Both the position numbers and the translations under genes were made by a program. Shown here piece after piece: positions 1-64,000 of a DNA stretch of 64,000 nt. The notes below the pieces were generated by a model. It saw only the letters and a program-made list of their open reading frames with translations. It made no database searches and was not told where the DNA came from. Location of the stretch: contig NC_087378.1 of assembly GCF_963675165.1 (NCBI RefSeq), forward strand, positions 8,242,809 to 8,306,808. The letters are read 5' to 3'. Position 1 is the stretch's first letter; the number at the start of each line of letters is the position of its first letter. This DNA is from Halichondria panicea. Its lineage: Eukaryota; Porifera; Demospongiae; Suberitida; Halichondriidae.

Positions 1-1972
1 GAGTTGGTCTCTAGAGAGAGGGGCCTCCTTGAGTGTGGGGGCGGGGATCTGATCATGACCAATGAAGCTCATCACTAGGACATGCTTCTTGAGCAGGACT
101 ACCTCCGGACATGCCACGCCTCCTTCACTCAGCCTGCATGGGGAGGGGGGTGGTGTGAGCAACATGTAAAGATTGTGAATGGTGTTACTAATAAGTAGGC
201 AGGACTTAATCTGGTACCACAATGGATGCCAGATAACCTCCTCACCTCTTCAAGTTGTGCTTCTCTTTCTCTGCCCACAATTGGACTAGCTGTCTCGAGC
301 CCTGCTTCTTGTAGCGACCTTTGAACCTGTAGTCCTCCCGAATATAAGTATCTCTGTTTTTGAACTCATTGAGTGTTGTCTTGAACACCTTGACAGCACA
401 CTCCTCTGGCACACTGCGATCATCAGGTCTGCAGAAAGAGAGGGGAGCATTGTCATGACAGTACTTACTGTCCTACCATGTAATCACCAACCCTCCCTAT
501 GGCATGCTATTGGCCGGCTCCTCAAGCTAGCACTATAGTGTCAGGTATCACATGACTTACTTCCCACCCTTGGCATGATAGACACAGGCCTCCTTGCCAG
601 TGCTGATACAACCATTGACCTCCTCCAGTACTCCAGCATTCACCATCTTGAATAGCAAGAGTCTGGTCTTAGCATCCAGAGCTTGCTCCACTGTGGAGTG
701 CTCTTTCTTCTCATGAAGCCGCTGAGCCTAAGGAGGGGAGGGGGATCATGGTACATGTATAGGTACATGTAGGTGGAGAGATTCTAGCACTATACATGTA
801 ATTGTGCAATTAGCAAAAAAAACTTATAAATTAGCAGCAACAGTTAAAATGACACCCAAACAGCCACTCATTAACTACACAAACATGCTAAGCATGAACG
901 TACATATTTCTCCTCCTTTTGTGAGTGTGCACGTAAGGTGTTGAACACACTGTTGGGTAGTCTGAAGTCCTTGCTCTCATCGCTCATGTCTCCCGCTGGA
1001 AAGTCCGGGGGAAACTTCTCCATGTTCTTCACGTTCCTACGGCCACATATCTCTGGGTCGTGCTTGGTTGCCGTGCCAACAGAAACGCCTTTGGATCTTC
1101 GTCTGCTTTTAGAGGGTGTGGTTTCAGCAACACGTTCAAAATCTTCAACATCTTCGTCACTGTCATCGGGTGAGGGGCTGTCGTCATCGTCATGGAGATA
1201 CGAGTCAGGGAGGGAGCGATACTTCTCAAAGGACACGTGAACTACACAGAGATACACACACACAGTCAGTGTATGATAGTGGTCAAGTGGCGTGTGTAGT
1301 GTCAGACATGAGTAGCAACAAAGCCCTCCTCGCTTTCTTCAAGGAACAGTGGATTTTGTTTCTAAAGTAGCCCTATCCATTTAACTACCTGGCCACACAC
1401 ACACACACGCGCACACACAGAAGCTGATAATGTCACCACACACATACAGAAGCTGATGGTGTCACCTTTGTTGTGCTTGTTGTAATGCTTCTCCTCTGCT
1501 TTGATCCTGTGATCGTGTTCTCTATCAAACTCAAGCTGAAGCATCTGTGCCAGCATCACGTCAGAGTCAGTGTCAGAGGGAGCAGGGGTCATTGAGAGCA
1601 GCTTTAGAGGGGAGCCAGGTTGTCTGTGTGTGTGTGTGGGGGGGGCACCTTGATTACACCATATACAGTCCTTGTACAAACAGAAAATATAATTATAGCA
1701 GGTATATTTTGAGGATATAAATGTTTGTGGTTTTCGCTGATTATGCACGCCTATATAATATGCCTATATATAATCCCCCGACCCCCATTCCTTCCCTACC
1801 CCCACTCCGTAGCTTACCTTCCTTCTTCTCCGTCCTCCTGTGCTTGTATCTCTCTGGCCAGTTCCTCATCCATGACTGTGGCGAGGGAGCATGGGGGAGC
1901 AGCTACCACACTGGACCATGACCGTCCACCAATGGGGTCTCCAGGAGACAGCACTTTGAGACCTGCTTCCAT
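1..1972 (-). CDS. RIOK3: RIO kinase 3 (RIOK3), 3' end cut by the window
   Basis: Atypical RIO-family protein kinase; known members act in cytoplasmic pre-40S ribosome maturation and innate signalling. At least six exons are visible. Exon 1 (about 1811-1972) starts at the ATG ending at 1972 and reads MEAGLKVLSPGDPIGG, then SLATVMDEELAREIQAQ, matching the RIOK3 N-terminus. Next come VMLAQMLQLEFDREHD (about 1467-1600), the acidic linker and CGRRNVKNMEKFPPDF (about 900-1243), HEKKEHSTVEQALDAKTRLL with the ATP-loop region (about 560-728), the kinase core with ECAVKVFKTTLNEFKNRD (about 246-429), and LVMSFIGHDQIPAPTLKEA at the left edge. The RIO catalytic loop and C-terminus lie outside the window, so completeness cannot be judged. 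Introns are short, about 60-250 bp. Shadow frames on the + strand have no family match. The N-terminal CSLA/LAQMLQ pattern separates it from RIOK1 and RIOK2. Confidence 0.93.
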
Positions 1973-2425
1973 CCTAGATATGTACAAATTGACACGTATA
2001 AATAAGCTGACACCTGTAGCTAGCTAACTATGTACTAGAGCGTCTAGTTGAGGGAATGGATAGTACAGACTGCTCCGTGTGCTCTTTAATAGTGACAATA
2101 TTATTTTTACCTAGTCAGTTGGTTTCAGCAGCTGGTGCAATGGCTTTTCTTCAGTGGAGATCTTGCCTGGAGTGGTGCAATCAATTTCTAATTAACGCCC
2201 ACCATAAACATATTACATCAATCCTAATCCCATAACTGAGGGCGTTTATCAAACGGCGCTAATTATAAATAATTCGAGGGCGGTTATTATGCTATACTAA
2301 TGACCCCCTAATAAGAGGGCGTCCATTATAATTATTAATAGTGGTGATGAAAAACATGAACACAGTGCTTGCACACGAATAAAATACATTGCTCCATTCA
2401 AAACAGTTATAAAGATTCCATCCAT
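1973..2425. other. Intergenic, RIOK3 5' side to TTC39C 3' end
   Basis: AT-rich stretch between RIOK3, transcribed away from it, and the TTC39C stop. It contains several copies of a short GGGCG-centred motif between about 2190 and 2330 (GCCCACC, GAGGGCG, GAGGGCGG, AGAGGGCG) interspersed with TAATTA runs, which looks like a decayed transposable-element remnant. No open frame with recognisable homology is present. Confidence 0.5.
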
Positions 2426-3411
2426 CTAGCCAGGAAGGTGGGATCTTGCAGAGTGCACTTTGAAGTTAAGCCGAGCCTCAAACTCATAACCACTGTACTC
2501 TCCCTGCATGAAGGACAATAACTGTGCTCAATTGAATATCAATACAAAGCTAAGAGGGGCTATTTCCATTCAGGTCCCAGGAAGTGTACTAACTAATGGG
2601 ACTCCACCATATATACATGTAGCTATATAGCATAACCTTCAACCACTGTCACTACAAGTGAAGCCCTCACAAAAGCACTATATACACACACACCACACAC
2701 ACACACACACACAAGGTAGTGACTTACACTAGCCAGATCCAGCATACGTCTAGCCCGAGAAAACTGGAGAAGAGAGGGATCGAGGGGATAAATAACAGTG
2801 ACATGTGTACAGGGTAAAGCATAATATGTACAATGTGCGCATACCTAGTGTTTACTGTGTGTACTGTACATACAATCATGTAGCATGGTGTGTCTCTCAC
2901 CTCTTTCTTGCCGATGTTGATCATGGCCATCTCGTAGATAGCAAATGAGAAGATGTGCTTGTCGTACTTGACAGCTTCCTCATGACGCAGAGACTCATGC
3001 AATATCTGTGAAAAGCACACAGTCAATAATATAGTTGCAAGCAAATCGATCAGCATAGTTACATTGCAGTACACCGTTTAAACATCCACTCTCTATAATT
3101 ACACAAGATGCAGACAGGTCTAGAGTTGTAGGCAAAATCAGTGACAATAGAACTCCATGATTAGACACTCACTGTTTCTGCCTCTGCAGCCTGACCCATT
3201 GTGTTGAGTAGGGCTCCTTTAAGCCACGCCCTCAATGCAACATGGAGGGGGGTAGCCCCTGGAGGGAGGGCAATGTTGAGAGTGTCCAGTAGCTGCTGTT
3301 TAGTGGACTGGCTACAGAATGGTAGAGCTCTCCACAGGTAGATGATCTCCACGGCCATGAGTCGAACCTCTAGAGCCATCAATGGAGTCTCACCTTTCTT
3401 GTACCAGGCAC

Positions 3412-3453
<42 letters not shown>

Positions 3454-6400
3454 TGTGTGTGTGTGTGGGCGTGTGTGTGTGTGTGTGTGCAGGTACGATT
3501 GTGTTGTTACTAACATAGAATGTTGAATGTGTATACACAATCATACGTGCCAATGAACAAGCTGTCATTGAATCAACATATGTTGCAATTACACAGAACA
3601 CTGTTGTGTGACTTACCCTACGTGAGCAAAACTTCTCGAGATTGTTGCTCCTCTTCTTGACCAGCTTGGTGCTCTGTAGGAAGAGCTCTCGTGATTGCTT
3701 CATGTCCCCAGACAAACCAGCCAACACTGAAAAAGCGGTTAGTGGAATAATGACACCGTTAGAATAAACAGACCACAATTGCACTCTACCAATTCACGTA
3801 ACTCTTCAAGCCTCTCAATACAATTAAGAGAATAGTTTACAGTTAGTGACACACGACTCACCAGCTGCAAGGTAAGCATAGAAACAGGCTGACCACCGTG
3901 TCTCATTCTTCAGCCTAATGTAGCAGGGCAGAGCTTCACCATACTCCAGCTGAAGGAAGTGGACCCAGCCTATAGTGGAGAGAACAATATCACTAAACAC
4001 TGAGTGGTAGTACAAGAGCACTAACTGTTGTTTAGATATCTACAGAGTGTAATACAAACAGTGAAGTGCTGAATTGCTTTTGTTTCAAATTGAGGACACT
4101 AAAGAAACTCCAAACAATGAACAAACAGAAGACCCATAACCATCACAGTATATATAGTGTGTACTCAGTGCACCTTTCTCATAGAGTATGATGTGCTCCA
4201 CTTCCCTCTGCTCACTGGCCAGAGCTGTCGCTGCTGTGTACACTTGTAGGGCTTGTGGCAGATCACTACGCAAGTACAGAACCTTCCCTCTGAAGTACAT
4301 GAAGAGAGGAGAGTTGGCATACTCAGTAGTGGCTGTGGCTAGCAGACGCTCAGCCTCGGCAGCACCAGCTTCTTCATCCTCCCCGTCCAGAGCAAAGAAT
4401 GGACGGATGATTGTGTGGTACCACAGCAGGGATATCCTGGAGCACAAGAGATTGCCTCAACAATCATGTATAAACTATTTGCTCCTGATAGTACAATAAA
4501 CTCTATCAATGCTCTACATGGCTGGGTTAAGCGTTGGTTACACAACACGTAACCTGAAAGGTGTTTCACAAACTGAGCGCCCACTGTGTACTATGACCCC
4601 CCCTAGGTACACCCACTCACCTGGCTAGAGGAGCCTTCATATCCTGACTATTACTGGAGAACTCGAGAGCCTCCAGTCCCACTCGCCTGTTGCCTGAGAA
4701 ACCAAACAGGTTGGCTAGCTTCATCAGTTTGGGTGGTATGAGGGAGAGAATGATGTTCATCAGCCCATAACCAAAGTAGATCCCTCCTCTCAGTCGAGAG
4801 TCTGCATGCTCGAGACTGGCAATATTCGTGTCTGGAACATCTGGAGCAAAATACCCCGAGGCTGATCTACGTCCGTTATTGGCTGGTTTGGGTTTCCCAT
4901 CGGTGGCATCCTGAGGAGGGAGGCGGGGTTAGTACTGTAAGAGCATCAAGGAGGGGGGCGGGGTTAGTACTGTAAGAGCATCGCTATCATGTATACAATA
5001 CTACCACTCAAGCTTTTGTATTCTGACATAAATTTTACACAATAAGAGAGAAATTAGAAAATGAATTCAACACCAACCAACCTGTGCTGCAGGCTTGTGT
5101 TCTGTGCTGCCATTGGTCGCCTCCACAGAGCTCTGCCCACCCTCTCCGCTGCTCAGCTCTGGACACACCTCGTCTTCCCCCACTGGACAAGTCTCTCCGA
5201 TACCCAGTGAAGAAAAACCCAGCTGCATTGCAGAGAGCGTTTCATTAACATCAGCTGCTGATGCTGCGATCTCTTCATCGTTAACTTCTCCGTCATCAAT
5301 TTTCCTATCATAGATGGATGTACCGACGTGTCTGTCAGTTGGTGAGAGGGTGCCTGTCTTTGAAATGGGAGAGGGACAGGAACACAACTCCTCCATTTCT
5401 TGGTAGACCTTTTCGTACGTTTTCCATGCCTTGCGTAGTAGGTAGCCACCTTTGACGTAGCTAGTGATGCCCTGCTTGAGGAATACTAGAATGGCCTCGA
5501 ACAACATACAGTCTGCAACGATGCATCGTCTCATGATTCTTTCGTGAGGGGTCAGTCGATCTTGTGGGGCAGGGCTACTGGAGAAGAAGGTGAATCTCTT
5601 CTGCTGGTGGGAGGTACAGAACGTTTTAGTGACCTCTAAACTCTTGCTAGCTTTGTCCATAGCATCTTCCTCGAATGACATCACAGCTCGCTACAGTGTG
5701 TGTGGGGTGTGTGTGGGTGTGTGGGTGGGTGGGGGGGGGAGTGGATGTACTCTACTCTTGGTAGTATATGAGGTTAAGTTGATATAATTATAGTACCTTC
5801 ACTTTCAAAGGATTTCTGCAGTAATAACTAGTGTTCAAGCTGGCGCTGTGCTAATGCCTCTCGCCATGTTTTTGCTTTCGCTGAAAAGTATTAGAGTGTT
5901 ATATTAGTTTCTATAATATTATTATCTATATAAAGTCACTGAGAAGAAAAGACTTATTTACATGCATCTATTGTTGTATTATGTAGCTTACTAGGACCTC
6001 AAGAAAGAAGAAAATTGATTCTTCCAGGATCTGTAGTTCAGTGTATATAATATCTAAGAAGAAAAGACCTGTGCACATGCATATTGTTATCTATATGGTA
6101 GTGTTTTGTGGCTTACCAGGCCTTCAAGACAAAGATGATTCTGCCAGGAGGATCTGGATCTGGATCTTGGATATTATTTTCTCACACATGGGGAATGAGC
6201 GCGCATGCGCATTACATCCCTAGGAATAATTAAAGGGTGTGTCCAAAGAGATCAATTTCACAAATGGCTACTGCTAGCTAGCTGTTTTAACAGATATTTT
6301 CTGAGTATTGTAGCTAACAAAAAGCTAGCGCTTTAGTGCAAGGCTAACTCATATGTTGAATAGAAAGTTTGTGCGGACAGATGATGCTATGAAAGATTCT

Positions 6401-7533
6401 GAAGAGACTGCAACAGCCTTCAATGTGAGTCAAACTAGCCATAACTCGAGAAAGAAGCTTTAGTTTGCAAATCCACGAATCATAATCCAAGAGAACGTGG
6501 CTAGAAGCCTATAGAAGCTGTTAGCTTTCGTCGCATTGCAACCGTTGAGCAGTTACAGCTGGAACAGACACACACACACACACACACAGTCAGCTTTACC
6601 GTATCCCTCGTGCGGCTACGCCTCGAGGCATAATTAACAATTAACAGTGATTACCACTCCACCAGGAGGGACAGCCAGCAGCTCATCCTGCCCACAATGC
6701 ATTGCTCCTATTCACACTCACCCACATCAGTACAAGGGTTCCCCAGCAACCACCCAACACCATTGACCAATCACTGTGTTGTGTGTAATGTATACACTTA
6801 CCACAAGCTGCACGAAACTGAACCCAACACTCAACTCTGGTCCAAGATTCCTGTGCATGAGATGGTGTGTGGTGATAATAGGTGACACACACACAACACT
6901 GGCAAAACATCAACCACTTATAACACAAGCAGACAGTATGCCAGGACACATGCTGCACACACACACGAACATTATTGCCATGTGATGAATGGACACTGTG
7001 GCGACAGGCCAACTGCTGAATACAAGGTGGAGACAAACAGGGCAATCTGTGGCCAAACTATCACCCAATTAATACAATGAATGTGGCTACATCAGTTTTT
7101 TACGGACAGAACCTAATAAACCAACGAGAATTGCACAATGTCACACATTCTAACTATTGTACTCCAGAGTATCAGGTATCCTAAAATGGTATCCATCTAG
7201 CTCAAGTGTCATGTGTATACTGACACACCCACACACACACCATGCATATCGTTAACAGTCTTCGCACAGCTCTACAGATCAGGAGTCACACTATTGTACA
7301 TTACAGGCTATCAGTGAGTCATACCTGGATACTCTGAACAGCTCCTCGGCTTGTTTTAACTCGCTGCACAGCAAGAGGCGCATGCCTTCGTGCGCTAACT
7401 GAACTCTCCGTAGCTCGCTCATCTCGCCTGGTAGAACACCACCTGAGTCTGTAGTCTCAATGCTTCCTTCTTGGGCTTGTTGGGCGGTGTTTGGTACGGC
7501 TCCATTTGCTTCCTGGCCACCACTAGAGGCCAT
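2426..7533 (-). CDS. TTC39C: Tetratricopeptide repeat protein 39C-like (TTC39/IML2 family)
   Basis: TTC39/IML2-family outer-membrane-type TPR protein; the biochemical role of the family is poorly defined. It starts at the ATG ending at 7533 (MASSGGQEANGAVP...). A 49-nt exon at 6802-6850 reads NLGPELSVGFSFVQL, in the place of the family's 'NHSPLMSFGASFV', and it joins in phase to exon 1 and to the exon starting RAVMSFEEDAMDKAS near 5696. Later blocks typical of TTC39C are ADCMLFEAILVFLKQGITSY, KGGYLLRKAWKTYEKVYQE, LWYHTIIRPFFALDGEDEEAG, NSPLFMYFRGKVLYLR and IIYLWRALPFCS. The C-terminus is GYEFEARLNFKVHSARSHL, ending at 2426. There are about ten exons. One exon (about 5090-5690) carries an acidic, Ser/Glu-rich insert relative to vertebrates. 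The intron between about 5700 and 6800 is unusually long for this locus and contains a diverged tandem duplication. Confidence 0.9.
3413..3490. repeat. (GT)n microsatellite in a TTC39C intron
   Basis: Interrupted GT/CA dinucleotide run just downstream (on the minus strand) of the exon encoding EVRLMAVEIIYLWRALPF. Similar CA/GT runs occur in many introns of the window, often beginning right at the donor site. Confidence 0.9.
4908..4982 (-). repeat. Tandemly duplicated 3' splice-site segment, TTC39C
   Basis: On the minus strand a unit of 35-37 bp is present twice in a row directly before the exon that starts at 4910. Each copy carries TACTAAC, a perfect branch-point consensus, followed by a pyrimidine tract. 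Only the copy next to the exon ends in the CAG used as acceptor. Confidence 0.85.
5942..6165. repeat. Diverged tandem duplication of about 115 bp in the large TTC39C intron
   Basis: The block beginning GAAGAAAAGACTTATTTACA (5942) recurs as GAAGAAAAGACCTGTGCACA (6058). Similar order continues through CTTACTAGGACCTCAAGA / CTTACCAGGCCTTCAAGA and TTCTTCCAGGATCTG / TTCTGCCAGGAGGATCTG. It has no coding content that I recognise. Confidence 0.75.
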
Positions 7534-7907
7534 TATCTTATGTATCTTGTATGTGTGTACTGTATGACTTGCAATAATTATGTTCGCGCATGCCCAGTAG
7601 AACCACCCACATGCTCATTCATTATGCATAGCAGCCACTCCCCCCTGTCTGCAAGCAAGCCTTGGAGCCTCCATAAAGAGATGTATGGCATGGCAGTGAC
7701 TCCCACCTCCACAGAAGACCCCACAGCAGGTAACAGCTTTAGTAGGAAGCTAGTTTGTTAGCCTAAAACTATTGTAGATCTATAACTATTTTGTGGCAAG
7801 CCTACTCTGACACCACCCACATACAATTACTGTCTTATCAGTGAATCTCTCTGCACTGTAACCTCACAGCTGAGTGTTTGAAAAAAGACACAAAATCAAA
7901 AGTAAAG
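7534..7907. promoter_or_regulatory. Divergent TTC39C / MRNIP promoter region
   Basis: A 374-bp gap separates the two start codons on opposite strands. No TATA box is evident. The stretch reading GGCATGGCAGTGACTCCC... CACAGCAGGTAACAG (about 7687-7738) ends in a donor-like CAG|GTAACA and could be a 5' non-coding exon of MRNIP. That is inference only. Confidence 0.45.
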
Positions 7908-9193
7908 ATGGTTCAAGAGTTTATGGTGTTGCGGTGCTACCAGTGTGAGACCTTCCAAGTACACCAGGTAAGGACTAACTAGCTCTACACACAACTATGA
8001 CCTACCTAACTAACCTACAGGTAAAGAAAGTGAATAAATGGAACTGCAAGTGTTGCAATGAGAAGCAGTCAATTGCCAAGGTAAGAGCAAGCTTTTATAA
8101 TGCTCACGTGACCTTGACTGTGCTTCTCTCCTCAGATGTACGGTAAAGGGAAAGCTGGAGACTGTCGGAAGCATGTTCAAAAGTTAAACATGATGCGTGG
8201 AGAGAGGGAACAGGACGAGGGGGTGACACTACTGGGTAGTCAACACCCTCCAGAGGATTATGCCAGCACCTTCTCACTGGACGAGGCAGGGAGGGGAGAC
8301 AAGAGGGTGAGCACACACACAATACACCAATTGTATTCCTTGTTGACCCCTATGATTATTATTACTGTTAGAAATCCTATACTATAGCAGTGGACAATAA
8401 GAATAACATGAATAATAGCAATTAACATTACAATGCACAGCATCCACTATTTATCCTGTCACACCCACACACACACACCCACACACACATAGCCGGACTA
8501 TCCGGTGGTGGTGGCAGGGAAGAGCAATGGTCGGAGCAAGTGGACCACTTTCATTGAGGTTCAAGACTCCGATGATGTGAGTACCCCATCTTGATTAGCA
8601 CTGTATGATTAAGAGTATGGTACTGTCTGTGTGTGTGTGTAGGAGGAGGGAAGTGATTCTTACACCACTGACAAGGCAGAGTTCGTACAAGCAAGCAAGA
8701 AAGTCAGAAGGTTAGTGGTGTAATGCCAGCTAGTAAACACTAAGTTTACTCCACACATAACAGGAGTGAATCAGACAGAGTGAGATCAAGACCAACAGAG
8801 GCAGCCAAATCCACTCCTTACTCAATGGTCAGTCAAGGAATGGAAAAGTTTCTCGATGAAAACACTCCCACCATCTCTCCCTCCAAGTCCCTCCACACCC
8901 TCACACACGAGAGCTATCGTCGCCTTGACGCTCCGAAGCCACACCCGTCTCCTCCCAATGATGTTCAGTCTCGCTCAATGTTTGACCTCCGCTCACACAG
9001 TTACCATGACAACATCGAGAGCATACGTCAGGATATAAGCCGATTCTCGAGATCTCCAGAGGAGCCTGCTGATATTCCGAAGACATCGTCTCGTTGGTCC
9101 AAGTTCATGTGCTCTGAGGAGGAGAATGGGGATGAGGGGGGGAGTGGGCGGAGTCTTATCGCCAGCAAGTCCACTGTGGAACAATCACCATGA
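7908..9193 (+). CDS. MRNIP: MRN complex-interacting protein (MRNIP) homologue
   Basis: MRNIP is a nuclear DNA-damage factor that binds the MRE11-RAD50-NBS1 complex. It starts at ATG 7908 (MVQEFMVLRCYQCETFQVHQ) and continues across a short intron with VKKVNKWNCKCCNEKQSIAK and YGKGKAGDCRKHVQKLNM. This reproduces the MRNIP N-terminal block, two CxxC pairs followed by the DCRxHVQKLN signature. Later exons carry SNGRSKWTTFIE and, near the C-terminus, SSRWSKFMCSEEEN, similar to the 'SRWLKYLE' motif of vertebrate MRNIP. The last exon (about 8762-9193) is Ser/Pro-rich and probably disordered. There are five or six exons, with introns of about 60-190 bp, and the stop is at 9191-9193. It is head-to-head with TTC39C. 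Confidence 0.88.
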
Positions 9194-9493
9194 CTTACAA
9201 TAATTCATTGTGTATCACATGCAACGTTGTGTTTGTGCCTCCCGCTATGACTGTGCATACACAAATAAGTTGATTTTTATTATGACCTCACAATGATCAT
9301 AATCACATGCATAATTAATTGTTTTGCACTGCACCTTATTAATCTATGTGACTGTGCATGTGCATATAAATGTTGCTGTTACTTGGAAATGGGAGAGGCT
9401 GCTGCTCACTGACTATAAATGTAAAATATGTAGGGACAGGAATGCATGCACTCCTGCATGGTATAGGATTATAGCAGCTATAGCTAAACAAGG
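9194..9493. other. Intergenic MRNIP 3' end to TRAF cluster
   Basis: AT-rich 3' flank of MRNIP, then the proximal promoter of the first TRAF-like copy. That promoter includes a variant of the cluster's shared G-rich element at 9385-9408. Confidence 0.6.
9385..9408 (+). promoter_or_regulatory. Shared upstream element, TRAF-like copy 1 (variant)
   Basis: GGAAATGGGAGAGGCTGCTG followed by CTCA, about 109 bp before the ATG. It is a diverged form of the element GTGGGAGGGGCTGCTCA found upstream of copies 2, 4 and 5. Confidence 0.55.
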
Positions 9494-10794
9494 ATGAGTC
9501 AAGAAATAAACAATCCTACTGATCTGAAGAGCCAATCAAACAGTCACCAGGATGGATTTGAGATCTTCTTTGTGGAACAGCCTCCGAAAGAGCTACCACT
9601 GAAATGCTATATTTGCCTGGAACTACTCACTGACCCCTGTATCCTTGACTGTGACTGTGGGAGCAACTTCTGTAAAGTGTGTATTGAAAAGGTCAAGAAG
9701 AACCACTATCCTTGTCCCCTATGCCAGCAACAATTTACGACCATTTTCCCCAACAAGCAGCTACAGCGCACCCTCAATGGACTAATGACCCACTGTTCCC
9801 ACAGGGCGGATGGCTGCTCCTGGATGGACGAACTTGGCAAGCTCAAGCAGCACCTCAATCGAATGCCAACCAACGAGACAAGACTAGAAGGTTGTGGGCA
9901 CACTGATATATTGTGTCAGTACTGCAAGAAGTTCATTCCTCGTAAAGACCTGGAACTTCATATGGAGAAAAAATGTTTACTGGCCCCTGTTCTGTGCGAG
10001 TTCCGGTACGCTGGCTGTGAGGTAGAACTAACCCGGCAAGATATGGCCAATTATCTGAGAGATAGCATAATGGATCACATGACCTTCATGTCCCTCAAAC
10101 ACAGGGAGGAAGTTAGTGCATTAAAGAAAGAGAACCAACTTGTAAAACAAGAATGTGCTGATGTAAAGGGAGAAAACAAACGTTTGCAGTCCCAATTGGA
10201 TGTTGTAATAGTGAAACTCAAGACTCGACATCTAGAATGAAAAAATTTGAGATGCAATTGGATCACCAAGCTAGCGCTGTTGTCCCCCCTGTACAACCGT
10301 CGCCTCGGGCACCCCTAGTTGTTCCCCCTGTGCAACCACCTTCTTCTAAAGTACCTCCAGTGAGACTTGTGGTTACTAACGTAAAAGAACTCAGACAGCA
10401 GAGAGATAACTGGACTTCTAAACCATTTTTCTCGAGAGGTGGCTATAAGATGGTATTGAATGTTTACCCGTATGGTAATCAAGGTGGCTATGGCACTCAT
10501 CTTTCTCTGTACATCTATATCGTCAAAGGAGAGTACGACCAGCAACTGAAGTGGCCTTTCCTTGGGGAAGTAACAGTCACACTAGTGGACCAGAGACTGG
10601 GAAAACACACAACGGATACCCTACGCTACACTCGTGCTAACAGTAAAGAGGGTGCACGAAGGTTTAACAACACTCTTACTGGTGCATTGGGATGGAGCAA
10701 GTTCATTGAGTTGAAGTACCTCAATCCAAACTATTTGAAAGACGACTGCTTTGTGTTCCGTATAAACGATATCAAATATATGTTCATCAAATGA
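9494..10794 (+). pseudogene. TRAF-like RING/MATH gene copy 1, frameshifted and shortened
   Basis: This copy is homologous along its length to the next four genes but damaged. Frame 1 (9494-10240) encodes the RING (CYICLELLTDPCILDCDCG), the first zinc-finger region and part of the coiled coil. The MATH half continues in another frame (to 10794), ending KDDCFVFRINDIKYMFIK. Against copy 3, one base is missing near 10205-10210 (GTTGTAATAG versus GTTGTTAATAG), which accounts for the switch of frame. It also lacks about 60 codons of the middle TRAF zinc-finger block: after FIPRKD it jumps straight to LELHMEKKC, in frame. A single missing base could be a sequencing error, but the large in-frame deletion is real sequence difference. 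If the frameshift is real, a RING plus zinc-finger protein without MATH would be made. Confidence 0.8.
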
Positions 10795-11275
10795 TTTTAC
10801 CTGTCCATTTATATATTGCGTTGTGTTTGGTCATACTTAAAATTTTAATATTGCCAGTAATTTTTGCAAGACAGACTGAGTCTAGCCTGGAATTAAAGAT
10901 TGCCAATGCTGGGCTACATTGAGCTTATTTCTTTTTACAAATTGCTAGATCTAGTAGGCCTAGCAAGCTAGCTAAAGATTCTAGACTCGCAAACCGTCAC
11001 CTTTTTTGCAGGCAAACTGTTCGCCTGCAACAGTGAGGGCTTGTGAGTCTACGAGATTCTGGGCTGAGGTTAGCCTCCTTCACCGGCCACTTCCCTAGCG
11101 GGAAGTGCGGCCTGGGATCGAGGCTAGGCTGAGGTGAGCTTTCAGACCAGCCCCACCCCTCTTCTGCAGTAACTTTGTTGAGTGTTGAGTCAGCACTGTG
11201 GCTTATATTTGGAAGTGGGAGGGGCTGCTCAAAACAACATTTAGCCCTCGATTTAGCCTGATCAAAAAGACAAGG
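10795..11275. other. Intergenic, TRAF-like copies 1 to 2
   Basis: Contains a repeat-family end (CCTGGGATCGAGGCTAG at about 11111-11127, also at 13963-13979) and a block CTTTCAGACCAGCCCCACCC (about 11140) that recurs upstream of copy 4. It ends with the shared G-rich element at 11211-11231. An upstream in-frame ATG at 11198 exists but lies before that element and is not conserved in the paralogues. Confidence 0.6.
11211..11231 (+). promoter_or_regulatory. Shared upstream element, TRAF-like copy 2
   Basis: GGAAGTGGGAGGGGCTGCTC plus A, 65 bp before the ATG. The same string with at most one or two changes lies upstream of copies 4 and 5. It is conserved in sequence and place, so it is likely a core promoter or activator site; GC/KLF-like binding is a guess. 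Confidence 0.6.
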
Positions 11276-12787
11276 ATGAGTACTAGTCAAGAAAACCTTA
11301 ACCCTACTGATCTGAAAAGCCAATCATACGATGGATTTGAGATCTCCTTTGTGGAACAGCCCCCGAAAGAGCTACCACTAAAGTGCTCTATTTGCCTGGA
11401 GCTTCTCACTGACCCCTGTATCCTTGACTGTGACTGTGGGAGCAACTTCTGTAAAGTGTGTATTGAGAAGGTCAAGAAGAACGGCTATCCTTGTCCCCTA
11501 TGCCAGCAGCAATTTACCACCATCCTCCCCAACAAGCAGCTACAGCGCACCCTCAATGGGCTAATGATCCACTGTCCCCACAGGGCGGATGGCTGCTCCT
11601 GGATGGACGAACTTAGCAAGCTCAAGCAGCACCTCAATCGAATGCCATCCAACGAGACAAGACTAGAAGGCTGTGGGTTCACTGATGTGTTGTGTCAATA
11701 CTGCAAGAAGTTCATTCCTCGTCAATACATCCCTACACACGAAACTGAGACATGTCCCAAGAAGCCGTACATTTGTCAGTATTGTGGCCACTCCTCCGTC
11801 CCCGTTGACAACCACTGGCTTGTCTGCCCCCAGTTCCCTGTCCCCTGTCCATACGAGTGTGGAGAGAGACCCCAACGTCAGGGCCTCGAGCATCATATGG
11901 AGGAGATATGTTTGCAAGCCCCTGTTCTGTGTGAGTTCCGATATGCTGGCTGTGAGGTGGAGCTACCCCGGCAAAACATGGCCAATCATCTGAGAGACAG
12001 CATTGTAGATCACATGACCTTGATGTCCCTCAAACACAGGGAGGAAGTTAGCTCATTGAAGGAAGAGAACCAACTTGTAAAGCAAGAATGTGCTGATTTG
12101 AGAGAAGAAAATAATGCTTTGAAGCGCTGTTTCAGTGAACATGAAATCCAGTTGTTGAAAATTGAGAGTGAACAGAAGGCAAAAGCATTGAAGGAGAGCG
12201 TCACAGATGTGAAAACAAAAAGCGACTGTCAGTTTGATTTCGAGAACCAAATGGAAAGCTTAGAGCGTAAAGTTGATGACCTCACGTCAGAAAAAACTGC
12301 CACCTCATGTGTACAACCATCACCATTTAGAGTACCCATAGAACTTGTAGTTACTGGCGTCAAACAACTCAAACAGCAGGAGGAAGCTAAGTGGAAATCT
12401 CTATCATTTTACTCCAGAGGTGGCTACAAGATGGTGCTTGGAGTTTGCCAATGTAATCGATATGGCTTAGACTTTTCAATTGGTACTTATCTTTCTGTGT
12501 ATATCTTCATCATCCAAGGAGAGTACGATCAGCAGTTAAAATGGCCTTTCCTTGGGACTGTGACTATCACACTAGTTGATCAGAGAAGACCGGAAAAAGA
12601 CATTACAAAAACACTGGATTACACTCGTGAGAACTATGAAGAGGGTGCACAAAGGTTCAACAACACTCTTACCAATGGATTGGGATTGGAAAAGTTTATT
12701 GAGTGGAAGTACCTCAATCCCAACTATTTGAAAGACAATTGTCTTGTGTTCCGTATTGACGATATCGAATATATGTACAACTGGTAA
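11276..12787 (+). CDS. TRAF-like protein copy 2 (RING, TRAF zinc fingers, coiled coil, MATH)
   Basis: Predicted cytoplasmic adaptor or ubiquitin ligase of the TRAF family; such proteins relay receptor signals to NF-kB/JNK pathways. From ATG 11276 (MSTSQENLNPTDLKSQSYDG) it is 503 residues. It has a RING at about 37-77 (CSICLELLTDPC... CPLC), TRAF-type zinc fingers at about 95-250 (CPHRADGCSWMDEL, CQYCKKFIPRQYIPTHE, CQYCGHSS, CPYECGERPQRQ, CEFRYAGCEVELPR), a coiled coil at about 265-345, and a MATH domain from about 360 (PIELVVTGVKQL... YSRGGYKMVLGV... PFLGTVTITLVDQ) to the end. ATG 11276 is preferred over the upstream 11198 ATG because MSTSQE/MSQE starts are shared by the paralogues. The whole gene is one open frame without introns, unlike the surrounding genes. 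In the RING the usual CGH is CGS. Confidence 0.9.
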   Translation: MSTSQENLNPTDLKSQSYDGFEISFVEQPPKELPLKCSICLELLTDPCILDCDCGSNFCKVCIEKVKKNGYPCPLCQQQFTTILPNKQLQRTLNGLMIHCPHRADGCSWMDELSKLKQHLNRMPSNETRLEGCGFTDVLCQYCKKFIPRQYIPTHETETCPKKPYICQYCGHSSVPVDNHWLVCPQFPVPCPYECGERPQRQGLEHHMEEICLQAPVLCEFRYAGCEVELPRQNMANHLRDSIVDHMTLMSLKHREEVSSLKEENQLVKQECADLREENNALKRCFSEHEIQLLKIESEQKAKALKESVTDVKTKSDCQFDFENQMESLERKVDDLTSEKTATSCVQPSPFRVPIELVVTGVKQLKQQEEAKWKSLSFYSRGGYKMVLGVCQCNRYGLDFSIGTYLSVYIFIIQGEYDQQLKWPFLGTVTITLVDQRRPEKDITKTLDYTRENYEEGAQRFNNTLTNGLGLEKFIEWKYLNPNYLKDNCLVFRIDDIEYMYNW

Positions 12788-12880
12788 TTTTTAGATGTGA
12801 TTGTGTACGTATTAATTTTGGTGATGGTCATTTTACATTTGCTTTGCTCACTAGCTACAATGTAATTTTGTAGCCTCTAC

Positions 12881-13292
12881 ACAGGCTCTCCTTTTTCTGT
12901 TCTTTATCACAATCGTTCAATAAGATAAAATACTGTATTAATCGTTCAATGAGATAAAATACGGTATTAATTGGAGGAATAAAGAAAGAAATAGACGTAG
13001 AGTTAGGATAAGGCCACTCCAAGTGATACTCTGGTTTCTGGTCCACCGCCCGCATCAGATTTTATTCTATCTCATTATTGGATTTCTATCTCATTATTTC
13101 TACTACGCATGCGCAGAATGGTCCATGTGGTACAAAATAGTGTGATAATGATATTCATTTGCAAAATAATGAGATTCATAAGGTGAAATTGATAATGACA
13201 TAATGAGAAAAGCCGCCCGCCCGCATGCAATTAGAAAAACTTCAGGACCAGAAACCAGAGTGTCACTTGGAGTGGCCTAAAGGAGAGCCTGT
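12881..13292. mobile_element. MITE-like foldback element with interrupted left arm
   Basis: The left arm pieces ACAGGCTCTCCTTTT (12881-12895) and 13012-13044 (starting GGCCACTCCAAGTGATACTC) pair with one continuous right arm at 13245-13292. The inner 33-bp arms differ at one position. The left arm is split by about 116 bp holding a duplicated TTCAATAAGATAAAATACTG / TTCAATGAGATAAAATACGG unit, so a later insertion or expansion broke it. No transposase is encoded. Confidence 0.8.
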
Positions 13293-13763
13293 ATCGGGAA
13301 GTCGCGTGAGGGTAGAAGGGTGGTAGAAGGGTGAAAATGAGCGTGGGCATGCTGAGCTAGAGATGTTGGACTGCCCACGCAGAGATCTATGACTAATAAA
13401 ACTTTGCCTCGTCTCGGCCATGGAGCCGTGTATCTGTCATGATCCCACTATAGCCAGCTATACCTTAGGCTTAGCTAGATGATCTACTAGTTATGTGTTC
13501 AGATTCTATCAGACTATCACCTTTTCTTGCATGCTATTATATAGTCTACTGATAGTATAGATCAAGAATAGCTTAGTCATCATTATCATATAGCAGGTAG
13601 CTACTGCCACCAGAGCTGGCCACGCTGGTTCTCTGATCTGACTTGCAGCACAGCTTGGTGGTTGTCTCAGTACAGTCTTATTAACTCTGAATGCGTGGGA
13701 GAATATCTTACGTCACGATTGTGGGCTACATATCGCCCATGTTCATAAAAATCCTTGTGGATC

Positions 13764-13833
13764 ACTAGTTGGGCGTGGCCCACCCTGGACGCGAACGTAC
13801 GTTCGCGTCCAGGGTGGGCCACGCCCAACTAGT
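13764..13833. repeat. Perfect 70-bp palindrome with no loop
   Basis: Every base from 13764 (ACTAGTTGGGCGTGGCC...) pairs with its mirror up to 13833, with the centre between 13798 and 13799 (CGT|ACG). It is GC-rich, in contrast to its surroundings. GTGGATCAC flanks it as a direct repeat at 13757-13765 and 13832-13840, overlapping the outer ends of the arms. Confidence 0.92.
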
Positions 13834-13853
13834 GGATCACGCGATTTCCCACA

Positions 13854-13967
13854 CCAGGCCTTACTTTTTCTTAACTGTACGCCCATTTCTTTCTTTGCTG
13901 CCTCACTATGTCTTTCTTATGATTTTATGGATGAATAGTGACAACAGCAAGAAAAAGTAAGGCCTGG
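13854..13967. mobile_element. Short foldback (MITE-like), about 114 bp
   Basis: AGGCCTTACTTTTTCTT (13856-13872) and AAGAAAAAGTAAGGCCT (13949-13965) are exact inverted repeats, with CC/GG extensions. The interior is unrelated to any coding family. Confidence 0.75.
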
Positions 13968-14180
13968 GATCGAGGCTAGTAATTTTGTGCAATGTTTCCT
14001 AAATTGGAAACACTTGTCATTCCCAGACCGATTTGTTTCTAAAATAACGCTAGGTAGATGTGCTAATCACATAAAAATATTATTCAGTGTTAAAAAAAAA
14101 AGCACGTGGCCACTTCTTAGATTTTGTAATCTGTAGTTTCGAGGACAAAGATGAGACGTAGACAGAAAACTAGGACTAGG

Positions 14181-15653
14181 ATGAGTACGAGTAGGAGTCA
14201 AGACAATCCTACTGATCTGAAGAGCCAATCATACAGTCACCAGGATGGATTTGAGATCTCCTTTGTGGAACAGCCTCCGAAAGAGCTACCACTAAAGTGC
14301 TCTATTTGCCTGGAGCTTCTCACTGACCCCTGTATCCTTGACTGTGACTGTGGGAACAACTTCTGTAAAGTGTGTATTGAGAAGGTCAAGAAGAACGGCT
14401 ATCCTTGTCCCCTATGCCAGCAGAAATTTACGACCATCCTCCCCAACAAGCAGCTACAGCGCACCCTCAATGGGCTAATGATCCACTGTCCCCACAGGGC
14501 GGATGGCTGCTCCTGGATGGACGAACTTAGCAAGCTCAAGAAGCACATCAATCAAATGCCATCCAACGAGACAAGACTAGAAGGCTGTGGGCGCACTGAT
14601 GTGTTGTGTCAATACTGCAAGAAGTTCATTTCTCGTCAATACATCCCTACACACGAAACTAAGACATGTCCCAAGAAGCCGTACACTTGTCAGTATTGTG
14701 GTCTCTCCTCTGTCCTCGATGACATCAGAGAAAAGCACTGGCTCGTCTGCCTCCATTTCCCTGTCCCCTGTCCATACGAGTGTGGGAAGAGACTCCAACG
14801 CCAGAGCCTTGAGCTTCATATGGAGAAAAAATGTTTGCTGACCCCTCTACAGTGCGGGTTCCGATATGCTGGTTGTGAGGTAGAGCTACCTCGGCAAGAC
14901 ATGGCCAATCATCTGAGGGATAGCATCGTGGATCACATGACTTTGATGTCCCTCAAACACAGGGAGGACAGAAAGGAAGTTAGTGCATTGAAGGAAGAAT
15001 GTGCTGATTTGAAGGAAGAGAACAAACGTTTGCAGTCTCAATTGGCTGTTGTTAATAGTGAAACTCAAAACTTGAAATTTAAAGTGGTAAAATTGGAGAT
15101 GCAATTGGATCACCAAGCTAGTGCTGTTGTTCCCCCTGTACAATCGTCGCCTCGGGCACCCCTAGTTGTCCCCCCTGTACAACCACCTTCTTCTAAAGTA
15201 CCTCCAGTGAAACTTGTGGTTACTGACGTGAAACAACTCAGACTCCTGAGAGATGACTGGACTTTTGAGCCATTTTACTCGAGAGGTGGCTACAAGATGG
15301 TATTGAATGTTTATCCGTATGGTAATCAATGTGGCTCTGGTACTCATCTTTCTGTGTTCATCCGTCTCGTCCAAGGAGAGTATGATCAGCAACTGCAGTG
15401 GCCTTTCCTTGGGAAAGTAACAGTCACACTAGTGGATCAGAGACTGGGAAGACACAAAACAGAGACATTGTACTACCATAGTTGGAGTAACTGTGGTGCA
15501 CGAAGGTTCAACACTCTTACTAATGCACATGGATGGGACACGTTCATTGAGCATAAGTACCTCCCTCCCAACTATTTGAAAAACGATTGCCTTGTGTTCC
15601 GTATTGACGATATCAAGTACACGACATCAAGCGATGAGAACTGGTTATTTTGA
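14181..15653 (+). CDS. TRAF-like protein copy 3
   Basis: Same architecture as copy 2: RING (CSICLELLTDPCILDCDCG), TRAF zinc fingers with CQYCKKFISRQYIPTHE and CPYECGKRLQRQ, coiled coil, then MATH (PVKLVVTDVKQL, YSRGGYKMVLNVYPYG, PFLGKVTVTLVDQ). From ATG 14181 (MSTSRSQDNPTDLKS) it is 490 residues. An in-frame ATG at 14151 would add ten Arg-rich residues not seen in the paralogues. A Pro-rich hinge with VVPPVQ repeats separates the coiled coil from MATH and is shared with copy 1, which makes these two closest relatives. The C-terminus differs from the others (YTTSSDENWLF). The gene is intronless. The RING His position is Asn (CGNNFC). Unlike copies 2, 4 and 5 it has no shared G-rich element upstream, so its expression may differ. 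Confidence 0.88.
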   Translation: MSTSRSQDNPTDLKSQSYSHQDGFEISFVEQPPKELPLKCSICLELLTDPCILDCDCGNNFCKVCIEKVKKNGYPCPLCQQKFTTILPNKQLQRTLNGLMIHCPHRADGCSWMDELSKLKKHINQMPSNETRLEGCGRTDVLCQYCKKFISRQYIPTHETKTCPKKPYTCQYCGLSSVLDDIREKHWLVCLHFPVPCPYECGKRLQRQSLELHMEKKCLLTPLQCGFRYAGCEVELPRQDMANHLRDSIVDHMTLMSLKHREDRKEVSALKEECADLKEENKRLQSQLAVVNSETQNLKFKVVKLEMQLDHQASAVVPPVQSSPRAPLVVPPVQPPSSKVPPVKLVVTDVKQLRLLRDDWTFEPFYSRGGYKMVLNVYPYGNQCGSGTHLSVFIRLVQGEYDQQLQWPFLGKVTVTLVDQRLGRHKTETLYYHSWSNCGARRFNTLTNAHGWDTFIEHKYLPPNYLKNDCLVFRIDDIKYTTSSDENWLF

Positions 15654-15900
15654 TTGTATTGTTAGGTTTGATTGATTATGATCTGCTGCCTGTTATTATT
15701 GTTCTCCTGTTGGATATTGAGTATCAAACAATGACTTTACAAAATTTAATTATATATAGTAGCTGTGTTTGAGCATAGATACACGTATCTATGGTTTGAG
15801 CTTTCAGACCAGCCCCACCCCCCTCTTCTGCTGCACTGACCAGTGGGGCTAAATAATTATACCTGGAAGTGGGAGGGACTGCTCAAAACATAACAAAGAG
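15654..15900. promoter_or_regulatory. Spacer and promoter, TRAF-like copies 3 to 4
   Basis: A 247-bp spacer. It contains CTTTCAGACCAGCCCCACCC (about 15801), repeated from upstream of copy 2, and the G-rich element GGAAGTGGGAGGGACTGCTC plus A at 15865-15885, which ends 16 bp before the ATG. Confidence 0.6.
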
Positions 15901-17406
15901 ATGAGTACCAGTCAAGAAACCCTTAACCCTACTGATCTGAAGAGCCAATCATACAGTCATCGCGATGGATTTGAGATCTCCTTTGTGGAACCCCCGAAAG
16001 AGCTGCCACTAAAGTGCTCTATTTGCCTGGAGCTTCTCACTGACCCCTGTATCCTTGACTGTGACTGTGGGAGCAACTTCTGTAAAGTGTGTATTGAGAA
16101 GGTCAAGAAGAACCACTATCCTTGTCCTCTATGCCAGCAGCAATTTACGACTATTTTCCCCAACAAGCAGCTACAGCGCACCCTCAATGGACTAATGATC
16201 CACTGTCCCCACAGGGCGGGTGGCTGCTCCTGGATGGACGAACTTGGCAAGCTCAAGCAGCACCTCAATCGAATGCCATCCAGCGAGACAAGACTAGAAG
16301 GCTGTGGGCACACTGATGTGTTGTGTCAGTACTGCAAGAAGTACATTCTTCGTAAAGACATCCTTACACACGAAACTGAGACATGTCCGAAAAAACCGTA
16401 CACTTGTCAGTATTGTAGCCACCCCTCTGTCCTCGATGACATCAGAGAGAACCACTGGCTCGTTTGCCCCCAGCTCCCTGTCCCCTGTCCATACGAGTGT
16501 GGGGAGAGGCCCCAACGTCAGGGCCTCGAGCTTCATGTGAACAAAAAATGTTTGCTGGCCCCTGTTCTGTGCGATTTCCGGTACGCTGGTTGTGAGGTGG
16601 AGCTATCTCGACGAGACATGGCCAATCATCTGAGGGATAGCATCGCAGATCACATGACCTTGATGTCCCTCAAACACAGGGAGGAAGTTAGCTCATTGAA
16701 GGAGGAGAACCAACTTGTAAAGCAAGAATGTGCTGATTTGAAGGCCAGTTTTGAGGCTGAAGTTCGGTTGCTGAAGATTGAGAGTGAACAGAAGATGAAT
16801 AATAGCCTCGCAGATGTGAGAAAAGATTGTTACATCAGTTTACAGTGTAATCTCGATGACCGCGTTGAAGAATTGGTGTGTCAAATGGATGACCTCAAGG
16901 CAGAGATACAGTCAGAGACGTCCCAAGCTGCCGCCTCATGTGTTCAGCCTTCACTGTGTAGAGTACCTCCTGTGGAAATTGTGGTTACAAACGTGAAACA
17001 TCTCAGACAGCAAAGAGATAACTGGACTTCTGAACCATTTTACTCGAGAGGTGGCTACAAGATGGTGTTGAAGGTTCTCCCGTATGGTGATCAAGATGGC
17101 TGTGGTACTCATCTTTCTGTGTACATCTATATAATCAAAGGAGAGTACGACCATCAGTTGAAGTGGCCTTTTTTGGGGCAAGTATCTATCACACTAGTGG
17201 ATCAGAGACTGGAAAGACATAAAACGAATGTAATGGCCGTCACCCGTGAGAACAGTGATAATATTGCACGAAGATACAACAACACTCTTACTGGTGGATT
17301 GGGATACCCCACATTCATTGAGTATAAGTACCTTTCCCCGAACTATTTAAAAGACGATTGCCTTGTGTTCCGTATTGACGATATCAAATACATGTACAAC
17401 TGGTGA
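15901..17406 (+). CDS. TRAF-like protein copy 4
   Basis: 501 residues from ATG 15901 (MSTSQETLNPTDLKSQSYSH). It has a RING (CSICLELLTDPCILDCDCGS), TRAF-type zinc fingers (CQYCKKYILRKDILTHE, CQYCSHPSV, CPYECGERPQRQ, CDFRYAGCEVELSR), a coiled coil (VSSLKEENQLVKQECADLKA onwards) and a MATH domain (PPVEIVVTNVKHL, YSRGGYKMVLKVLPYG, PFLGQVSITLVDQ) ending KYMYNW like copies 2 and 5. It is a single open frame with no introns. Its zinc-finger half is nearest to copy 5 (RKDILTHETETCPKKPY in both), pointing to stepwise tandem duplication or gene conversion. Predicted role: adaptor or E3 ligase in immune or developmental receptor signalling, by family only. Confidence 0.9.
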   Translation: MSTSQETLNPTDLKSQSYSHRDGFEISFVEPPKELPLKCSICLELLTDPCILDCDCGSNFCKVCIEKVKKNHYPCPLCQQQFTTIFPNKQLQRTLNGLMIHCPHRAGGCSWMDELGKLKQHLNRMPSSETRLEGCGHTDVLCQYCKKYILRKDILTHETETCPKKPYTCQYCSHPSVLDDIRENHWLVCPQLPVPCPYECGERPQRQGLELHVNKKCLLAPVLCDFRYAGCEVELSRRDMANHLRDSIADHMTLMSLKHREEVSSLKEENQLVKQECADLKASFEAEVRLLKIESEQKMNNSLADVRKDCYISLQCNLDDRVEELVCQMDDLKAEIQSETSQAAASCVQPSLCRVPPVEIVVTNVKHLRQQRDNWTSEPFYSRGGYKMVLKVLPYGDQDGCGTHLSVYIYIIKGEYDHQLKWPFLGQVSITLVDQRLERHKTNVMAVTRENSDNIARRYNNTLTGGLGYPTFIEYKYLSPNYLKDDCLVFRIDDIKYMYNW

Positions 17407-17520
17407 TTCTTTCGCAATAATTCCTGTGTGTAGCTATTTGTGCTGTGTGATATGATTGGGTTCATGTGATTACAATGTACATAGAGTGGCAGCCATAGAG
17501 TTGCATGCGCTAGCTTAGTT

Positions 17521-17541
17521 GAAAGTGGGAGGGGCTGCTCA
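17521..17541 (+). promoter_or_regulatory. Shared upstream element, TRAF-like copy 5
   Basis: GAAAGTGGGAGGGGCTGCTC plus A, 108 bp before the ATG at 17629. It is the same element as at 11211 and 15865. Confidence 0.6.
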
Positions 17542-17628
17542 ACGCTCAACCACGTGGACGCAGCTCAAGACAAGAAACGAAACAACACCTAGTACCTAGC
17601 CTAGCCTAGCCTGTACTACAATCTAGTG

Positions 17629-19050
17629 ATGAGTAGTCTAACCAGCAGCTCATATCATCACGATGGATTGCAGATCTCCTTTGTGAAGCAGCCTTCTCGA
17701 GAGCTCCAGCTAGAGTGTTCTATTTGCCTGCAACTGCTCACCGACCCATCTGTCAGCTGTGACTGTGGGAGCAGCTTCTGTAATCCATGCATTGAGTCTG
17801 TCAAGAGAAGACAAAATCCTTGTCCCCTGTGCAACCAACTATTTACCACTATTCTCCCCAACAAGCAGCTACAGCGCACCCTCAATGGGCTAACGATCCA
17901 CTGTCCCCACAGGGCGGATGGCTGCTCCTGGATGGACGAACTTAGCAAGCTCAAGCAGCACCTCAATCGAATGCCATCTGGCGAGACAAGACTAGAAGGC
18001 TGTGGGCACACCGATGTGTTGTGTCAGTACTGCAAGAAGTTCATTCTTCGTAAAGACATCCTTACACACGAAACTGAGACATGTCCGAAGAAACCGTACG
18101 CTTGTCAGTATTGCGGCCATTCGTCCATCTTCGATGACGTCAGAGAGAACCACTGGCTCGTCTGCCCCAAGCTCTCTGTCCCCTGTCCATACAAATGTGG
18201 GGAGAGGCCCCAACGTCAGGGCTTGGAGATTCACGTAAACAAAAAATGTTTGCTGGTCCCTGTTCTGTGTGATTTCCGGTACGCTGGTTGTGAGGTGGAG
18301 CTATCTCGACGAGACATGGCCAATCATCTGAGATATAGCATCGCGGATCACATGACCTTGATGTCCCTCAAACACAGAGAGGAAGTTAGCTCATTGAAGG
18401 AAGAGAACCAACTTGTAAAGCAAGAATGTGCTGATTTGAAGGCCAGTTTTGAGGCTGAAGTTCTGTTTCTGAAGATCGAGAGTGAACGGAAGTTGAATAA
18501 TAGCCTCGCAGATGTGAGAGGTGATAGCAACAACAGTGTACAGTTTGATCAGAAATCAGACACTCCATCAGAGCCTCCCCAAACTACCGTCGTGTGTGTC
18601 CAACCTTCACTGCTTGTGGAACTACTGGTCACTCGCATGAAGCAACTCAGGCGCCGACGTGTTGAGTGGACTTCTGAACCATTTTACTCGAGAGGCGGCT
18701 ACACGATGGTGCTGGGTGTGTACCCATATGGTAATCAAGGTGGCTATGGTACTCATCTTTCTGTGTACATCTACATCATCCAAGGAGAGTATGACCAGCA
18801 ACTAAACTGGCCCTTCCTCGGCACGGTGACTATCACACTAGTGGACCAGAGACTGGGAAGAAACAGAATGGATACCTTGTGCTACACTCGTGACAATAGT
18901 CAAGATGGAGCACGGAGATACAACAGCACCCTCACCAATGGATGGGGATGGGAGAAGTTCATTGAATTGAATTACCTTTCTTCGTACTATTTGAAGGACA
19001 ATTGTCTTGTGTTCCAAATTAACGATATACAATACAAGTACAACTGGTGA
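17629..19050 (+). CDS. TRAF-like protein copy 5
   Basis: 473 residues from ATG 17629 (MSSLTSSSYHHDGLQISFV). A GTG one codon earlier is not needed. The RING is the most diverged in the cluster (CSICLQLLTDPSVSCDCGSS, CNPCIESVKRRQNPCPLC), missing two residues before CDCG. The TRAF zinc fingers, coiled coil and MATH (VELLVTRMKQL, YSRGGYTMVLGVYPYG, PFLGTVTITLVDQ) follow, ending QYKYNW. The hinge between coiled coil and MATH is short. It is intronless and preceded by the shared G-rich element. It is the last copy in the array; beyond it lies PRMT9 on the other strand. Confidence 0.9.
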   Translation: MSSLTSSSYHHDGLQISFVKQPSRELQLECSICLQLLTDPSVSCDCGSSFCNPCIESVKRRQNPCPLCNQLFTTILPNKQLQRTLNGLTIHCPHRADGCSWMDELSKLKQHLNRMPSGETRLEGCGHTDVLCQYCKKFILRKDILTHETETCPKKPYACQYCGHSSIFDDVRENHWLVCPKLSVPCPYKCGERPQRQGLEIHVNKKCLLVPVLCDFRYAGCEVELSRRDMANHLRYSIADHMTLMSLKHREEVSSLKEENQLVKQECADLKASFEAEVLFLKIESERKLNNSLADVRGDSNNSVQFDQKSDTPSEPPQTTVVCVQPSLLVELLVTRMKQLRRRRVEWTSEPFYSRGGYTMVLGVYPYGNQGGYGTHLSVYIYIIQGEYDQQLNWPFLGTVTITLVDQRLGRNRMDTLCYTRDNSQDGARRYNSTLTNGWGWEKFIELNYLSSYYLKDNCLVFQINDIQYKYNW

Positions 19051-19310
19051 TTACTATGTATCCAATGTTGTTGTGTAGATCACATGTGATTTGTTATGAT
19101 TGTCATACATACATACTGATTTGTTCATGCATCTTTCATAGTCACTTCCATATATCACTTATTCCTCATGTTCTGAGTTGATTCACAATTTCATTATCAT
19201 TCATCAAAATTCTTTTTATATATCCATGTAGTTGATTGTTGACAATAATAACTTATTTGAATTGGATGAGCAACAATGAACAGTACCATTAACTGTAATG
19301 AGTCAACTAG

Positions 19311-22300
19311 CTAGCTTGATGACAGGGGATTGTTCAGTTCAAACCATACACAACTGTTTCTGACGACTGCATGAACTTTGACCTCCTCTCCATAGCTTAC
19401 AGGCACATCCTCTGATAGCAGGAACACGCTCTGGTGCCAGTGACCCTGATGAGGGGGCGTGTGTGTGGTGTGTGATGTGTGAGGGTATGTACTTTGAATG
19501 CATGGTACTAGTAATGACTCACAGAGTTGCATGTAGGTCCAGTATCCACGGTGATATCGCCATGGAGATGCATTCTGAACCAGTACACAATCCCAGTCAG
19601 TGTACCATCTTCAGTCACCCTCACTCTCAACATATGATCCATCTACACAGAGATGGTAGATACACAGGGATGCAATGGCAGTGACTTACATTGCAAGGGG
19701 CTTTCCCAGAGGTTAAAGTGCAGACGTGGGTGTCGTCGGAGAGACGAGTGTAGAGTACGGAGGTCAGATCAAGGTCAGTGTAGTGGCTGACCTGGTAGTG
19801 ATTCATGCTACAGGCCACATCAAAGCCGAGGGTGGGTAGAGTACCGAGGACAGAGGAGCATGCCCTGAGGGCAGGGGAGGAGATCAGGACCATGCACAGG
19901 GAGATGGAGGAGGGGAGGAACAAGGGGGAGTGGCTGGAGGAACTGGAGGGACAACAATATATGCATGCATCAATTCTATTAGACATTCACACACAAAATT
20001 TAGCTCATAGACTTCATACAGGGTAATATAGGTCAAAATAAATTGAAATACACCATACCTATTGTCAAGAGTATATGATAGAGGAGATAGTATATCGAAC
20101 GTAGGCATACTGTACATCAGATGTATGCGGAGAATAACGTGACTTCCTGTATCTGTCACAAGCTTGGAATTTGCACACTGACCAATCCAAGTGTGGGTGA
20201 TGTAATCTATCAAGAAAGTAGATTACATCACCCACACTTGGATGGGTTGATAGATTACATCACCCACGCTTGGATTGGTCAGTGTGCAAATTCCAAGCTT
20301 GTGACAGATACAGGAAGTCACGTTATTCTCCGCATACATCTGATGTACAGTATGCCTACGTTCGATACTCTCGCTATTGTAGCATCAAACAGCTATTAAA
20401 TGAAACTTTTTGTATTGAAATTGGATGTTTCCAACACAAGTTATGGCCCCTCAAAGTTAGCTATGAACAGGCCTGATTCTGGAAAATACACATAAAATTA
20501 TACAAGTACACACACATACCACAACGCCTCCAGCTCCTCCAGTATGCCAGTGTGCAATGTTCCTTGTGGACTGACCAGGTCACATACCACCACGTCCCAC
20601 ACTACTCCAGTCCGTACCAGCTCAGCTCCATTCCGGTACCGAACAGAGACCTGCTCTGTAAGTCCATTGCTATGGATGATCTCCTTCACAGCAGAGTGGT
20701 ACATGAGTGGCAGCTGGGACAACATCACGAAGTCAGCACCTAGGGAAGAGATAACATATCAACACCATAAGCAGCTATCCTCACCTTCCAGAGCAGCCAT
20801 GAGACCAAACAAAGAGAAGCCTTGTGAGACATCCAGCACTACACAGTGCGCCCCCTCACTAGCCTCACACATCACACACTCTTGAAGCACACTCCTCACA
20901 GCACTGGCGATGGCTCGCTGATAGGAGCTCATGTAGGCAGCATCGTTTAGTCGTAGTAGATCACCCCTCTCCACAAAACACACTGACGGCTCCATCCCAT
21001 TGGTCGATTCAGTCGCACTCTCCACACTCATTTCAAGACTGATATCTGTGCATGATGCACACACCCTCACAGGGTCACCCCCGTCCCTCACACAGATGGG
21101 TGTGGCTAACGGGAACACAGCCTGGTCCCACGAGGTGTCCCCAGAGGGGGCGGTGTTGATGGAGTGGGTGTGGTCTAGATTGAGGGTGAACCAGATAGCG
21201 AGAGCGTCTCCTATCCCCTCGGCTGTGATGGGGAGAGAAACATGTCTGGAGGAGGGCAGGGGAATCTGCACAGAGGTCAAATCAATGGAGCTTAGTCAGT
21301 CACAACAAGCTCTGTTGTTGTGCGTCCTCATCAAACAACTAACGCCTAGAAAGATAATCTGTTTTGAACTATAATTAAATATAGGCTCCCATTAAGTATC
21401 TTAATTCTTTGTTTGTAACTACAGTGCTCCAACCAAAGAGAGTAGATTTCTACAGGTCAATTGAAGCAGACTCCAGGAAATTTAATTGTCACAATGTTAT
21501 GAAGCTAGCCATCAAATCATCAAAGCAATCAGCTCACTTTTGGATGAGTGAAGTCGAAGTGTAGAGCTGTGGTGGTGTGACTGAGTTCCCTGTAGCCTCC
21601 TCTGATGCTAGTCAGCCTCTCACAAGAGTACGGCTCTCGGACCAGCTGGAGAGGGGTGTGGCTATTGGGACGATATCCTCTTCGAGGGCGTCCACTGAGT
21701 GAGGAGGCACAACAAGAGCCCTCTAGTCTGACACTCTCCACACCCACTCCACCCACGCACGAACAGAGGAGTCTGGACACAAAATAACATCATAACAAGA
21801 AATTAAATATTATCCTCTACAAAAACATTAATTAATTATTGGCACAGTATAATACTTGTACAAAGCCTATTATATTTTATTCTATACATGTAGCTGTACC
21901 TGGTTTGTTTTCTGATCTCAGGGCATTCAATGAGCGTCACATAAACTGCAGCACCACACGGGATCACATGACCACCAGCCTCTCTCTGATTGGTTGGCGC
22001 TCCCTGTTGTCTTGGTAACAAAAGCTCGGCCCATGCATGTCTCAGAGAGGGAATAATCCATTCCCCCAATAGGCCCGCATCCACTGTTTCTGTGACAACT
22101 AGCGACACTCTGAGCAACAGGAAATAATAAGAGTTCAATTATTGAAGACCTCACCTTTTGGGAAGTGTGCGAGGGATTGTGATACTGGTGGATGGACGAT
22201 TGATGACAGAGACTTGTCCCTCCATCCCATTGGTCGATATAATATCACATGACATGGTTGCAAAGGTCTCGTTGAGCTCACAGGCGTACACACACTCAGC

Positions 22301-23165
22301 ACCAGACCGCACAGCCATCATGCTGTGAGGGAGAATGGTCTGGTGTTTTGTATTTGAGTACTAGAGTTGGCTTTGTAACTAAAGTTCTGGTGATCCAAAT
22401 TCAACGATTTTATGATTTTCTGAAAGCTAAGAAGGGGCCTGTTCAGATGGTATGCTTAAATCACAAATTTGAAATGGACCATAATTTCCTATTTTCGGGG
22501 ATTGTCAAAAACAGGCTGAAAATAGACTTTTGATTTTAAGGCCCTATCTTAACGAACTCATTGTAAGGTTACAAAAAATCATAAAATTAACTTTATTGGA
22601 CCAACGGAACTAAAGTTATGGCCTTTTAACATACACATACATGTGTGTACCTGAGTAGTCCCGTTCCAGACCCAATATCAAGTACTGTACACTGAGGGAT
22701 GGTCCGCACTGTGCTGTTGATGGCTCTGAAGTAAGTGGAGTTCCTTGTCAGGTCATTGAGCATCTTGAAGTGCCAACGATGTACCAGTTGTTGATTCAGA
22801 GTAGCCATGTTCTCACGTGCTAACAGACAGTAGGGGTCAAGCGTGAGTGAGGCGTTTAGATAGAGCCCTGCCTCCTTTAGTGCTCCTTCATTGAGACACT
22901 TGGTACCCAACACTGCAGTCACAAGAGGGTCTGTAGAGTAGAGGGTGTGTACTGAGTGCACTAGTCTACGGAATAGAGGGGAGGAGGGGCCTTGGGCTTG
23001 CAGCATCTCATCCAGCACTTTAGACAGAGCCTCAAGAAGGTGAGGTTTGATGGTGTCCTTGCATGATGGCCATCTGATGGCTGCCTGTATGTATCTCTCC
23101 AATGCCTCCTGACACTGACCACCCCTGAGGGCCCTCACAGCATCAGATAACACTAGCTCCATCAT
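19311..23165 (-). CDS. PRMT9: Protein arginine methyltransferase 9 (PRMT9) homologue
   Basis: PRMT9 symmetrically dimethylates arginine on splicing factor SF3B2 and has N-terminal TPRs followed by two methyltransferase-like modules. Exon 1 (about 22650-23165) starts MELVLSDAVRALRGGQCQEA with TPR-like helices, then HRWHFKMLNDLTRNSTYFRA and motif I CTVLDIGSGTGLL. The next exons give MMAVRSGAECVYACEL and the double-E loop region VTETVDAGLLGEWIIPSLRH. The second, degenerate module follows (VLDVSQGFSLFGLMAALEG, WDVVVCDLVSPQGT). The C-terminus (WHQSVFLLSEDVPVSYGEEV) ends at 19311. There are about ten exons. A foldback element lies in the intron between about 19950 and 20490, and a dispersed foldback family copy lies at 22376-22623. 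The start is head-to-head with SPAG1. Confidence 0.92.
20095..20365. mobile_element. Long foldback element with about 118-bp near-perfect arms in a PRMT9 intron
   Basis: The left arm begins TCGAACGTAGGCATACTGTA at 20095 and the right arm ends with its reverse complement at 20365. I see one mismatch along the paired arms. The loop (about 20213-20247) itself repeats an arm-end segment (GATTACATCACCCACACTTG), so the inner end has been copied once more. No coding capacity is present. Near identity of the arms means a recent element or ongoing arm conversion. Confidence 0.88.
22376..22623. mobile_element. Dispersed foldback family copy 1 (PRMT9 intron)
   Basis: Arms carry ATTTTATGATTTTCTGAAAG near one end and its mirror near the other, with an outer ACTAAAGTT / AACTAAAGTTATGGCC border. 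Five further copies occur in the window. Confidence 0.75.
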
Positions 23166-23341
23166 CCATTGCAGTCTTTTTCATTAATAGGTCCACATGG
23201 GTTAGATGGTAATCATCGTCAATGTAAACTCACCTACCTTGTCAATTTCGATGACACGCCGCGGTTAAGAAGCAAAGCGTCCACGTGTCGCGACCATTTC
23301 CATACTAAGCAACGACGCTAGCTAGCTATAAACCAGGAGAG
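23166..23341. promoter_or_regulatory. Bidirectional PRMT9 / SPAG1 promoter
   Basis: A 176-bp gap between opposite start codons. It is locally GC-rich with a CCACGTG E-box-like site near 23281 and no TATA box. Confidence 0.6.
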
Positions 23342-24713
23342 ATGGACTACATGGACCCTTACTGCTACAACCCCATCCCTGGTACAGACGTTCCTCTTGA
23401 CCACATGGATTACGGCTACGTGAGCAGCTGCAGCGACTCTACTGAACTGGGCAAAATACTCAAGATTCTAAGGTGAGGGGGCGTGGGTCTGTAGCTAGCT
23501 GCATCCTTGAAATTGAAACAGAGTTGGTAAAGTACTGAGCACTCATACCCCAGGTCTGGGAAGGAAGGTCATTATCCTGAGTTGATAGCTCATACAGAGA
23601 AGAGGCTAGGAGAGGTGGACCCCAGCAAGTAAGCTAGCTGTGTGTGTAGACAGTGTGCTCATGTGTTGTGTGTGTATGTGCAGCAAACTACTCATTTCAA
23701 CCAAAGCTGCTCAGAGGACCAACGATCTATCTTATGAGGAATCTATTGCAATCAACAAGGACATGGAGGTCTGTACACACCACACACACACACACCACAC
23801 ACACACCACACACACCCACACAGGACTGGACTGAGAACATTCGCAGCGTCTCTGGTTCAAGTAATAATGGTAACGATGATGACAAGTCCCTCCCTCCAGT
23901 CAGGAAGGTCACATTCACCAACCCCAAGGAACAGGTACATGTTCTGGCACCCCACACCACACACACACACCATAATGTCCCTGTCCAGGTTCAACCCTCC
24001 GATGCTAAGCCAAAAGGAGAGAGAATAAAGTCGTTCGATTTCGACGCCTGGTCAAAGTTTGATGGGGAGAAGGAGGCAGCAAAGGTTGACAGTGAAGAGC
24101 CACAGGTGTCCGCCACAATACAGGACAAGCCCAACATTCCCAGCCAGCTCTCAAAGAAAGGTACAGGAATAAACAGATTGTGTGCTCATGCCATCGATAG
24201 GAACTGTTAGCTCACTATAGTTTGTTATTATGACAGCCTATGAGCATGTATGACAGCCTATGAGCATGTATGACAGCCTATGAGCATGTATGACAGCCTA
24301 TGAGCATGCTACAATGATAATTATTATGTATTATAATTATGTCTTCATAGAGCTTGCTCTGACGACTGCTGAGAAGGAGCGGATGGCAGACAAGGAGAGG
24401 GAGAAGGGAAACGAGGTATCATGTGATTATTCTCCCATGTCATGTGACTGATAACGTGTATGATTGCTGTAGGCATTTCGTGCTGGAGATCTGGAAGAGG
24501 CTTTGGCTTATTACTCTCGGAGTATTAACTTTAACCCCTCAGTAGCTGCGTACAACAACAGAGCCCTCACTGGTGAGCCAAGAGTTAACCAATGCCTTGT
24601 GTTCACCCACCACCACCTCACAGAGATTAAACTGAAGCGCTTCCAAGCTGCAATGGAGGACTGCACTCAGGCTCTCAAAGTGGAGCCCTCTAATACAAAG
24701 GGTAAGTAAGCCA

Positions 24714-24744
<31 letters not shown>

Positions 24745-25504
24745 GGTGAGTTCACGGAAACCGGGCGACGACCCAACTTCCCGTTTGGTTGATTAAGTTT
24801 TTTGTAGAATCAGAATGGCTGAAATATTACACTACGCTACATGTAATTGTGGTTTTTCTGTTTGGCAATTCTCTGTTGCAAGTGCACTCAATCCACAGTA
24901 CTATCTCAACCCGGCCATGTAAGAACAAGAGTTCATTGATAAGAATTAATGATGTGTAAATGACATTAACTGTTCAATTTTGGTATGATATTATGCAATA
25001 CAAGTCTCTACACAGCGTTTAACCAGTGTGATAAGAAGTTTACACCCACCCCACACACACCACACAGCTCTGTTCCGCCGAGGGACGGCCTACTCACAGC
25101 TGGGCAAACTTCACCAGGCAGCCACTGACTTTGAGAGGGTCCTGCACTTTGAACCCAACAACAAGAAAGCTCAGCAAGAGCTCAACGCTGTGCGTAAAAA
25201 ACTAGCCGAGAATGGAGGTCAGAAAGACAATAAGAAGACTGGCCGCAGGATACAGATTGAGGAGGTTGAAGAAAAGGAAGAGAAGACTGCGGAAACCATC
25301 ACCCCCACGAATACCGTCCCCCCTCCCGTCACTAAGACCACACCCCCAAAGGTCACGAAGGAGTCACCTCCATTGCCAGGTCGAGTACAAACTCTCAAAG
25401 AGGAGGGCAACAAGTTGTTCCAAGCTGGTCAGTATCCCGGGGCTCTGGACAAGTACACCAATGCTGTGGCTATTCTGCGCTCTGAGGGTAAGCACACACA
25501 CACA

Positions 25505-25574
<70 letters not shown>

Positions 25575-28500
25575 AATAATATTGTTCTGCTCAATTACTG
25601 TCGTAAAAGCGAAAAATTGAAATAATTAGACCATGCCATACAGTCTATTAGTTAAAATCCTGCTTAACTACACACTACTGCTATTATCAACCCCCTCACA
25701 CACACACTCAGGTAAATGGCAGGAGAGCAATCTCTCCATGTTGCTCAACAACCGAGCAGCTAGTCAGCTCAAGCTGGGGAACTGCCCTGCGTGTATAGTG
25801 GACTGCACAGAGTCTCTCTCCCTGGTGGTGGTCAACAAGAAGGCTCTCATGAGAAGAGGGAAAGCATTTGAACTACTCGAGAAGTAAGCTTGTCATTCAT
25901 AGTCTTTGTGTTTGGCCCAGTTTTTAGTGTTTAATAATCCACTCCATTCTTAGGCTATAAAAGAGGCAAATTTATTTGAAATTGAGGATTAAAAATGCCA
26001 TCACTTTAAAAATTCTTGAGTCTAACGATTTCCTCCCCCCTCCACTAGATACAAGCAGGCTTACAATGACTACCAGCTAGCTCTGGCTATAGACCGCTCC
26101 CTCCCTCAAGCCTATGAGGCATCATCCAGAATAGTGAAAGTATTAAGAGATATGGACGGTTTCAACTGGAGGGACAAGTTACCCGTGTGTCCTGAGGCAG
26201 AGAGGATCAGGGAGGAGCTTCAGAGGACCACAGCCTCTAGTACTCCATCAAATAGTGTTGATATCAGCAAGGCCCAGCCGACTGACAATGTCGATGTTGC
26301 TAAGGAACAGCCGACTGAGAATGAAGTTGTTGCTAAGGAACAGCCTACTGACAATGCCAAGGAAAAGCCGACTGAGAATGAAGTTGTTGCTAAGGAACAG
26401 CCTACTGACAATGCCAAGGAAAAGCCGACTGAGAATGAAGTTGTTGCTAAGGAACAGCCTACTGACAATGCCGATGTTGCTAAGGAACAGCCGACAAACA
26501 GTGGCGATGTTGCTAAGGAAGAGTTTAACTTGTTAGCAGATAATAACGACAACGGGGATTCCCCCTCACCAGAAAGTGCTGACACAGCAGATGTCTCTTC
26601 AGTACCAGAGTCCACACCAGAAAGTGCTGACACAGCAGACGCCTCTTCAGTACCAGAGTCCACACCAGAAAGTGCTGACACAGCAGACGCCTCTTCAGTA
26701 CCAGAGTCCACACCAGAAAGTGCTGACACAGCAGACGCCTCTTCAGTACCAGAGTCCACACCAGAAAGTGCTGACACAGCAGACGCCTCTTCAATACCTG
26801 AGTCCACACCAGAAAGTGCTGACACAGCAGACGCCTCTTCAGTACCAGAGTCCACATCCAGTGATGTGTCCACTGATTCAAGTGCATCTGTTGAGGACGA
26901 GATGACCTCTGACCCCATCATCAATACAACCTCTCCAGTGTCCCACACTAAGGTATAGCTTTGAGCATGTCCAGTAGTTGTACATGAAAATGGCTGATTT
27001 GCTTTATACAGGTGACCCAGTCCACACAGCCTGTTCCCTCTACGCGTACGGCAAGTCCCCCAAGTTCAAAGGTCAAATACGATGATCTACTGTCCCCGGA
27101 AGAGAAGTTTGAGAAACACAAACTGAAGGGAAATGAGCACATAAAAAAAGTGAGGGTGGCATGAGAAATAATAATTATGTGTGTGTCAAGTTAGACTGTG
27201 TTATGAGTTCATCTATTGTGTTTATAGGGAGAGTATGTGGAGGCCCTTCGTTACTACAACATGTGTGTGAGTGTGAGCCCCGGGAGTGTGGCGGGCTATA
27301 CCAACAGGGCTCTCTGTCACCTCAAGCTCAACAGTGTGCGTACTGTCAAATACTTGTCATAATATATGTACCTTAAACTCTATGTGTGTATTTAGACTAT
27401 TATTTTATTATAGGGATTGGCACCACTTTTGTAGCTTTTTATGACTGTATAATTATTATTAGATTTAAATATAATAATTATTGCTCGCCAAACTAATACA
27501 TGTTATGTGATCTGACCACCTGCTCCCTGTCACAGCCACGCAGTGCAGAGGGGGATTGTAACAAAGCTCTCTCCAAAGAACCTGGTAATGTGAAGGCCCT
27601 CTATCGCAGGGGACTGGCTAGAAAGGTAGGCCAATACTCATTGCTATCTCTTATACATGTACATGTAGCCTGTACCAAGAGTAAGAATGTTGTACATGTA
27701 ACAGTGTTTGACTAACTCTGCTATCAAAATAATGGTTTGGGACTCTTTCAGCTGCCAAAACTTGAATTCCGTGGATCTAATTTCAACGATTTTCTGCTTT
27801 TCTGAAAGCTTAGAAAGAGACCTTTCAAATGGTGTCTTTTTCGTGAAAAAATTCATATTTGAGAGATAAATGTATTTGCCAATTAATTTTGGCCAGACCA
27901 TGGTCCAAGGGCGAAAAATGACAAATTATGGCCCCGACAAAATGTTGGATTTAAACACATCATTTGAAAGATCTCTTTCTCAGCTTTCAGAAAATCATAA
28001 AATGTTTGACACTGGATCAACGGTACTAAAGTTATGGCTGTTCAAAGATGTTCAACTGCACAACGTTGTGCCTATACATAATTGTAATTGATTGCAATTG
28101 CTCTATTATAAGCACTCTCTCATAATATTGGCCCACCCCCTGCAGGCTCTTGGTCGCTATGCTGAGTCAGTACGGGACCTCCACCTCCTCCTCACCATTG
28201 ACCCTGACAACCCACCTGCCAAGAAAGAGTTGGGTGAGACCAAGCAGCTCTGGGAGAAGCAGCTGCGTGAGATACAGGCCCGCACCGTCGCCAAGGACAA
28301 GCGACCAGAGCGAAGGAATTCCAAATCAAAGAAGGGTAAGTATTAAACTATCCTCTATCCCGTACAGTGTGTCAATTTATGCATGTACACCAACTGTACC
28401 TTCCTCAAGCCATAGTGCCTTTGCTCATCAGATGATTCCCTTCCCTGAATAGCTATAATTATAGCTGGCTTGAACCTTGAACCTAACCCCCCTTCTCCCA

Positions 28501-30614
28501 CAGGTGGTGGACCCAGGACAGCCTCCCAGAGGTCACCTGCATCTGGTGGCAATAATGGAGCTCAGAAACCACCAACTAAAGAAGAATTGGACAAGTTTCA
28601 GAAGCTGCTGAAAGAGTTGGAGGCCTCCAAAGATAAAATAGAGCAGCTGTCCAAGTCTGGGGGGCCGATGTGGGGCAATGGTGTGGAGGGACCAGGGGGA
28701 CTTCCCTTCACTGGAGCACCCCCTCCAGGGAAATCCCCTAATGGGAGCAGGAAGACGGCTAAACCAGCAGCAGCCAAGGCCGGAGGGAACTCCCCCTCTG
28801 CTAGTAAACCAAAACCAAAAACAAAGAAAGTACCGAAAAAACCTCCGAAAATGATGACGAAATCCGAGCCTCAACCTGAAGAGAGGTCAGAGGTCAAAGG
28901 ACACCCATCGCCAGAGGAGGTTAAGAGTTCTCCCGTTACTAAGGGGAAGAGAATTGTCATTGAGGAGATCCATAGTAGTGACGATGAGTTGACCACGTCC
29001 CCTACACCGGTAGAGGACACGCCCCCTTTGAAGGAGGACAGTGCAGAGACTGAGTCACCACCACCATCACTGGTAAGAGTGTACAGACCGTGTGGGCGTG
29101 TACTACGCATGTACTGTAACACTTGCTTCCCCAGCATTTTTCCGATTTTTTTCCTATAATGTACAGATAATTGTTTTACGAGGAATTATGTTTCTAGTAT
29201 AATAATCATCTATTCCTGTTCCGCCCACTCATTTACCCCCTCCTACACTGTTCCGCCCACTCATTTACCCCCTCCTACAGAGTTCCCCGTTTGAGTTTGT
29301 CCAGCGATGGAATGCAATCCCACGGACAGCCAAGAGTTCAGAGTACGCCCGTCTCCTTGAGGCCATCCCTCCCTCCAGTCTTCCCAGTGTCATCACTAAC
29401 AAACTAGATGCTGTCATGCTCACCAACGTTATCAGGGCCATGGACAAACAGTTCGTGCCTCGAGGTACCGTCAGTAGCTGCGTGTGTACTCTGTATAGTT
29501 GTCTGGTGTATGGTGGACTATATGGATGGCCCCACCCACTTGTTAGATCCACTGCTCAAGTTATGTAACTTCTGTTGCAGTTGGCCACATTCATGTGTGT
29601 GCTACTACTGGGGCTTCGGAGCGGGAGGTAGCATCTGCGCACTGGTCGGGACTCCGACTTAACTGGGATCCAGTTACTGGCTATGACTCTAGCTTGCGCA
29701 GAAGGTCGGGACGCCGGCCGAACTACTTTTTTTTTTACTTAGTTTGCATGATCATAGATTAAGGAAAGAGTCGAAACATCTAAGTTATCGGAAACTGTCT
29801 GTGTTGCCAGCCCAACAAGTTGTATGGCTGTTAAAAGCAAATCTAGACCTTCCAAGCCCTTTACAATGAATGCCCTTTGCTGGTATAGTTGTAGGCAAAA
29901 TTAATGACAAATCAGTTGTTGTGAAGTTGCTATAGAGGATACAAAGTTTGTTGTCCCTATTCTATCGCAGTTCTAGCAATAGAATAGGGACAACAAACTT
30001 TGTAATTTGTAAGTAGTGTACTGTGTCACATAATAACTATGGTCTCAAGTATTGTATGGAACTGCAAGCTAAGCAGCAGATTATTCTTAAGGCCACCATA
30101 CACCAGGCAACTTTCATACAACAGATTGTACAACCATTGTAGGCAATGAATTGCCTGGTGTATGTGGTGGCCTTTATTTGCTTCAACCCTGCATGCTTAT
30201 TTCATGTTCACTCTCCTGTGCAGGCAAGTACGAGTTGTGTGCTGATATTCTGACTAGTCTGAGTGAGGTGCCACGGTTTGGTATGGTGTCCATGTTCATG
30301 GGACCACAGGAGAAGTCAGGTGACAGTTAGAGTGTGGTATGCTAGCTATAATAGAGGTGGCTATATATATGCAGTATGTAATCAGCTACACCCCCTCTCC
30401 CCTCCCCCCCCCTCCCACGTTGTTACTACCTCCCCCCCACGGTGTTACTAACCCCCTCTCCCCCAGTATTACTAGCTAACCCTCCCCCCTCCACAGTGTT
30501 ACTAACCTGCCTCTCTCCCTTGCAGACCTGAATCATGTGCTGGCAGCATTGTCCTCTGCTAAGGAGGTACCCAATGCAAGGATTGAGCACATCAAACAAG
30601 TGTACAGCCTCTAA
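23342..30614 (+). CDS. SPAG1: Sperm-associated antigen 1 (SPAG1) homologue
   Basis: SPAG1 is a cytoplasmic R2TP-like co-chaperone scaffold needed to preassemble axonemal dynein arms. It starts at ATG 23342; PLDHMDYGYVSSCSDSTELG and KILRSGKEGHYPELI match the N-terminus. Then come FDAWSKFDGEKE and three TPR modules. The first has KEKGNEAF/RAGDLEEALAYYSRSI, the second has LKEEGNKLFQAGQYPGALDK, and the third has KLKGNEHIKKGEYVEALRYY. The IQIEEVEE/IVIEEIHSSDDE motifs are also present. The C-terminal RPAP3_C domain begins FEFVQRWNAIPRTAKSSEYA and ends at 30614 (RIEHIKQVYSL). There are about 18 exons. A repeat-rich acidic linker (26280-26860) between TPR modules 2 and 3 is longer than in vertebrates. 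Several introns carry duplicated splice-site segments. Confidence 0.93.
24225..24309. repeat. 20-bp tandem repeat in a SPAG1 intron
   Basis: Four copies of GACAGCCTATGAGCATGTAT, the last slightly changed. It lies inside the intron, away from either splice site. Confidence 0.9.
25494..25571. repeat. (CA)n microsatellite starting at a SPAG1 donor site
   Basis: The CA run begins within a few bases after the donor GGTAAGCACACA, so the 5' splice signal merges into the microsatellite. Confidence 0.9.
26280..26523 (+). repeat. Coding 57-bp repeat in SPAG1 linker
   Basis: Units encode KEKPTENEVVAKEQPTDNA; about three complete units plus diverged flanking ones (KEQPTDNVDVA-type). All are in frame. 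Confidence 0.88.
26569..26856 (+). repeat. Coding 48-bp repeat in SPAG1 linker, six copies
   Basis: Each unit encodes PESADTADASSVPEST. The first has V for A and the fifth has I for V. Lengths are exact multiples of three, so the frame is kept. The product is an acidic, Ser/Thr-rich disordered spacer. Confidence 0.93.
27729..28040. mobile_element. Dispersed foldback family copy 2 (SPAG1 intron)
   Basis: Contains TTTCTGAAAGCTTAGAAAGA and its mirror TCTTTCTCAGCTTTCAGAAA, with an outer ACTAAAGTTATGGC border. Same family as 22376-22623. Confidence 0.72.
29217..29280 (+). repeat. Exact 32-bp duplication of a SPAG1 3' splice site
   Basis: Two adjacent copies of a unit starting TGTTCCGCCCACTCATTTAC and ending CCTACAC (first) or CCTACAG (second). 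They differ only at the last base. The second copy supplies the acceptor for the RPAP3_C exon at 29281. Confidence 0.92.
29941..30003. repeat. Hairpin with perfect 25-bp arms in a SPAG1 intron
   Basis: 29941-29965 (ACAAAGTTTGTTGTCCCTAT...) and 29979-30003 are exact inverted repeats with a 13-nt loop. Confidence 0.92.
30089..30174. mobile_element. Small foldback (MITE-like) in the same SPAG1 intron
   Basis: AAGGCCACCATACACCAGGC (30089) pairs with GCCTGGTGTATGTGGTGGCC (about 30153-30172), with one or two changes. The total is 86 bp. Confidence 0.8.
30398..30525 (+). repeat. Repeated branch-point/pyrimidine/AG units before the last SPAG1 exon
   Basis: Degenerate units of the form (G)TGTTACTAAC followed by a C/T tract and CAC or CAG occur about four times in a row before the exon at 30526. 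TACTAAC is a perfect branch-point consensus in at least two units. Confidence 0.75.
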
Positions 30615-30778
30615 ACTGAAACACTCAATCATCACATGCATGAGTCTGTTGGCTTGCTTTTGAAGCTTGTTATAATTTATTATGACTTATGATTGTGTTT
30701 ATAATTATCAAGTGATAAATGCATGCCAACAGTTTACGTTTAAAGTTCAAAATCATGCGACGTAATGTTTCATTGTTC

Positions 30779-33687
30779 CTATGTGTAGCTGAGTATGGGG
30801 GTGTGGCATAGGGGACAGTTGGATCGACCTTTGACCTCGTTAAAGTAGGCCCTGTGTTTGCAGGTGGAGCACATCCATGACTGGTAGTCAAGGAGAGGTT
30901 GACCCGTTGCTAGGCACACAGGGAACTTGGAGTCACAGCTAGGACACGTCGACACCCTACACAAGAGAAAGGGGAGGGGCTTAGCATGGGATACCATACT
31001 TGCATAGCTATCGGTATTGCATACAATTGTATGAAAATGTGCAGTAGAACAAGATGGCATTAGACAGTACACATAATCATGTTAGAATGTTGACTCACCA
31101 TTCTCTGACCTGTGAGCCACAACTGGGGCACTCTAGAATATTCTCTCGTGAATCCTTTGGAGGATGACTGCACATAACACACACACACACACAGTCAATA
31201 TCTGTCAGACAACAACTACCACAGCAAACTGCACACACACACACACACACATTCTACACCCACTATATACACACCCACGCACACTCCTCACACTCCTCAC
31301 TTGACAAACAGCTCCATGGCGAGGTCCTGATAGGCTGCCCCTCCCTCCACCAAACTCTCCAGCTTGATGAACGCTTTAGAGCAGACAGCAAATGCCCCGG
31401 CAGAGCTACTGCACAGAGCCAGGAGACAGTACACGTCAGCCACTGGGAGAATGTCCTCATACTCAGGTAGACAAATAGCCTGCACGCAAGTGAGGGGGGG
31501 GGGGGAGTTAGGAGCCTGATACTGGTACACAAGTACAGTCAGACTAATAATTATACACTTCTTTACTAATCAACGGGGCCCATAATTATACGCATCCTGC
31601 AATACTACAGTTCACTGGTGTCTCACTGTTGCGAGTGCGTCTTCGGGGTTTCCAGAGTGGAGCTGTTGCTGAGCCAGTAGATAGTAGTGATATGCCTCTG
31701 CCCCCCTCCAGGGGTTGTCCAGGAGTGCTGACTCGGCAACACTGGAGTAATCCTCAGCAAGCAAATCTTGTAGCGTTGACATCACCTGATCAGATCACAT
31801 GATTATATCAGATGATTAGCATCCAGGTAATGTGACATACCTCTCCCTTCCTGTCTCCGCTGGAGCTCATCTTAGCTGTCTGTTGAGTTGTCCGTGTGTG
31901 CACGTGGTGCTCCTCAATCTGTATGTATAATAAATAGTCAACAATTTAACTCTTACATGTAGTTATTGCAATTTTGGGCCTATTTTCATGGGCCTATGGC
32001 CTATAATTATAGCCCATGGTATTTTTTCAAAAAATTAATGATAAATTATGGCCCATTCCAAATTTGAGAATTGAGCATACCATCTGAAAGAGCTCCTTCT
32101 AAACTTTCAGAAAATCATAAAATAGTTGAAAATGGGCCATCAGAACTCTAGTTACAGAGCCAAATCTATCACAGTTACGTGTGTGTGTGTGTGCGCTGAC
32201 ACTCACGAGGAGAGCTGCAAGGACGTAGATCTTCTTGATCTTGAGAGGAGAGAGTGATTGTACTGTGGCCTCTCGTGCAACCTTCATGAGCAACTGAGCT
32301 CCTGACATAAAGCGATGGGCTTTGCGATACCTGGGTACTGGGGTCAAGGACAATACACATCATTAAAAGGGGGGGGGGGAGATAATTATAATTGTCTAAG
32401 GATACAGTTCTATGGCACTGAGAATCTTGTCATCCTTGAGGAGGTGTGTGGCGTACTGTGCCATGAGAGAGTCCACATCTACAGTTTGATGATGGGCCTT
32501 GGCTAACTCCACAGCACGACTCCACTAGAGGGAGGAGGGTACAGTGAGTGGATATCTGGTGTGTTGTACGTATACATAGCATTAAATGAAGCGTCTTTGA
32601 ACGGCCATAACTTTAGTTCTGTTGGTTCAATAACGTTAATTTTATGATTTTCTGAACGCTTAGAAAGAGGCCTTTCAGATAATGTGTTAAAATCAAAAGT
32701 CTATTTTTAACCTGTTTTTGATAAAAGACCATGGGCTATATATAACCCACGGTCTTTTCCCAAAAATAGGAAATTATCGCTCATTCCAACCTTGATTGAG
32801 CATACCATCTGAACAGGCTCCTTCTAAGCTTTCAGAAAATCATAAAATCGTTGAATTTGGACCATCAGAACTCTAGTTACAGAGCCAACTCTAGTACTTG
32901 TTGTGGTTGCAATGACATACGTACATGTAAGGGATAGTGCAGTATACCTGGTTGAGTTGCACACATGCATCGATGGCCTCCTTGGTCTGCCCTGCCTTGA
33001 GGAAGCAGCTCACAGCCACCTCACTCATACCCACTGTCACAAACATACCACCCAGGTCCTACAGAGGGTATACAAACATGATGGAGCTAACCCTCCCAGT
33101 AGCTAGTGTACTCACTGGTAACAGTGTGTGGTTGTCTGGCAGTCCACTGGCCAGTGTCTCCAGAGCAGGGTAGTCCTCCAACAGGTAGTAACAGTGGGCC
33201 AACCTCTTCTGGTTAGCTCCCTGACTGTAGTAGGTCACAGCAGTCTTCCACTTCTGCCGATCAGCGTAATAATCCCCCATTGCATTCCATGCCTCTCTCA
33301 GCTGAGTGTCATCACCTGCACACAAGAGGGGGGGAGGAGTATGATGATATTAGAATATTAATGTAATAGACTTCCTAATAACACATGCTAAGCAAATGAG
33401 GCTACAGTATCATGCTCTACACAATGTACAGTGTACGTGCGTGCGTACCAACTTCCCCAGTCTTGAGCAGCTGCACAACTTTGAACCAGTCTCCTAACTT
33501 AGTCCGCATCTCAATGGCCAGGTCCCTGCACACACACACACATATACTGACCACACCCACTATACAAGGGGGTGGGGCATACCTGCGGTCCATGTAGAGG
33601 TAGGTTTTCTCAGCCTCCTCAAACTTGTGGAAGAACGAAGCCACTTCAGCTTTCTGTTTATCCTCTGACTAGAGCGTGTGTGTGTGG

Positions 33688-33721
<34 letters not shown>

Positions 33722-35458
33722 GTTAGCAAACACTGCACTTACGTCTAATTTCCTGAGTCTCTTGACAAACTTGATTCCCTGATAATCACCACATCGTACG
33801 AATGCTTTCTCTGCCATCTCCAGTTCAAGACTCTCCAGCGAGGACTCCGCCAACAGTCGCCTGTAGAAGGGGGCAGGGTCAACTGTACAGTATAGCATTA
33901 TAATGATATTCATGAGCCAACAGTATTCATAGAAGTATTAAGAACACAGTGGGTGTTGGAATGTTTGAGAGCTATAAAAGGCCGTGTTGTGCATTCAAAG
34001 TGCTGGCTAAGTTAAGTGGCTACTTCGTTTCTACTGAAATACACGCGGTTAATCGTTGGATTATTCCGGGCTTGTTTCCCAACCCCATAACCACTGACGC
34101 ACTCCAGCTTTTTTTTTCACCCTCACAACACACACACACCACACAATGTTTTTCAGAGTGTCCCCAGGGCTTAGTTAGAGAGCTGTGCTTTAGTCTCACC
34201 AGAGTCTTGGGTGAGGGTTGTCCTCAATGAACTGGTAGGCATCTCCAATACTCACTTTCTTGAGGAGGTCTCGAGTATCTCGCAGGGACTACAATAATGA
34301 TGGGACACAATAGTGAACCATGCTATCAAACAGGCCCATGCATTATCAAGGTTATATACATGTACTTTTTTCGAGAATTAAAAAAACAATCACTGATCAT
34401 TAATTAGATAGGACTTTCAAATTAAGAGCTACAAAATTCATCTATTAAATATCCCAACTCAAGTTATGAGCACAAGCCCAATTCGGACCAATGTCCATAT
34501 ATGCTCTTTCTTTGCACATGAGAATTAACAACATTTTTTAATCCAAAAGTAATCAATCCCTAGCCACCAGGCAGGAGTACACAGTACACCCATCACTACG
34601 TAGACTACCACTGTATAACACTGACCTTGATGTCTAGGTCCACCACGAGGTCATCTCCCGGGTTCTCAGGATCCTTCATAACCTCGTCCAGGAGAACAGA
34701 CCGCACCTCCATTGACTCAAATGAGCAGATATGACCAGAGCTCACCACGGGCTCCTGACAAGAATAAGTATAGTATTACACCATGAACAAGGAACTGTGT
34801 TTCTAGGTATATATCTCTCTCTCCTCTCTCCTCTCTCCTCTCTTCTCTCTCTCTCTCTCGTGGTGCTACAGTACGGTGGGTGTGGTCTTACCTCTGGATC
34901 AACCCCTCTGAATATATACATCCGTGTCTTCTCCATGATGGCAAACAGATCAGGGTTGTCCTATTAAGGCATAGATGCAAACAAGGGATAGATAAAGAAA
35001 GGTCATGCAGTTTTGGTATATGTAGTATACCAAATAATTACGGACACCATTTATATACGTGTATTTGGTAACTGACCTCCGACCACTTGAGGTTCCACAC
35101 TTCCTTCCTCTCCAGTGGTAGTTTATCTCCCCTCAAGATGTCCATGAGACACAAGATGCCGTGGATGTCAATGATAGCCACCTTACTGCACAGAGGGAGT
35201 ATAAACACAACGATAGTTACTGCTAGCGTGTTCACTGTAGTTAAATAATCTATTCCTAGAATTAAGATAGATCATTAAACTATTTGCTGAGCAATATAAT
35301 TATATTGATACTACTCACGATGAGTCAGAGTTCAGTGCGATGGACTGTGGTCTGCAACTGGCCACATGTCTACTCTCCAACATTGCCTTGGGCAGTGTGT
35401 ACACTTGCACAATACCAGACCCTCTAGCCTGTGTGTGTGTGTGTGTGGGTGGGTGTGT

Positions 35459-35491
<33 letters not shown>

Positions 35492-38400
35492 AGGGGCTCA
35501 CCAGGACCAGCCTCTTGTCAGTGGCACACACAGCGCAGATAGGATCATCCGTTACCTGCACACACAGTACGTACAGTAAGGGAGTGGATGGACATACACA
35601 CACTCACGTCCTTGGCAAGGTTAAAGTCCAGCTTGGGAGGGTTTTTAACGAGGGGATGTTTCTCCACATGAATAACAACATCTTCCCCGGCCTCCCCCCT
35701 CCGAGAGGTCACGTGGGTCAACTTGGAGGTGGCCAGACGTGAGGTGGTCCTATAGTGCCATACATACACCGCACACTCACTAGATGCTATTATGTGCGTA
35801 TGAGAGATGGCCACAAACTTGGGCTCTGCAGAGAAGGGAGAAAGATTAGTGGAATAATTATCATTATTTTGGCTAGTAGACATGTACCCATTTTGATGTA
35901 TTTAGTGTCGACAGGAGTGCCCAGGGCATTGCACAGTAGGAGAGCATGCTGCAATAGAGAAAAACTATAATCTGTGTGTGGTGTGTCTCCCTACACCCCC
36001 CACCCCCTCCACACACACACACACCACCACCACCACCCCCTCCACACACACACACCACCCCCTCACCGGCCCTCCACATACACACACACCACCCCCTCAC
36101 CCCCTCCACACACACACACACACCACCCCCTCACTTGTCCAGGCTCATCCTCAAGTCTTGTGAGCAACACACAGAAGTCCTTACAGGAGGAGATGGTGAT
36201 GAGATTCCTCACTGACTTGGCATGCTTCTCTCCAGTGCGAGTGTTCCAGAAGATCACACAATGCTCCACTTTGTCCGGCTTACGAAATGAGTAGACCAGA
36301 GTGTCAGAGAAGTAGCCCCACTGGTAGTCATGACGAATATTGGCAAAATAGATGAATGATCCCACAGCCAATGCTACACGGAGTCCAGTCCCCTCCCACG
36401 TCAGCCCAGATAGCTGGCGACCAGGGACCTTGAGAGTATGCAGGTGCTGTATACAGAGGAGGAGGTGGTTATACTAGCCTAGTATAGACACAGTACACTG
36501 CCAATCTTACCTGTCCAAATGTGCTGTAGAACTGCACACAGGAGAGCTCTTTGCCGTCCTGGAAACGCTGAGCCCCAGCAAAGGCTAGGATTGCCCCACA
36601 GCGGTTCCATCTCACACACGTTACCTTCGTCATGTTGGTCTCTACCAGAATAGGGTCTGGAGGAGGTTCAGAGAGTCTTAAGATCCTCAATAATGTATAT
36701 AACACTTGTTGCTAGCTCAAGACAATATCAGCTAGGTGTTTAATTGAACAAAGAATATCCATAAATTTATAGTATGTGGAATATCTATGGGATGTGTTTT
36801 ATCACTCAAGTCTTCATTGTAAAATATTCAAACCAACATTAGATATAATTATCATGCACATTACAACAGAAGACCCCTCACTACGCCCACCCACTACACA
36901 CACATACACACACCCACTACACACACTCACGCCCACTACACACACTCACGCCCACTACACACACTCACTGTGGTCTAGTTCGTGTCTCTTAAGCTCGGCA
37001 CGGCCATTGTCATACACGATGGCCAGACAGGGACAGTTGGGCTCCACATAGCCAGAGCTCCCATTGTACCACTCCACTCCCACCAGCTTCACCAGTCCAG
37101 TTACATTGCTCAAGCAGTGAATCATCATCTTAGACTGAGAAGGGAGGGTACAATAGTCAACACATTAACTCTGGGCCAGTCTGATCAGTCCAAACTAATA
37201 GTGACACAACGCCATTGACTCACATTGAAGCTGCCATGACTGTCGTAGATGTGTACCTCTCCCTTGCTGTTACCAAAGAGGATGACCTTACCCTCTGGAG
37301 ACCATTGGACATTGGTGAGTGTCATTCCCTTGATCTCCTTACCCCAGAGTCTGTTACCATCCACACCACCGACTATCACTGCACCTACACACACACAAGT
37401 ACACACAGCATCCAATAATTGCCAAAATTTGGAAGAATACAATTTTTGGTACTGCCTAAAATTCAAACAGGTCCACCCACCATCCTCATAAACGATGCAT
37501 ATCTTGGAGCCCTCTTTGTTCCAACACATGTCTCGTACAATGCTCTTGTTTCTGTTGTTGATCATCTCCTCGTACCAGAGTCCCTTGTAGAGCATCCACA
37601 CGATGATGAGTCCATTCTGATCACTGGAGGTGAGGCGGTCGTGAGTCTCATTCCACGTCACCACATACAAGGACCCTCCTGGAGAAAGGAGAAGGGGAAT
37701 CAATGAAATAATTAAACCACAAAGTACAATCTGCCCACCTCATTGCAGTGAGGTCGTTGATTGAATAAACTGTTTTTGATTGAAAACACAAACCCTTGTA
37801 AATTATCCGCTTTACCTCGAGACTGTCCTAGCAGCCAAGCTGATTTCAAGCGTTACCCAGTAGGTTAAATGTGGATAGTTTTCAGGCAAGTTGCATAGTC
37901 AAATGATGTGGTTAGCGGGATAGTAACCACGACTACACACACACACATGACTGAATTATCTACCACATACATGTTCCAGAGTTGATCGAACCATGAATGC
38001 AGAAGGGGACGTCAAGTACATTAGCTACAGATGGTACATCAAAGTCAATGTAATTTTTCCATGCATTCTGGAATGTGTTGTTAATGTTACATGTAAGTGC
38101 CGGTGAAAAAGATGTGCCATCTGTAGCCACCTATCTAATGGTTCCAACTACTACAGTCTGGAACATCAAAGTTAGTTTGTCACCTAATGCTAATGACAAT
38201 CCCAATCACATTTCTAGGTGGTCTGAAAGGTACTTCATCTCCCCATGGCACATCTTAATATCACTCACATTCCAGAATGCATTAACAAACGCCATTGACC
38301 TTGATGTGTCATAGCTACACCATTAGCTCTAATTAATACTCAGACTGTAATATTGGAACACCATTAGAGAAGAGAATGCAGAGCGGGCTTAGCTACGATG

Positions 38401-41228
38401 GTAGGTGTAGGGCTCCTAAAGCATGCGTGTAACTTTATATCTTAAGTAATGTCCATGCACACAATGTATAAGGATGTTACGTGCAGTTATCCCAGAAGCT
38501 TATAAAAGGAGTTGTGTTACACTTTATCTTCATTCAACTCAACGGATGGTTACATGCATGATGGCTACTAACATACGAGCACTGCAGACTATCAGCTTCT
38601 TGCTGATGCTAGCAATCACTGTGAATGCTAGGGTGGTTCCAGAGCAAGTACGAGGACAAGAAGACAATGGGGAAATGTCGAGAAAGTTTCTTTACGATAT
38701 CAAACAAGGAAGTATCGATCAAATGAAGAATGAAATATTGGCGCTGCTACTGAATGATCAAGAAACTATAGCTCAAAGCCTCTTTGAAGAATACCTCGAC
38801 ATTCCAAAGAAAGAGATGGACCCTGCATACAGACCTAGCACTGAAACCAGAAGAAGCTCAAGCTCAAGATGGCATGTACAATCCAGATCTCTTTGAAGGA
38901 AACCTCAAGATTTCAGATAAACAGATAAAGGCTGTGTACGGAACGTCTTCATAAGTAAGAAAAGTGACTTGTGTTCAAATAGTTAAGCTAGGTTATCCTA
39001 ATTATGCATTGGATCAAATGTATAACTATTATGCTTCATTTGTACAGAATAGTTGCATGTACACTGTAAGCTGTATACACTCCCACACTGTGAGCCACAC
39101 TCCCACACTGTGTTGGTAGGCAAGTTCACACTAGCAAGGGGCATTTTAAAATATCAATGAACTACTAGTATACTCCCGAAAAAGTATACACTATCAGGCC
39201 ACCCATTGTTGCTCCAATTTAGAAAACCTCAAGTCTATAATTATTATGTACGTTAATGCAGGCTGAGCTTCAGAAGGCTACAAGCGTCAATGCGCTGCTA
39301 TGGGCTGGCGGAAAAGTCTACTACGAAATGGACCCAGACTTAGTTCCAAATTTTCTGCAAACTATCATACGAGAGGCAATGGACGAATATGAGCAACACA
39401 CGTGTCTCAAGTTCTACCTTAAAAACTCTAGGAGTACACAGTTTATTCGTTTTCAATATACTTCGGACGGGTGTTATTCTACTTTGGTTGGGAAAGAGGG
39501 CGGTATACAAACAATCAATATAAATATAGGTTGTGCAGAGCATAGTGGACTTTTACATGAAATCGGTCATGCGATCGGTTTTTGGCATGAGCAAAGTAGA
39601 CCGGACAGAGACAACTACCTTACGATAAACTGGGACAATATCGAAGCAGGCCAGGTATCTGATTATCAATTTGAATTACGGCACGAAGTTGATTACCGGG
39701 GTGAAGAGTACGACTATGCTTCAATTATCATTATGACGTGTACGCCTTCAGCAAGAATGGACAGCCCACAATGGCCGTTAACAATTTGGTTAGATACCGG
39801 CAACAAGGACGCCCTCATCTTGGAATTCCATGGTTTGGGTTAAAACACCTTAGTGCGGGTGACATCAGGCAGGTGAATAAAATGTACAAGTGCTACAACC
39901 CATACGGTTTCTGGGGATTGATAAATGTTCATGTATATAAAGCGACTGGGCTACCTAAGGGCACGTACTATGCCCAAATAACTGCTTATGGCACCTACGG
40001 TACAAAGAAGATCTATGAATCACGAGACTCCGAGAATAATTCTCCAGCTGTCTATACATGGGAGGATGGGTTTTCAATCTCATATTTTATATCAGCCTGG
40101 CGTTACTTCGAGATAAGGATAAAGAATTTGCAGGGGGAAGATGTGATTGGTCGGCAAACCATATGGATAGAAAAATCAAGAGAAAAAGTTGAAGATGCGT
40201 ACTGTATGAAAGATGAGCAAGATCAGAATCGCAACAAATGTGTCTTTTTCAACTACGAAATCAAGGGATTTTAAAATATAACGAACAAGTATTATGTCTT
40301 ACTTACTGTATTATAGGCTGACACTTGATTGCTAGTAGTCATGAACTATTCAACATGTAGACTGAACTCCAGTTAGAGTAGAGTATAAAACAGATGTTGT
40401 GTTTAGAGTGTATGGAAATAATGTTCCAGTTTGCATGGTTGTCACTCTGTTAGGTATTCCTAGAAGTACGTACATGTGGCTCAGTGTACGTGCACACACT
40501 GTAAGCTATAATTAGGAATCTCTAAAAATGGTAATACTCTCGCTAATCCAAATAGCTTGTTCAGATTAGTGAAGGGGAGGAGTGTAGTTACACACGATAG
40601 TGATGTGTATGCACAACTCACTAAGTACAGTAACTCTTATACACCTATCAATGTGTCGCCCCACTCCCCCCCCCCCCCCGGGAGGGGTCGGGCTAACATG
40701 GGGGATTTGACCATACCTCAGATCAAATTCCCCCTGGTGGGGGAAGGATTCTGTGTTCAAATCCCCAAGTCAACAGGGGGTTTTTGAGCCCCAAGCAGTT
40801 GCACACGTCAAAACAGGTTATAAAAGCAGCCTTTACTACGCAAAACCAGGTCAAATCCCCCATGGCAAATATTTCAGGTCAAATTAGAGTCAAATTCCCC
40901 CGTATGTCCCGGGGGGGGGGGATAGTGGGGCAACATGTTGATAGGTGCATTATCTACACGTACCGTTGTGTCCCTCGAGGGTCTGGTTCATGGAGAGGTT
41001 ACTAGGGGCAGCAAGACCCTTGAGTTTAGCATCCTTGGAGGCCAGTGTCTCCAGTTGTAGTACCTTGAGTAGTCCATCCTCCCCACCACACGCTATCCAA
41101 CCCTTGCTACTGTGCCATGAGATGGTTGCCAGGGCAGAGTCATTAGGGATAGCAATCTAACAAAGGGAACTCTAAAGGAAGTATGCATGTAGGATCCATC
41201 TCACCTTCTTACTCAGATAGACTAGCAT
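30779..41228 (-). CDS. WDR35: WD repeat protein 35 / IFT121 (WDR35), using the proximal copy of exons 1-2
   Basis: WDR35/IFT121 is a subunit of the IFT-A complex for retrograde ciliary transport and ciliary membrane cargo entry. Exon 1 (41205-41228) encodes MLVYLSKK. Exon 2 (40964-41156) encodes [15 protein letters not shown] through [15 protein letters not shown] to [14 protein letters not shown]. Exon 3 follows 3.2 kb away (ending near 37680) with [20 protein letters not shown] and [20 protein letters not shown], in phase (G|GA). WD repeats continue to about 35.3 kb. The TPR-like part has [55 protein letters not shown]-type sequence and AFIKLESL. The C-terminal zinc module ([44 protein letters not shown]) stops at 30779. 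Intron 2 contains an astacin-like gene on the other strand. A second, almost identical copy of exons 1-2 lies at 46716-46980. Confidence 0.92.
31968..32162. mobile_element. Dispersed foldback family copy 3 (WDR35 intron, truncated)
   Basis: Only one full arm is clear: CTTTCAGAAAATCATAAAAT then a CCATCAGAACTCTAGTTACA border. The central part has GGCCTATGGCCTATAATTAT. Shorter than other copies. Confidence 0.65.
32599..32886. mobile_element. Dispersed foldback family copy 4 (WDR35 intron)
   Basis: The best-preserved copy. The borders are GGCCATAACTTTAGTTCTGT and AACTCTAGTTACAGAGCC, the arms carry ATTTTATGATTTTCTGAA and its mirror, and the centre is a palindrome around GACCATGGGCTATATATAAC. Confidence 0.8.
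33966..34037. repeat. Dispersed repeat, copy a (WDR35 intron)
   Basis: GCTATAAAAGGCCGTGTTGT followed by GCATTCAAAGTGCTGGCTAA and GTTAAGTGGCTAC. A closely similar block lies at 41882-41950. It contains a TATAAAAG string, but no gene was recognised downstream of either copy. Confidence 0.75.
35990..36134 (-). repeat. Tandem copies of a 5' splice-site segment, WDR35
   Basis: On the minus strand the exon ending at 36135 is followed by GTGAGGGGGTGGTGTGTGTG, and the GTGAGGGGGTGG start recurs at least twice more within the intron. Donor-like sequence is therefore reiterated. Confidence 0.72.
36889..36968 (-). repeat. 19-bp tandem copies of a 5' splice site, WDR35
   Basis: The minus-strand unit GTGAGTGTGTGTAGTGGGC repeats three to four times, starting exactly at the donor of the exon that ends at 36969. 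Every full unit carries GTGAGT. Confidence 0.82.
38034..38311. mobile_element. Foldback element, copy a, about 278 bp
   Basis: ACATCAAAGTCAATG and CATTGACCTTGATGTGT form the ends, and GCATTCTGGAATGTG / CACATTCCAGAATGC the inner arms. About 125 bp of it (38059-38182) reappears inverted at 42094-42220. Confidence 0.75.
38501..38508 (+). promoter_or_regulatory. TATA box of astacin-like copy 1
   Basis: TATAAAAG in the context AGAAGCTTATAAAAGGAGT, 45 bp before the ATG at 38546. The same context precedes copies 2 (42378) and 3 (44455). It shows that in-frame ATGs further upstream are not the true starts. Confidence 0.75.
38546..40274 (+). pseudogene. Astacin-like metalloprotease copy 1 with C-terminal C2-like region, several lesions
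   Basis: Exon 1 (38546 to about 38953) encodes a signal peptide ([18 protein letters not shown]) and a propeptide. Exon 2 (from 39262) encodes the astacin catalytic domain (peptidase M12A): [17 protein letters not shown], then the zinc site [19 protein letters not shown]. It continues into a 120-residue C-terminal region ([20 protein letters not shown] to [11 protein letters not shown]) resembling a C2 domain. Compared with copies 2 and 3 it has one extra base in the propeptide (about 38835), a TAA in place of GAA at the exon 1 donor (about 38952), and one base lost at the Met-turn (ATTATCATTATG versus ATTATGCATTAT, about 39731). It is probably non-functional as a secreted protease. It is nested antisense in WDR35 intron 2. 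Confidence 0.78.
40275..40963. other. Spacer between astacin-like copy 1 and WDR35 exon 2
   Basis: The 3' flank of copy 1 is followed by a block at 40547-40640 that is repeated at 46612-46708, then the 309-bp inserted element. Confidence 0.7.
40641..40949. mobile_element. 309-bp MITE with TTAT target duplication
   Basis: The terminal inverted repeats are ACACCTATCAATGTGTCGCC plus CCAC on the left and the reverse complement of TGCACCTATCAACATGTTGC plus CCCAC on the right. TTAT flanks both sides (40637-40640, 40950-40953). The duplicated segment at 46.7 kb shows the same site empty (AACTCTTATCTCACGTACCG). The interior has long C and G runs and no reading frame of interest. Confidence 0.9.
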
Positions 41229-41549
41229 GGTGTGGCCCTCAGATCATACACTCATACAATGCTGGCATGGAGGTTCTGTACACTGTCAGCTAGAGGTCGT
41301 CTGTGAAGCTACCATGGCTACTATCAGGCAGATCCGCCCCCTTTCATCGCACATCCAGTGAGGGTCGTTGTTAGAACAAACTTCACTGCTGCAACAGCTT
41401 TTTCCTATAGACGACCTTTCTGCCGAGTTTTCACTTTTATAAGGGAAATAGGTTTCGCTTTCAGTTAATTATTATAAAAGCGAAAACATGGCCTGGGATC
41501 AGCTGTAGTATACATGACTTGTAGTAATTATTTTTTTACACACAAACGG

Positions 41550-41840
41550 CTAAACCACTATATATGCACACAATATCTAAGAGTCACTCTGAGTCTCATG
41601 TCGTCATGATAACTGGTGGATTGTTGTGATTGTGTTCAGCCTCTATCTCAACACCCCCTGAACTGGTGGTATCCTCTCCTCTGGGGGGCTGCCAATGTCA
41701 ACTGGGCCTCTGCGGGGGGGTTACTGTTCTCATCGTCACAAAGACCCGCCCCCCTGTGCCATTCACAGCCTCAACTGTAGGGACACAAGTAGTTCCAATC
41801 ACACATGCACACACAGTGTCCATCTCATTAGCATGAGCGG
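41550..41840 (-). pseudogene. Duplicated 3' fragment of BLOC1S5
   Basis: From CACACAAACGGCTAAACCAC onward it tracks the BLOC1S5 3' UTR and last exon (50610-50760): TTCAGCCTCTATCTCAACAC, CCCCTGAACTGGTGG. It then jumps to the segment of the upstream exon (GACCCGCCCCCCTGTGCC, TTCACAGCCTCAACTGTAGG; 51178-51220) and ends with GTGTCCATCTCATTAGCA (51822-51839). Introns and most of the coding repeat are missing, so this is a degraded copy, not a gene. Confidence 0.82.
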
Positions 41841-41881
41841 ATAAAAGATGCATGCATGCACAAGAGTGGAATGTACTGATG

Positions 41882-41950
41882 GCTATAAAAGGCCGTATTG
41901 TGCATGAAAAGTGCTGGCTAAGTCAAGTGGCTATACTTTGTTTCTAGGTA
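41882..41950. repeat. Dispersed repeat, copy b
   Basis: GCTATAAAAGGCCGTATTGT, GCATGAAAAGTGCTGGCTAA, GTCAAGTGGCTA: the counterpart of 33966-34037. Confidence 0.75.
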
Positions 41951-42025
41951 ACAACTACACATGTGACTTCCATGCATCACAGTATTCCGTGCTGAGTAAG
42001 ACTGACAGGCTTTGATGTTACAGAC

Positions 42026-42235
42026 CAGAAATGTGATGGGGTTCAGTTTGATAGTCGCTACTACTATATCCATCACAAGCAATTAGCATTACGTGACAAA
42101 CTAACTTTGATGTTCCAGACTGTAGTAGTTGGAACCATTAGATAGGTGGCTACAGATGGCACATCTTTTTCACCGGCACTTACATGTAACATTAACAACA
42201 CATTCCAGAATGCATGGAAATGACTTTGGCGTCAT
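42026..42235. mobile_element. Foldback element, copy b (inverted relative to 38034-38311)
   Basis: GACAAACTAACTTTGATGTT through GGCACTTACATGTAACATTA is the reverse complement of 38059-38182 with a few differences. It flanks the duplicated WDR35/astacin block on the opposite side. Confidence 0.78.
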
Positions 42236-42422
42236 TATTATTCACTACTGACTATACCTAATTCCACCCACCTAATTGCAGACTCCTCGGCATGCAATGT
42301 AACTGTATAACTCTGTTGTAATGTCCATCGTGTACAACTTTGATCTAAGGATAGTAATTCAATTTTTGTCAGAAGCTTATAAAAGGAGTGGTGTTACATT
42401 TCATCTTCATTCAACTCAACGG

Positions 42423-43958
42423 ATGGTTACGTGCATGATGGCTACTAATGTACGAGCACTGCAGACTGTCAGCTTCTTGGTGATGCTAGCAATCATTGTG
42501 AATGCTAGGGTGGTTTCAGAGCAATTAGGAGAGCAAGAAGACAATGGGGAAATGTCGAGAAAGTTTCTTTACGGTATCAAACAAGGAAATATCGATCAAA
42601 TAAAAAAAGAAATGTTGGCGCTGTTACTGAATGATCAAGAAACCAATGCTCAAGCTCCCTCGCAATTACAAAGCCTTTTTGAAGAAGACCTCGACATTCC
42701 AAAGAAAGAGATGGACCCTGCAACTAGCAAACCAGAAGAAGCTCAAGCCCAAGATGGCATGTATAGTTCAGACCTCTTTGAAGGAGACCTCGACATTCCA
42801 CAGGAAGAGATAGACGCTGCGTACGGAACATCTTCAGAAGTAAGTCAAAAAATTAAGTGACTTGCATGTAAATGTGTTCAAGATACCTTTTAGTTTAACG
42901 TTATCATACGCATTAATTGTGTAATCTTCATAATTATATTCAGGCCACCTGTTGTTGAGAAAAGCTCCACTGCAACAAGTCTATATGTACATAATTATGT
43001 ACTTTACTGCAGGCTAAGCTTCAGAAGGCTACAAGTGACGTCAATAAACTATGGGAACAAGGAGTCGTCTACTACGACTTTGATATCTCAGTTCCAAATT
43101 TTCTGCAAAATATTATACAAGGCGCAATGGACGAATATGAGCAACACACGTGTCTAAAGTTTGAGCTTAGATCCCCTACAGCTACTTGGACTACACAACA
43201 ACATATTACTTTCAAAAGCTCCGGCCAATTTTGTTCTTCTAACTCGGTTGGGAGAGCGATTGATTACATGCAGAAAATTAATCTTCTGAGACTAGGTTGA
43301 GCAAAGTAGACCGGACAGAGACAACTACCTTACAGTAAACTGGAACAACATCGAAGCAGGCAAGGCATATCAATTTGAATTACGCCACAAAGTTGATTAC
43401 CAAGGTGAAGAATACGACTATGCTTCAATTATGCATTATCCATAGGATGCCTACAGTAAGAATGGACAGTTCACAATGGCCGTTAACAATGACAATAGAT
43501 ACAAGAAACAAGGAAGCCCTACTATTGGGCATAGACCACACCTTAGTCCGGGTGACATCAGGCAGGTGAATAAAATGTACAAGTGCTACAACCCATCCGG
43601 TGACTGGGGAAGGCTACGTGTTCATGTAAAAAAAGCAACTGGGCTGCGAGTTTTTGGCAGGGACATATACTGTATCAAAATTACTGCCTATCACACTGAT
43701 GGAAAGGAAACGTATACATCAAGACAAGGAGTGTTTACTTATCCAGATGAATTTTCATGGGAAAATGTGTTTATAGCCAAATCGTATTATCAACACTGGC
43801 GTTACTTCGAGATAAGGATAATGTATGGGTGGAGAGATGTGATTAGTCGGCAGCAAACCATATGGGTCAAACCTCCAGGAGTGCCAATGAATGATTCGTA
43901 CTGCATGGCAGATGGGAATCACAACATTTGTGTCTACTTGTACTACAAAGTTTATTAA
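42423..43958 (+). pseudogene. Astacin-like copy 2, zinc-binding motif deleted
   Basis: Exon 1 (42423 to about 42840) is intact: a signal peptide (RALQTVSFLVMLAIIVNA), propeptide repeats ([28 protein letters not shown]) and a good GTAAGT donor. Exon 2 starts at 43013 with AKLQKATSDVNKLWEQG. At about 43297 roughly 65-70 bp are missing relative to copy 3, removing the whole HExxHxxGxxH zinc site and shifting frame. The sequence resumes at GCAAAGTAGACCGGACAGAG. A second lesion is an in-frame TAG at 43443-43445 in the Met-turn segment. The C-terminal C2-like region (WGRLRVHVKKATGL to CVYLYYKVY) is open to 43958. It cannot encode an active protease. A C-terminal fragment could only be made from a separate start. 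Confidence 0.82.
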
Positions 43959-44499
43959 CAAGATTACTTAGCTCAGTCGCATACTCTTTATATATGCTGT
44001 AGCATTTTTTTAATTAGGCTGACTTGATTATGCATGGTTGTCACTCTGTTATAGGTATTCCTAGAAGTACGTACATGTGACTCAGTGTATATGCACACGC
44101 TGCATGTAAGCTTATATACTTTTGTCACCGTGTTCAGAGCACAGAGAATTAGCTACAAAAACTTTAAGCCTTGCTACTTGTGTACAGTTTTATATAGCAT
44201 ATAAGCTACTAGAAATGTGATGGGATGACTGGAGTAAACTACGTACACACACATGCATGATTAGCCTTACATGTTCCCGAGCTGTAATAGTTCTGAACCA
44301 TTAGATAAGAGAATGTAGGGAGGTAAGGTACATTAGCTATGGTAGGTGTTTACTCCTATGGTAGGTGTTTACTCCTAGGCATGCGTGTAACTTTATATCT
44401 TAATGTCCATGCACACAATGTATAAGGATGTTATGTGCAGTTATCCCAGAAGCTTATAAAAGGAGTGGTGTTACACTTCATCTTCATTCAACTCAACGG
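43959..44499. other. Spacer between astacin-like copies 2 and 3
   Basis: 3' flank similar to that of copy 1 (GGTTGTCACTCTGTTA, TATTCCTAGAAGTACGTAC), a direct repeat of TATGGTAGGTGTTTACTCCT (about 44338-44377), and the TATA box of copy 3 at 44455-44462. No other gene was seen. Confidence 0.7.
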
Positions 44500-46254
44500 A
44501 TGGTTACATGCATGATGGCTACTAACGTACGAGCACTGCAGACTGTCAGCTTCTTGCTGATGCTAGCAATCACTGTGAATGCTAGGGTGGTTTCAGAGCA
44601 AGTACGAGGACAAGAAGACAATGGGGAAATGTCGAGAGAGTTTTTCAAACAAGGACATATTGGTGATGGTGACATTGATCAAATAAAGAAAGAAATTTTG
44701 GCGCTGCTACTGAATGATCAAGAAACCAAAGCTCAAGCTCCCTCGCAATTGCAAAGCCTGAAGACCTCGACATAAAAAAAGAAGAAATGGACCCTGAATA
44801 CAGACCAACTAGCAAACCAGAAGAAGCTCAAGCTCAAGATGGCATGTACAATCCAGATCTCTTTGAAGGAGACCTCAAGATTTCAGATAAACAGATAAAG
44901 GCCGCGTACAGAAAGTTTTCAGACGTAAGAAAAGTGACTTGTGTTCAAGATACTTTTGTAGTAGGTATCATAATTATGCATTGGTTTATTATCTGTATAG
45001 CATATTTGCATGTACACTGTAAGCTATAATATTATACACTCCCACAACAATATATTGTGTTGGTAGGCAAGTTCACACTTGCAAGGGGCATTTTAAAAAA
45101 TCAATGGGAAAAAAGCTAAATTATATAGTGAGCTTTGACTGTAAACTAGCCGAAAAAGTATACCCGACTATTCAGGCCACCCATTGTTGTTCCAAAGTGT
45201 CCAATTAGAAAACCTCAAGTCTATATAATTATGTACTTTACTGCAGGCTGAGCTTCAGAAGGCTACAAGTGACGTCAATAAACTATGGGAACTAGGATAT
45301 GTCTACTACGACTTGGATGAATCAGTTGACTATCATACGCGAACTATCATACGAGGTGCAATGGACGAATATGAGCAACACACGTGTCTAAGGTTCTACC
45401 TTAAAACCCCTACAACTACTTGGATTACACAGTTTATTCATTTTCAAAGCAGCGACCGAGGGTGTTATTCCACCTCAGTTGGGCAAGCACTCAGTATGCA
45501 AACAATCAATCTTGACAGCATAGGTTGTGCTACGCATAGTACAGTTCTACATGAAATTGGTCATGCGATCGGTTTTTGGCATGAGCAAAGTAGACCGGAC
45601 AGAGACAACTACGTTACGATAAACTGGGACAATATCAAAGCAGGCAAGGAACATAATTTTAATTTACGCCACAAAGTTGATTACCAAGATGAAGAGTACG
45701 ACTATGCTTCAATTATGCATTATCAATTGGATGCCTTCACCAGAAGTTATCAGAAAACGTTGAGCATTAACAATTTTGAGAAATTAATTGAACAAGGATT
45801 CCCTGCTGTTGGGCACGGAGAACACCTCAGTCCAGGTGATATCAGGCAGGTGAATAAACTGTACGATTGTTATAACCCATCCGGTTACTGGGGAAGACTA
45901 CGTGTTCATGTACATAAAGCGACTGGGCTACCTTCTGACACGTACTATGCTGACGTGGCTGCTATTTACACTTACGGAACTACTGGTTATGGAGTGCAGT
46001 CGTTTCCATCAACAAAATTGTCCAATAATTATCCAGCTGACTATACATGGACATATGTACATACAACCGCTAATCAAAAAAACTGGCGCTACTTCAGGAT
46101 ATGGATAACGAATGAGGAGGGAGATACAGTGATTAGTCGGCAAACCATATGGATCAAAACTTCAGGAGTAAAAGTTGAAGATTCGTACTGCTTGAAAGAT
46201 GAGCAAGATGTGGAGCGCATGAAATGTGTCTACTTCAACTACGAAATCGTTTGA
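44500..46254 (+). CDS. Astacin-like metalloprotease copy 3 with C2-like C-terminus; catalytic exon intact, propeptide frameshifted
   Basis: Secreted zinc endopeptidase by family (M12A). Exon 1 (44500 to about 44930) has the signal peptide [18 protein letters not shown] and the propeptide. Seven bases are missing at about 44760 relative to copy 2 (AAAGCCTGAAGACC versus AAAGCCTTTTTGAAGAAGACC), giving a TAA soon after; the original frame resumes downstream ([20 protein letters not shown]). Exon 2 (45247-46254) is fully open: [20 protein letters not shown] for zinc binding, the Met-turn [26 protein letters not shown], then a C2-like region (LRVHVHKATGLPSDTYYADV to CVYFNYEIV). It is the only copy with a complete active site. 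Whether an alternative splice bypasses the frameshift is unknown. Confidence 0.75.
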
Positions 46255-46715
46255 AAAATAACAAACAAGAAATACGTTACTTACATTGTAGCTACCAAAC
46301 TCTGTAGCATTTATTTCAGCTGACTTAATTGTGTGTAGACAGTAGTTATGAAGTATTCAACGTGTGTATAGACTGAACTTCAGTAGAGCTCTCACATTCA
46401 TACGTTTCTGTTGCTATAGCTACATGAACGTAACAGCATAGCCTTATCAGTTTTAATTTGTTGCTAGTGTTTTTCAGAGTATAAAACATGTTGTGTTTAG
46501 CAAACGGTAATGGAAATGGTCAATCTGTTAGGTATTCCTATAACATGTGACTCAGTGTATATGCACATGCACATGCTAAGCTATAATAACCGGGTAATCT
46601 TACTTTCGCTAATCCAAATAGCTTGTTCAGATTAGTGAAGGGGAGGAGTGTAGTTACACACGATAGTGATGTGTATGCACAACTCACTAAGTACAGTAAC
46701 TCTTATCTCACGTAC
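46255..46715. other. Spacer, astacin-like copy 3 to duplicated WDR35 exon 2
   Basis: The 3' flank resembles that of copy 1. The block 46612-46708 (AATCCAAATAGCTTGTTCAG...) duplicates 40547-40640 without the 309-bp insertion. Confidence 0.75.
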
Positions 46716-46980
46716 CGTTGTGTCCCTCGAGGGTTTGGTTCATGGAGAGGTTACTAGGGGCAGCAAGACCCTTGAGTTTAGCATCCTTGGAGGCCAGTGT
46801 CTCCAGTTGTAGTACCTTGAGTAGTCCATCCTCCCCACCACACGCTATCCAACCCTTGCTACTGTGCCATGAGATGGTTGCCAGGGCAGAGTCATTAGGG
46901 ATAGCAATCTAACAAAGGGAACTCTAAAGGAGGTATGCATGTAGGATCCATCTTACCTTCTTACTCAGATAAACTAGCAT
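46716..46980 (-). CDS. WDR35: Second copy of WDR35 exons 1 and 2
   Basis: Exon 1' (46957-46980) again encodes MLVYLSKK, and exon 2' (46716-46908, 193 nt) again encodes [15 protein letters not shown]... [11 protein letters not shown]. Against the copy at 40964-41228 I see one base change in each exon, both synonymous (GTC/GTT in Val; CAG/CAA in Gln). The donors differ (GTAAG here, GTGAG there) but both are good. With an intact frame and splice sites, this copy could serve as an alternative 5' end reading through a 9-kb intron to exon 3, or it could be a recent non-functional duplicate. Confidence 0.88.
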
Positions 46981-47242
46981 GCTGTGGCTCATAATTATTT
47001 TGCAGGCAGATCCACCCCCTTATTATTTTCACAAAGGGAATGGTCGTCTACGGGAAACAGCTGTAGCAAGGGAAGGAGGGTGGTTAGATTTTTGCTTCTC
47101 TGTCCCTCATGCAACCCGCGGCGTGTTATCAAGTTGAACAGCATAATTATGACAACAAAAATAATTACAAAATAAAAATGTAAAAAAGTTTGCACACACT
47201 GCACACATTGCACACATTGCACACATGATAAATTTCTGCACT

Positions 47243-50200
47243 TCACAACTCTGCATGAAGAGAGAGGAGTATAAAATGCACACAATTATTATTATTATTA
47301 TAGTACTCACCTTTTGCTAGAATACATATATTTTGTGCAAGTGACACATTTGATTGTCGGAGCATAACATCGACCAATATCTTGTAGGTGGCATTGAAAC
47401 CATTTTTCTCGTGCCACCTGTTCAAAACTTCTCGTGCACCATATTTTGCAGCGAATGGATCGGTTTTAATAGCAAAGATGTCAGTGGGGCTTAGTTCTAA
47501 GTCATCAGCCAGTATCTTCCAGTTAAAAATGTGTTCACTTAATGTTCTGAGTTTTTTTGGTGAGCATTCTCTTTCCAGGTCTTGCTGTGTAACACCAGTA
47601 CGTTGAATCAGATCATTGCATGTCACAGAGGTTGCAACTAGAAATGTGTTACACATACGGTAAATTAAGACACATGCACAATACCCAGAAAGTACCTTCA
47701 ACTGATTCACTCTGAGATGAGCGTGACGACAGGGAAGGAGATCTGGAAGGTGGAACTGATAGATTGAACTTTAGTCCGTCTGGGTTTGTTCCTCGAACTT
47801 CAAACGCACACTCCAGTGGTCGCAACCGCTCAGGAGTGCCATGGTTGCGTTGTATGGTTAGCACAATCCGTGGGGGGTAACTTAAGGTCATTTGTTTGTA
47901 TCTTTTATTCCTAAGCGGCAAATCAATGACATCTCGTTGGATCTGGACAATACATGAAGAACTTCAGTATGACATTGTGGATTATTAACTTACAACACAA
48001 GGGCTTATGGCTGGTGTGATGGTGGTGTCTTCAATGGTTTGGGGTATTGTAAGCTCAATCTCGTCTTCTGACAATTGGGTATGACACTGAATGTTCTCAA
48101 ATTCTTCACTTCCATACATCTTGCTCAGATAGGTTTCCAAACTCTACATTAATTTATAATCGTTAAATGTAACAATGTAAATTTTACCTTCTGGTAGACT
48201 TCATGATCTAAGGAAACTGCAAAGATGGCATGGCAAATTGGCAGGAGGACAACAGGCTTGTGAAGGCAGACCATATAGAAATTCTTCTGATCTATGGATT
48301 GATTCATTATGATGTGTACACTGTACATGTATATAGCGTAACATACTTCTCCTCTTGCGTCTTGCTAGTATTCCAAAGCAGAAGTGGCCCACATCCACAA
48401 CTACTTCCTGTTCTCCTGGCACAGTGTGAACTTCAGCAGAATCGTCTTGGACAAATTTCCATCTTGATACTTCATTACGAATGTCAGGTGTATCAAAACT
48501 GGTGAAAAAGGCAAGTTCATCTGCATCCTCGATAACGGCGAAAGTCTTTATTTTCAGCTGAACTTTTCTATGGAATACGCATGGTGGGTAGAGCAGGTAC
48601 ACAGGGCTAATTGGTACATAGCCACGACGCAGCTTAAAGGGCCCCTTCAAACAGGCCTAAACAGTTATGGGGACCGAATCGCCAGGAATGATAGCTTTCC
48701 GGGGGATGCTGACCGTGATTCCTTCTCCAATTATGACTGCACCGTCGTGATCAACTTGCTTTTGGGAACATGTTTTTGAAAATAGGACTCCAGGATAATT
48801 TAGCTTAACATCAGCAATATTCAGAACACTGAACTTAACATCACTTGAAGCTGCAAAAACAACTGAAAAACAAGTTTATAATAAATGTACACAGAATTAC
48901 CAATTGAAACAGGCTTTGCCCCATCAACAGAAGCCATTGAATCTGTGTCGCTAGCAGTACCGATCCCTGAGTCTGGCATGGTGGATGCTTGAGAGGAGAG
49001 CTTCCCAGAACTTGACTCGGAGGGTGCTGTGGCATCATCTTCATCAGTGTCGCTGCTATCAGAGGTATCAGAGGCCACTGTACGCTTGCGATGGTCGTTA
49101 CCTTCGTTACCTTCGCTATCTGAGTCAGAATCTGAAGGATACATTGGTGCCATTGAGTCTACTTCCACTTCTGATTCGTCATCTGATTGACAGGATGCAG
49201 TGGATGGTTCCTTTTCTTCATCGCTGCTAGAGTCAGAATCACTGCTGGGTAGGATGACTTCTTCATCAGAATCAGAGTCTGGATTTTGTAGGTCAACGTC
49301 AAAATCTGAAGCCATACTTTGTGTGAGGAACGTGCCAATTGTGGATCCAGTCGATACATGTGGTGTGCTTGGATTGATAACCATCTTTTTCTTAACTATC
49401 TTCTTCCGTACTTTTCTCGTCTGGGCCTGATTTCGTTGTAGAAGTTGTGGAGAAATAGCAGCTTGTGGAGGAATAGCAGCTTGTTGGTAGAAAATAATAG
49501 GAGGGATAAATGGTGGTAGCAAAGGAACCGTTGGATGAGGTGGTACAAATGGTTTGGCATTTGGATCTAATGGTTTGCGTTTGCGCTTGTGTTCAGATTT
49601 TCGGAATTTCGGATGAATGTATGGATAACGAACTAGGTCGTTGCAGTTAAAGCATCTGACATCTTGTGTAGCATGACACCTTTGATAGAATGTACGGTGG
49701 TCACATGTTTCGTTCTGACAAATGTAGCGGCCAATTCCAAACTCTAAATGCCGAGGAAGGGCATCGTATTTCACCTTACACTCATGGCAAGTAGACACAG
49801 CTTTGGTAATGAGAACTACTGTCCACCAGTAGCGATCACAATCTCCACAAGTCCAGTAAGTAAGTCATGTTTTGCCAGGGTAGCTTCGGTCAAGAGGTAA
49901 TTTGATTCAATGCCATCTTTGAGGATTTTGTCTTGATTAGTTTCTTTCATGATTTTCTGGGCTCTCTGTGAATCGCTTAAAACTTTTCGATCTGTGTTTT
50001 TTATTTTATGCTTGGTGAGAGATCCTCGCTGTAAAAACAACAAGAAATTTTATTTTTATATTTTTTATACATTAATAGTTTACCTGACAGAGTTCAAATA
50101 GTATCTGCTCTCTTGTAGAGACTATCTGGCTTCCAATGATTTCAATCCTGAGAATTCTACTTCTCATTTCTTGACATGTGATTTGTGATTGTGTGGACTT

Positions 50201-50432
50201 TCCAATTGCTTTACAGATAGCTGCGACTCGTTGGCTAGTCTGAGTGAGGTACTTTTCTCGTAAGTCCACACGTTCAATATATAACACCTGTGTATATAAT
50301 TATAACATAGATATATAAAGTATATAATACATACGTACGTACATGTAGATAGTATATAATACTGTTTATGTTGTACTATATTAGTAGATATACTGGACTA
50401 TAATTATGTACCTTTTGATTTCTTTTAGCCAT
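47243..50432 (-). CDS. Shiftless-like zinc module fused to ZU5 and Death domain; frame broken twice
   Basis: Exon 1 (50412-50432) encodes MAKRNQK. Exon 2 begins VLYIERVDLREKYL. The next exon has an N-terminal helical region (ESNYLLTEATLAKHD), then WTCGDCDRYWW, CHECKVKYDALPRHLEFG, CQNETCDHRTFYQR and CFNC, and further on NPSTPHVSTGSTIGTFLTQ before an acidic Ser/Asp tract. This order and spacing match SHFL/C19orf66, an interferon-induced inhibitor of programmed -1 ribosomal frameshifting. It continues into a ZU5-type region (GAVIIGEGITVSIPRKAIIP, YVPISPVYLLYPP) and a UPA-like stretch (FAVSLDHEVYQK). The Death domain (WKILADDLELSPTDIFAIKT, AREVLNRWHEKNG) ends LAKEL at 47243. Two lesions break the frame: a shift near 49850-49867 and an in-frame TAG at 48657-48659. 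Possible explanations are decay, an allele, or assembly error. Confidence 0.78.
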
Positions 50433-50640
50433 TGTCAATAAATAGATGGTAAAATTGAATGATGATAGACAAGTCTAGTCTTTTATATATCATGTAGATC
50501 TTGTCCAAATATAAATATATCTAAGGCTGATCCAGACCCACCCACTTTTATAAGAAAAAAATGGGAAAGGTCGTCGGCAGAACAAACTGTTTGCAAAGGA
50601 ATCACACACAAACCACTCTATAACATTATGCACACATTAT
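50433..50640. other. Spacer, SHFL-like gene 5' side to BLOC1S5 3' end
   Basis: Includes GATCCAGACCCACCCACTTT and GGGAAAGGTCGTCGGCAGAA (50530-50585). These resemble, in diverged form, the sequence at 47009-47065 on the far side of the SHFL-like gene. Confidence 0.5.
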
Positions 50641-52118
<1,478 letters not shown>

Positions 52119-52224
52119 TATTTTGTTCCTTTGTTTAGGTTCAAAAGTTTAAAGTTCAATTGTTTTTCTCGAAATTCTAGATAGAGTCCACCACATCCAA
52201 AATTTAACTGAAGCTGAAGAGAAG
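52119..52224. promoter_or_regulatory. Bidirectional BLOC1S5 / CHRAC1 promoter
   Basis: Only 106 bp separate the two opposing start codons. No TATA box is seen. Confidence 0.65.
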
Positions 52225-53346
52225 ATGTCTGCAAGCTCAACACCGATCATGGTTAAGAAACAGTCTACTGAGATGAAGCTCGTACATACGAAGGACAACA
52301 GACTTACCCCAAGCAAATCTCCATCTGATAACCGTGTCACTAAGATCATTAAGACCAGCCCCTCTGTTCCAAAGTCAGTTATTAGGGAACCACCTCCAAA
52401 ACAAGAGTCAGACATTACCTGTGCTAAACCCATCGTGATACCAACCATTCCAAACCTGCTGTCAATAATTAAAGGACAGTCAACGTTGTCTCAGTTCTTC
52501 TCTGGCACACTTCCGCCTCTCTCCTCTGCTCAACCCAGCAAGCCCAGGCCCATAATCCCTCAGCCTAAAAAGTCCACGGTCCATCCACACACATACTCCA
52601 CAACTTCTCAATCCAGCAAGATCCCTCCTACACACTCCACTGCTGCCCACTCCACAAGCACACACTCCACTGCCCCTCAGCGTACCAAGCCCATCATGAT
52701 GCACAACAACTTTTCAGTCTCCCAGAAGATTACACAGTCGACATTTAACTCGAATCCAAATCCATTTCAAAAGCACCAAAAGGAAATACCCTTAACAAAA
52801 AAGCCACTGACCCCCAAAAATAGAAAAGGGCACTCTAAAGCAAGCAGCTCTCTAGCACTGCCAACTGGAAGCAGCTCGAAGGACGAAGACACCCTCCAAC
52901 CTCCGAAGGCAAAGAAGGCCAAGATAACGAATGCCCCTGGTCTACCCATGTCCAGAGTCAGGACCATCATGAAAACACACGTCCAATCTAACCAGAACTC
53001 AGTGAATATTGGTCAGGAGTCAGTGGCTGTCATTGCAAGAGCAGCTGTGAGTGTGTGAGTGTGTGAGCTGTATCTGTGTTATATGGTGTTCTCTGTAGGA
53101 ACTGTTTATTGCTGAGCTAGGGAGACGATCTCAGAAACAAACCAAAGAAGAGAAGACAGTAACCTACACCCACTTAGGTGAGCCTTGATCTTGTGTTAGC
53201 CATATATTCATGTTCTGTACTCCACTACAGCCCAAGCTGTGCAGCAGAGCCAGGACATGCACTTCTTACATGCAGTGGTGCCCAAGAAAGTTCTAGCCAA
53301 AGACTATCTCACCCCGTCTTGTAATGGCGGTCATTCTACAGACTAG
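52225..53346 (+). CDS. CHRAC1: CHRAC1 histone-fold protein with long N-terminal extension and PIP-box-like motif
   Basis: CHRAC1 is a histone-fold subunit (pairing with POLE3) of ISWI/CHRAC chromatin remodellers. The histone fold begins near residue 238 of exon 1 (LPMSRVRTIMKTHVQSNQNS, GQESVAVIARAA). It continues across two short introns with ELFIAELGRRSQKQTKEEKT, VTYTHLAQAVQQSQDMHFLH and AVVPKKVLAKDYL, in register with the CHRAC1 family to its end. The stop is at 53344-53346. Vertebrate CHRAC1 starts directly at the fold. Here about 237 residues precede it, Ser/Thr/Pro/Lys-rich and probably disordered, with HSTxxHST repeats. That extension contains QSTLSQFF (about residues 93-100), which fits the PCNA-binding PIP-box pattern QxxLxxFF. 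ATG 52225 follows stops upstream, so the extension is part of the open frame. Fold match strong, motif function inferred. Confidence 0.88.
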
Positions 53347-53686
53347 ACTGTTAATTATTGTACACACATTCTTTGTATTTATCAGTTAGTTGTGTTCGTT
53401 TATATATTTAAACAAATTGTTGGTGGTTTTTTGAGCAAATATAATCAGCTTTTGGTTAGTTTACTGTCCAGTCAACTGATATAATATACTGAAGCTCTAT
53501 CCACACCCTTTTCTTTCATTAACGGTAAAGATCATCCTACATCACCAGTAGCAATATTCTCTATCATGTACATGTCTTCAGTCTTGAATACTTTCATTTT
53601 AAACTGCACAACATAATTATAGTGGAACACATGGTAAAGAGGTGAGGGACAAGCAAAATAAAAAGATGATAGCTAGCTAGAGATGT
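53347..53686. other. Intergenic, CHRAC1 and PCLAF 3' ends
   Basis: AT-rich stretch between convergent genes, likely holding both polyadenylation regions. No coding signal is seen. Confidence 0.6.
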
Positions 53687-54127
53687 TCACTCGTCGTCAG
53701 TGTCACTGTTGAGCTGGGCAATGTCACCACTGAGTATGTGTAGGCCACTAGAAGAGCTCCCAGCTCCCTCCATATCAGCCGTGCCCTGTGTCTCATCAGG
53801 TACCAAGTCATTCTCAGAGAGGGATGTGTCGTCAGTGGACGAGCATCCTCTTGAAGACTCGCCCCCTCCAGACCCCATGAAGGCCTCCAGCCCTTTCTGC
53901 CACGAGGGCTTGGGCCAGATCTTGAGAGGGTTGCCTCCACAGCCAGTCTTCTTCTTGTTACTCGATGTGGGAGAAGCGGAGGACGATCGGGCAGTAGCTA
54001 GTGTCTTCCTGGGAGCCTTGGCAGCGACAGCTGTGTGTGGGAGGGAGGCACAGTCAAAACCACCTAGTAGCTAGTCTGATAGCTTACCTTTTCTGGCAGC
54101 AGCAGGATTGGCTCTTGTTCTGACCAT
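53687..54127 (-). CDS. PCLAF: PCNA-associated factor PCLAF (p15/PAF, KIAA0101) homologue
   Basis: PCLAF is a small, disordered nuclear protein that threads through the PCNA ring during replication and lesion bypass. Exon 1 ends at 54127 with MVRTRANPAAARK. Exon 2 continues in phase with AVAAKAPRKTLATARSSSAS, corresponding to the conserved N-terminus with its ubiquitinated lysines, then CGGNPLKIWPKPSWQKGLEAF, the position of the vertebrate PIP box. The core reads QKGLEAFM instead of QKGxxxFF, so the second aromatic is replaced by Met. The tail is acidic with LSENDL and ends NSDTDDE at 53687. There are two exons with a 54-bp intron. It is convergent with CHRAC1 and head-to-head with SLC25A32. 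Confidence 0.86.
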
Positions 54128-54324
54128 GGTGATACTCAAGAGAGTCTCTGGAACGTGTTCTTGACAGAATTAAAATAAATGGCAGAAATGTGCGGATAAG
54201 CTTCCCGCTAAATTTATTTCCCACCAGTAGGCCCGCACATGCGCAGTATAATAACAAGTTTAACCCGCTATCGAGGTATTTTTATGATAACCTCTTTGAT
54301 ACACAATAATAATAATAAATAAAG
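54128..54324. promoter_or_regulatory. Bidirectional PCLAF / SLC25A32 promoter
   Basis: A 197-bp gap between opposing starts. It includes GCCCGCACATGCGCAG (about 54231), an NRF1-like CATGCGCA site seen in many animal divergent promoters. Confidence 0.6.
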
Positions 54325-56009
54325 ATGGCTGATCCAGTAGCAGAGAAGGCACCATCTTTCCTCACTGGGATACAGTACGAGCACCTGGTGGCGGGGTTGA
54401 CTGGTGGGGTCACTGCTACACTCATCACTCATCCATTTGACCTCCTCAAACTGAGATTTGCAGGTGAATTGAGAGCCTACCAGTACCAGTGATTGTATTA
54501 TAGCAAGTATTTTGTGTACCTCAGTACATGATGGTGTTAACAAGACGGGGAGACCCAAGTACAGAGGAGTGCTCCATGCCATCAAGTCTGTCATCAGAGA
54601 TGATGGTGTATTGGGACTCTATAGGGTATGTGTCTATGAGTGCGCACACACACACACTGATACATTGCTATAGGGTATGTGTCTATGAGTGCGCACACAC
54701 ACACACTGATACATTGCTATAGGGTATGTGTCTATGAGTGCGCACACACACACACTGATACATTGCTATAGGGTATGTGTCTATGAGTGCACACACACAC
54801 ACACTGATAGGGAGCGAATGCTCATGTGTTCGGATCTGGTCTGTCCTGGGGTCTCTATTTCTTCTTGTAAGCCATTACACACCCACACACACACGCCCAC
54901 ATACACACACCCTCACACCCTCCCCCGTTATTGCAGCTACAATGCTCTCAAGTTCCACTTCCAGGCGGGGGATGTCAACCAACAGCTGAGTGCATCTTCC
55001 CATCTCCTCTGTGCCTCTCTCTCTGGTCAGTCCATCCTTACACACACTAAACTACAGAATAAACATGTCTTGTTTTTACTTTTTTTAGCAAGTTGTAACA
55101 TCCTAAAAGTAACTTGCAAAATTGTTTGGTTTTTTAGTTTAGCCTTTTGTCGAAAATTGACCTCAGTAGTATAAATTTTTCACAGCTTCTGTTTTATCTT
55201 CCTAATATGTAGTAGCTGCAATGTGTATAATGATACGCTATTATTGTAGCCTAAACTGTAAGTGCCCCCCCCCCCCCCCTTGTAGGTTCTGTCATACTGA
55301 CAATGACCAATCCGATCTGGGTTGTCAAGACACGACTATGCCTCAAGGACACTGACAGTGTACCAGAGCACATGCGCTACAAGGGACTCAGAGATGGTCT
55401 AGTTAACTTGTATCGTTATGAGGGTCTACGAGGTTGTTACAAGGGGTATTTCCCTGGTCTACTGGGCGTGTCTCACGGTGCACTGCAGTTCATGTTCTAT
55501 GAAGAACTGAAGAAGGCGTACTGCAATTATTATAATATACTGCTAACTACTAAACTGGTAAGTTGTCTTCAATAGTACTTGTCTTGTCTTACCCTCTCCT
55601 TGTTGTACAGGGTACATTGGAGTACCTAAGCATGGCTGCCATGAGTAAGGTGGTGGCTGCCTCCCTCACTTACCCCTTCCTTGTACTGAGGGCTAGACTA
55701 CAAGACCAGGACCAACGCTACACTAGTACACTCGACACGTTCAAGAGAATACTGAGGTGAGTCAAACACACACACAATATTACTACTGGTCATGTTCTTC
55801 CCTGCTCAGACACGAGGGGGTGAGGGGATTCTACAAGGGACTCTCCCCAAACCTCATTAAGTATGTCAATTACTGTATTAATAATCTGATATGTCTGTGT
55901 TCTTATTGACTTTTGCCCTCTGTCTCCCTGCAGGGTGGTCCCAGCTACATGCATCACATTCCTCATCTACGAGAACCTGTCAGCATACCTACTGGGACGA
56001 TGGAGATAG
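54325..56009 (+). CDS. SLC25A32: Mitochondrial folate/FAD carrier SLC25A32 homologue
   Basis: Six-helix inner-membrane carrier importing folate or FAD into mitochondria. It starts at ATG 54325. Exon 1 has YEHLVAGLTGGVTATLITHP and FDLLKLRF (first PxD/E-like signature). Later exons give RPKYRGVLHAIKSVIRDDG, then GANAHVFGSGLSWGLYFFL (54811-54867), then YNALKFHFQAGD. The second signature is TNPIWVVKTRL, with GCYKGYFPGLLGVSHGALQF after it, and the third is TYPFLVLRARLQDQDQRY. The end is HEGVRGFYKGLSPNLIK and CITFLIYENLSAYLLGRWR, with the stop at 56009. The W in the second signature is typical of the SLC25A32 subgroup. There are eight or so exons; the intron 54626-54810 is built from repeats. Confidence 0.93.
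54619..54810 (+). repeat. SLC25A32 intron made wholly of 49-bp tandem units
   Basis: The unit starts CTATAGGGTATGTGTCTATG and is present nearly four times. CTATAGG|GTATGTG is the exon end plus donor, so each unit repeats the 5' splice site. The last unit runs into the acceptor ACTGATAG|GGAGC at 54810, leaving no other intron sequence. Confidence 0.92.
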
Positions 56010-56679
56010 TGTAGCTAACTAACTGTGTGTGTGCATGTGATGTTCTTATGTCCTACAACTGTATTTATTTCCTTACTGCTTCTCTGTATTAATGAATTGC
56101 CATAACAAAAAAAGTATTGTAATCAATGGTTTGGGGACTCTTTCAGCTGCCATAACTTGAATTCCGTGGATCCAATTTCAACAATTTTATGATTTTCTGA
56201 AAGCTTGGAAAGAGATCTTTCAAATGGTGTCATCAAAGTTCATATTTGAGAGATTATCAATTTGGCCATACCATGGATAATAGCCCATGGTCCAAGGCCG
56301 AAAAATGACAAATTATGGCCCCGACAAAATTTTGGATTTAAACACATCATTTGAAAGATCTCTTTCTAAGCTTTCAGAAAATCATAAAAAAATTGACATC
56401 AGATCAATTTTACTGAAGTTATAGCTTTTCAAATTGTTCAACTAAAATCCCTCCATTTAATCAATGGTTCGAGGACTCTTTCAGCTGCCATAACTTGAAT
56501 GCATCTGTTATCCACTTCTTCTCCGTATTAATGTATTCAATGAATTACCACAATATTATTTTGTTTAATCGTCATGTTGCAAAAAGTATATATATATATA
56601 GGGTATATTATAGCAAAACAGACAAAGAGCAAATGACTCAGCAAACATTAAATGTTTGTATATAATTATTATACAGTGT
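56010..56679. other. Intergenic between convergent SLC25A32 and HNRNPM-like genes
   Basis: Mostly a dispersed foldback copy (56124-56430). After it, a short second copy of its border (TCAATGGTTCGAGGACTCTT, about 56460) and ATATATAT runs follow. Confidence 0.7.
56124..56430. mobile_element. Dispersed foldback family copy 5 (intergenic)
   Basis: Contains ATTTTATGATTTTCTGAAAG and mirror CTTTCAGAAAATCATAAAAA, with the centre ACCATGGATAATAGCCCATG. Closest to copy 2 in SPAG1; both share TTGGGGACTCTTTCAGCTGC-type borders. Confidence 0.78.
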
Positions 56680-59633
56680 TTAGTATCGCTCCTGTTGTCT
56701 TGGTTGCATCTTGTTAAGCTGCACACTGATCTGACGACCTTCAAAGTTGGTATCATCAAACATAGCTGCAGAGAAGAGGAGGAGATAGAACATAGCATAT
56801 CACATAAGACACAAACCTATCAACCACTAGCTAGTGTTCACACTATAGGCTCTGTAAACAAACCTATCAACCACTAGCTAGTGTTCACACTATAGGCTCT
56901 GTACACTTAGTCTACACACTGGAGGTCAATTAGAGAAGGTTTTCTGCTTATTCACTTTTAAAGAAATATACACGTAAAAGGTAGTTGATCACATGATATA
57001 CTAGAAGATCACATGACTTACAGACAGCATCGAGAGCCTCTGTGTGTGTGTTGTACCAGACCAGAGCCAGCCCCGAGGGTCGACCATCTTTGTTCATCTT
57101 GATCTCAGCTCGCTTGACTAGACCTGCCTTCCGGAACTCATCCTTGACCGTCTGCCAGTTGGTACCGAATGGCAACTGGAGGACACATAATTATCAGCAC
57201 ACACGCACGCACAAGGTACAGCACACACACACATGCGCACGCGCACGCACACACACGCACACGCACACGCACACGCACACGCACACACAAGTACTCTTGG
57301 GTACAGTCTACACTATTGTAAGTAGGTTACTATGATTAGTGTAACTGCCTTGCCACAGACTCACATTCTTGACAAACACGGAGGTGATTGTGAGGAGCTG
57401 CTCATCCTTCAACCCTGGACTGTAGCCACGCCTACTCTTGACCTCTGGGGGACTATAACCACGCCCACCTTTGACCTCTGGGGGACTGAAACTTCGCCTC
57501 CTCTCACGGCTTCTACTCCGACTGCGTGCCTCATAACGACTTTTCTCGTAACCACGGTGACGCTGTTCAGGGTAGCTTGACGATGGCCTAGACGGGATAT
57601 GACATCACTGTTTCCATGGGTACCATATAATAACAACAATACTCTCACCTGCGCTCTGATCTGCTGTAATAAGCTTCCTCTCTCTCCGGGGAGGAATAAT
57701 AACCTTCCTCTCGTCGGGAGTATCCCTTGCTGTGACGTGGGGGCGGAGAATGAGGGGGTGGGGAGTAACTGTAGTGACGAGTGGGCGGCTCAAAGGGACT
57801 GTGACTGCGTGGGCGGGGCTCACGGCGGCTGTGACCCTCGTGGTGATGTCTAGTACGCCCGCCCACGTGCTCGTGACGACTGTGCCCTTCGTGATGACGT
57901 GAGTGATGGCGGGAGTGATGATGATGGTCACTTCTCCGTGTGCTCTCCAGTGAGTCTGATATAGAGGAGAGCTTTAGTTTGAGGGGGTCAGGCTGGTAGG
58001 GGGACTTGGAGTCCTGGGGGGGGGGGGGGGGGCAGTACATGAATACACAGTATGGTAGGGGGACTTGGAGTCCTGGGGGGCAGGGGGCAGTACATGAATA
58101 CACAGTATGGTAGGGGGACTTGGAGTCCTGGGGGGCAGGGGGCAGTACATGAATACACAGTATGGTAGGGGGACTTGGAGTCCTGGGGGGCAGGGGGCAG
58201 TACATGAATACACAGTATGGTAGGGGGACTTGGAGTCCTGGGGGGGGGGCAGTACATGAATACACAGTATGGTAGGGGGACTTGGAGTCCTGGGGGGCAG
58301 TACATGAAGGCAATTATTTTTCTACTCAAACCTGTCTATCAACCCCTTAACTTACCATCCTGAGTTGCATAGGCCTGTCCATGAGCATCTGACCATGGAA
58401 CAAAGCTGAGGGAGAGTGACCAGTGGTTAGCATACACTGCAGTGACTATAACACTCACCGATAGCTTTGATAGCATCATCAGAGGTACTGTACTGGACCA
58501 CAGCTGCTCCCTTGCGTCCCTCCAACACCTCCACATCCACCACACGTCCAACCACTTTGAAGATATCCTTGAGCTTCTGCCACGTCACACTGTAGTCCAA
58601 CTAGAGCAGAAGCACGTTTAATCATAAATATTTGTGTCTTGTTCTACAAGTGTACACACACGCCCACTCACATTGTGTACAAACACAGTACACGCTGGGT
58701 CCCTGTGTGGGCGGCCCCTCCTGTTGTTAGCGTCACTGCTGCTGCTACTGTACTCCTGTGGCTTCTCTTCCCTGTCCCCAGGCGGACGAGCCTAAACACA
58801 GACCACCATGGCTAAACATGGCGGCACTCTTACTCATACTAATAATACCTTTCTCAGCTTCATGTTGCGATTATTCAGTACAGAATCGTTGTACTCCCGT
58901 AGTGCCCGTTCTGCTGACTCAGCATCACCGAACACAATAAGCCTACCAGAGTAACACATCCACACACGAACGACTACAATACACCCACACACAACCTTCT
59001 CCCTCCAAGGGCCAAAGAGCTTATCAGAAAAACAAAATCAGACCAACAAAATACACCAGATAATCAAACAACCACAAGACACTAAAAGCATATACGCCTA
59101 CAAAGCTCAGACTACACGAACAACACTTCAATCTGATTGGCTGACAGGAGACCAATACACGTACACGTACGTACAGTACACAAGCCGCTACCATGGCAAC
59201 CATAGCGGAGAGACAACACGGCTCCCACTCACCCAAATCCTTTAGAATAGCCATGAGAGTCTTTGAATATATCGCACTTCTCAATAGCACCCGCTGAAAA
59301 AAACACAACAAAACACATAATTAAAAAAAGCAATAATAATTTTAATACAAACTGCTAAAACAATAAAGTACCCTAAATATACAATTAACCTGAACACAGT
59401 AACGCTAACCTAACATGCTCACCTTTCTTGAGGTGGTCCCGCAACTCTTGCCAGGAGGTATCGTAATTCAAGTTAGCCACAAACAGAGTACGATCGTCGG
59501 CATCACCATCCCTGTCACCACCATGGTCCCTGGCCCTGTCACCACGGTCTCTACCCTCTCCACTGCGGGAACGCCGCATATTGTGGGATGGTATGTCGTC
59601 CAAACTACGATCCATAAAACGAGAATAAGACAT
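56680..59633 (-). CDS. HNRNPM: HNRNPM/MYEF2-like protein with three RRMs
   Basis: Nuclear pre-mRNA-binding protein; the family regulates splicing. It starts at the ATG ending at 59633 (MSYSRFMDRSLDDIPSHNMR) with an RS/RD/DG-rich N-terminus. RRM1 is split over three exons (RTLFVANLNYDTSWQELRDH; AIEKCDIFKDSHGYSKGFG; RLIVFGDAESAERALREYND). RRM2 is CTVFVHNLDYSVTWQKLKDI, then LFHGQMLMDRPMQLRM, which matches the hnRNP M RRM2 end 'MFNGQLLFDRPMHVKM'. A His/Arg/Ser-rich linker replaces the Gly-Met-rich linker of vertebrates. RRM3 is LPFGTNWQTVKDEFRKAGLV and GLALVWYNTHTEALDAV, ending FEGRQISVQLNKMQPRQQER at 56680. There are about ten exons. The exon encoding the linker start has a duplicated splice-site minisatellite. 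Confidence 0.86.
56812..56902. repeat. Tandem duplication of about 50 bp in the last HNRNPM-like intron
   Basis: ACAAACCTATCAACCACTAG followed by CTAGTGTTCACACTATAGGC and TCTGTA is present twice with almost no change. It does not include a splice site. Confidence 0.88.
57995..58303 (-). repeat. Six-copy minisatellite duplicating an exon-intron junction, HNRNPM-like gene
   Basis: On the minus strand each unit of 51-58 bp contains a C-rich tract, CAG and then GACTCCAAGTCCCCCTACCA, which is the first 20 bases of the exon starting at 58013 (DSKSPY). Six acceptor-plus-exon-start copies lie in a row and only the last joins the complete exon. Unit lengths vary through the C/G run. Confidence 0.92.
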
Positions 59634-59717
59634 CTCTTGAACACTGACAAAGAAGGTTGTATATTCAGTATTTCTAATTAGAGCGCGCCCAGGTTGGTTA
59701 CAAGGTCGAAGAACAAG
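59634..59717. promoter_or_regulatory. Bidirectional HNRNPM-like / LACTB2 promoter
   Basis: 84 bp between opposing start codons; the shortest divergent gap in the window. Confidence 0.65.
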
Positions 59718-61937
59718 ATGTCTTCTTTAGTCAACCCAGCGCTCAAGATTCTTCCTAACGTGGAGCAGCTCTCTAGTCGAGTATGGCGTATCCTGGGGCT
59801 TAATCCTGGCAAGTTCACGCTGCAAGGGACCAACACTTACCTCGTGGGCACTGGAAATAAGTGGGTGGATATGGTGTGCATTATATAGGTCACACCACAC
59901 ACCTCCCACACCACACACCTCCCACACACACCTCCCACACCACTGCACACACACCACACATGTACAGGCGGATATTGATTGACACGGGAGAGGCCAACAA
60001 GCCCGACTATGTTAGCTTGTTGGGGGAAACACTATCTAAGCTGAATACAAGCATCACTAAGATCATCATCACACACTGGCATCACGACCATCTGGGCGGG
60101 GCAGTGGGTGTGGCCTCTATATGTCCAGGTAGAAGACCCTCCATTACCCTTGTGTATGTACGTGTTGCATATCGTCCCTCATGCATACAGACGCAGTGTT
60201 CTACAAGCTTCCACTGCCAGAGTCAAGTGGTGGTGGTAGGTACCCCCTGAGGCCTAGTACAGATCCAGACGCTGACCCTGCCAATCAGGCGTTGTACTCT
60301 GACCTTATGACGGAGACGAGTGATGGGGAGGTGCTGCACACAGAGGGAGCTACTCTGAGAGTGTTAGCCACCCCGGGTCACACGACTGATCACATGTCAC
60401 TAGTACTGGAGGAGGAGGGCTCCCTGTTCACTGGGGACTGTGTCCTAGGTCAGGGAAGCTCTGTAAGTGCTGAATGAAGAGACACTAACATATAATATAT
60501 AAGTTTCCACTACCCCACTCTCTCCCTTCCTCCCACTGCCCCACTCTCTCCCTTCCTCCCACTGCCCCACTCTCTCCCTTCCTCCCACTGCCCCACTCTC
60601 TCCCTTCCTCCCACTGCCCCACTCTCTCCCTTCCTCCCACTGCCCCACTCTCTCCCTTCCTCCCACTGCCCCACTCTCTCCCTTCCTCCCACTACCCCAC
60701 TCTCTCCCTTCCTCCCACTACCCCACTCTCTCCCTTCCTCCCACTACCCCACTCTCTCCCTTTCTCCCACTATAACTATAATAATGGCGTGCACACTATA
60801 AATTATTAGTAATAAAATCTCTGTTTAGAGTTTGCCTGCATGCTAATATATATATCTGTGCAGTTAATCCACGGAACAAGGCATTTGCTAGCTATAGAGT
60901 TTTAGTAGTTAGAGCCTGTGTTGTGCAGGTAGTGGTAGTTCAACTGTATACCCTCCCCCTCTGTTGTGCAGGCAGTGGTAGTTCAACTGTATACCCTCCC
61001 CCTCTGTTGTGCAGGCAGTGGTAGTTCAACCCTATACCCTCCCTCTCTGTTGTGCAGGTAGTGGTAGTTCAACCCTATACCCTCCCTCTCTGTTGTGCAG
61101 GTAGTGGTAGTTCAACCCTATACCCTCCCCCTCTGTTGTGCAGGTAGTGGTAGTTCAACCCTATACCCTCCCTCTCTGTTGTGCAGGTAGTGGTAGTTCA
61201 ACCCTATACCCTCCCCCTCTGTTGTGCAGGTAGTGGTAGTTCAACCCTATACCCTCCCCCTCTGCAGGTGTTTGAGGACTTTGGTAGCTACATGCAGTCA
61301 CTGTATCGACTGAGGGACCTCGTGCCCACCACCCTCTACCCTGGTCATGGTCCAGTGGTGATGGACGGACTGGGCAAGATCAACCAGTACATTGAACACA
61401 GGCTGGCCAGGGAGAAACAGGTAACTACTGACTCTACTCAACACGTACACCATTAATTTGTATCTACCTATTGTTTGTTCCGGGCAGGTTTTGGCTGAGC
61501 TCTCTAAGGAACCTGGTAATGGCCTGACCTCTATGGACGTTGTCATGGAGATGTACAAGGTGTGCTAACTTCTATTCATCCCAGCATCCACTGTAATTAA
61601 TATAATTACATGTACCGTGCTCATCCCACTACACGCTACACTCCTAATGTGTGCCCCCGCCCACACACCTTACATGCTACACTCCTAATGTGTGCCCCCG
61701 CCCACACACCTTACATGCTACACTCCTAATGTGTGTCCCGCCCACACACTACATGCTACACTCCTAATGTGTGTCCCGCCCACACACTACATGCAGGACG
61801 TTGACCAGAGCCTGTGGTTTGGTGCTGAGAGCAATGTCAAGCTTCATCTGTACAAGCTGCTCAACGAGGGGATGGTTACAAAGATAGAACTAGAAGACGG
61901 AACTGTAAAATGGAGACTAAAGCTCATCAAATTATGA
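59718..61937 (+). CDS. LACTB2: Endoribonuclease LACTB2 homologue (metallo-beta-lactamase fold)
   Basis: LACTB2 is a mitochondrial single-strand endoribonuclease of the metallo-beta-lactamase superfamily. ATG 59718 gives [20 protein letters not shown]; an in-frame ATG 24 bp upstream is possible. [16 protein letters not shown] joins in phase to [20 protein letters not shown]. The metal site is [10 protein letters not shown] (HxHxDH), with [20 protein letters not shown] and [14 protein letters not shown] following. The next exon (61268) has [20 protein letters not shown] and YPGHGPVV, the third metal His. The C-terminal winged-helix exons end with [20 protein letters not shown] and a stop at 61937. 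There are seven exons. Two introns carry minisatellites abutting their acceptors. Confidence 0.94.
60506..60773 (+). repeat. Pyrimidine-rich 27-bp minisatellite in a LACTB2 intron
   Basis: Units of CCCACTCTCTCCCTTCCTCC plus CACTGCC or CACTACC, about nine to ten copies. Each resembles a polypyrimidine tract. Confidence 0.9.
60920..61267 (+). repeat. Eight 43-bp units each with an acceptor-like CAG, ending at a LACTB2 exon
   Basis: The unit is CTGTTGTGCAGGTAGTGGTA, GTTCAACCCTATACCCTCCC and CCT. Each has a pyrimidine tract followed by TTGTGCAG. The eighth leads directly into the used acceptor CCCCCTCTGCAG at 61267. Confidence 0.93.
61620..61797 (+). repeat. Four units of 43-46 bp ending at the next LACTB2 acceptor
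   Basis: Units of ACATGCTACACTCCTAATGT plus GTGCCCCCGCCCACACACC or shortened forms. The last unit ends ACTACATGCAG, the acceptor for the exon at 61798. CTCCTAAT could be a branch site in every unit. Confidence 0.88.
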
Positions 61938-62083
61938 TCAAACTGTTTTGTTGTTTGTGTCCGTTTGTTGTGGTATGTACATTGCTTATGTATGAGATCA
62001 CAATAAACATTTTTTAGAAGAAACCATTCAAGAAATTCCAATAGAAGTGATACAAAAATAAGCCATTAATATAATTGAAGTGG

Positions 62084-64000
62084 TCAGTTCAGTTCCATTT
62101 GTTTGAACTCTTTCCTCAACATGGAGACGTTATCCTTGTAGAGGACTGGGTCAGCCCTCACCACGGAGGAGTGGAGGGGCACTCGACCGTACACATTGAC
62201 AGCCATGTTCAAACATGCCACTCTCTCCTGATTGGTGCGTTGTAGGGTTGCCGTGGAGACTGCCTGGGGGGTCTTAGTGAAGGCTGTACGATGAGACACT
62301 TTGATTGGTCGTTTCCCCGTGATGTCAGCTACCAGACAATTGAGGACAATGTCGAGACAGTTAGTGTTTTGATTGGCCAGTTCCAGCAGACGAGGGGAGA
62401 GCTTCTCGTGGAGTAGGTAACCATAGTACCTGTGTGGGGGATTACTCTAATACTAACACATGATGGTGTTACTATACCAGAGTACAGAGGGGATACAGTA
62501 CAAAGATACCTCATAAAGCACAGGAGGGGGGGGGGCAGTACAAAGATACCTTATAAAGCACAGGGGGGGGTAAAGTTAATGACTTTGTTTACTGTACATG
62601 CACATTTCAAATACATTATTAGTGTACCTATTAGTACATGGCCTTATGGTAGTTGATCAAAGGTGGGGAATGTGGAGTTGTTGTCAATAGTATGTGCTAG
62701 CAGCATTAACTCACTTGTGGAAGAAGAGAATTCCTGAGAGCACTAGAGAGAAGTCGTTGCTTGGTTGGTCACTGTGGCCCCACTGTTCCCTCACCTCGTC
62801 CCAGTAATGGCTGTGAGCAACGTAGCCAATCAGACGATCACGAAACGACTGCCAAACAGCAAAACCAAACTCTACCTAGAGAGAGAGAAATCAACAATAA
62901 TTATAGAGGAAACCAACAACACATACAGTGACTTGTACAGTTGCATGGAAGCAACACACAAACTAAGAGACTCTTACAGTTCTAAATCTGCCGTAAGTAG
63001 TAAACACACACTACACACATTGGCTGTAACTGGAGTTCTGATGGTCCAAATTGAAGGTTTTTTGAAAGCTTAGAAGGAGCCTGTTCAGATGGTATGCTCA
63101 AATCACATAATTATTTGGAACAGGCCATAATTTCCTATTTTCGGAAAAATACTATGGGCTATAATTATATAGCCCATGGTCTTTTGTCAAAAACAGGTTA
63201 AAAATTGACTTTCGATTTCAACACACCATCTGAAAGGCCTCTCTCTAAGCTTTCAGAAAATCATAAAATTAATGTTATTGGACCAACGGGGTGAGTGTAT
63301 AGTTGGTTCACTCAATTCCCATCTTATATTGGGAATCTAACTCGCATTAGCCATCCATCCTTATCAAAATTCAATATTCATTCAATAATAGCAAGAATAA
63401 TGATTATGCTTCATTTAACGCTAAGTCCCCTGTACCTCATCGCTGTTGATCTCTGCCTCCTCTGTCAAGTGTAGGACAGCATCTGTCCGCACACTATCCA
63501 ATGGCCAGAACTGGTCCACGAGAGTACGGCCCTCACTCCTCACTACCCTCACAGGCACACTGAGAGGGGGCACATCCACACGAGGAGGTCCCGCCCCCAC
63601 CCATTGTACTATGACCTCCGCCAAATGAGCGGACGTGGAGAGAGATTTGATGAGACTGATTAGAGGGGCTGACTCGCGAGTGGCCGGGTGGGAACATGTG
63701 ATGATGACCGTGAACTGGTCCTGTGATGAGTGGGTGTGGTAGAAGGGGAAGGTGGGCGGGCGGGGGCTATAGGCTGGATGATACACTAGACCACCAGGAG
63801 ATTGGTTCCACACAAACCCTGGCCGAGGGATCACACGGTTCTGGAGGATCTGAGGAAATGAGAATAGAATTTAAAAATTTTTTTTCTTTGCATATAATTT
63901 TACATGGAGGACAATACATCATCAGAACTGTACAAGGGCCCACCTCTAGTGTTGTCATGACAACTCTCTCAACGGACTTGAAATATGTGTCCCAGATGAG
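62084..64000 (-). CDS. Exostosin (EXT1-like) glycosyltransferase, C-terminal half
   Basis: Golgi heparan-sulfate co-polymerase family; the visible part is the GT64 N-acetylglucosaminyltransferase domain. From the right edge: YFKSVERVVMTTLE, then VIPRPGFVWNQSPGGLVYHP and FTVIITCSHPATRESAPLIS. Next come VRTDAVLHLTEEAEINSDEV (a DxD-like position is occupied by EEAE), FAVWQSFRDRLIGYVAHSHY, DFSLVLSGILFFHK and CLDIVLNCLVADITGKRPIK. The end, VVRADPVLYKDNVSMLRKEF, matches EXT1 ('MRLDPVLFKDQVSILRK'), with the stop at 62084. The N-terminal GT47 half and membrane anchor lie beyond the window. EXT1 is favoured over EXT2/EXTL by this C-terminal motif, but I leave the symbol open. One intron holds a dispersed foldback copy. 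Confidence 0.87.
63026..63292. mobile_element. Dispersed foldback family copy 6 (exostosin intron)
   Basis: GTAACTGGAGTTCTGATGGT at one border and ATGTTATTGGACCAACGG at the other. The arms carry TTTTTTGAAAGCTTAGAAGG and CTTTCAGAAAATCATAAAAT, and the centre is a palindrome around ACTATGGGCTATAATTATAT. Confidence 0.8.

Follow-up and report, generated by a model that had tools for sequence, protein, structure and literature searches.

An SHFL-type zinc module united with ZU5 and Death domains in a sponge gene family

Human SHFL (C19orf66/RyDEN/IRAV) is a stand-alone protein of 291 aa with an LTEA..L lead-in, a zinc ribbon 1 built from the CxxC pairs C112/C115 and C132/C135, a second set at C155/C158 and C174/C177 (numbering counted on the alignment), a HPSNPHISSGST block and an acidic tract. 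Each of these has a counterpart in the fusions described here, which differ in adding ZU5 and Death and in lacking an Arg triad. Mutation of that triad, R131/R133/R136, lowers both RNA binding and recoding inhibition in the human protein (PMC8310280).

ZU5 and death-fold domains meet in several described proteins. UNC5, ankyrin and MACC1 have the ZU5-UPA-DD arrangement. As in the fusions, their ZU5 precedes a Death domain at the C-terminus, but their N-terminal parts are others; UNC5 is not known to be cleaved. PIDD has two ZU5 domains. In CARD8 the order is a disordered N-terminus, ZU5, the cut, UPA and a death fold (PMC9213247). The self-cleaving ZU5 proteins described in the articles cited here have Ser at the site, although Ser, Thr or Cys is able to initiate self-cleavage of this type (PMC3210808).

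Here we analyse a locus in a 64,000-nucleotide stretch of the Halichondria panicea genome (the window). It belongs to a family in which, as judged from sequence, the union of an SHFL-type zinc module, ZU5 and Death in one gene is real.

Architecture of the gene family

The window gene lies on the minus strand from 50432 to 47243, exactly the ends of the model, and its nine exons meet at GT-AG junctions. After an SHFL/UPF0515 zinc module come a tract rich in Ser and Asp, then a ZU5-type region and, at the C-terminus, a Death domain (Table 1). The same order is found at two paralogous loci of this genome, L015, which is open throughout and encodes 855 aa, and L016, whose N-terminal exon is frameshifted by +4; intron phase is equal among the three at 8/8 introns once the −22 and +4 indels are allowed for. 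Three database proteins that are absent from this genome's own matches, P0035, P0039 and P0041, carry the zinc module and ZU5 within one uninterrupted frame by Pfam. The matching phases and these single-ORF fusions support the view that the window locus is one gene, as an earlier note on this DNA had claimed. That two adjacent genes, one SHFL-like and one ZU5-Death, were taken for one is extremely improbable: an intron of 38 (window), 257 (L015) or 88 (L016) bases does separate the zinc and ZU5 exons, but both domains share a single open frame in the three database proteins, which refutes this for the family, and order and phases are identical at three loci.

Table 1. Features of the window gene. 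Positions are those of the window.
Feature	Position	Strand	Basis or remark
Exon 1	50412..50432	-	Start codon, MAKRNQK; GT donor; L015 and L016 each have a counterpart
Exon 2, small N-terminal domain	50084..50287	-	AG/GT borders; 34% identity with L015 exon 2
Exon 3, SHFL/UPF0515 zinc module and Ser/Asp-rich tract	48901..50028	-	Pfam PF15135; frame shifted at ~49851
Lesion 1, 22-nt gap relative to L015 and L016	49851..49852	-	Three-CDS alignment; frame shift just upstream of the first zinc Cys pair
Eight zinc-ligand Cys (CGDC, CHEC, CQNETC, CFNC)	49643..49849	-	Aligned to 9kbo via L015 and profile A8
CGDCDRYWW	49823-49849	-	Sequence
CFNC	49643-49654	-	Sequence
NPSTPHVSTGST motif (human counterpart HPSNPHISSGST)	49340..49375	-	Sequence; alignment to human SHFL
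DSGIGT, beta-TrCP-degron-like	48956..48973	-	Acidic tract; DSGxx[ST] shared at this place
Exon 4, ZU5 domain	48347..48862	-	Similarity to L015 ZU5
Lesion 2, in-frame TAG	48657..48659	-	Gln (CAA) in L015 and L016; inside ZU5
HFC	48378..48386	-	At the HF-S / SF-S autoproteolysis place of other ZU5; putative equivalence from alignment and position
Exons 5-7, between ZU5 and Death	47696..48291	-	UPA-like by position only
Exon 8, Death domain	47311..47637	-	Core ~47351-47554; Pfam PF00531
Exon 9, final codons and stop	47243..47250	-	Gene model

The UPF0515 model (PF15135) matches window exon 3 with an E value of 1.2e-16 and 61.4 bits (cut-off 29.8), and L015 with 77.8 bits. Against the PDB, L015 alone finds human SHFL (9kbo) at E 3e-14 and the profile A8 does so at E 4.5e-38. 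All eight zinc cysteines (8/8) are present in the window copy, pair three being spaced CxxxxC, and the ordered zinc motifs, the NPSTPHVSTGST motif and the acidic tract were each found where the earlier note had placed them. A Pfam search with the N-terminal domain of exon 2 gave nothing above cut-off; P0040 has a similar domain upstream of its acidic tract and ZU5. The Pfam Death model (PF00531) passes its cut-off in the window (E 7e-7) and L016 (E 6e-6) but falls below it in the full L015 protein (E 0.0036). In the PDB, the Death profile A9 best matches THOC1 (E 3.2e-6), with Fas, RIPK1, CRADD and FADD following weakly. For ZU5, matches above cut-off were obtained in P0035 (1.7e-7), P0039 (9.2e-7), P0041 (8.1e-8) and L015 (2.5e-4), and L016 lies just under the 21-bit cut-off (E 6.6e-4, 20.3 bits). 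The ZU5 assignment of the earlier note thus stands through L015, with which the window domain shares 54% identity (query residues 4-145 of 146), and not in the window copy's own pieces, where the Pfam match is not significant and a stop codon divides the domain. Profile searches therefore place UPF0515 and Death above curated cut-offs in the window copy itself and ZU5 in its paralogue. Pfam matches under cut-off (YdaS_toxin, Arrestin_C, NFACT_N, GP180_GOLD, SEN1_barrel, DUF4443, Argos and others) were discarded.

The region between ZU5 and Death is conserved across the window, L015 and L016. A search of the spliced exons 5-7 for UPA found nothing in Pfam and nothing meaningful in the PDB; the Pfam UPA model has no match anywhere in this genome or in 14 control genomes, and is thus blind here.

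When 42 zinc modules are placed in a tree, the fusions considered here fall within two subgroups of one 35-row clade (support 83/94), and stand-alone SHFL forms fall outside it. Since the fusions share a clade free of stand-alone forms, a single old fusion event fits. The Halichondria genome also holds three compact SHFL-like ORFs, apparently stand-alone (L017), on the same contig as the window gene and about 100 kb away. These ORFs, together with the SHFL homologues reported from hemichordates and echinoderms (PMC5309953), show that SHFL is not limited to vertebrates, the earlier note having called it a vertebrate antiviral protein. No relatives were found in a GTDB scan and a viral-contig scan, and a homologue search with the 855-aa protein, a query rich in low complexity, returned nothing among the 7998 candidates sharing most words that were scored. 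Among the matches listed, the open-access literature holds no description of a fusion of an SHFL-type zinc module with ZU5 and Death, in keeping with the earlier suggestion that it is undescribed; where SHFL terms stand beside 'death domain' in PMC11798991, the death domain is that of DAXX.

Related tails occur on other N-terminal parts. P0042 combines a RING-like region and zf-TRAF with a related ZU5 (E 2.6e-10; no Pfam ZU5 match), and L039/L043 have Kelch, ZU5-like (below cut-off) and Death ORFs next to one another, the latter two resembling the tail. The ZU5(-Death) tail thus looks like a shared output cassette carried by differing N-terminal modules.

Damage in the window copy

Two lesions separate the window copy from its paralogues. 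Because of the frameshift at the 22-nt gap, at which P0005 retains the residues that were lost, and the in-frame TAG, the window copy is unable to yield the fusion by ordinary decoding. The 'frame-corrected' fusion of the earlier note accordingly holds as the architecture of the family and fails for the window copy, whose gap and stop codon it had passed over. A programmed −1 frameshift was rejected, since a script scan in and around the frame overlap found no slippery heptamer X XXY YYZ and the change of frame coincides with the gap. Rescue by splicing was also rejected, there being no AG from the upstream stop that closes the zinc frame to the first zinc Cys.

The remaining indels relative to the paralogues are net multiples of three, barring the +4 of L016 and the last exon. 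Downstream of the first zinc Cys a single stop is observed, against a mean of 18.7 in a simulation at 25% neutral divergence, and dN/dS between the window and L015 is 0.23, with dS at ~2 and so near saturation. Both values suggest long constraint followed by recent damage, and the window copy was probably disabled recently. With the two lesions, this makes it likely that the copy does nothing by itself, being either a pseudogene or a site of assembly or allelic error. P0013 is encoded by the window itself and so gives no independent check on this, the comparison being one of assembly sequence. A disabled window copy is compatible with the reading of the family as a release switch, set out below.

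Candidate cleavage site, degron and RNA-binding residues

The ZU5 domain of the fused clade ends in HFC in the window, L015, L016, P0035, P0038 and P0040, and in HFT in P0039, so that HF-[C/T] is found in 7/7 readable sequences; P0041 leaves the frame before the site. Among 17 ZU5 ORFs picked by script from the loci, an xF motif is present at this end in 12, followed by Ser in 10 and by Cys in two (L015 and L016), and is missing from 5/17. HCC stands instead in L004-L006, which lie outside the script's selection, and the closest ZU5 that is not part of the fusion, that of P0042, has YFNCF at the site.

Upstream of ZU5, the acidic tract has DSGxx[ST] at the place of DSGIGT in 28/42 proteins, 25/42 having exactly DSGxGT; it is missing in 14/42, three of which end too early. 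In the 40-row alignment A6 (DSGxx[ST] in 28/40), DSGxGT is the best six-column block of the tract, with a mean top-residue share of 0.82 against 0.80 for the next separate block. The 27/29 of A8 is biased, that alignment having been picked after the DSG listing with mostly motif-less proteins dropped, and 28/40 and 28/42 are the figures to use. The consensus beta-TrCP phosphodegron is DSGXXS and ends in Ser (PMC5954166); DSGxGT has Thr at this place, and the surrounding tract is DS-rich.

At the equivalents of R131/R133/R136, Arg is found in 0/6 of the fusions considered here, with Lys at some places: T/K/W in L015, M/K/G in L016, T/H/K in the window, E/T/Y in P0035, A/M/H in P0039 and S/M/H in P0041. 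Only P0034 has R/R/R among the 35 database proteins with a readable motif (42 examined). The label 'translation-surveillance module' in the earlier note had been carried over from human SHFL, and the absence of the triad from 6/6 fusions speaks against it. It is doubtful, on these residues, that the fused SHFL part retains RNA or ribosome sensing.

A possible release switch and its alternatives

The mechanism we favour, with a probability of roughly 0.4, is a one-component release switch like those of CARD8, NLRP1 and PIDD1. The SHFL module, the DSGxGT tract and ZU5 would form an N-terminal half with SHFL as the input. ZU5 would cut itself between HF and C (or HF and T), the two halves remaining associated. 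Destruction of the N-terminal half, for example once DSGxGT is phosphorylated or something engages or attacks the SHFL module, would free the linker-Death half, which could then nucleate a Death-domain complex. Expression of the family and death signalling by it are presumed in this scheme; the killing or signalling output proposed in the earlier note is plausible.

This reading is favoured by the HF-C/HF-T motif, the conserved DSGxGT and the CARD8-like order. Like the FIIND proteins CARD8 and NLRP1, the fusions have a disordered or sensor N-terminus, ZU5, an F-nucleophile motif, a further region and a death-fold (PMC3210808, PMC9213247); in contrast, they have Cys or Thr for Ser, Death for CARD and no recognised UPA, no equivalents were located in them for the His and Glu important to CARD8, and their cleavage is putative. 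PIDD1 shares the plan of sensor, ZU5 and Death and an HF-nucleophile motif (HFS in PIDD; PMC3210808), whereas its sensor is LRR and the fusions have HFC and one ZU5. Several points count against a release switch: UPA, which belongs to the half released in CARD8 and NLRP1, is not recognised here, the nucleophile is not universal at the site (5/17 ORFs, L004-L006 and P0042), and the L015 Death domain is below cut-off, although those of the window and L016 pass. The degron step is weakened by Thr in place of Ser, the DS-rich tract, the small block margin and the 14/42 proteins without the motif. The window copy itself cannot act in this way because of its damage.

Somewhat less probable is an uncleaved scaffold, in which a closed UNC5-like ZU5-linker-Death adaptor would be opened by SHFL binding RNA or protein, with no autoproteolysis. 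Consistent with this, the ZU5 profile finds only the ZO-1 ZU5 in the PDB (2kxs, E 0.0029; 2kxr, 0.0061) and no FIIND, and a C3/C6 ZU5 type that is without the motif is still widespread across the loci of the genome. A potential nucleophile in all seven readable fused-clade sequences argues against a scaffold. We consider it unlikely that the fusions are direct antiviral effectors, in which SHFL would bind RNA or stalled ribosomes and block recoding while the Death tail reported the event, a reading close to that of the earlier note; they share the zinc Cys and the STGST block with human SHFL but not its Arg triad, though the Lys present at some triad positions might still contact RNA. Somewhat less likely again is an integrated decoy, in which the ancestor of the clade would have joined an SHFL copy, once only, to a degron-bearing, self-cleaving ZU5-Death tail. 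Destruction or mislocation of the SHFL bait would then free the Death half, and the nearby stand-alone SHFL-like genes could be the guarded originals. PMC13185607 reports transcriptional antagonism of SHFL and so lends this idea no viral support.

Vertebrate work on SHFL treats it as an inhibitor of recoding. Its fusion to ZU5 and Death in a probably early-branching animal suggests a module that may have started out, or been employed, as the input domain of an immune switch. The family also opens CARD8-like release to testing where the sensor is of a new type and the nucleophile, Cys or Thr, is unusual.

Structure and damage of the window gene

Nine exons on the minus strand, running from an ATG at 50432 to a stop at 47243 with GT-AG at all modelled splice junctions, make up the window gene, and this model has exactly the span (47243..50432) that the earlier note gave for a gene joining an SHFL-like zinc module, a ZU5 region and a C-terminal Death domain. 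Pfam bore out the first and last of these: exon 3 matches UPF0515 (PF15135), the family of the human antiviral protein Shiftless (SHFL), with E 1.2e-16, and exon 8 contains the Death domain (E 7e-7). The ZU5 claim held in part, since exon 4 is ZU5-like and the paralogue L015 has a ZU5 above the cut-off, but the pieces in the window copy itself fall below significance, the domain there being interrupted by a stop codon.

A profile search of the genome found six UPF0515 places, window included, two of which are genes of the same make-up (L015 and L016). Intron phases agree among the three genes at 8/8 positions, allowing for indels of -22 and +4, and the introns measure 38-257 bases. Despite the +4 frameshift in its exon 2, L016 could make most of its protein from a later ATG that lies in the open frame. 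The three SHFL-like ORFs of locus L017, which carry an extra zinc set (HSCxxC...CPN), apparently stand alone.

Compared with both paralogues, the window copy has a 22-nt gap just ahead of the first cysteine pair, shifting the frame, and a TAG in ZU5 where L015 and L016 encode Gln; as it reads, the copy is broken. Its remaining gaps, allowing for local gap placement by MAFFT, are net multiples of three, barring the +4 of L016 itself (exon 2) and the last exon. From the first zinc cysteine onward dN/dS is 0.23 against L015 (701 codons, dS 2.0) and 0.29 against L016 (714 codons, dS 1.7), both dS values being near saturation, and one in-frame stop was observed, whereas a simple simulation (25% neutral divergence, 300 runs) averaged 18.7 and never gave fewer than 9. 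The few stops and low dN/dS suggest that the copy was long constrained and then, barring assembly error, probably damaged recently. P0013 is the window gene's own database protein and so provides no independent check on the lesions.

The fusion in other proteins and its relation to human SHFL

L015 exon 3 matched 37 database proteins and the ZU5 of P0035 matched six, five of them new, giving 42 in all. Three of the 42 carry both domains in a single uninterrupted ORF: P0035 (UPF0515 1.3e-14, ZU5 1.7e-7), P0039 (1.5e-13, 9.2e-7) and P0041 (1e-14, 8.1e-8). They are absent from this genome's own matches, which places their origin in one or more other genomes. These ORFs indicate that the SHFL-type and ZU5 parts are one gene, as had been proposed, and not two. 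P0040 has the N-terminal domain, an acidic tract with DSGIGT and ZU5, without the zinc module, and P0042 combines RING-like and TRAF zinc fingers (zf-TRAF) with a related ZU5 that seems to stand where a TRAF would have its MATH domain. Several SHFL modules per chain are present in P0031 and P0033.

A zinc-module tree was built from 42 rows (35 database proteins, L015, L016, the window copy, three L017 ORFs and human SHFL; seven database proteins that are incomplete, multi-copy or without the module lie outside it). The six shown fusions form two subgroups within one 35-row clade (support 83/94) that excludes human SHFL, P0034, P0036, P0037 and L017, long branches making the placement of L017 and human SHFL unsure. 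One old fusion offers the simplest reading, the fusion being shown for six rows of the clade and not for the other 29.

Against human SHFL (PDB 9kbo) L015 gave E 3e-14 and the relatives' profile A8 gave 4.5e-38, the alignment taking in the lead-in, both zinc sets and the STGST block. Descent and zinc ligands thus relate the fusions' module to SHFL, whose homologues were previously noted in hemichordates and echinoderms (PMC5309953). Mutation of R131, R133 and R136 of human SHFL is reported to lower RNA binding and recoding inhibition (PMC8310280). The zinc ligands are common to human SHFL and the fusions, but the Arg triad is absent from all six, which read T/K/W (L015), M/K/G (L016), T/H/K (window), E/T/Y (P0035), A/M/H (P0039) and S/M/H (P0041). 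Of the 42 database proteins 35 had a readable motif, and R/R/R occurs in just one of these, P0034. The module had been described as one of translation surveillance: its SHFL ancestry stands, but since the triad is replaced, it should not be assumed that the module senses RNA.

Genomic setting

The genome (131 Mb, 39 contigs) holds at least 150 places with a Death domain, the number scored out of 503 candidates, and 77 places with ZU5 related to that of P0042, the latter clustered on C3, C6, C8 and C14. ORFs with Kelch repeats, a ZU5-like domain (below cut-off) and a Death domain adjoin one another at L039 and L043; L043 also has NHL repeats. The TRAF-like array lies ~30 kb from the death-adaptor gene, and only the last of its five ORFs passes the curated RING cut-off. 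Varied architectures with Death, TRADD-N and ZU5 are described in animals that include the sponge Amphimedon (PMC8195603), and Dysidea is reported to carry numerous Death-domain genes (PMC12909245), which makes a sponge the likely, though not certain, owner of this genome. Among the open-access papers that the searches listed, none connects SHFL to ZU5, to a Death fusion or to sponges; 'shiftless' and 'death domain' both occur in PMC11798991, but the latter there concerns DAXX.

Features of the window and of related loci in the same genome
Feature	Position	Strand	Description
Window gene, exon 3	50028-48901	-	eight cysteines (CGDC-CHEC-CQNETC-CFNC), NPSTPHVSTGST, acidic tract
TRAF-type zinc finger array	window 9488-19047	+	five tandem ORFs, four with MATH domain
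Tandem astacin metalloprotease ORFs	window 38450-46254	+	Pfam Astacin E 9.3e-50, 6.5e-40 (two ORFs scanned)
CA/GT dinucleotide repeat	window 51244-51756		513 bases, uninterrupted
L015	C2	-	open throughout, 855 aa; UPF0515 1.2e-21, ZU5 2.5e-4 (above cut-off), Death 0.0036 (below cut-off)
L016	C1		same domain order; ZU5 6.6e-4 (just below cut-off), Death 6e-6 (above)
L016 exon 2	4535-4739		+4 frameshift within N-terminal domain
L017	4420-6471	-	three compact tandem SHFL-like ORFs, ~100 kb from window gene, same contig
L041	117-2302	-	retroelement-like ORFs (by eye) adjoining ZU5-like ORF

The ZU5 end, the DSGxGT block and a possible release switch

ZU5 ends in HF-C in the window copy, L015, L016, P0035, P0038 and P0040, and in HF-T in P0039. 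Self-cleavage of CARD8 and NLRP1 takes place at SF|S, HFS occurs in PIDD and Nup98, and Ser, Thr or Cys starts such reactions (PMC3210808); these seven sequences have Cys or Thr where CARD8, NLRP1 and PIDD have Ser. Twelve of 17 ZU5 ORFs picked by script from this genome's loci have the motif, followed by Ser in ten and Cys in two (L015, L016), and the other five, of C3/C6 type, are without it. The motif is not universal, since ZU5 ends in HCC at L004-L006, which the script's signature missed and which lie outside the 17, and P0042 reads YFNCF there.

Within the fast-changing acidic tract DSGxGT stands out. In A6, an alignment of 40 of the 42 proteins built before the motif was sought, DSGxx[ST] occupies the block in 28 of 40 rows, and by mean top-residue share no other six columns of the tract score higher, although the lead over the next separate block is slight (0.82 vs 0.80). 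Overall 28 of 42 proteins have DSGxx[ST], exactly DSGxGT in 25; the 14 without it include P0022 and P0027, which end in GDSG, P0012, which stops short, and P0009 (DSGLGI). The count in A8 (27/29) is biased, as A8 was chosen after the motif list was known. DSGxGT is similar to DSGXXS, the phosphodegron of beta-TrCP (PMC5954166), but has Thr at the place of its last Ser.

No UPA domain was recognised between ZU5 and Death in Pfam and PDB searches of the region, but the Pfam UPA model matched nowhere in this genome or in 14 control genomes either, so that it would be blind to such a domain here. Together, the HF-C or HF-T motif and the degron-like block recall CARD8, whose N-terminal half is degraded and C-terminal half freed (PMC9213247), and for this reason we favour a release switch, each step of which (cleavage, degradation, oligomerisation, death) we infer. 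The SHFL module would be its input and the Death domain its output: ZU5 would be cleaved, and the N-terminal half would then be degraded and the C-terminal half set free, as in CARD8.
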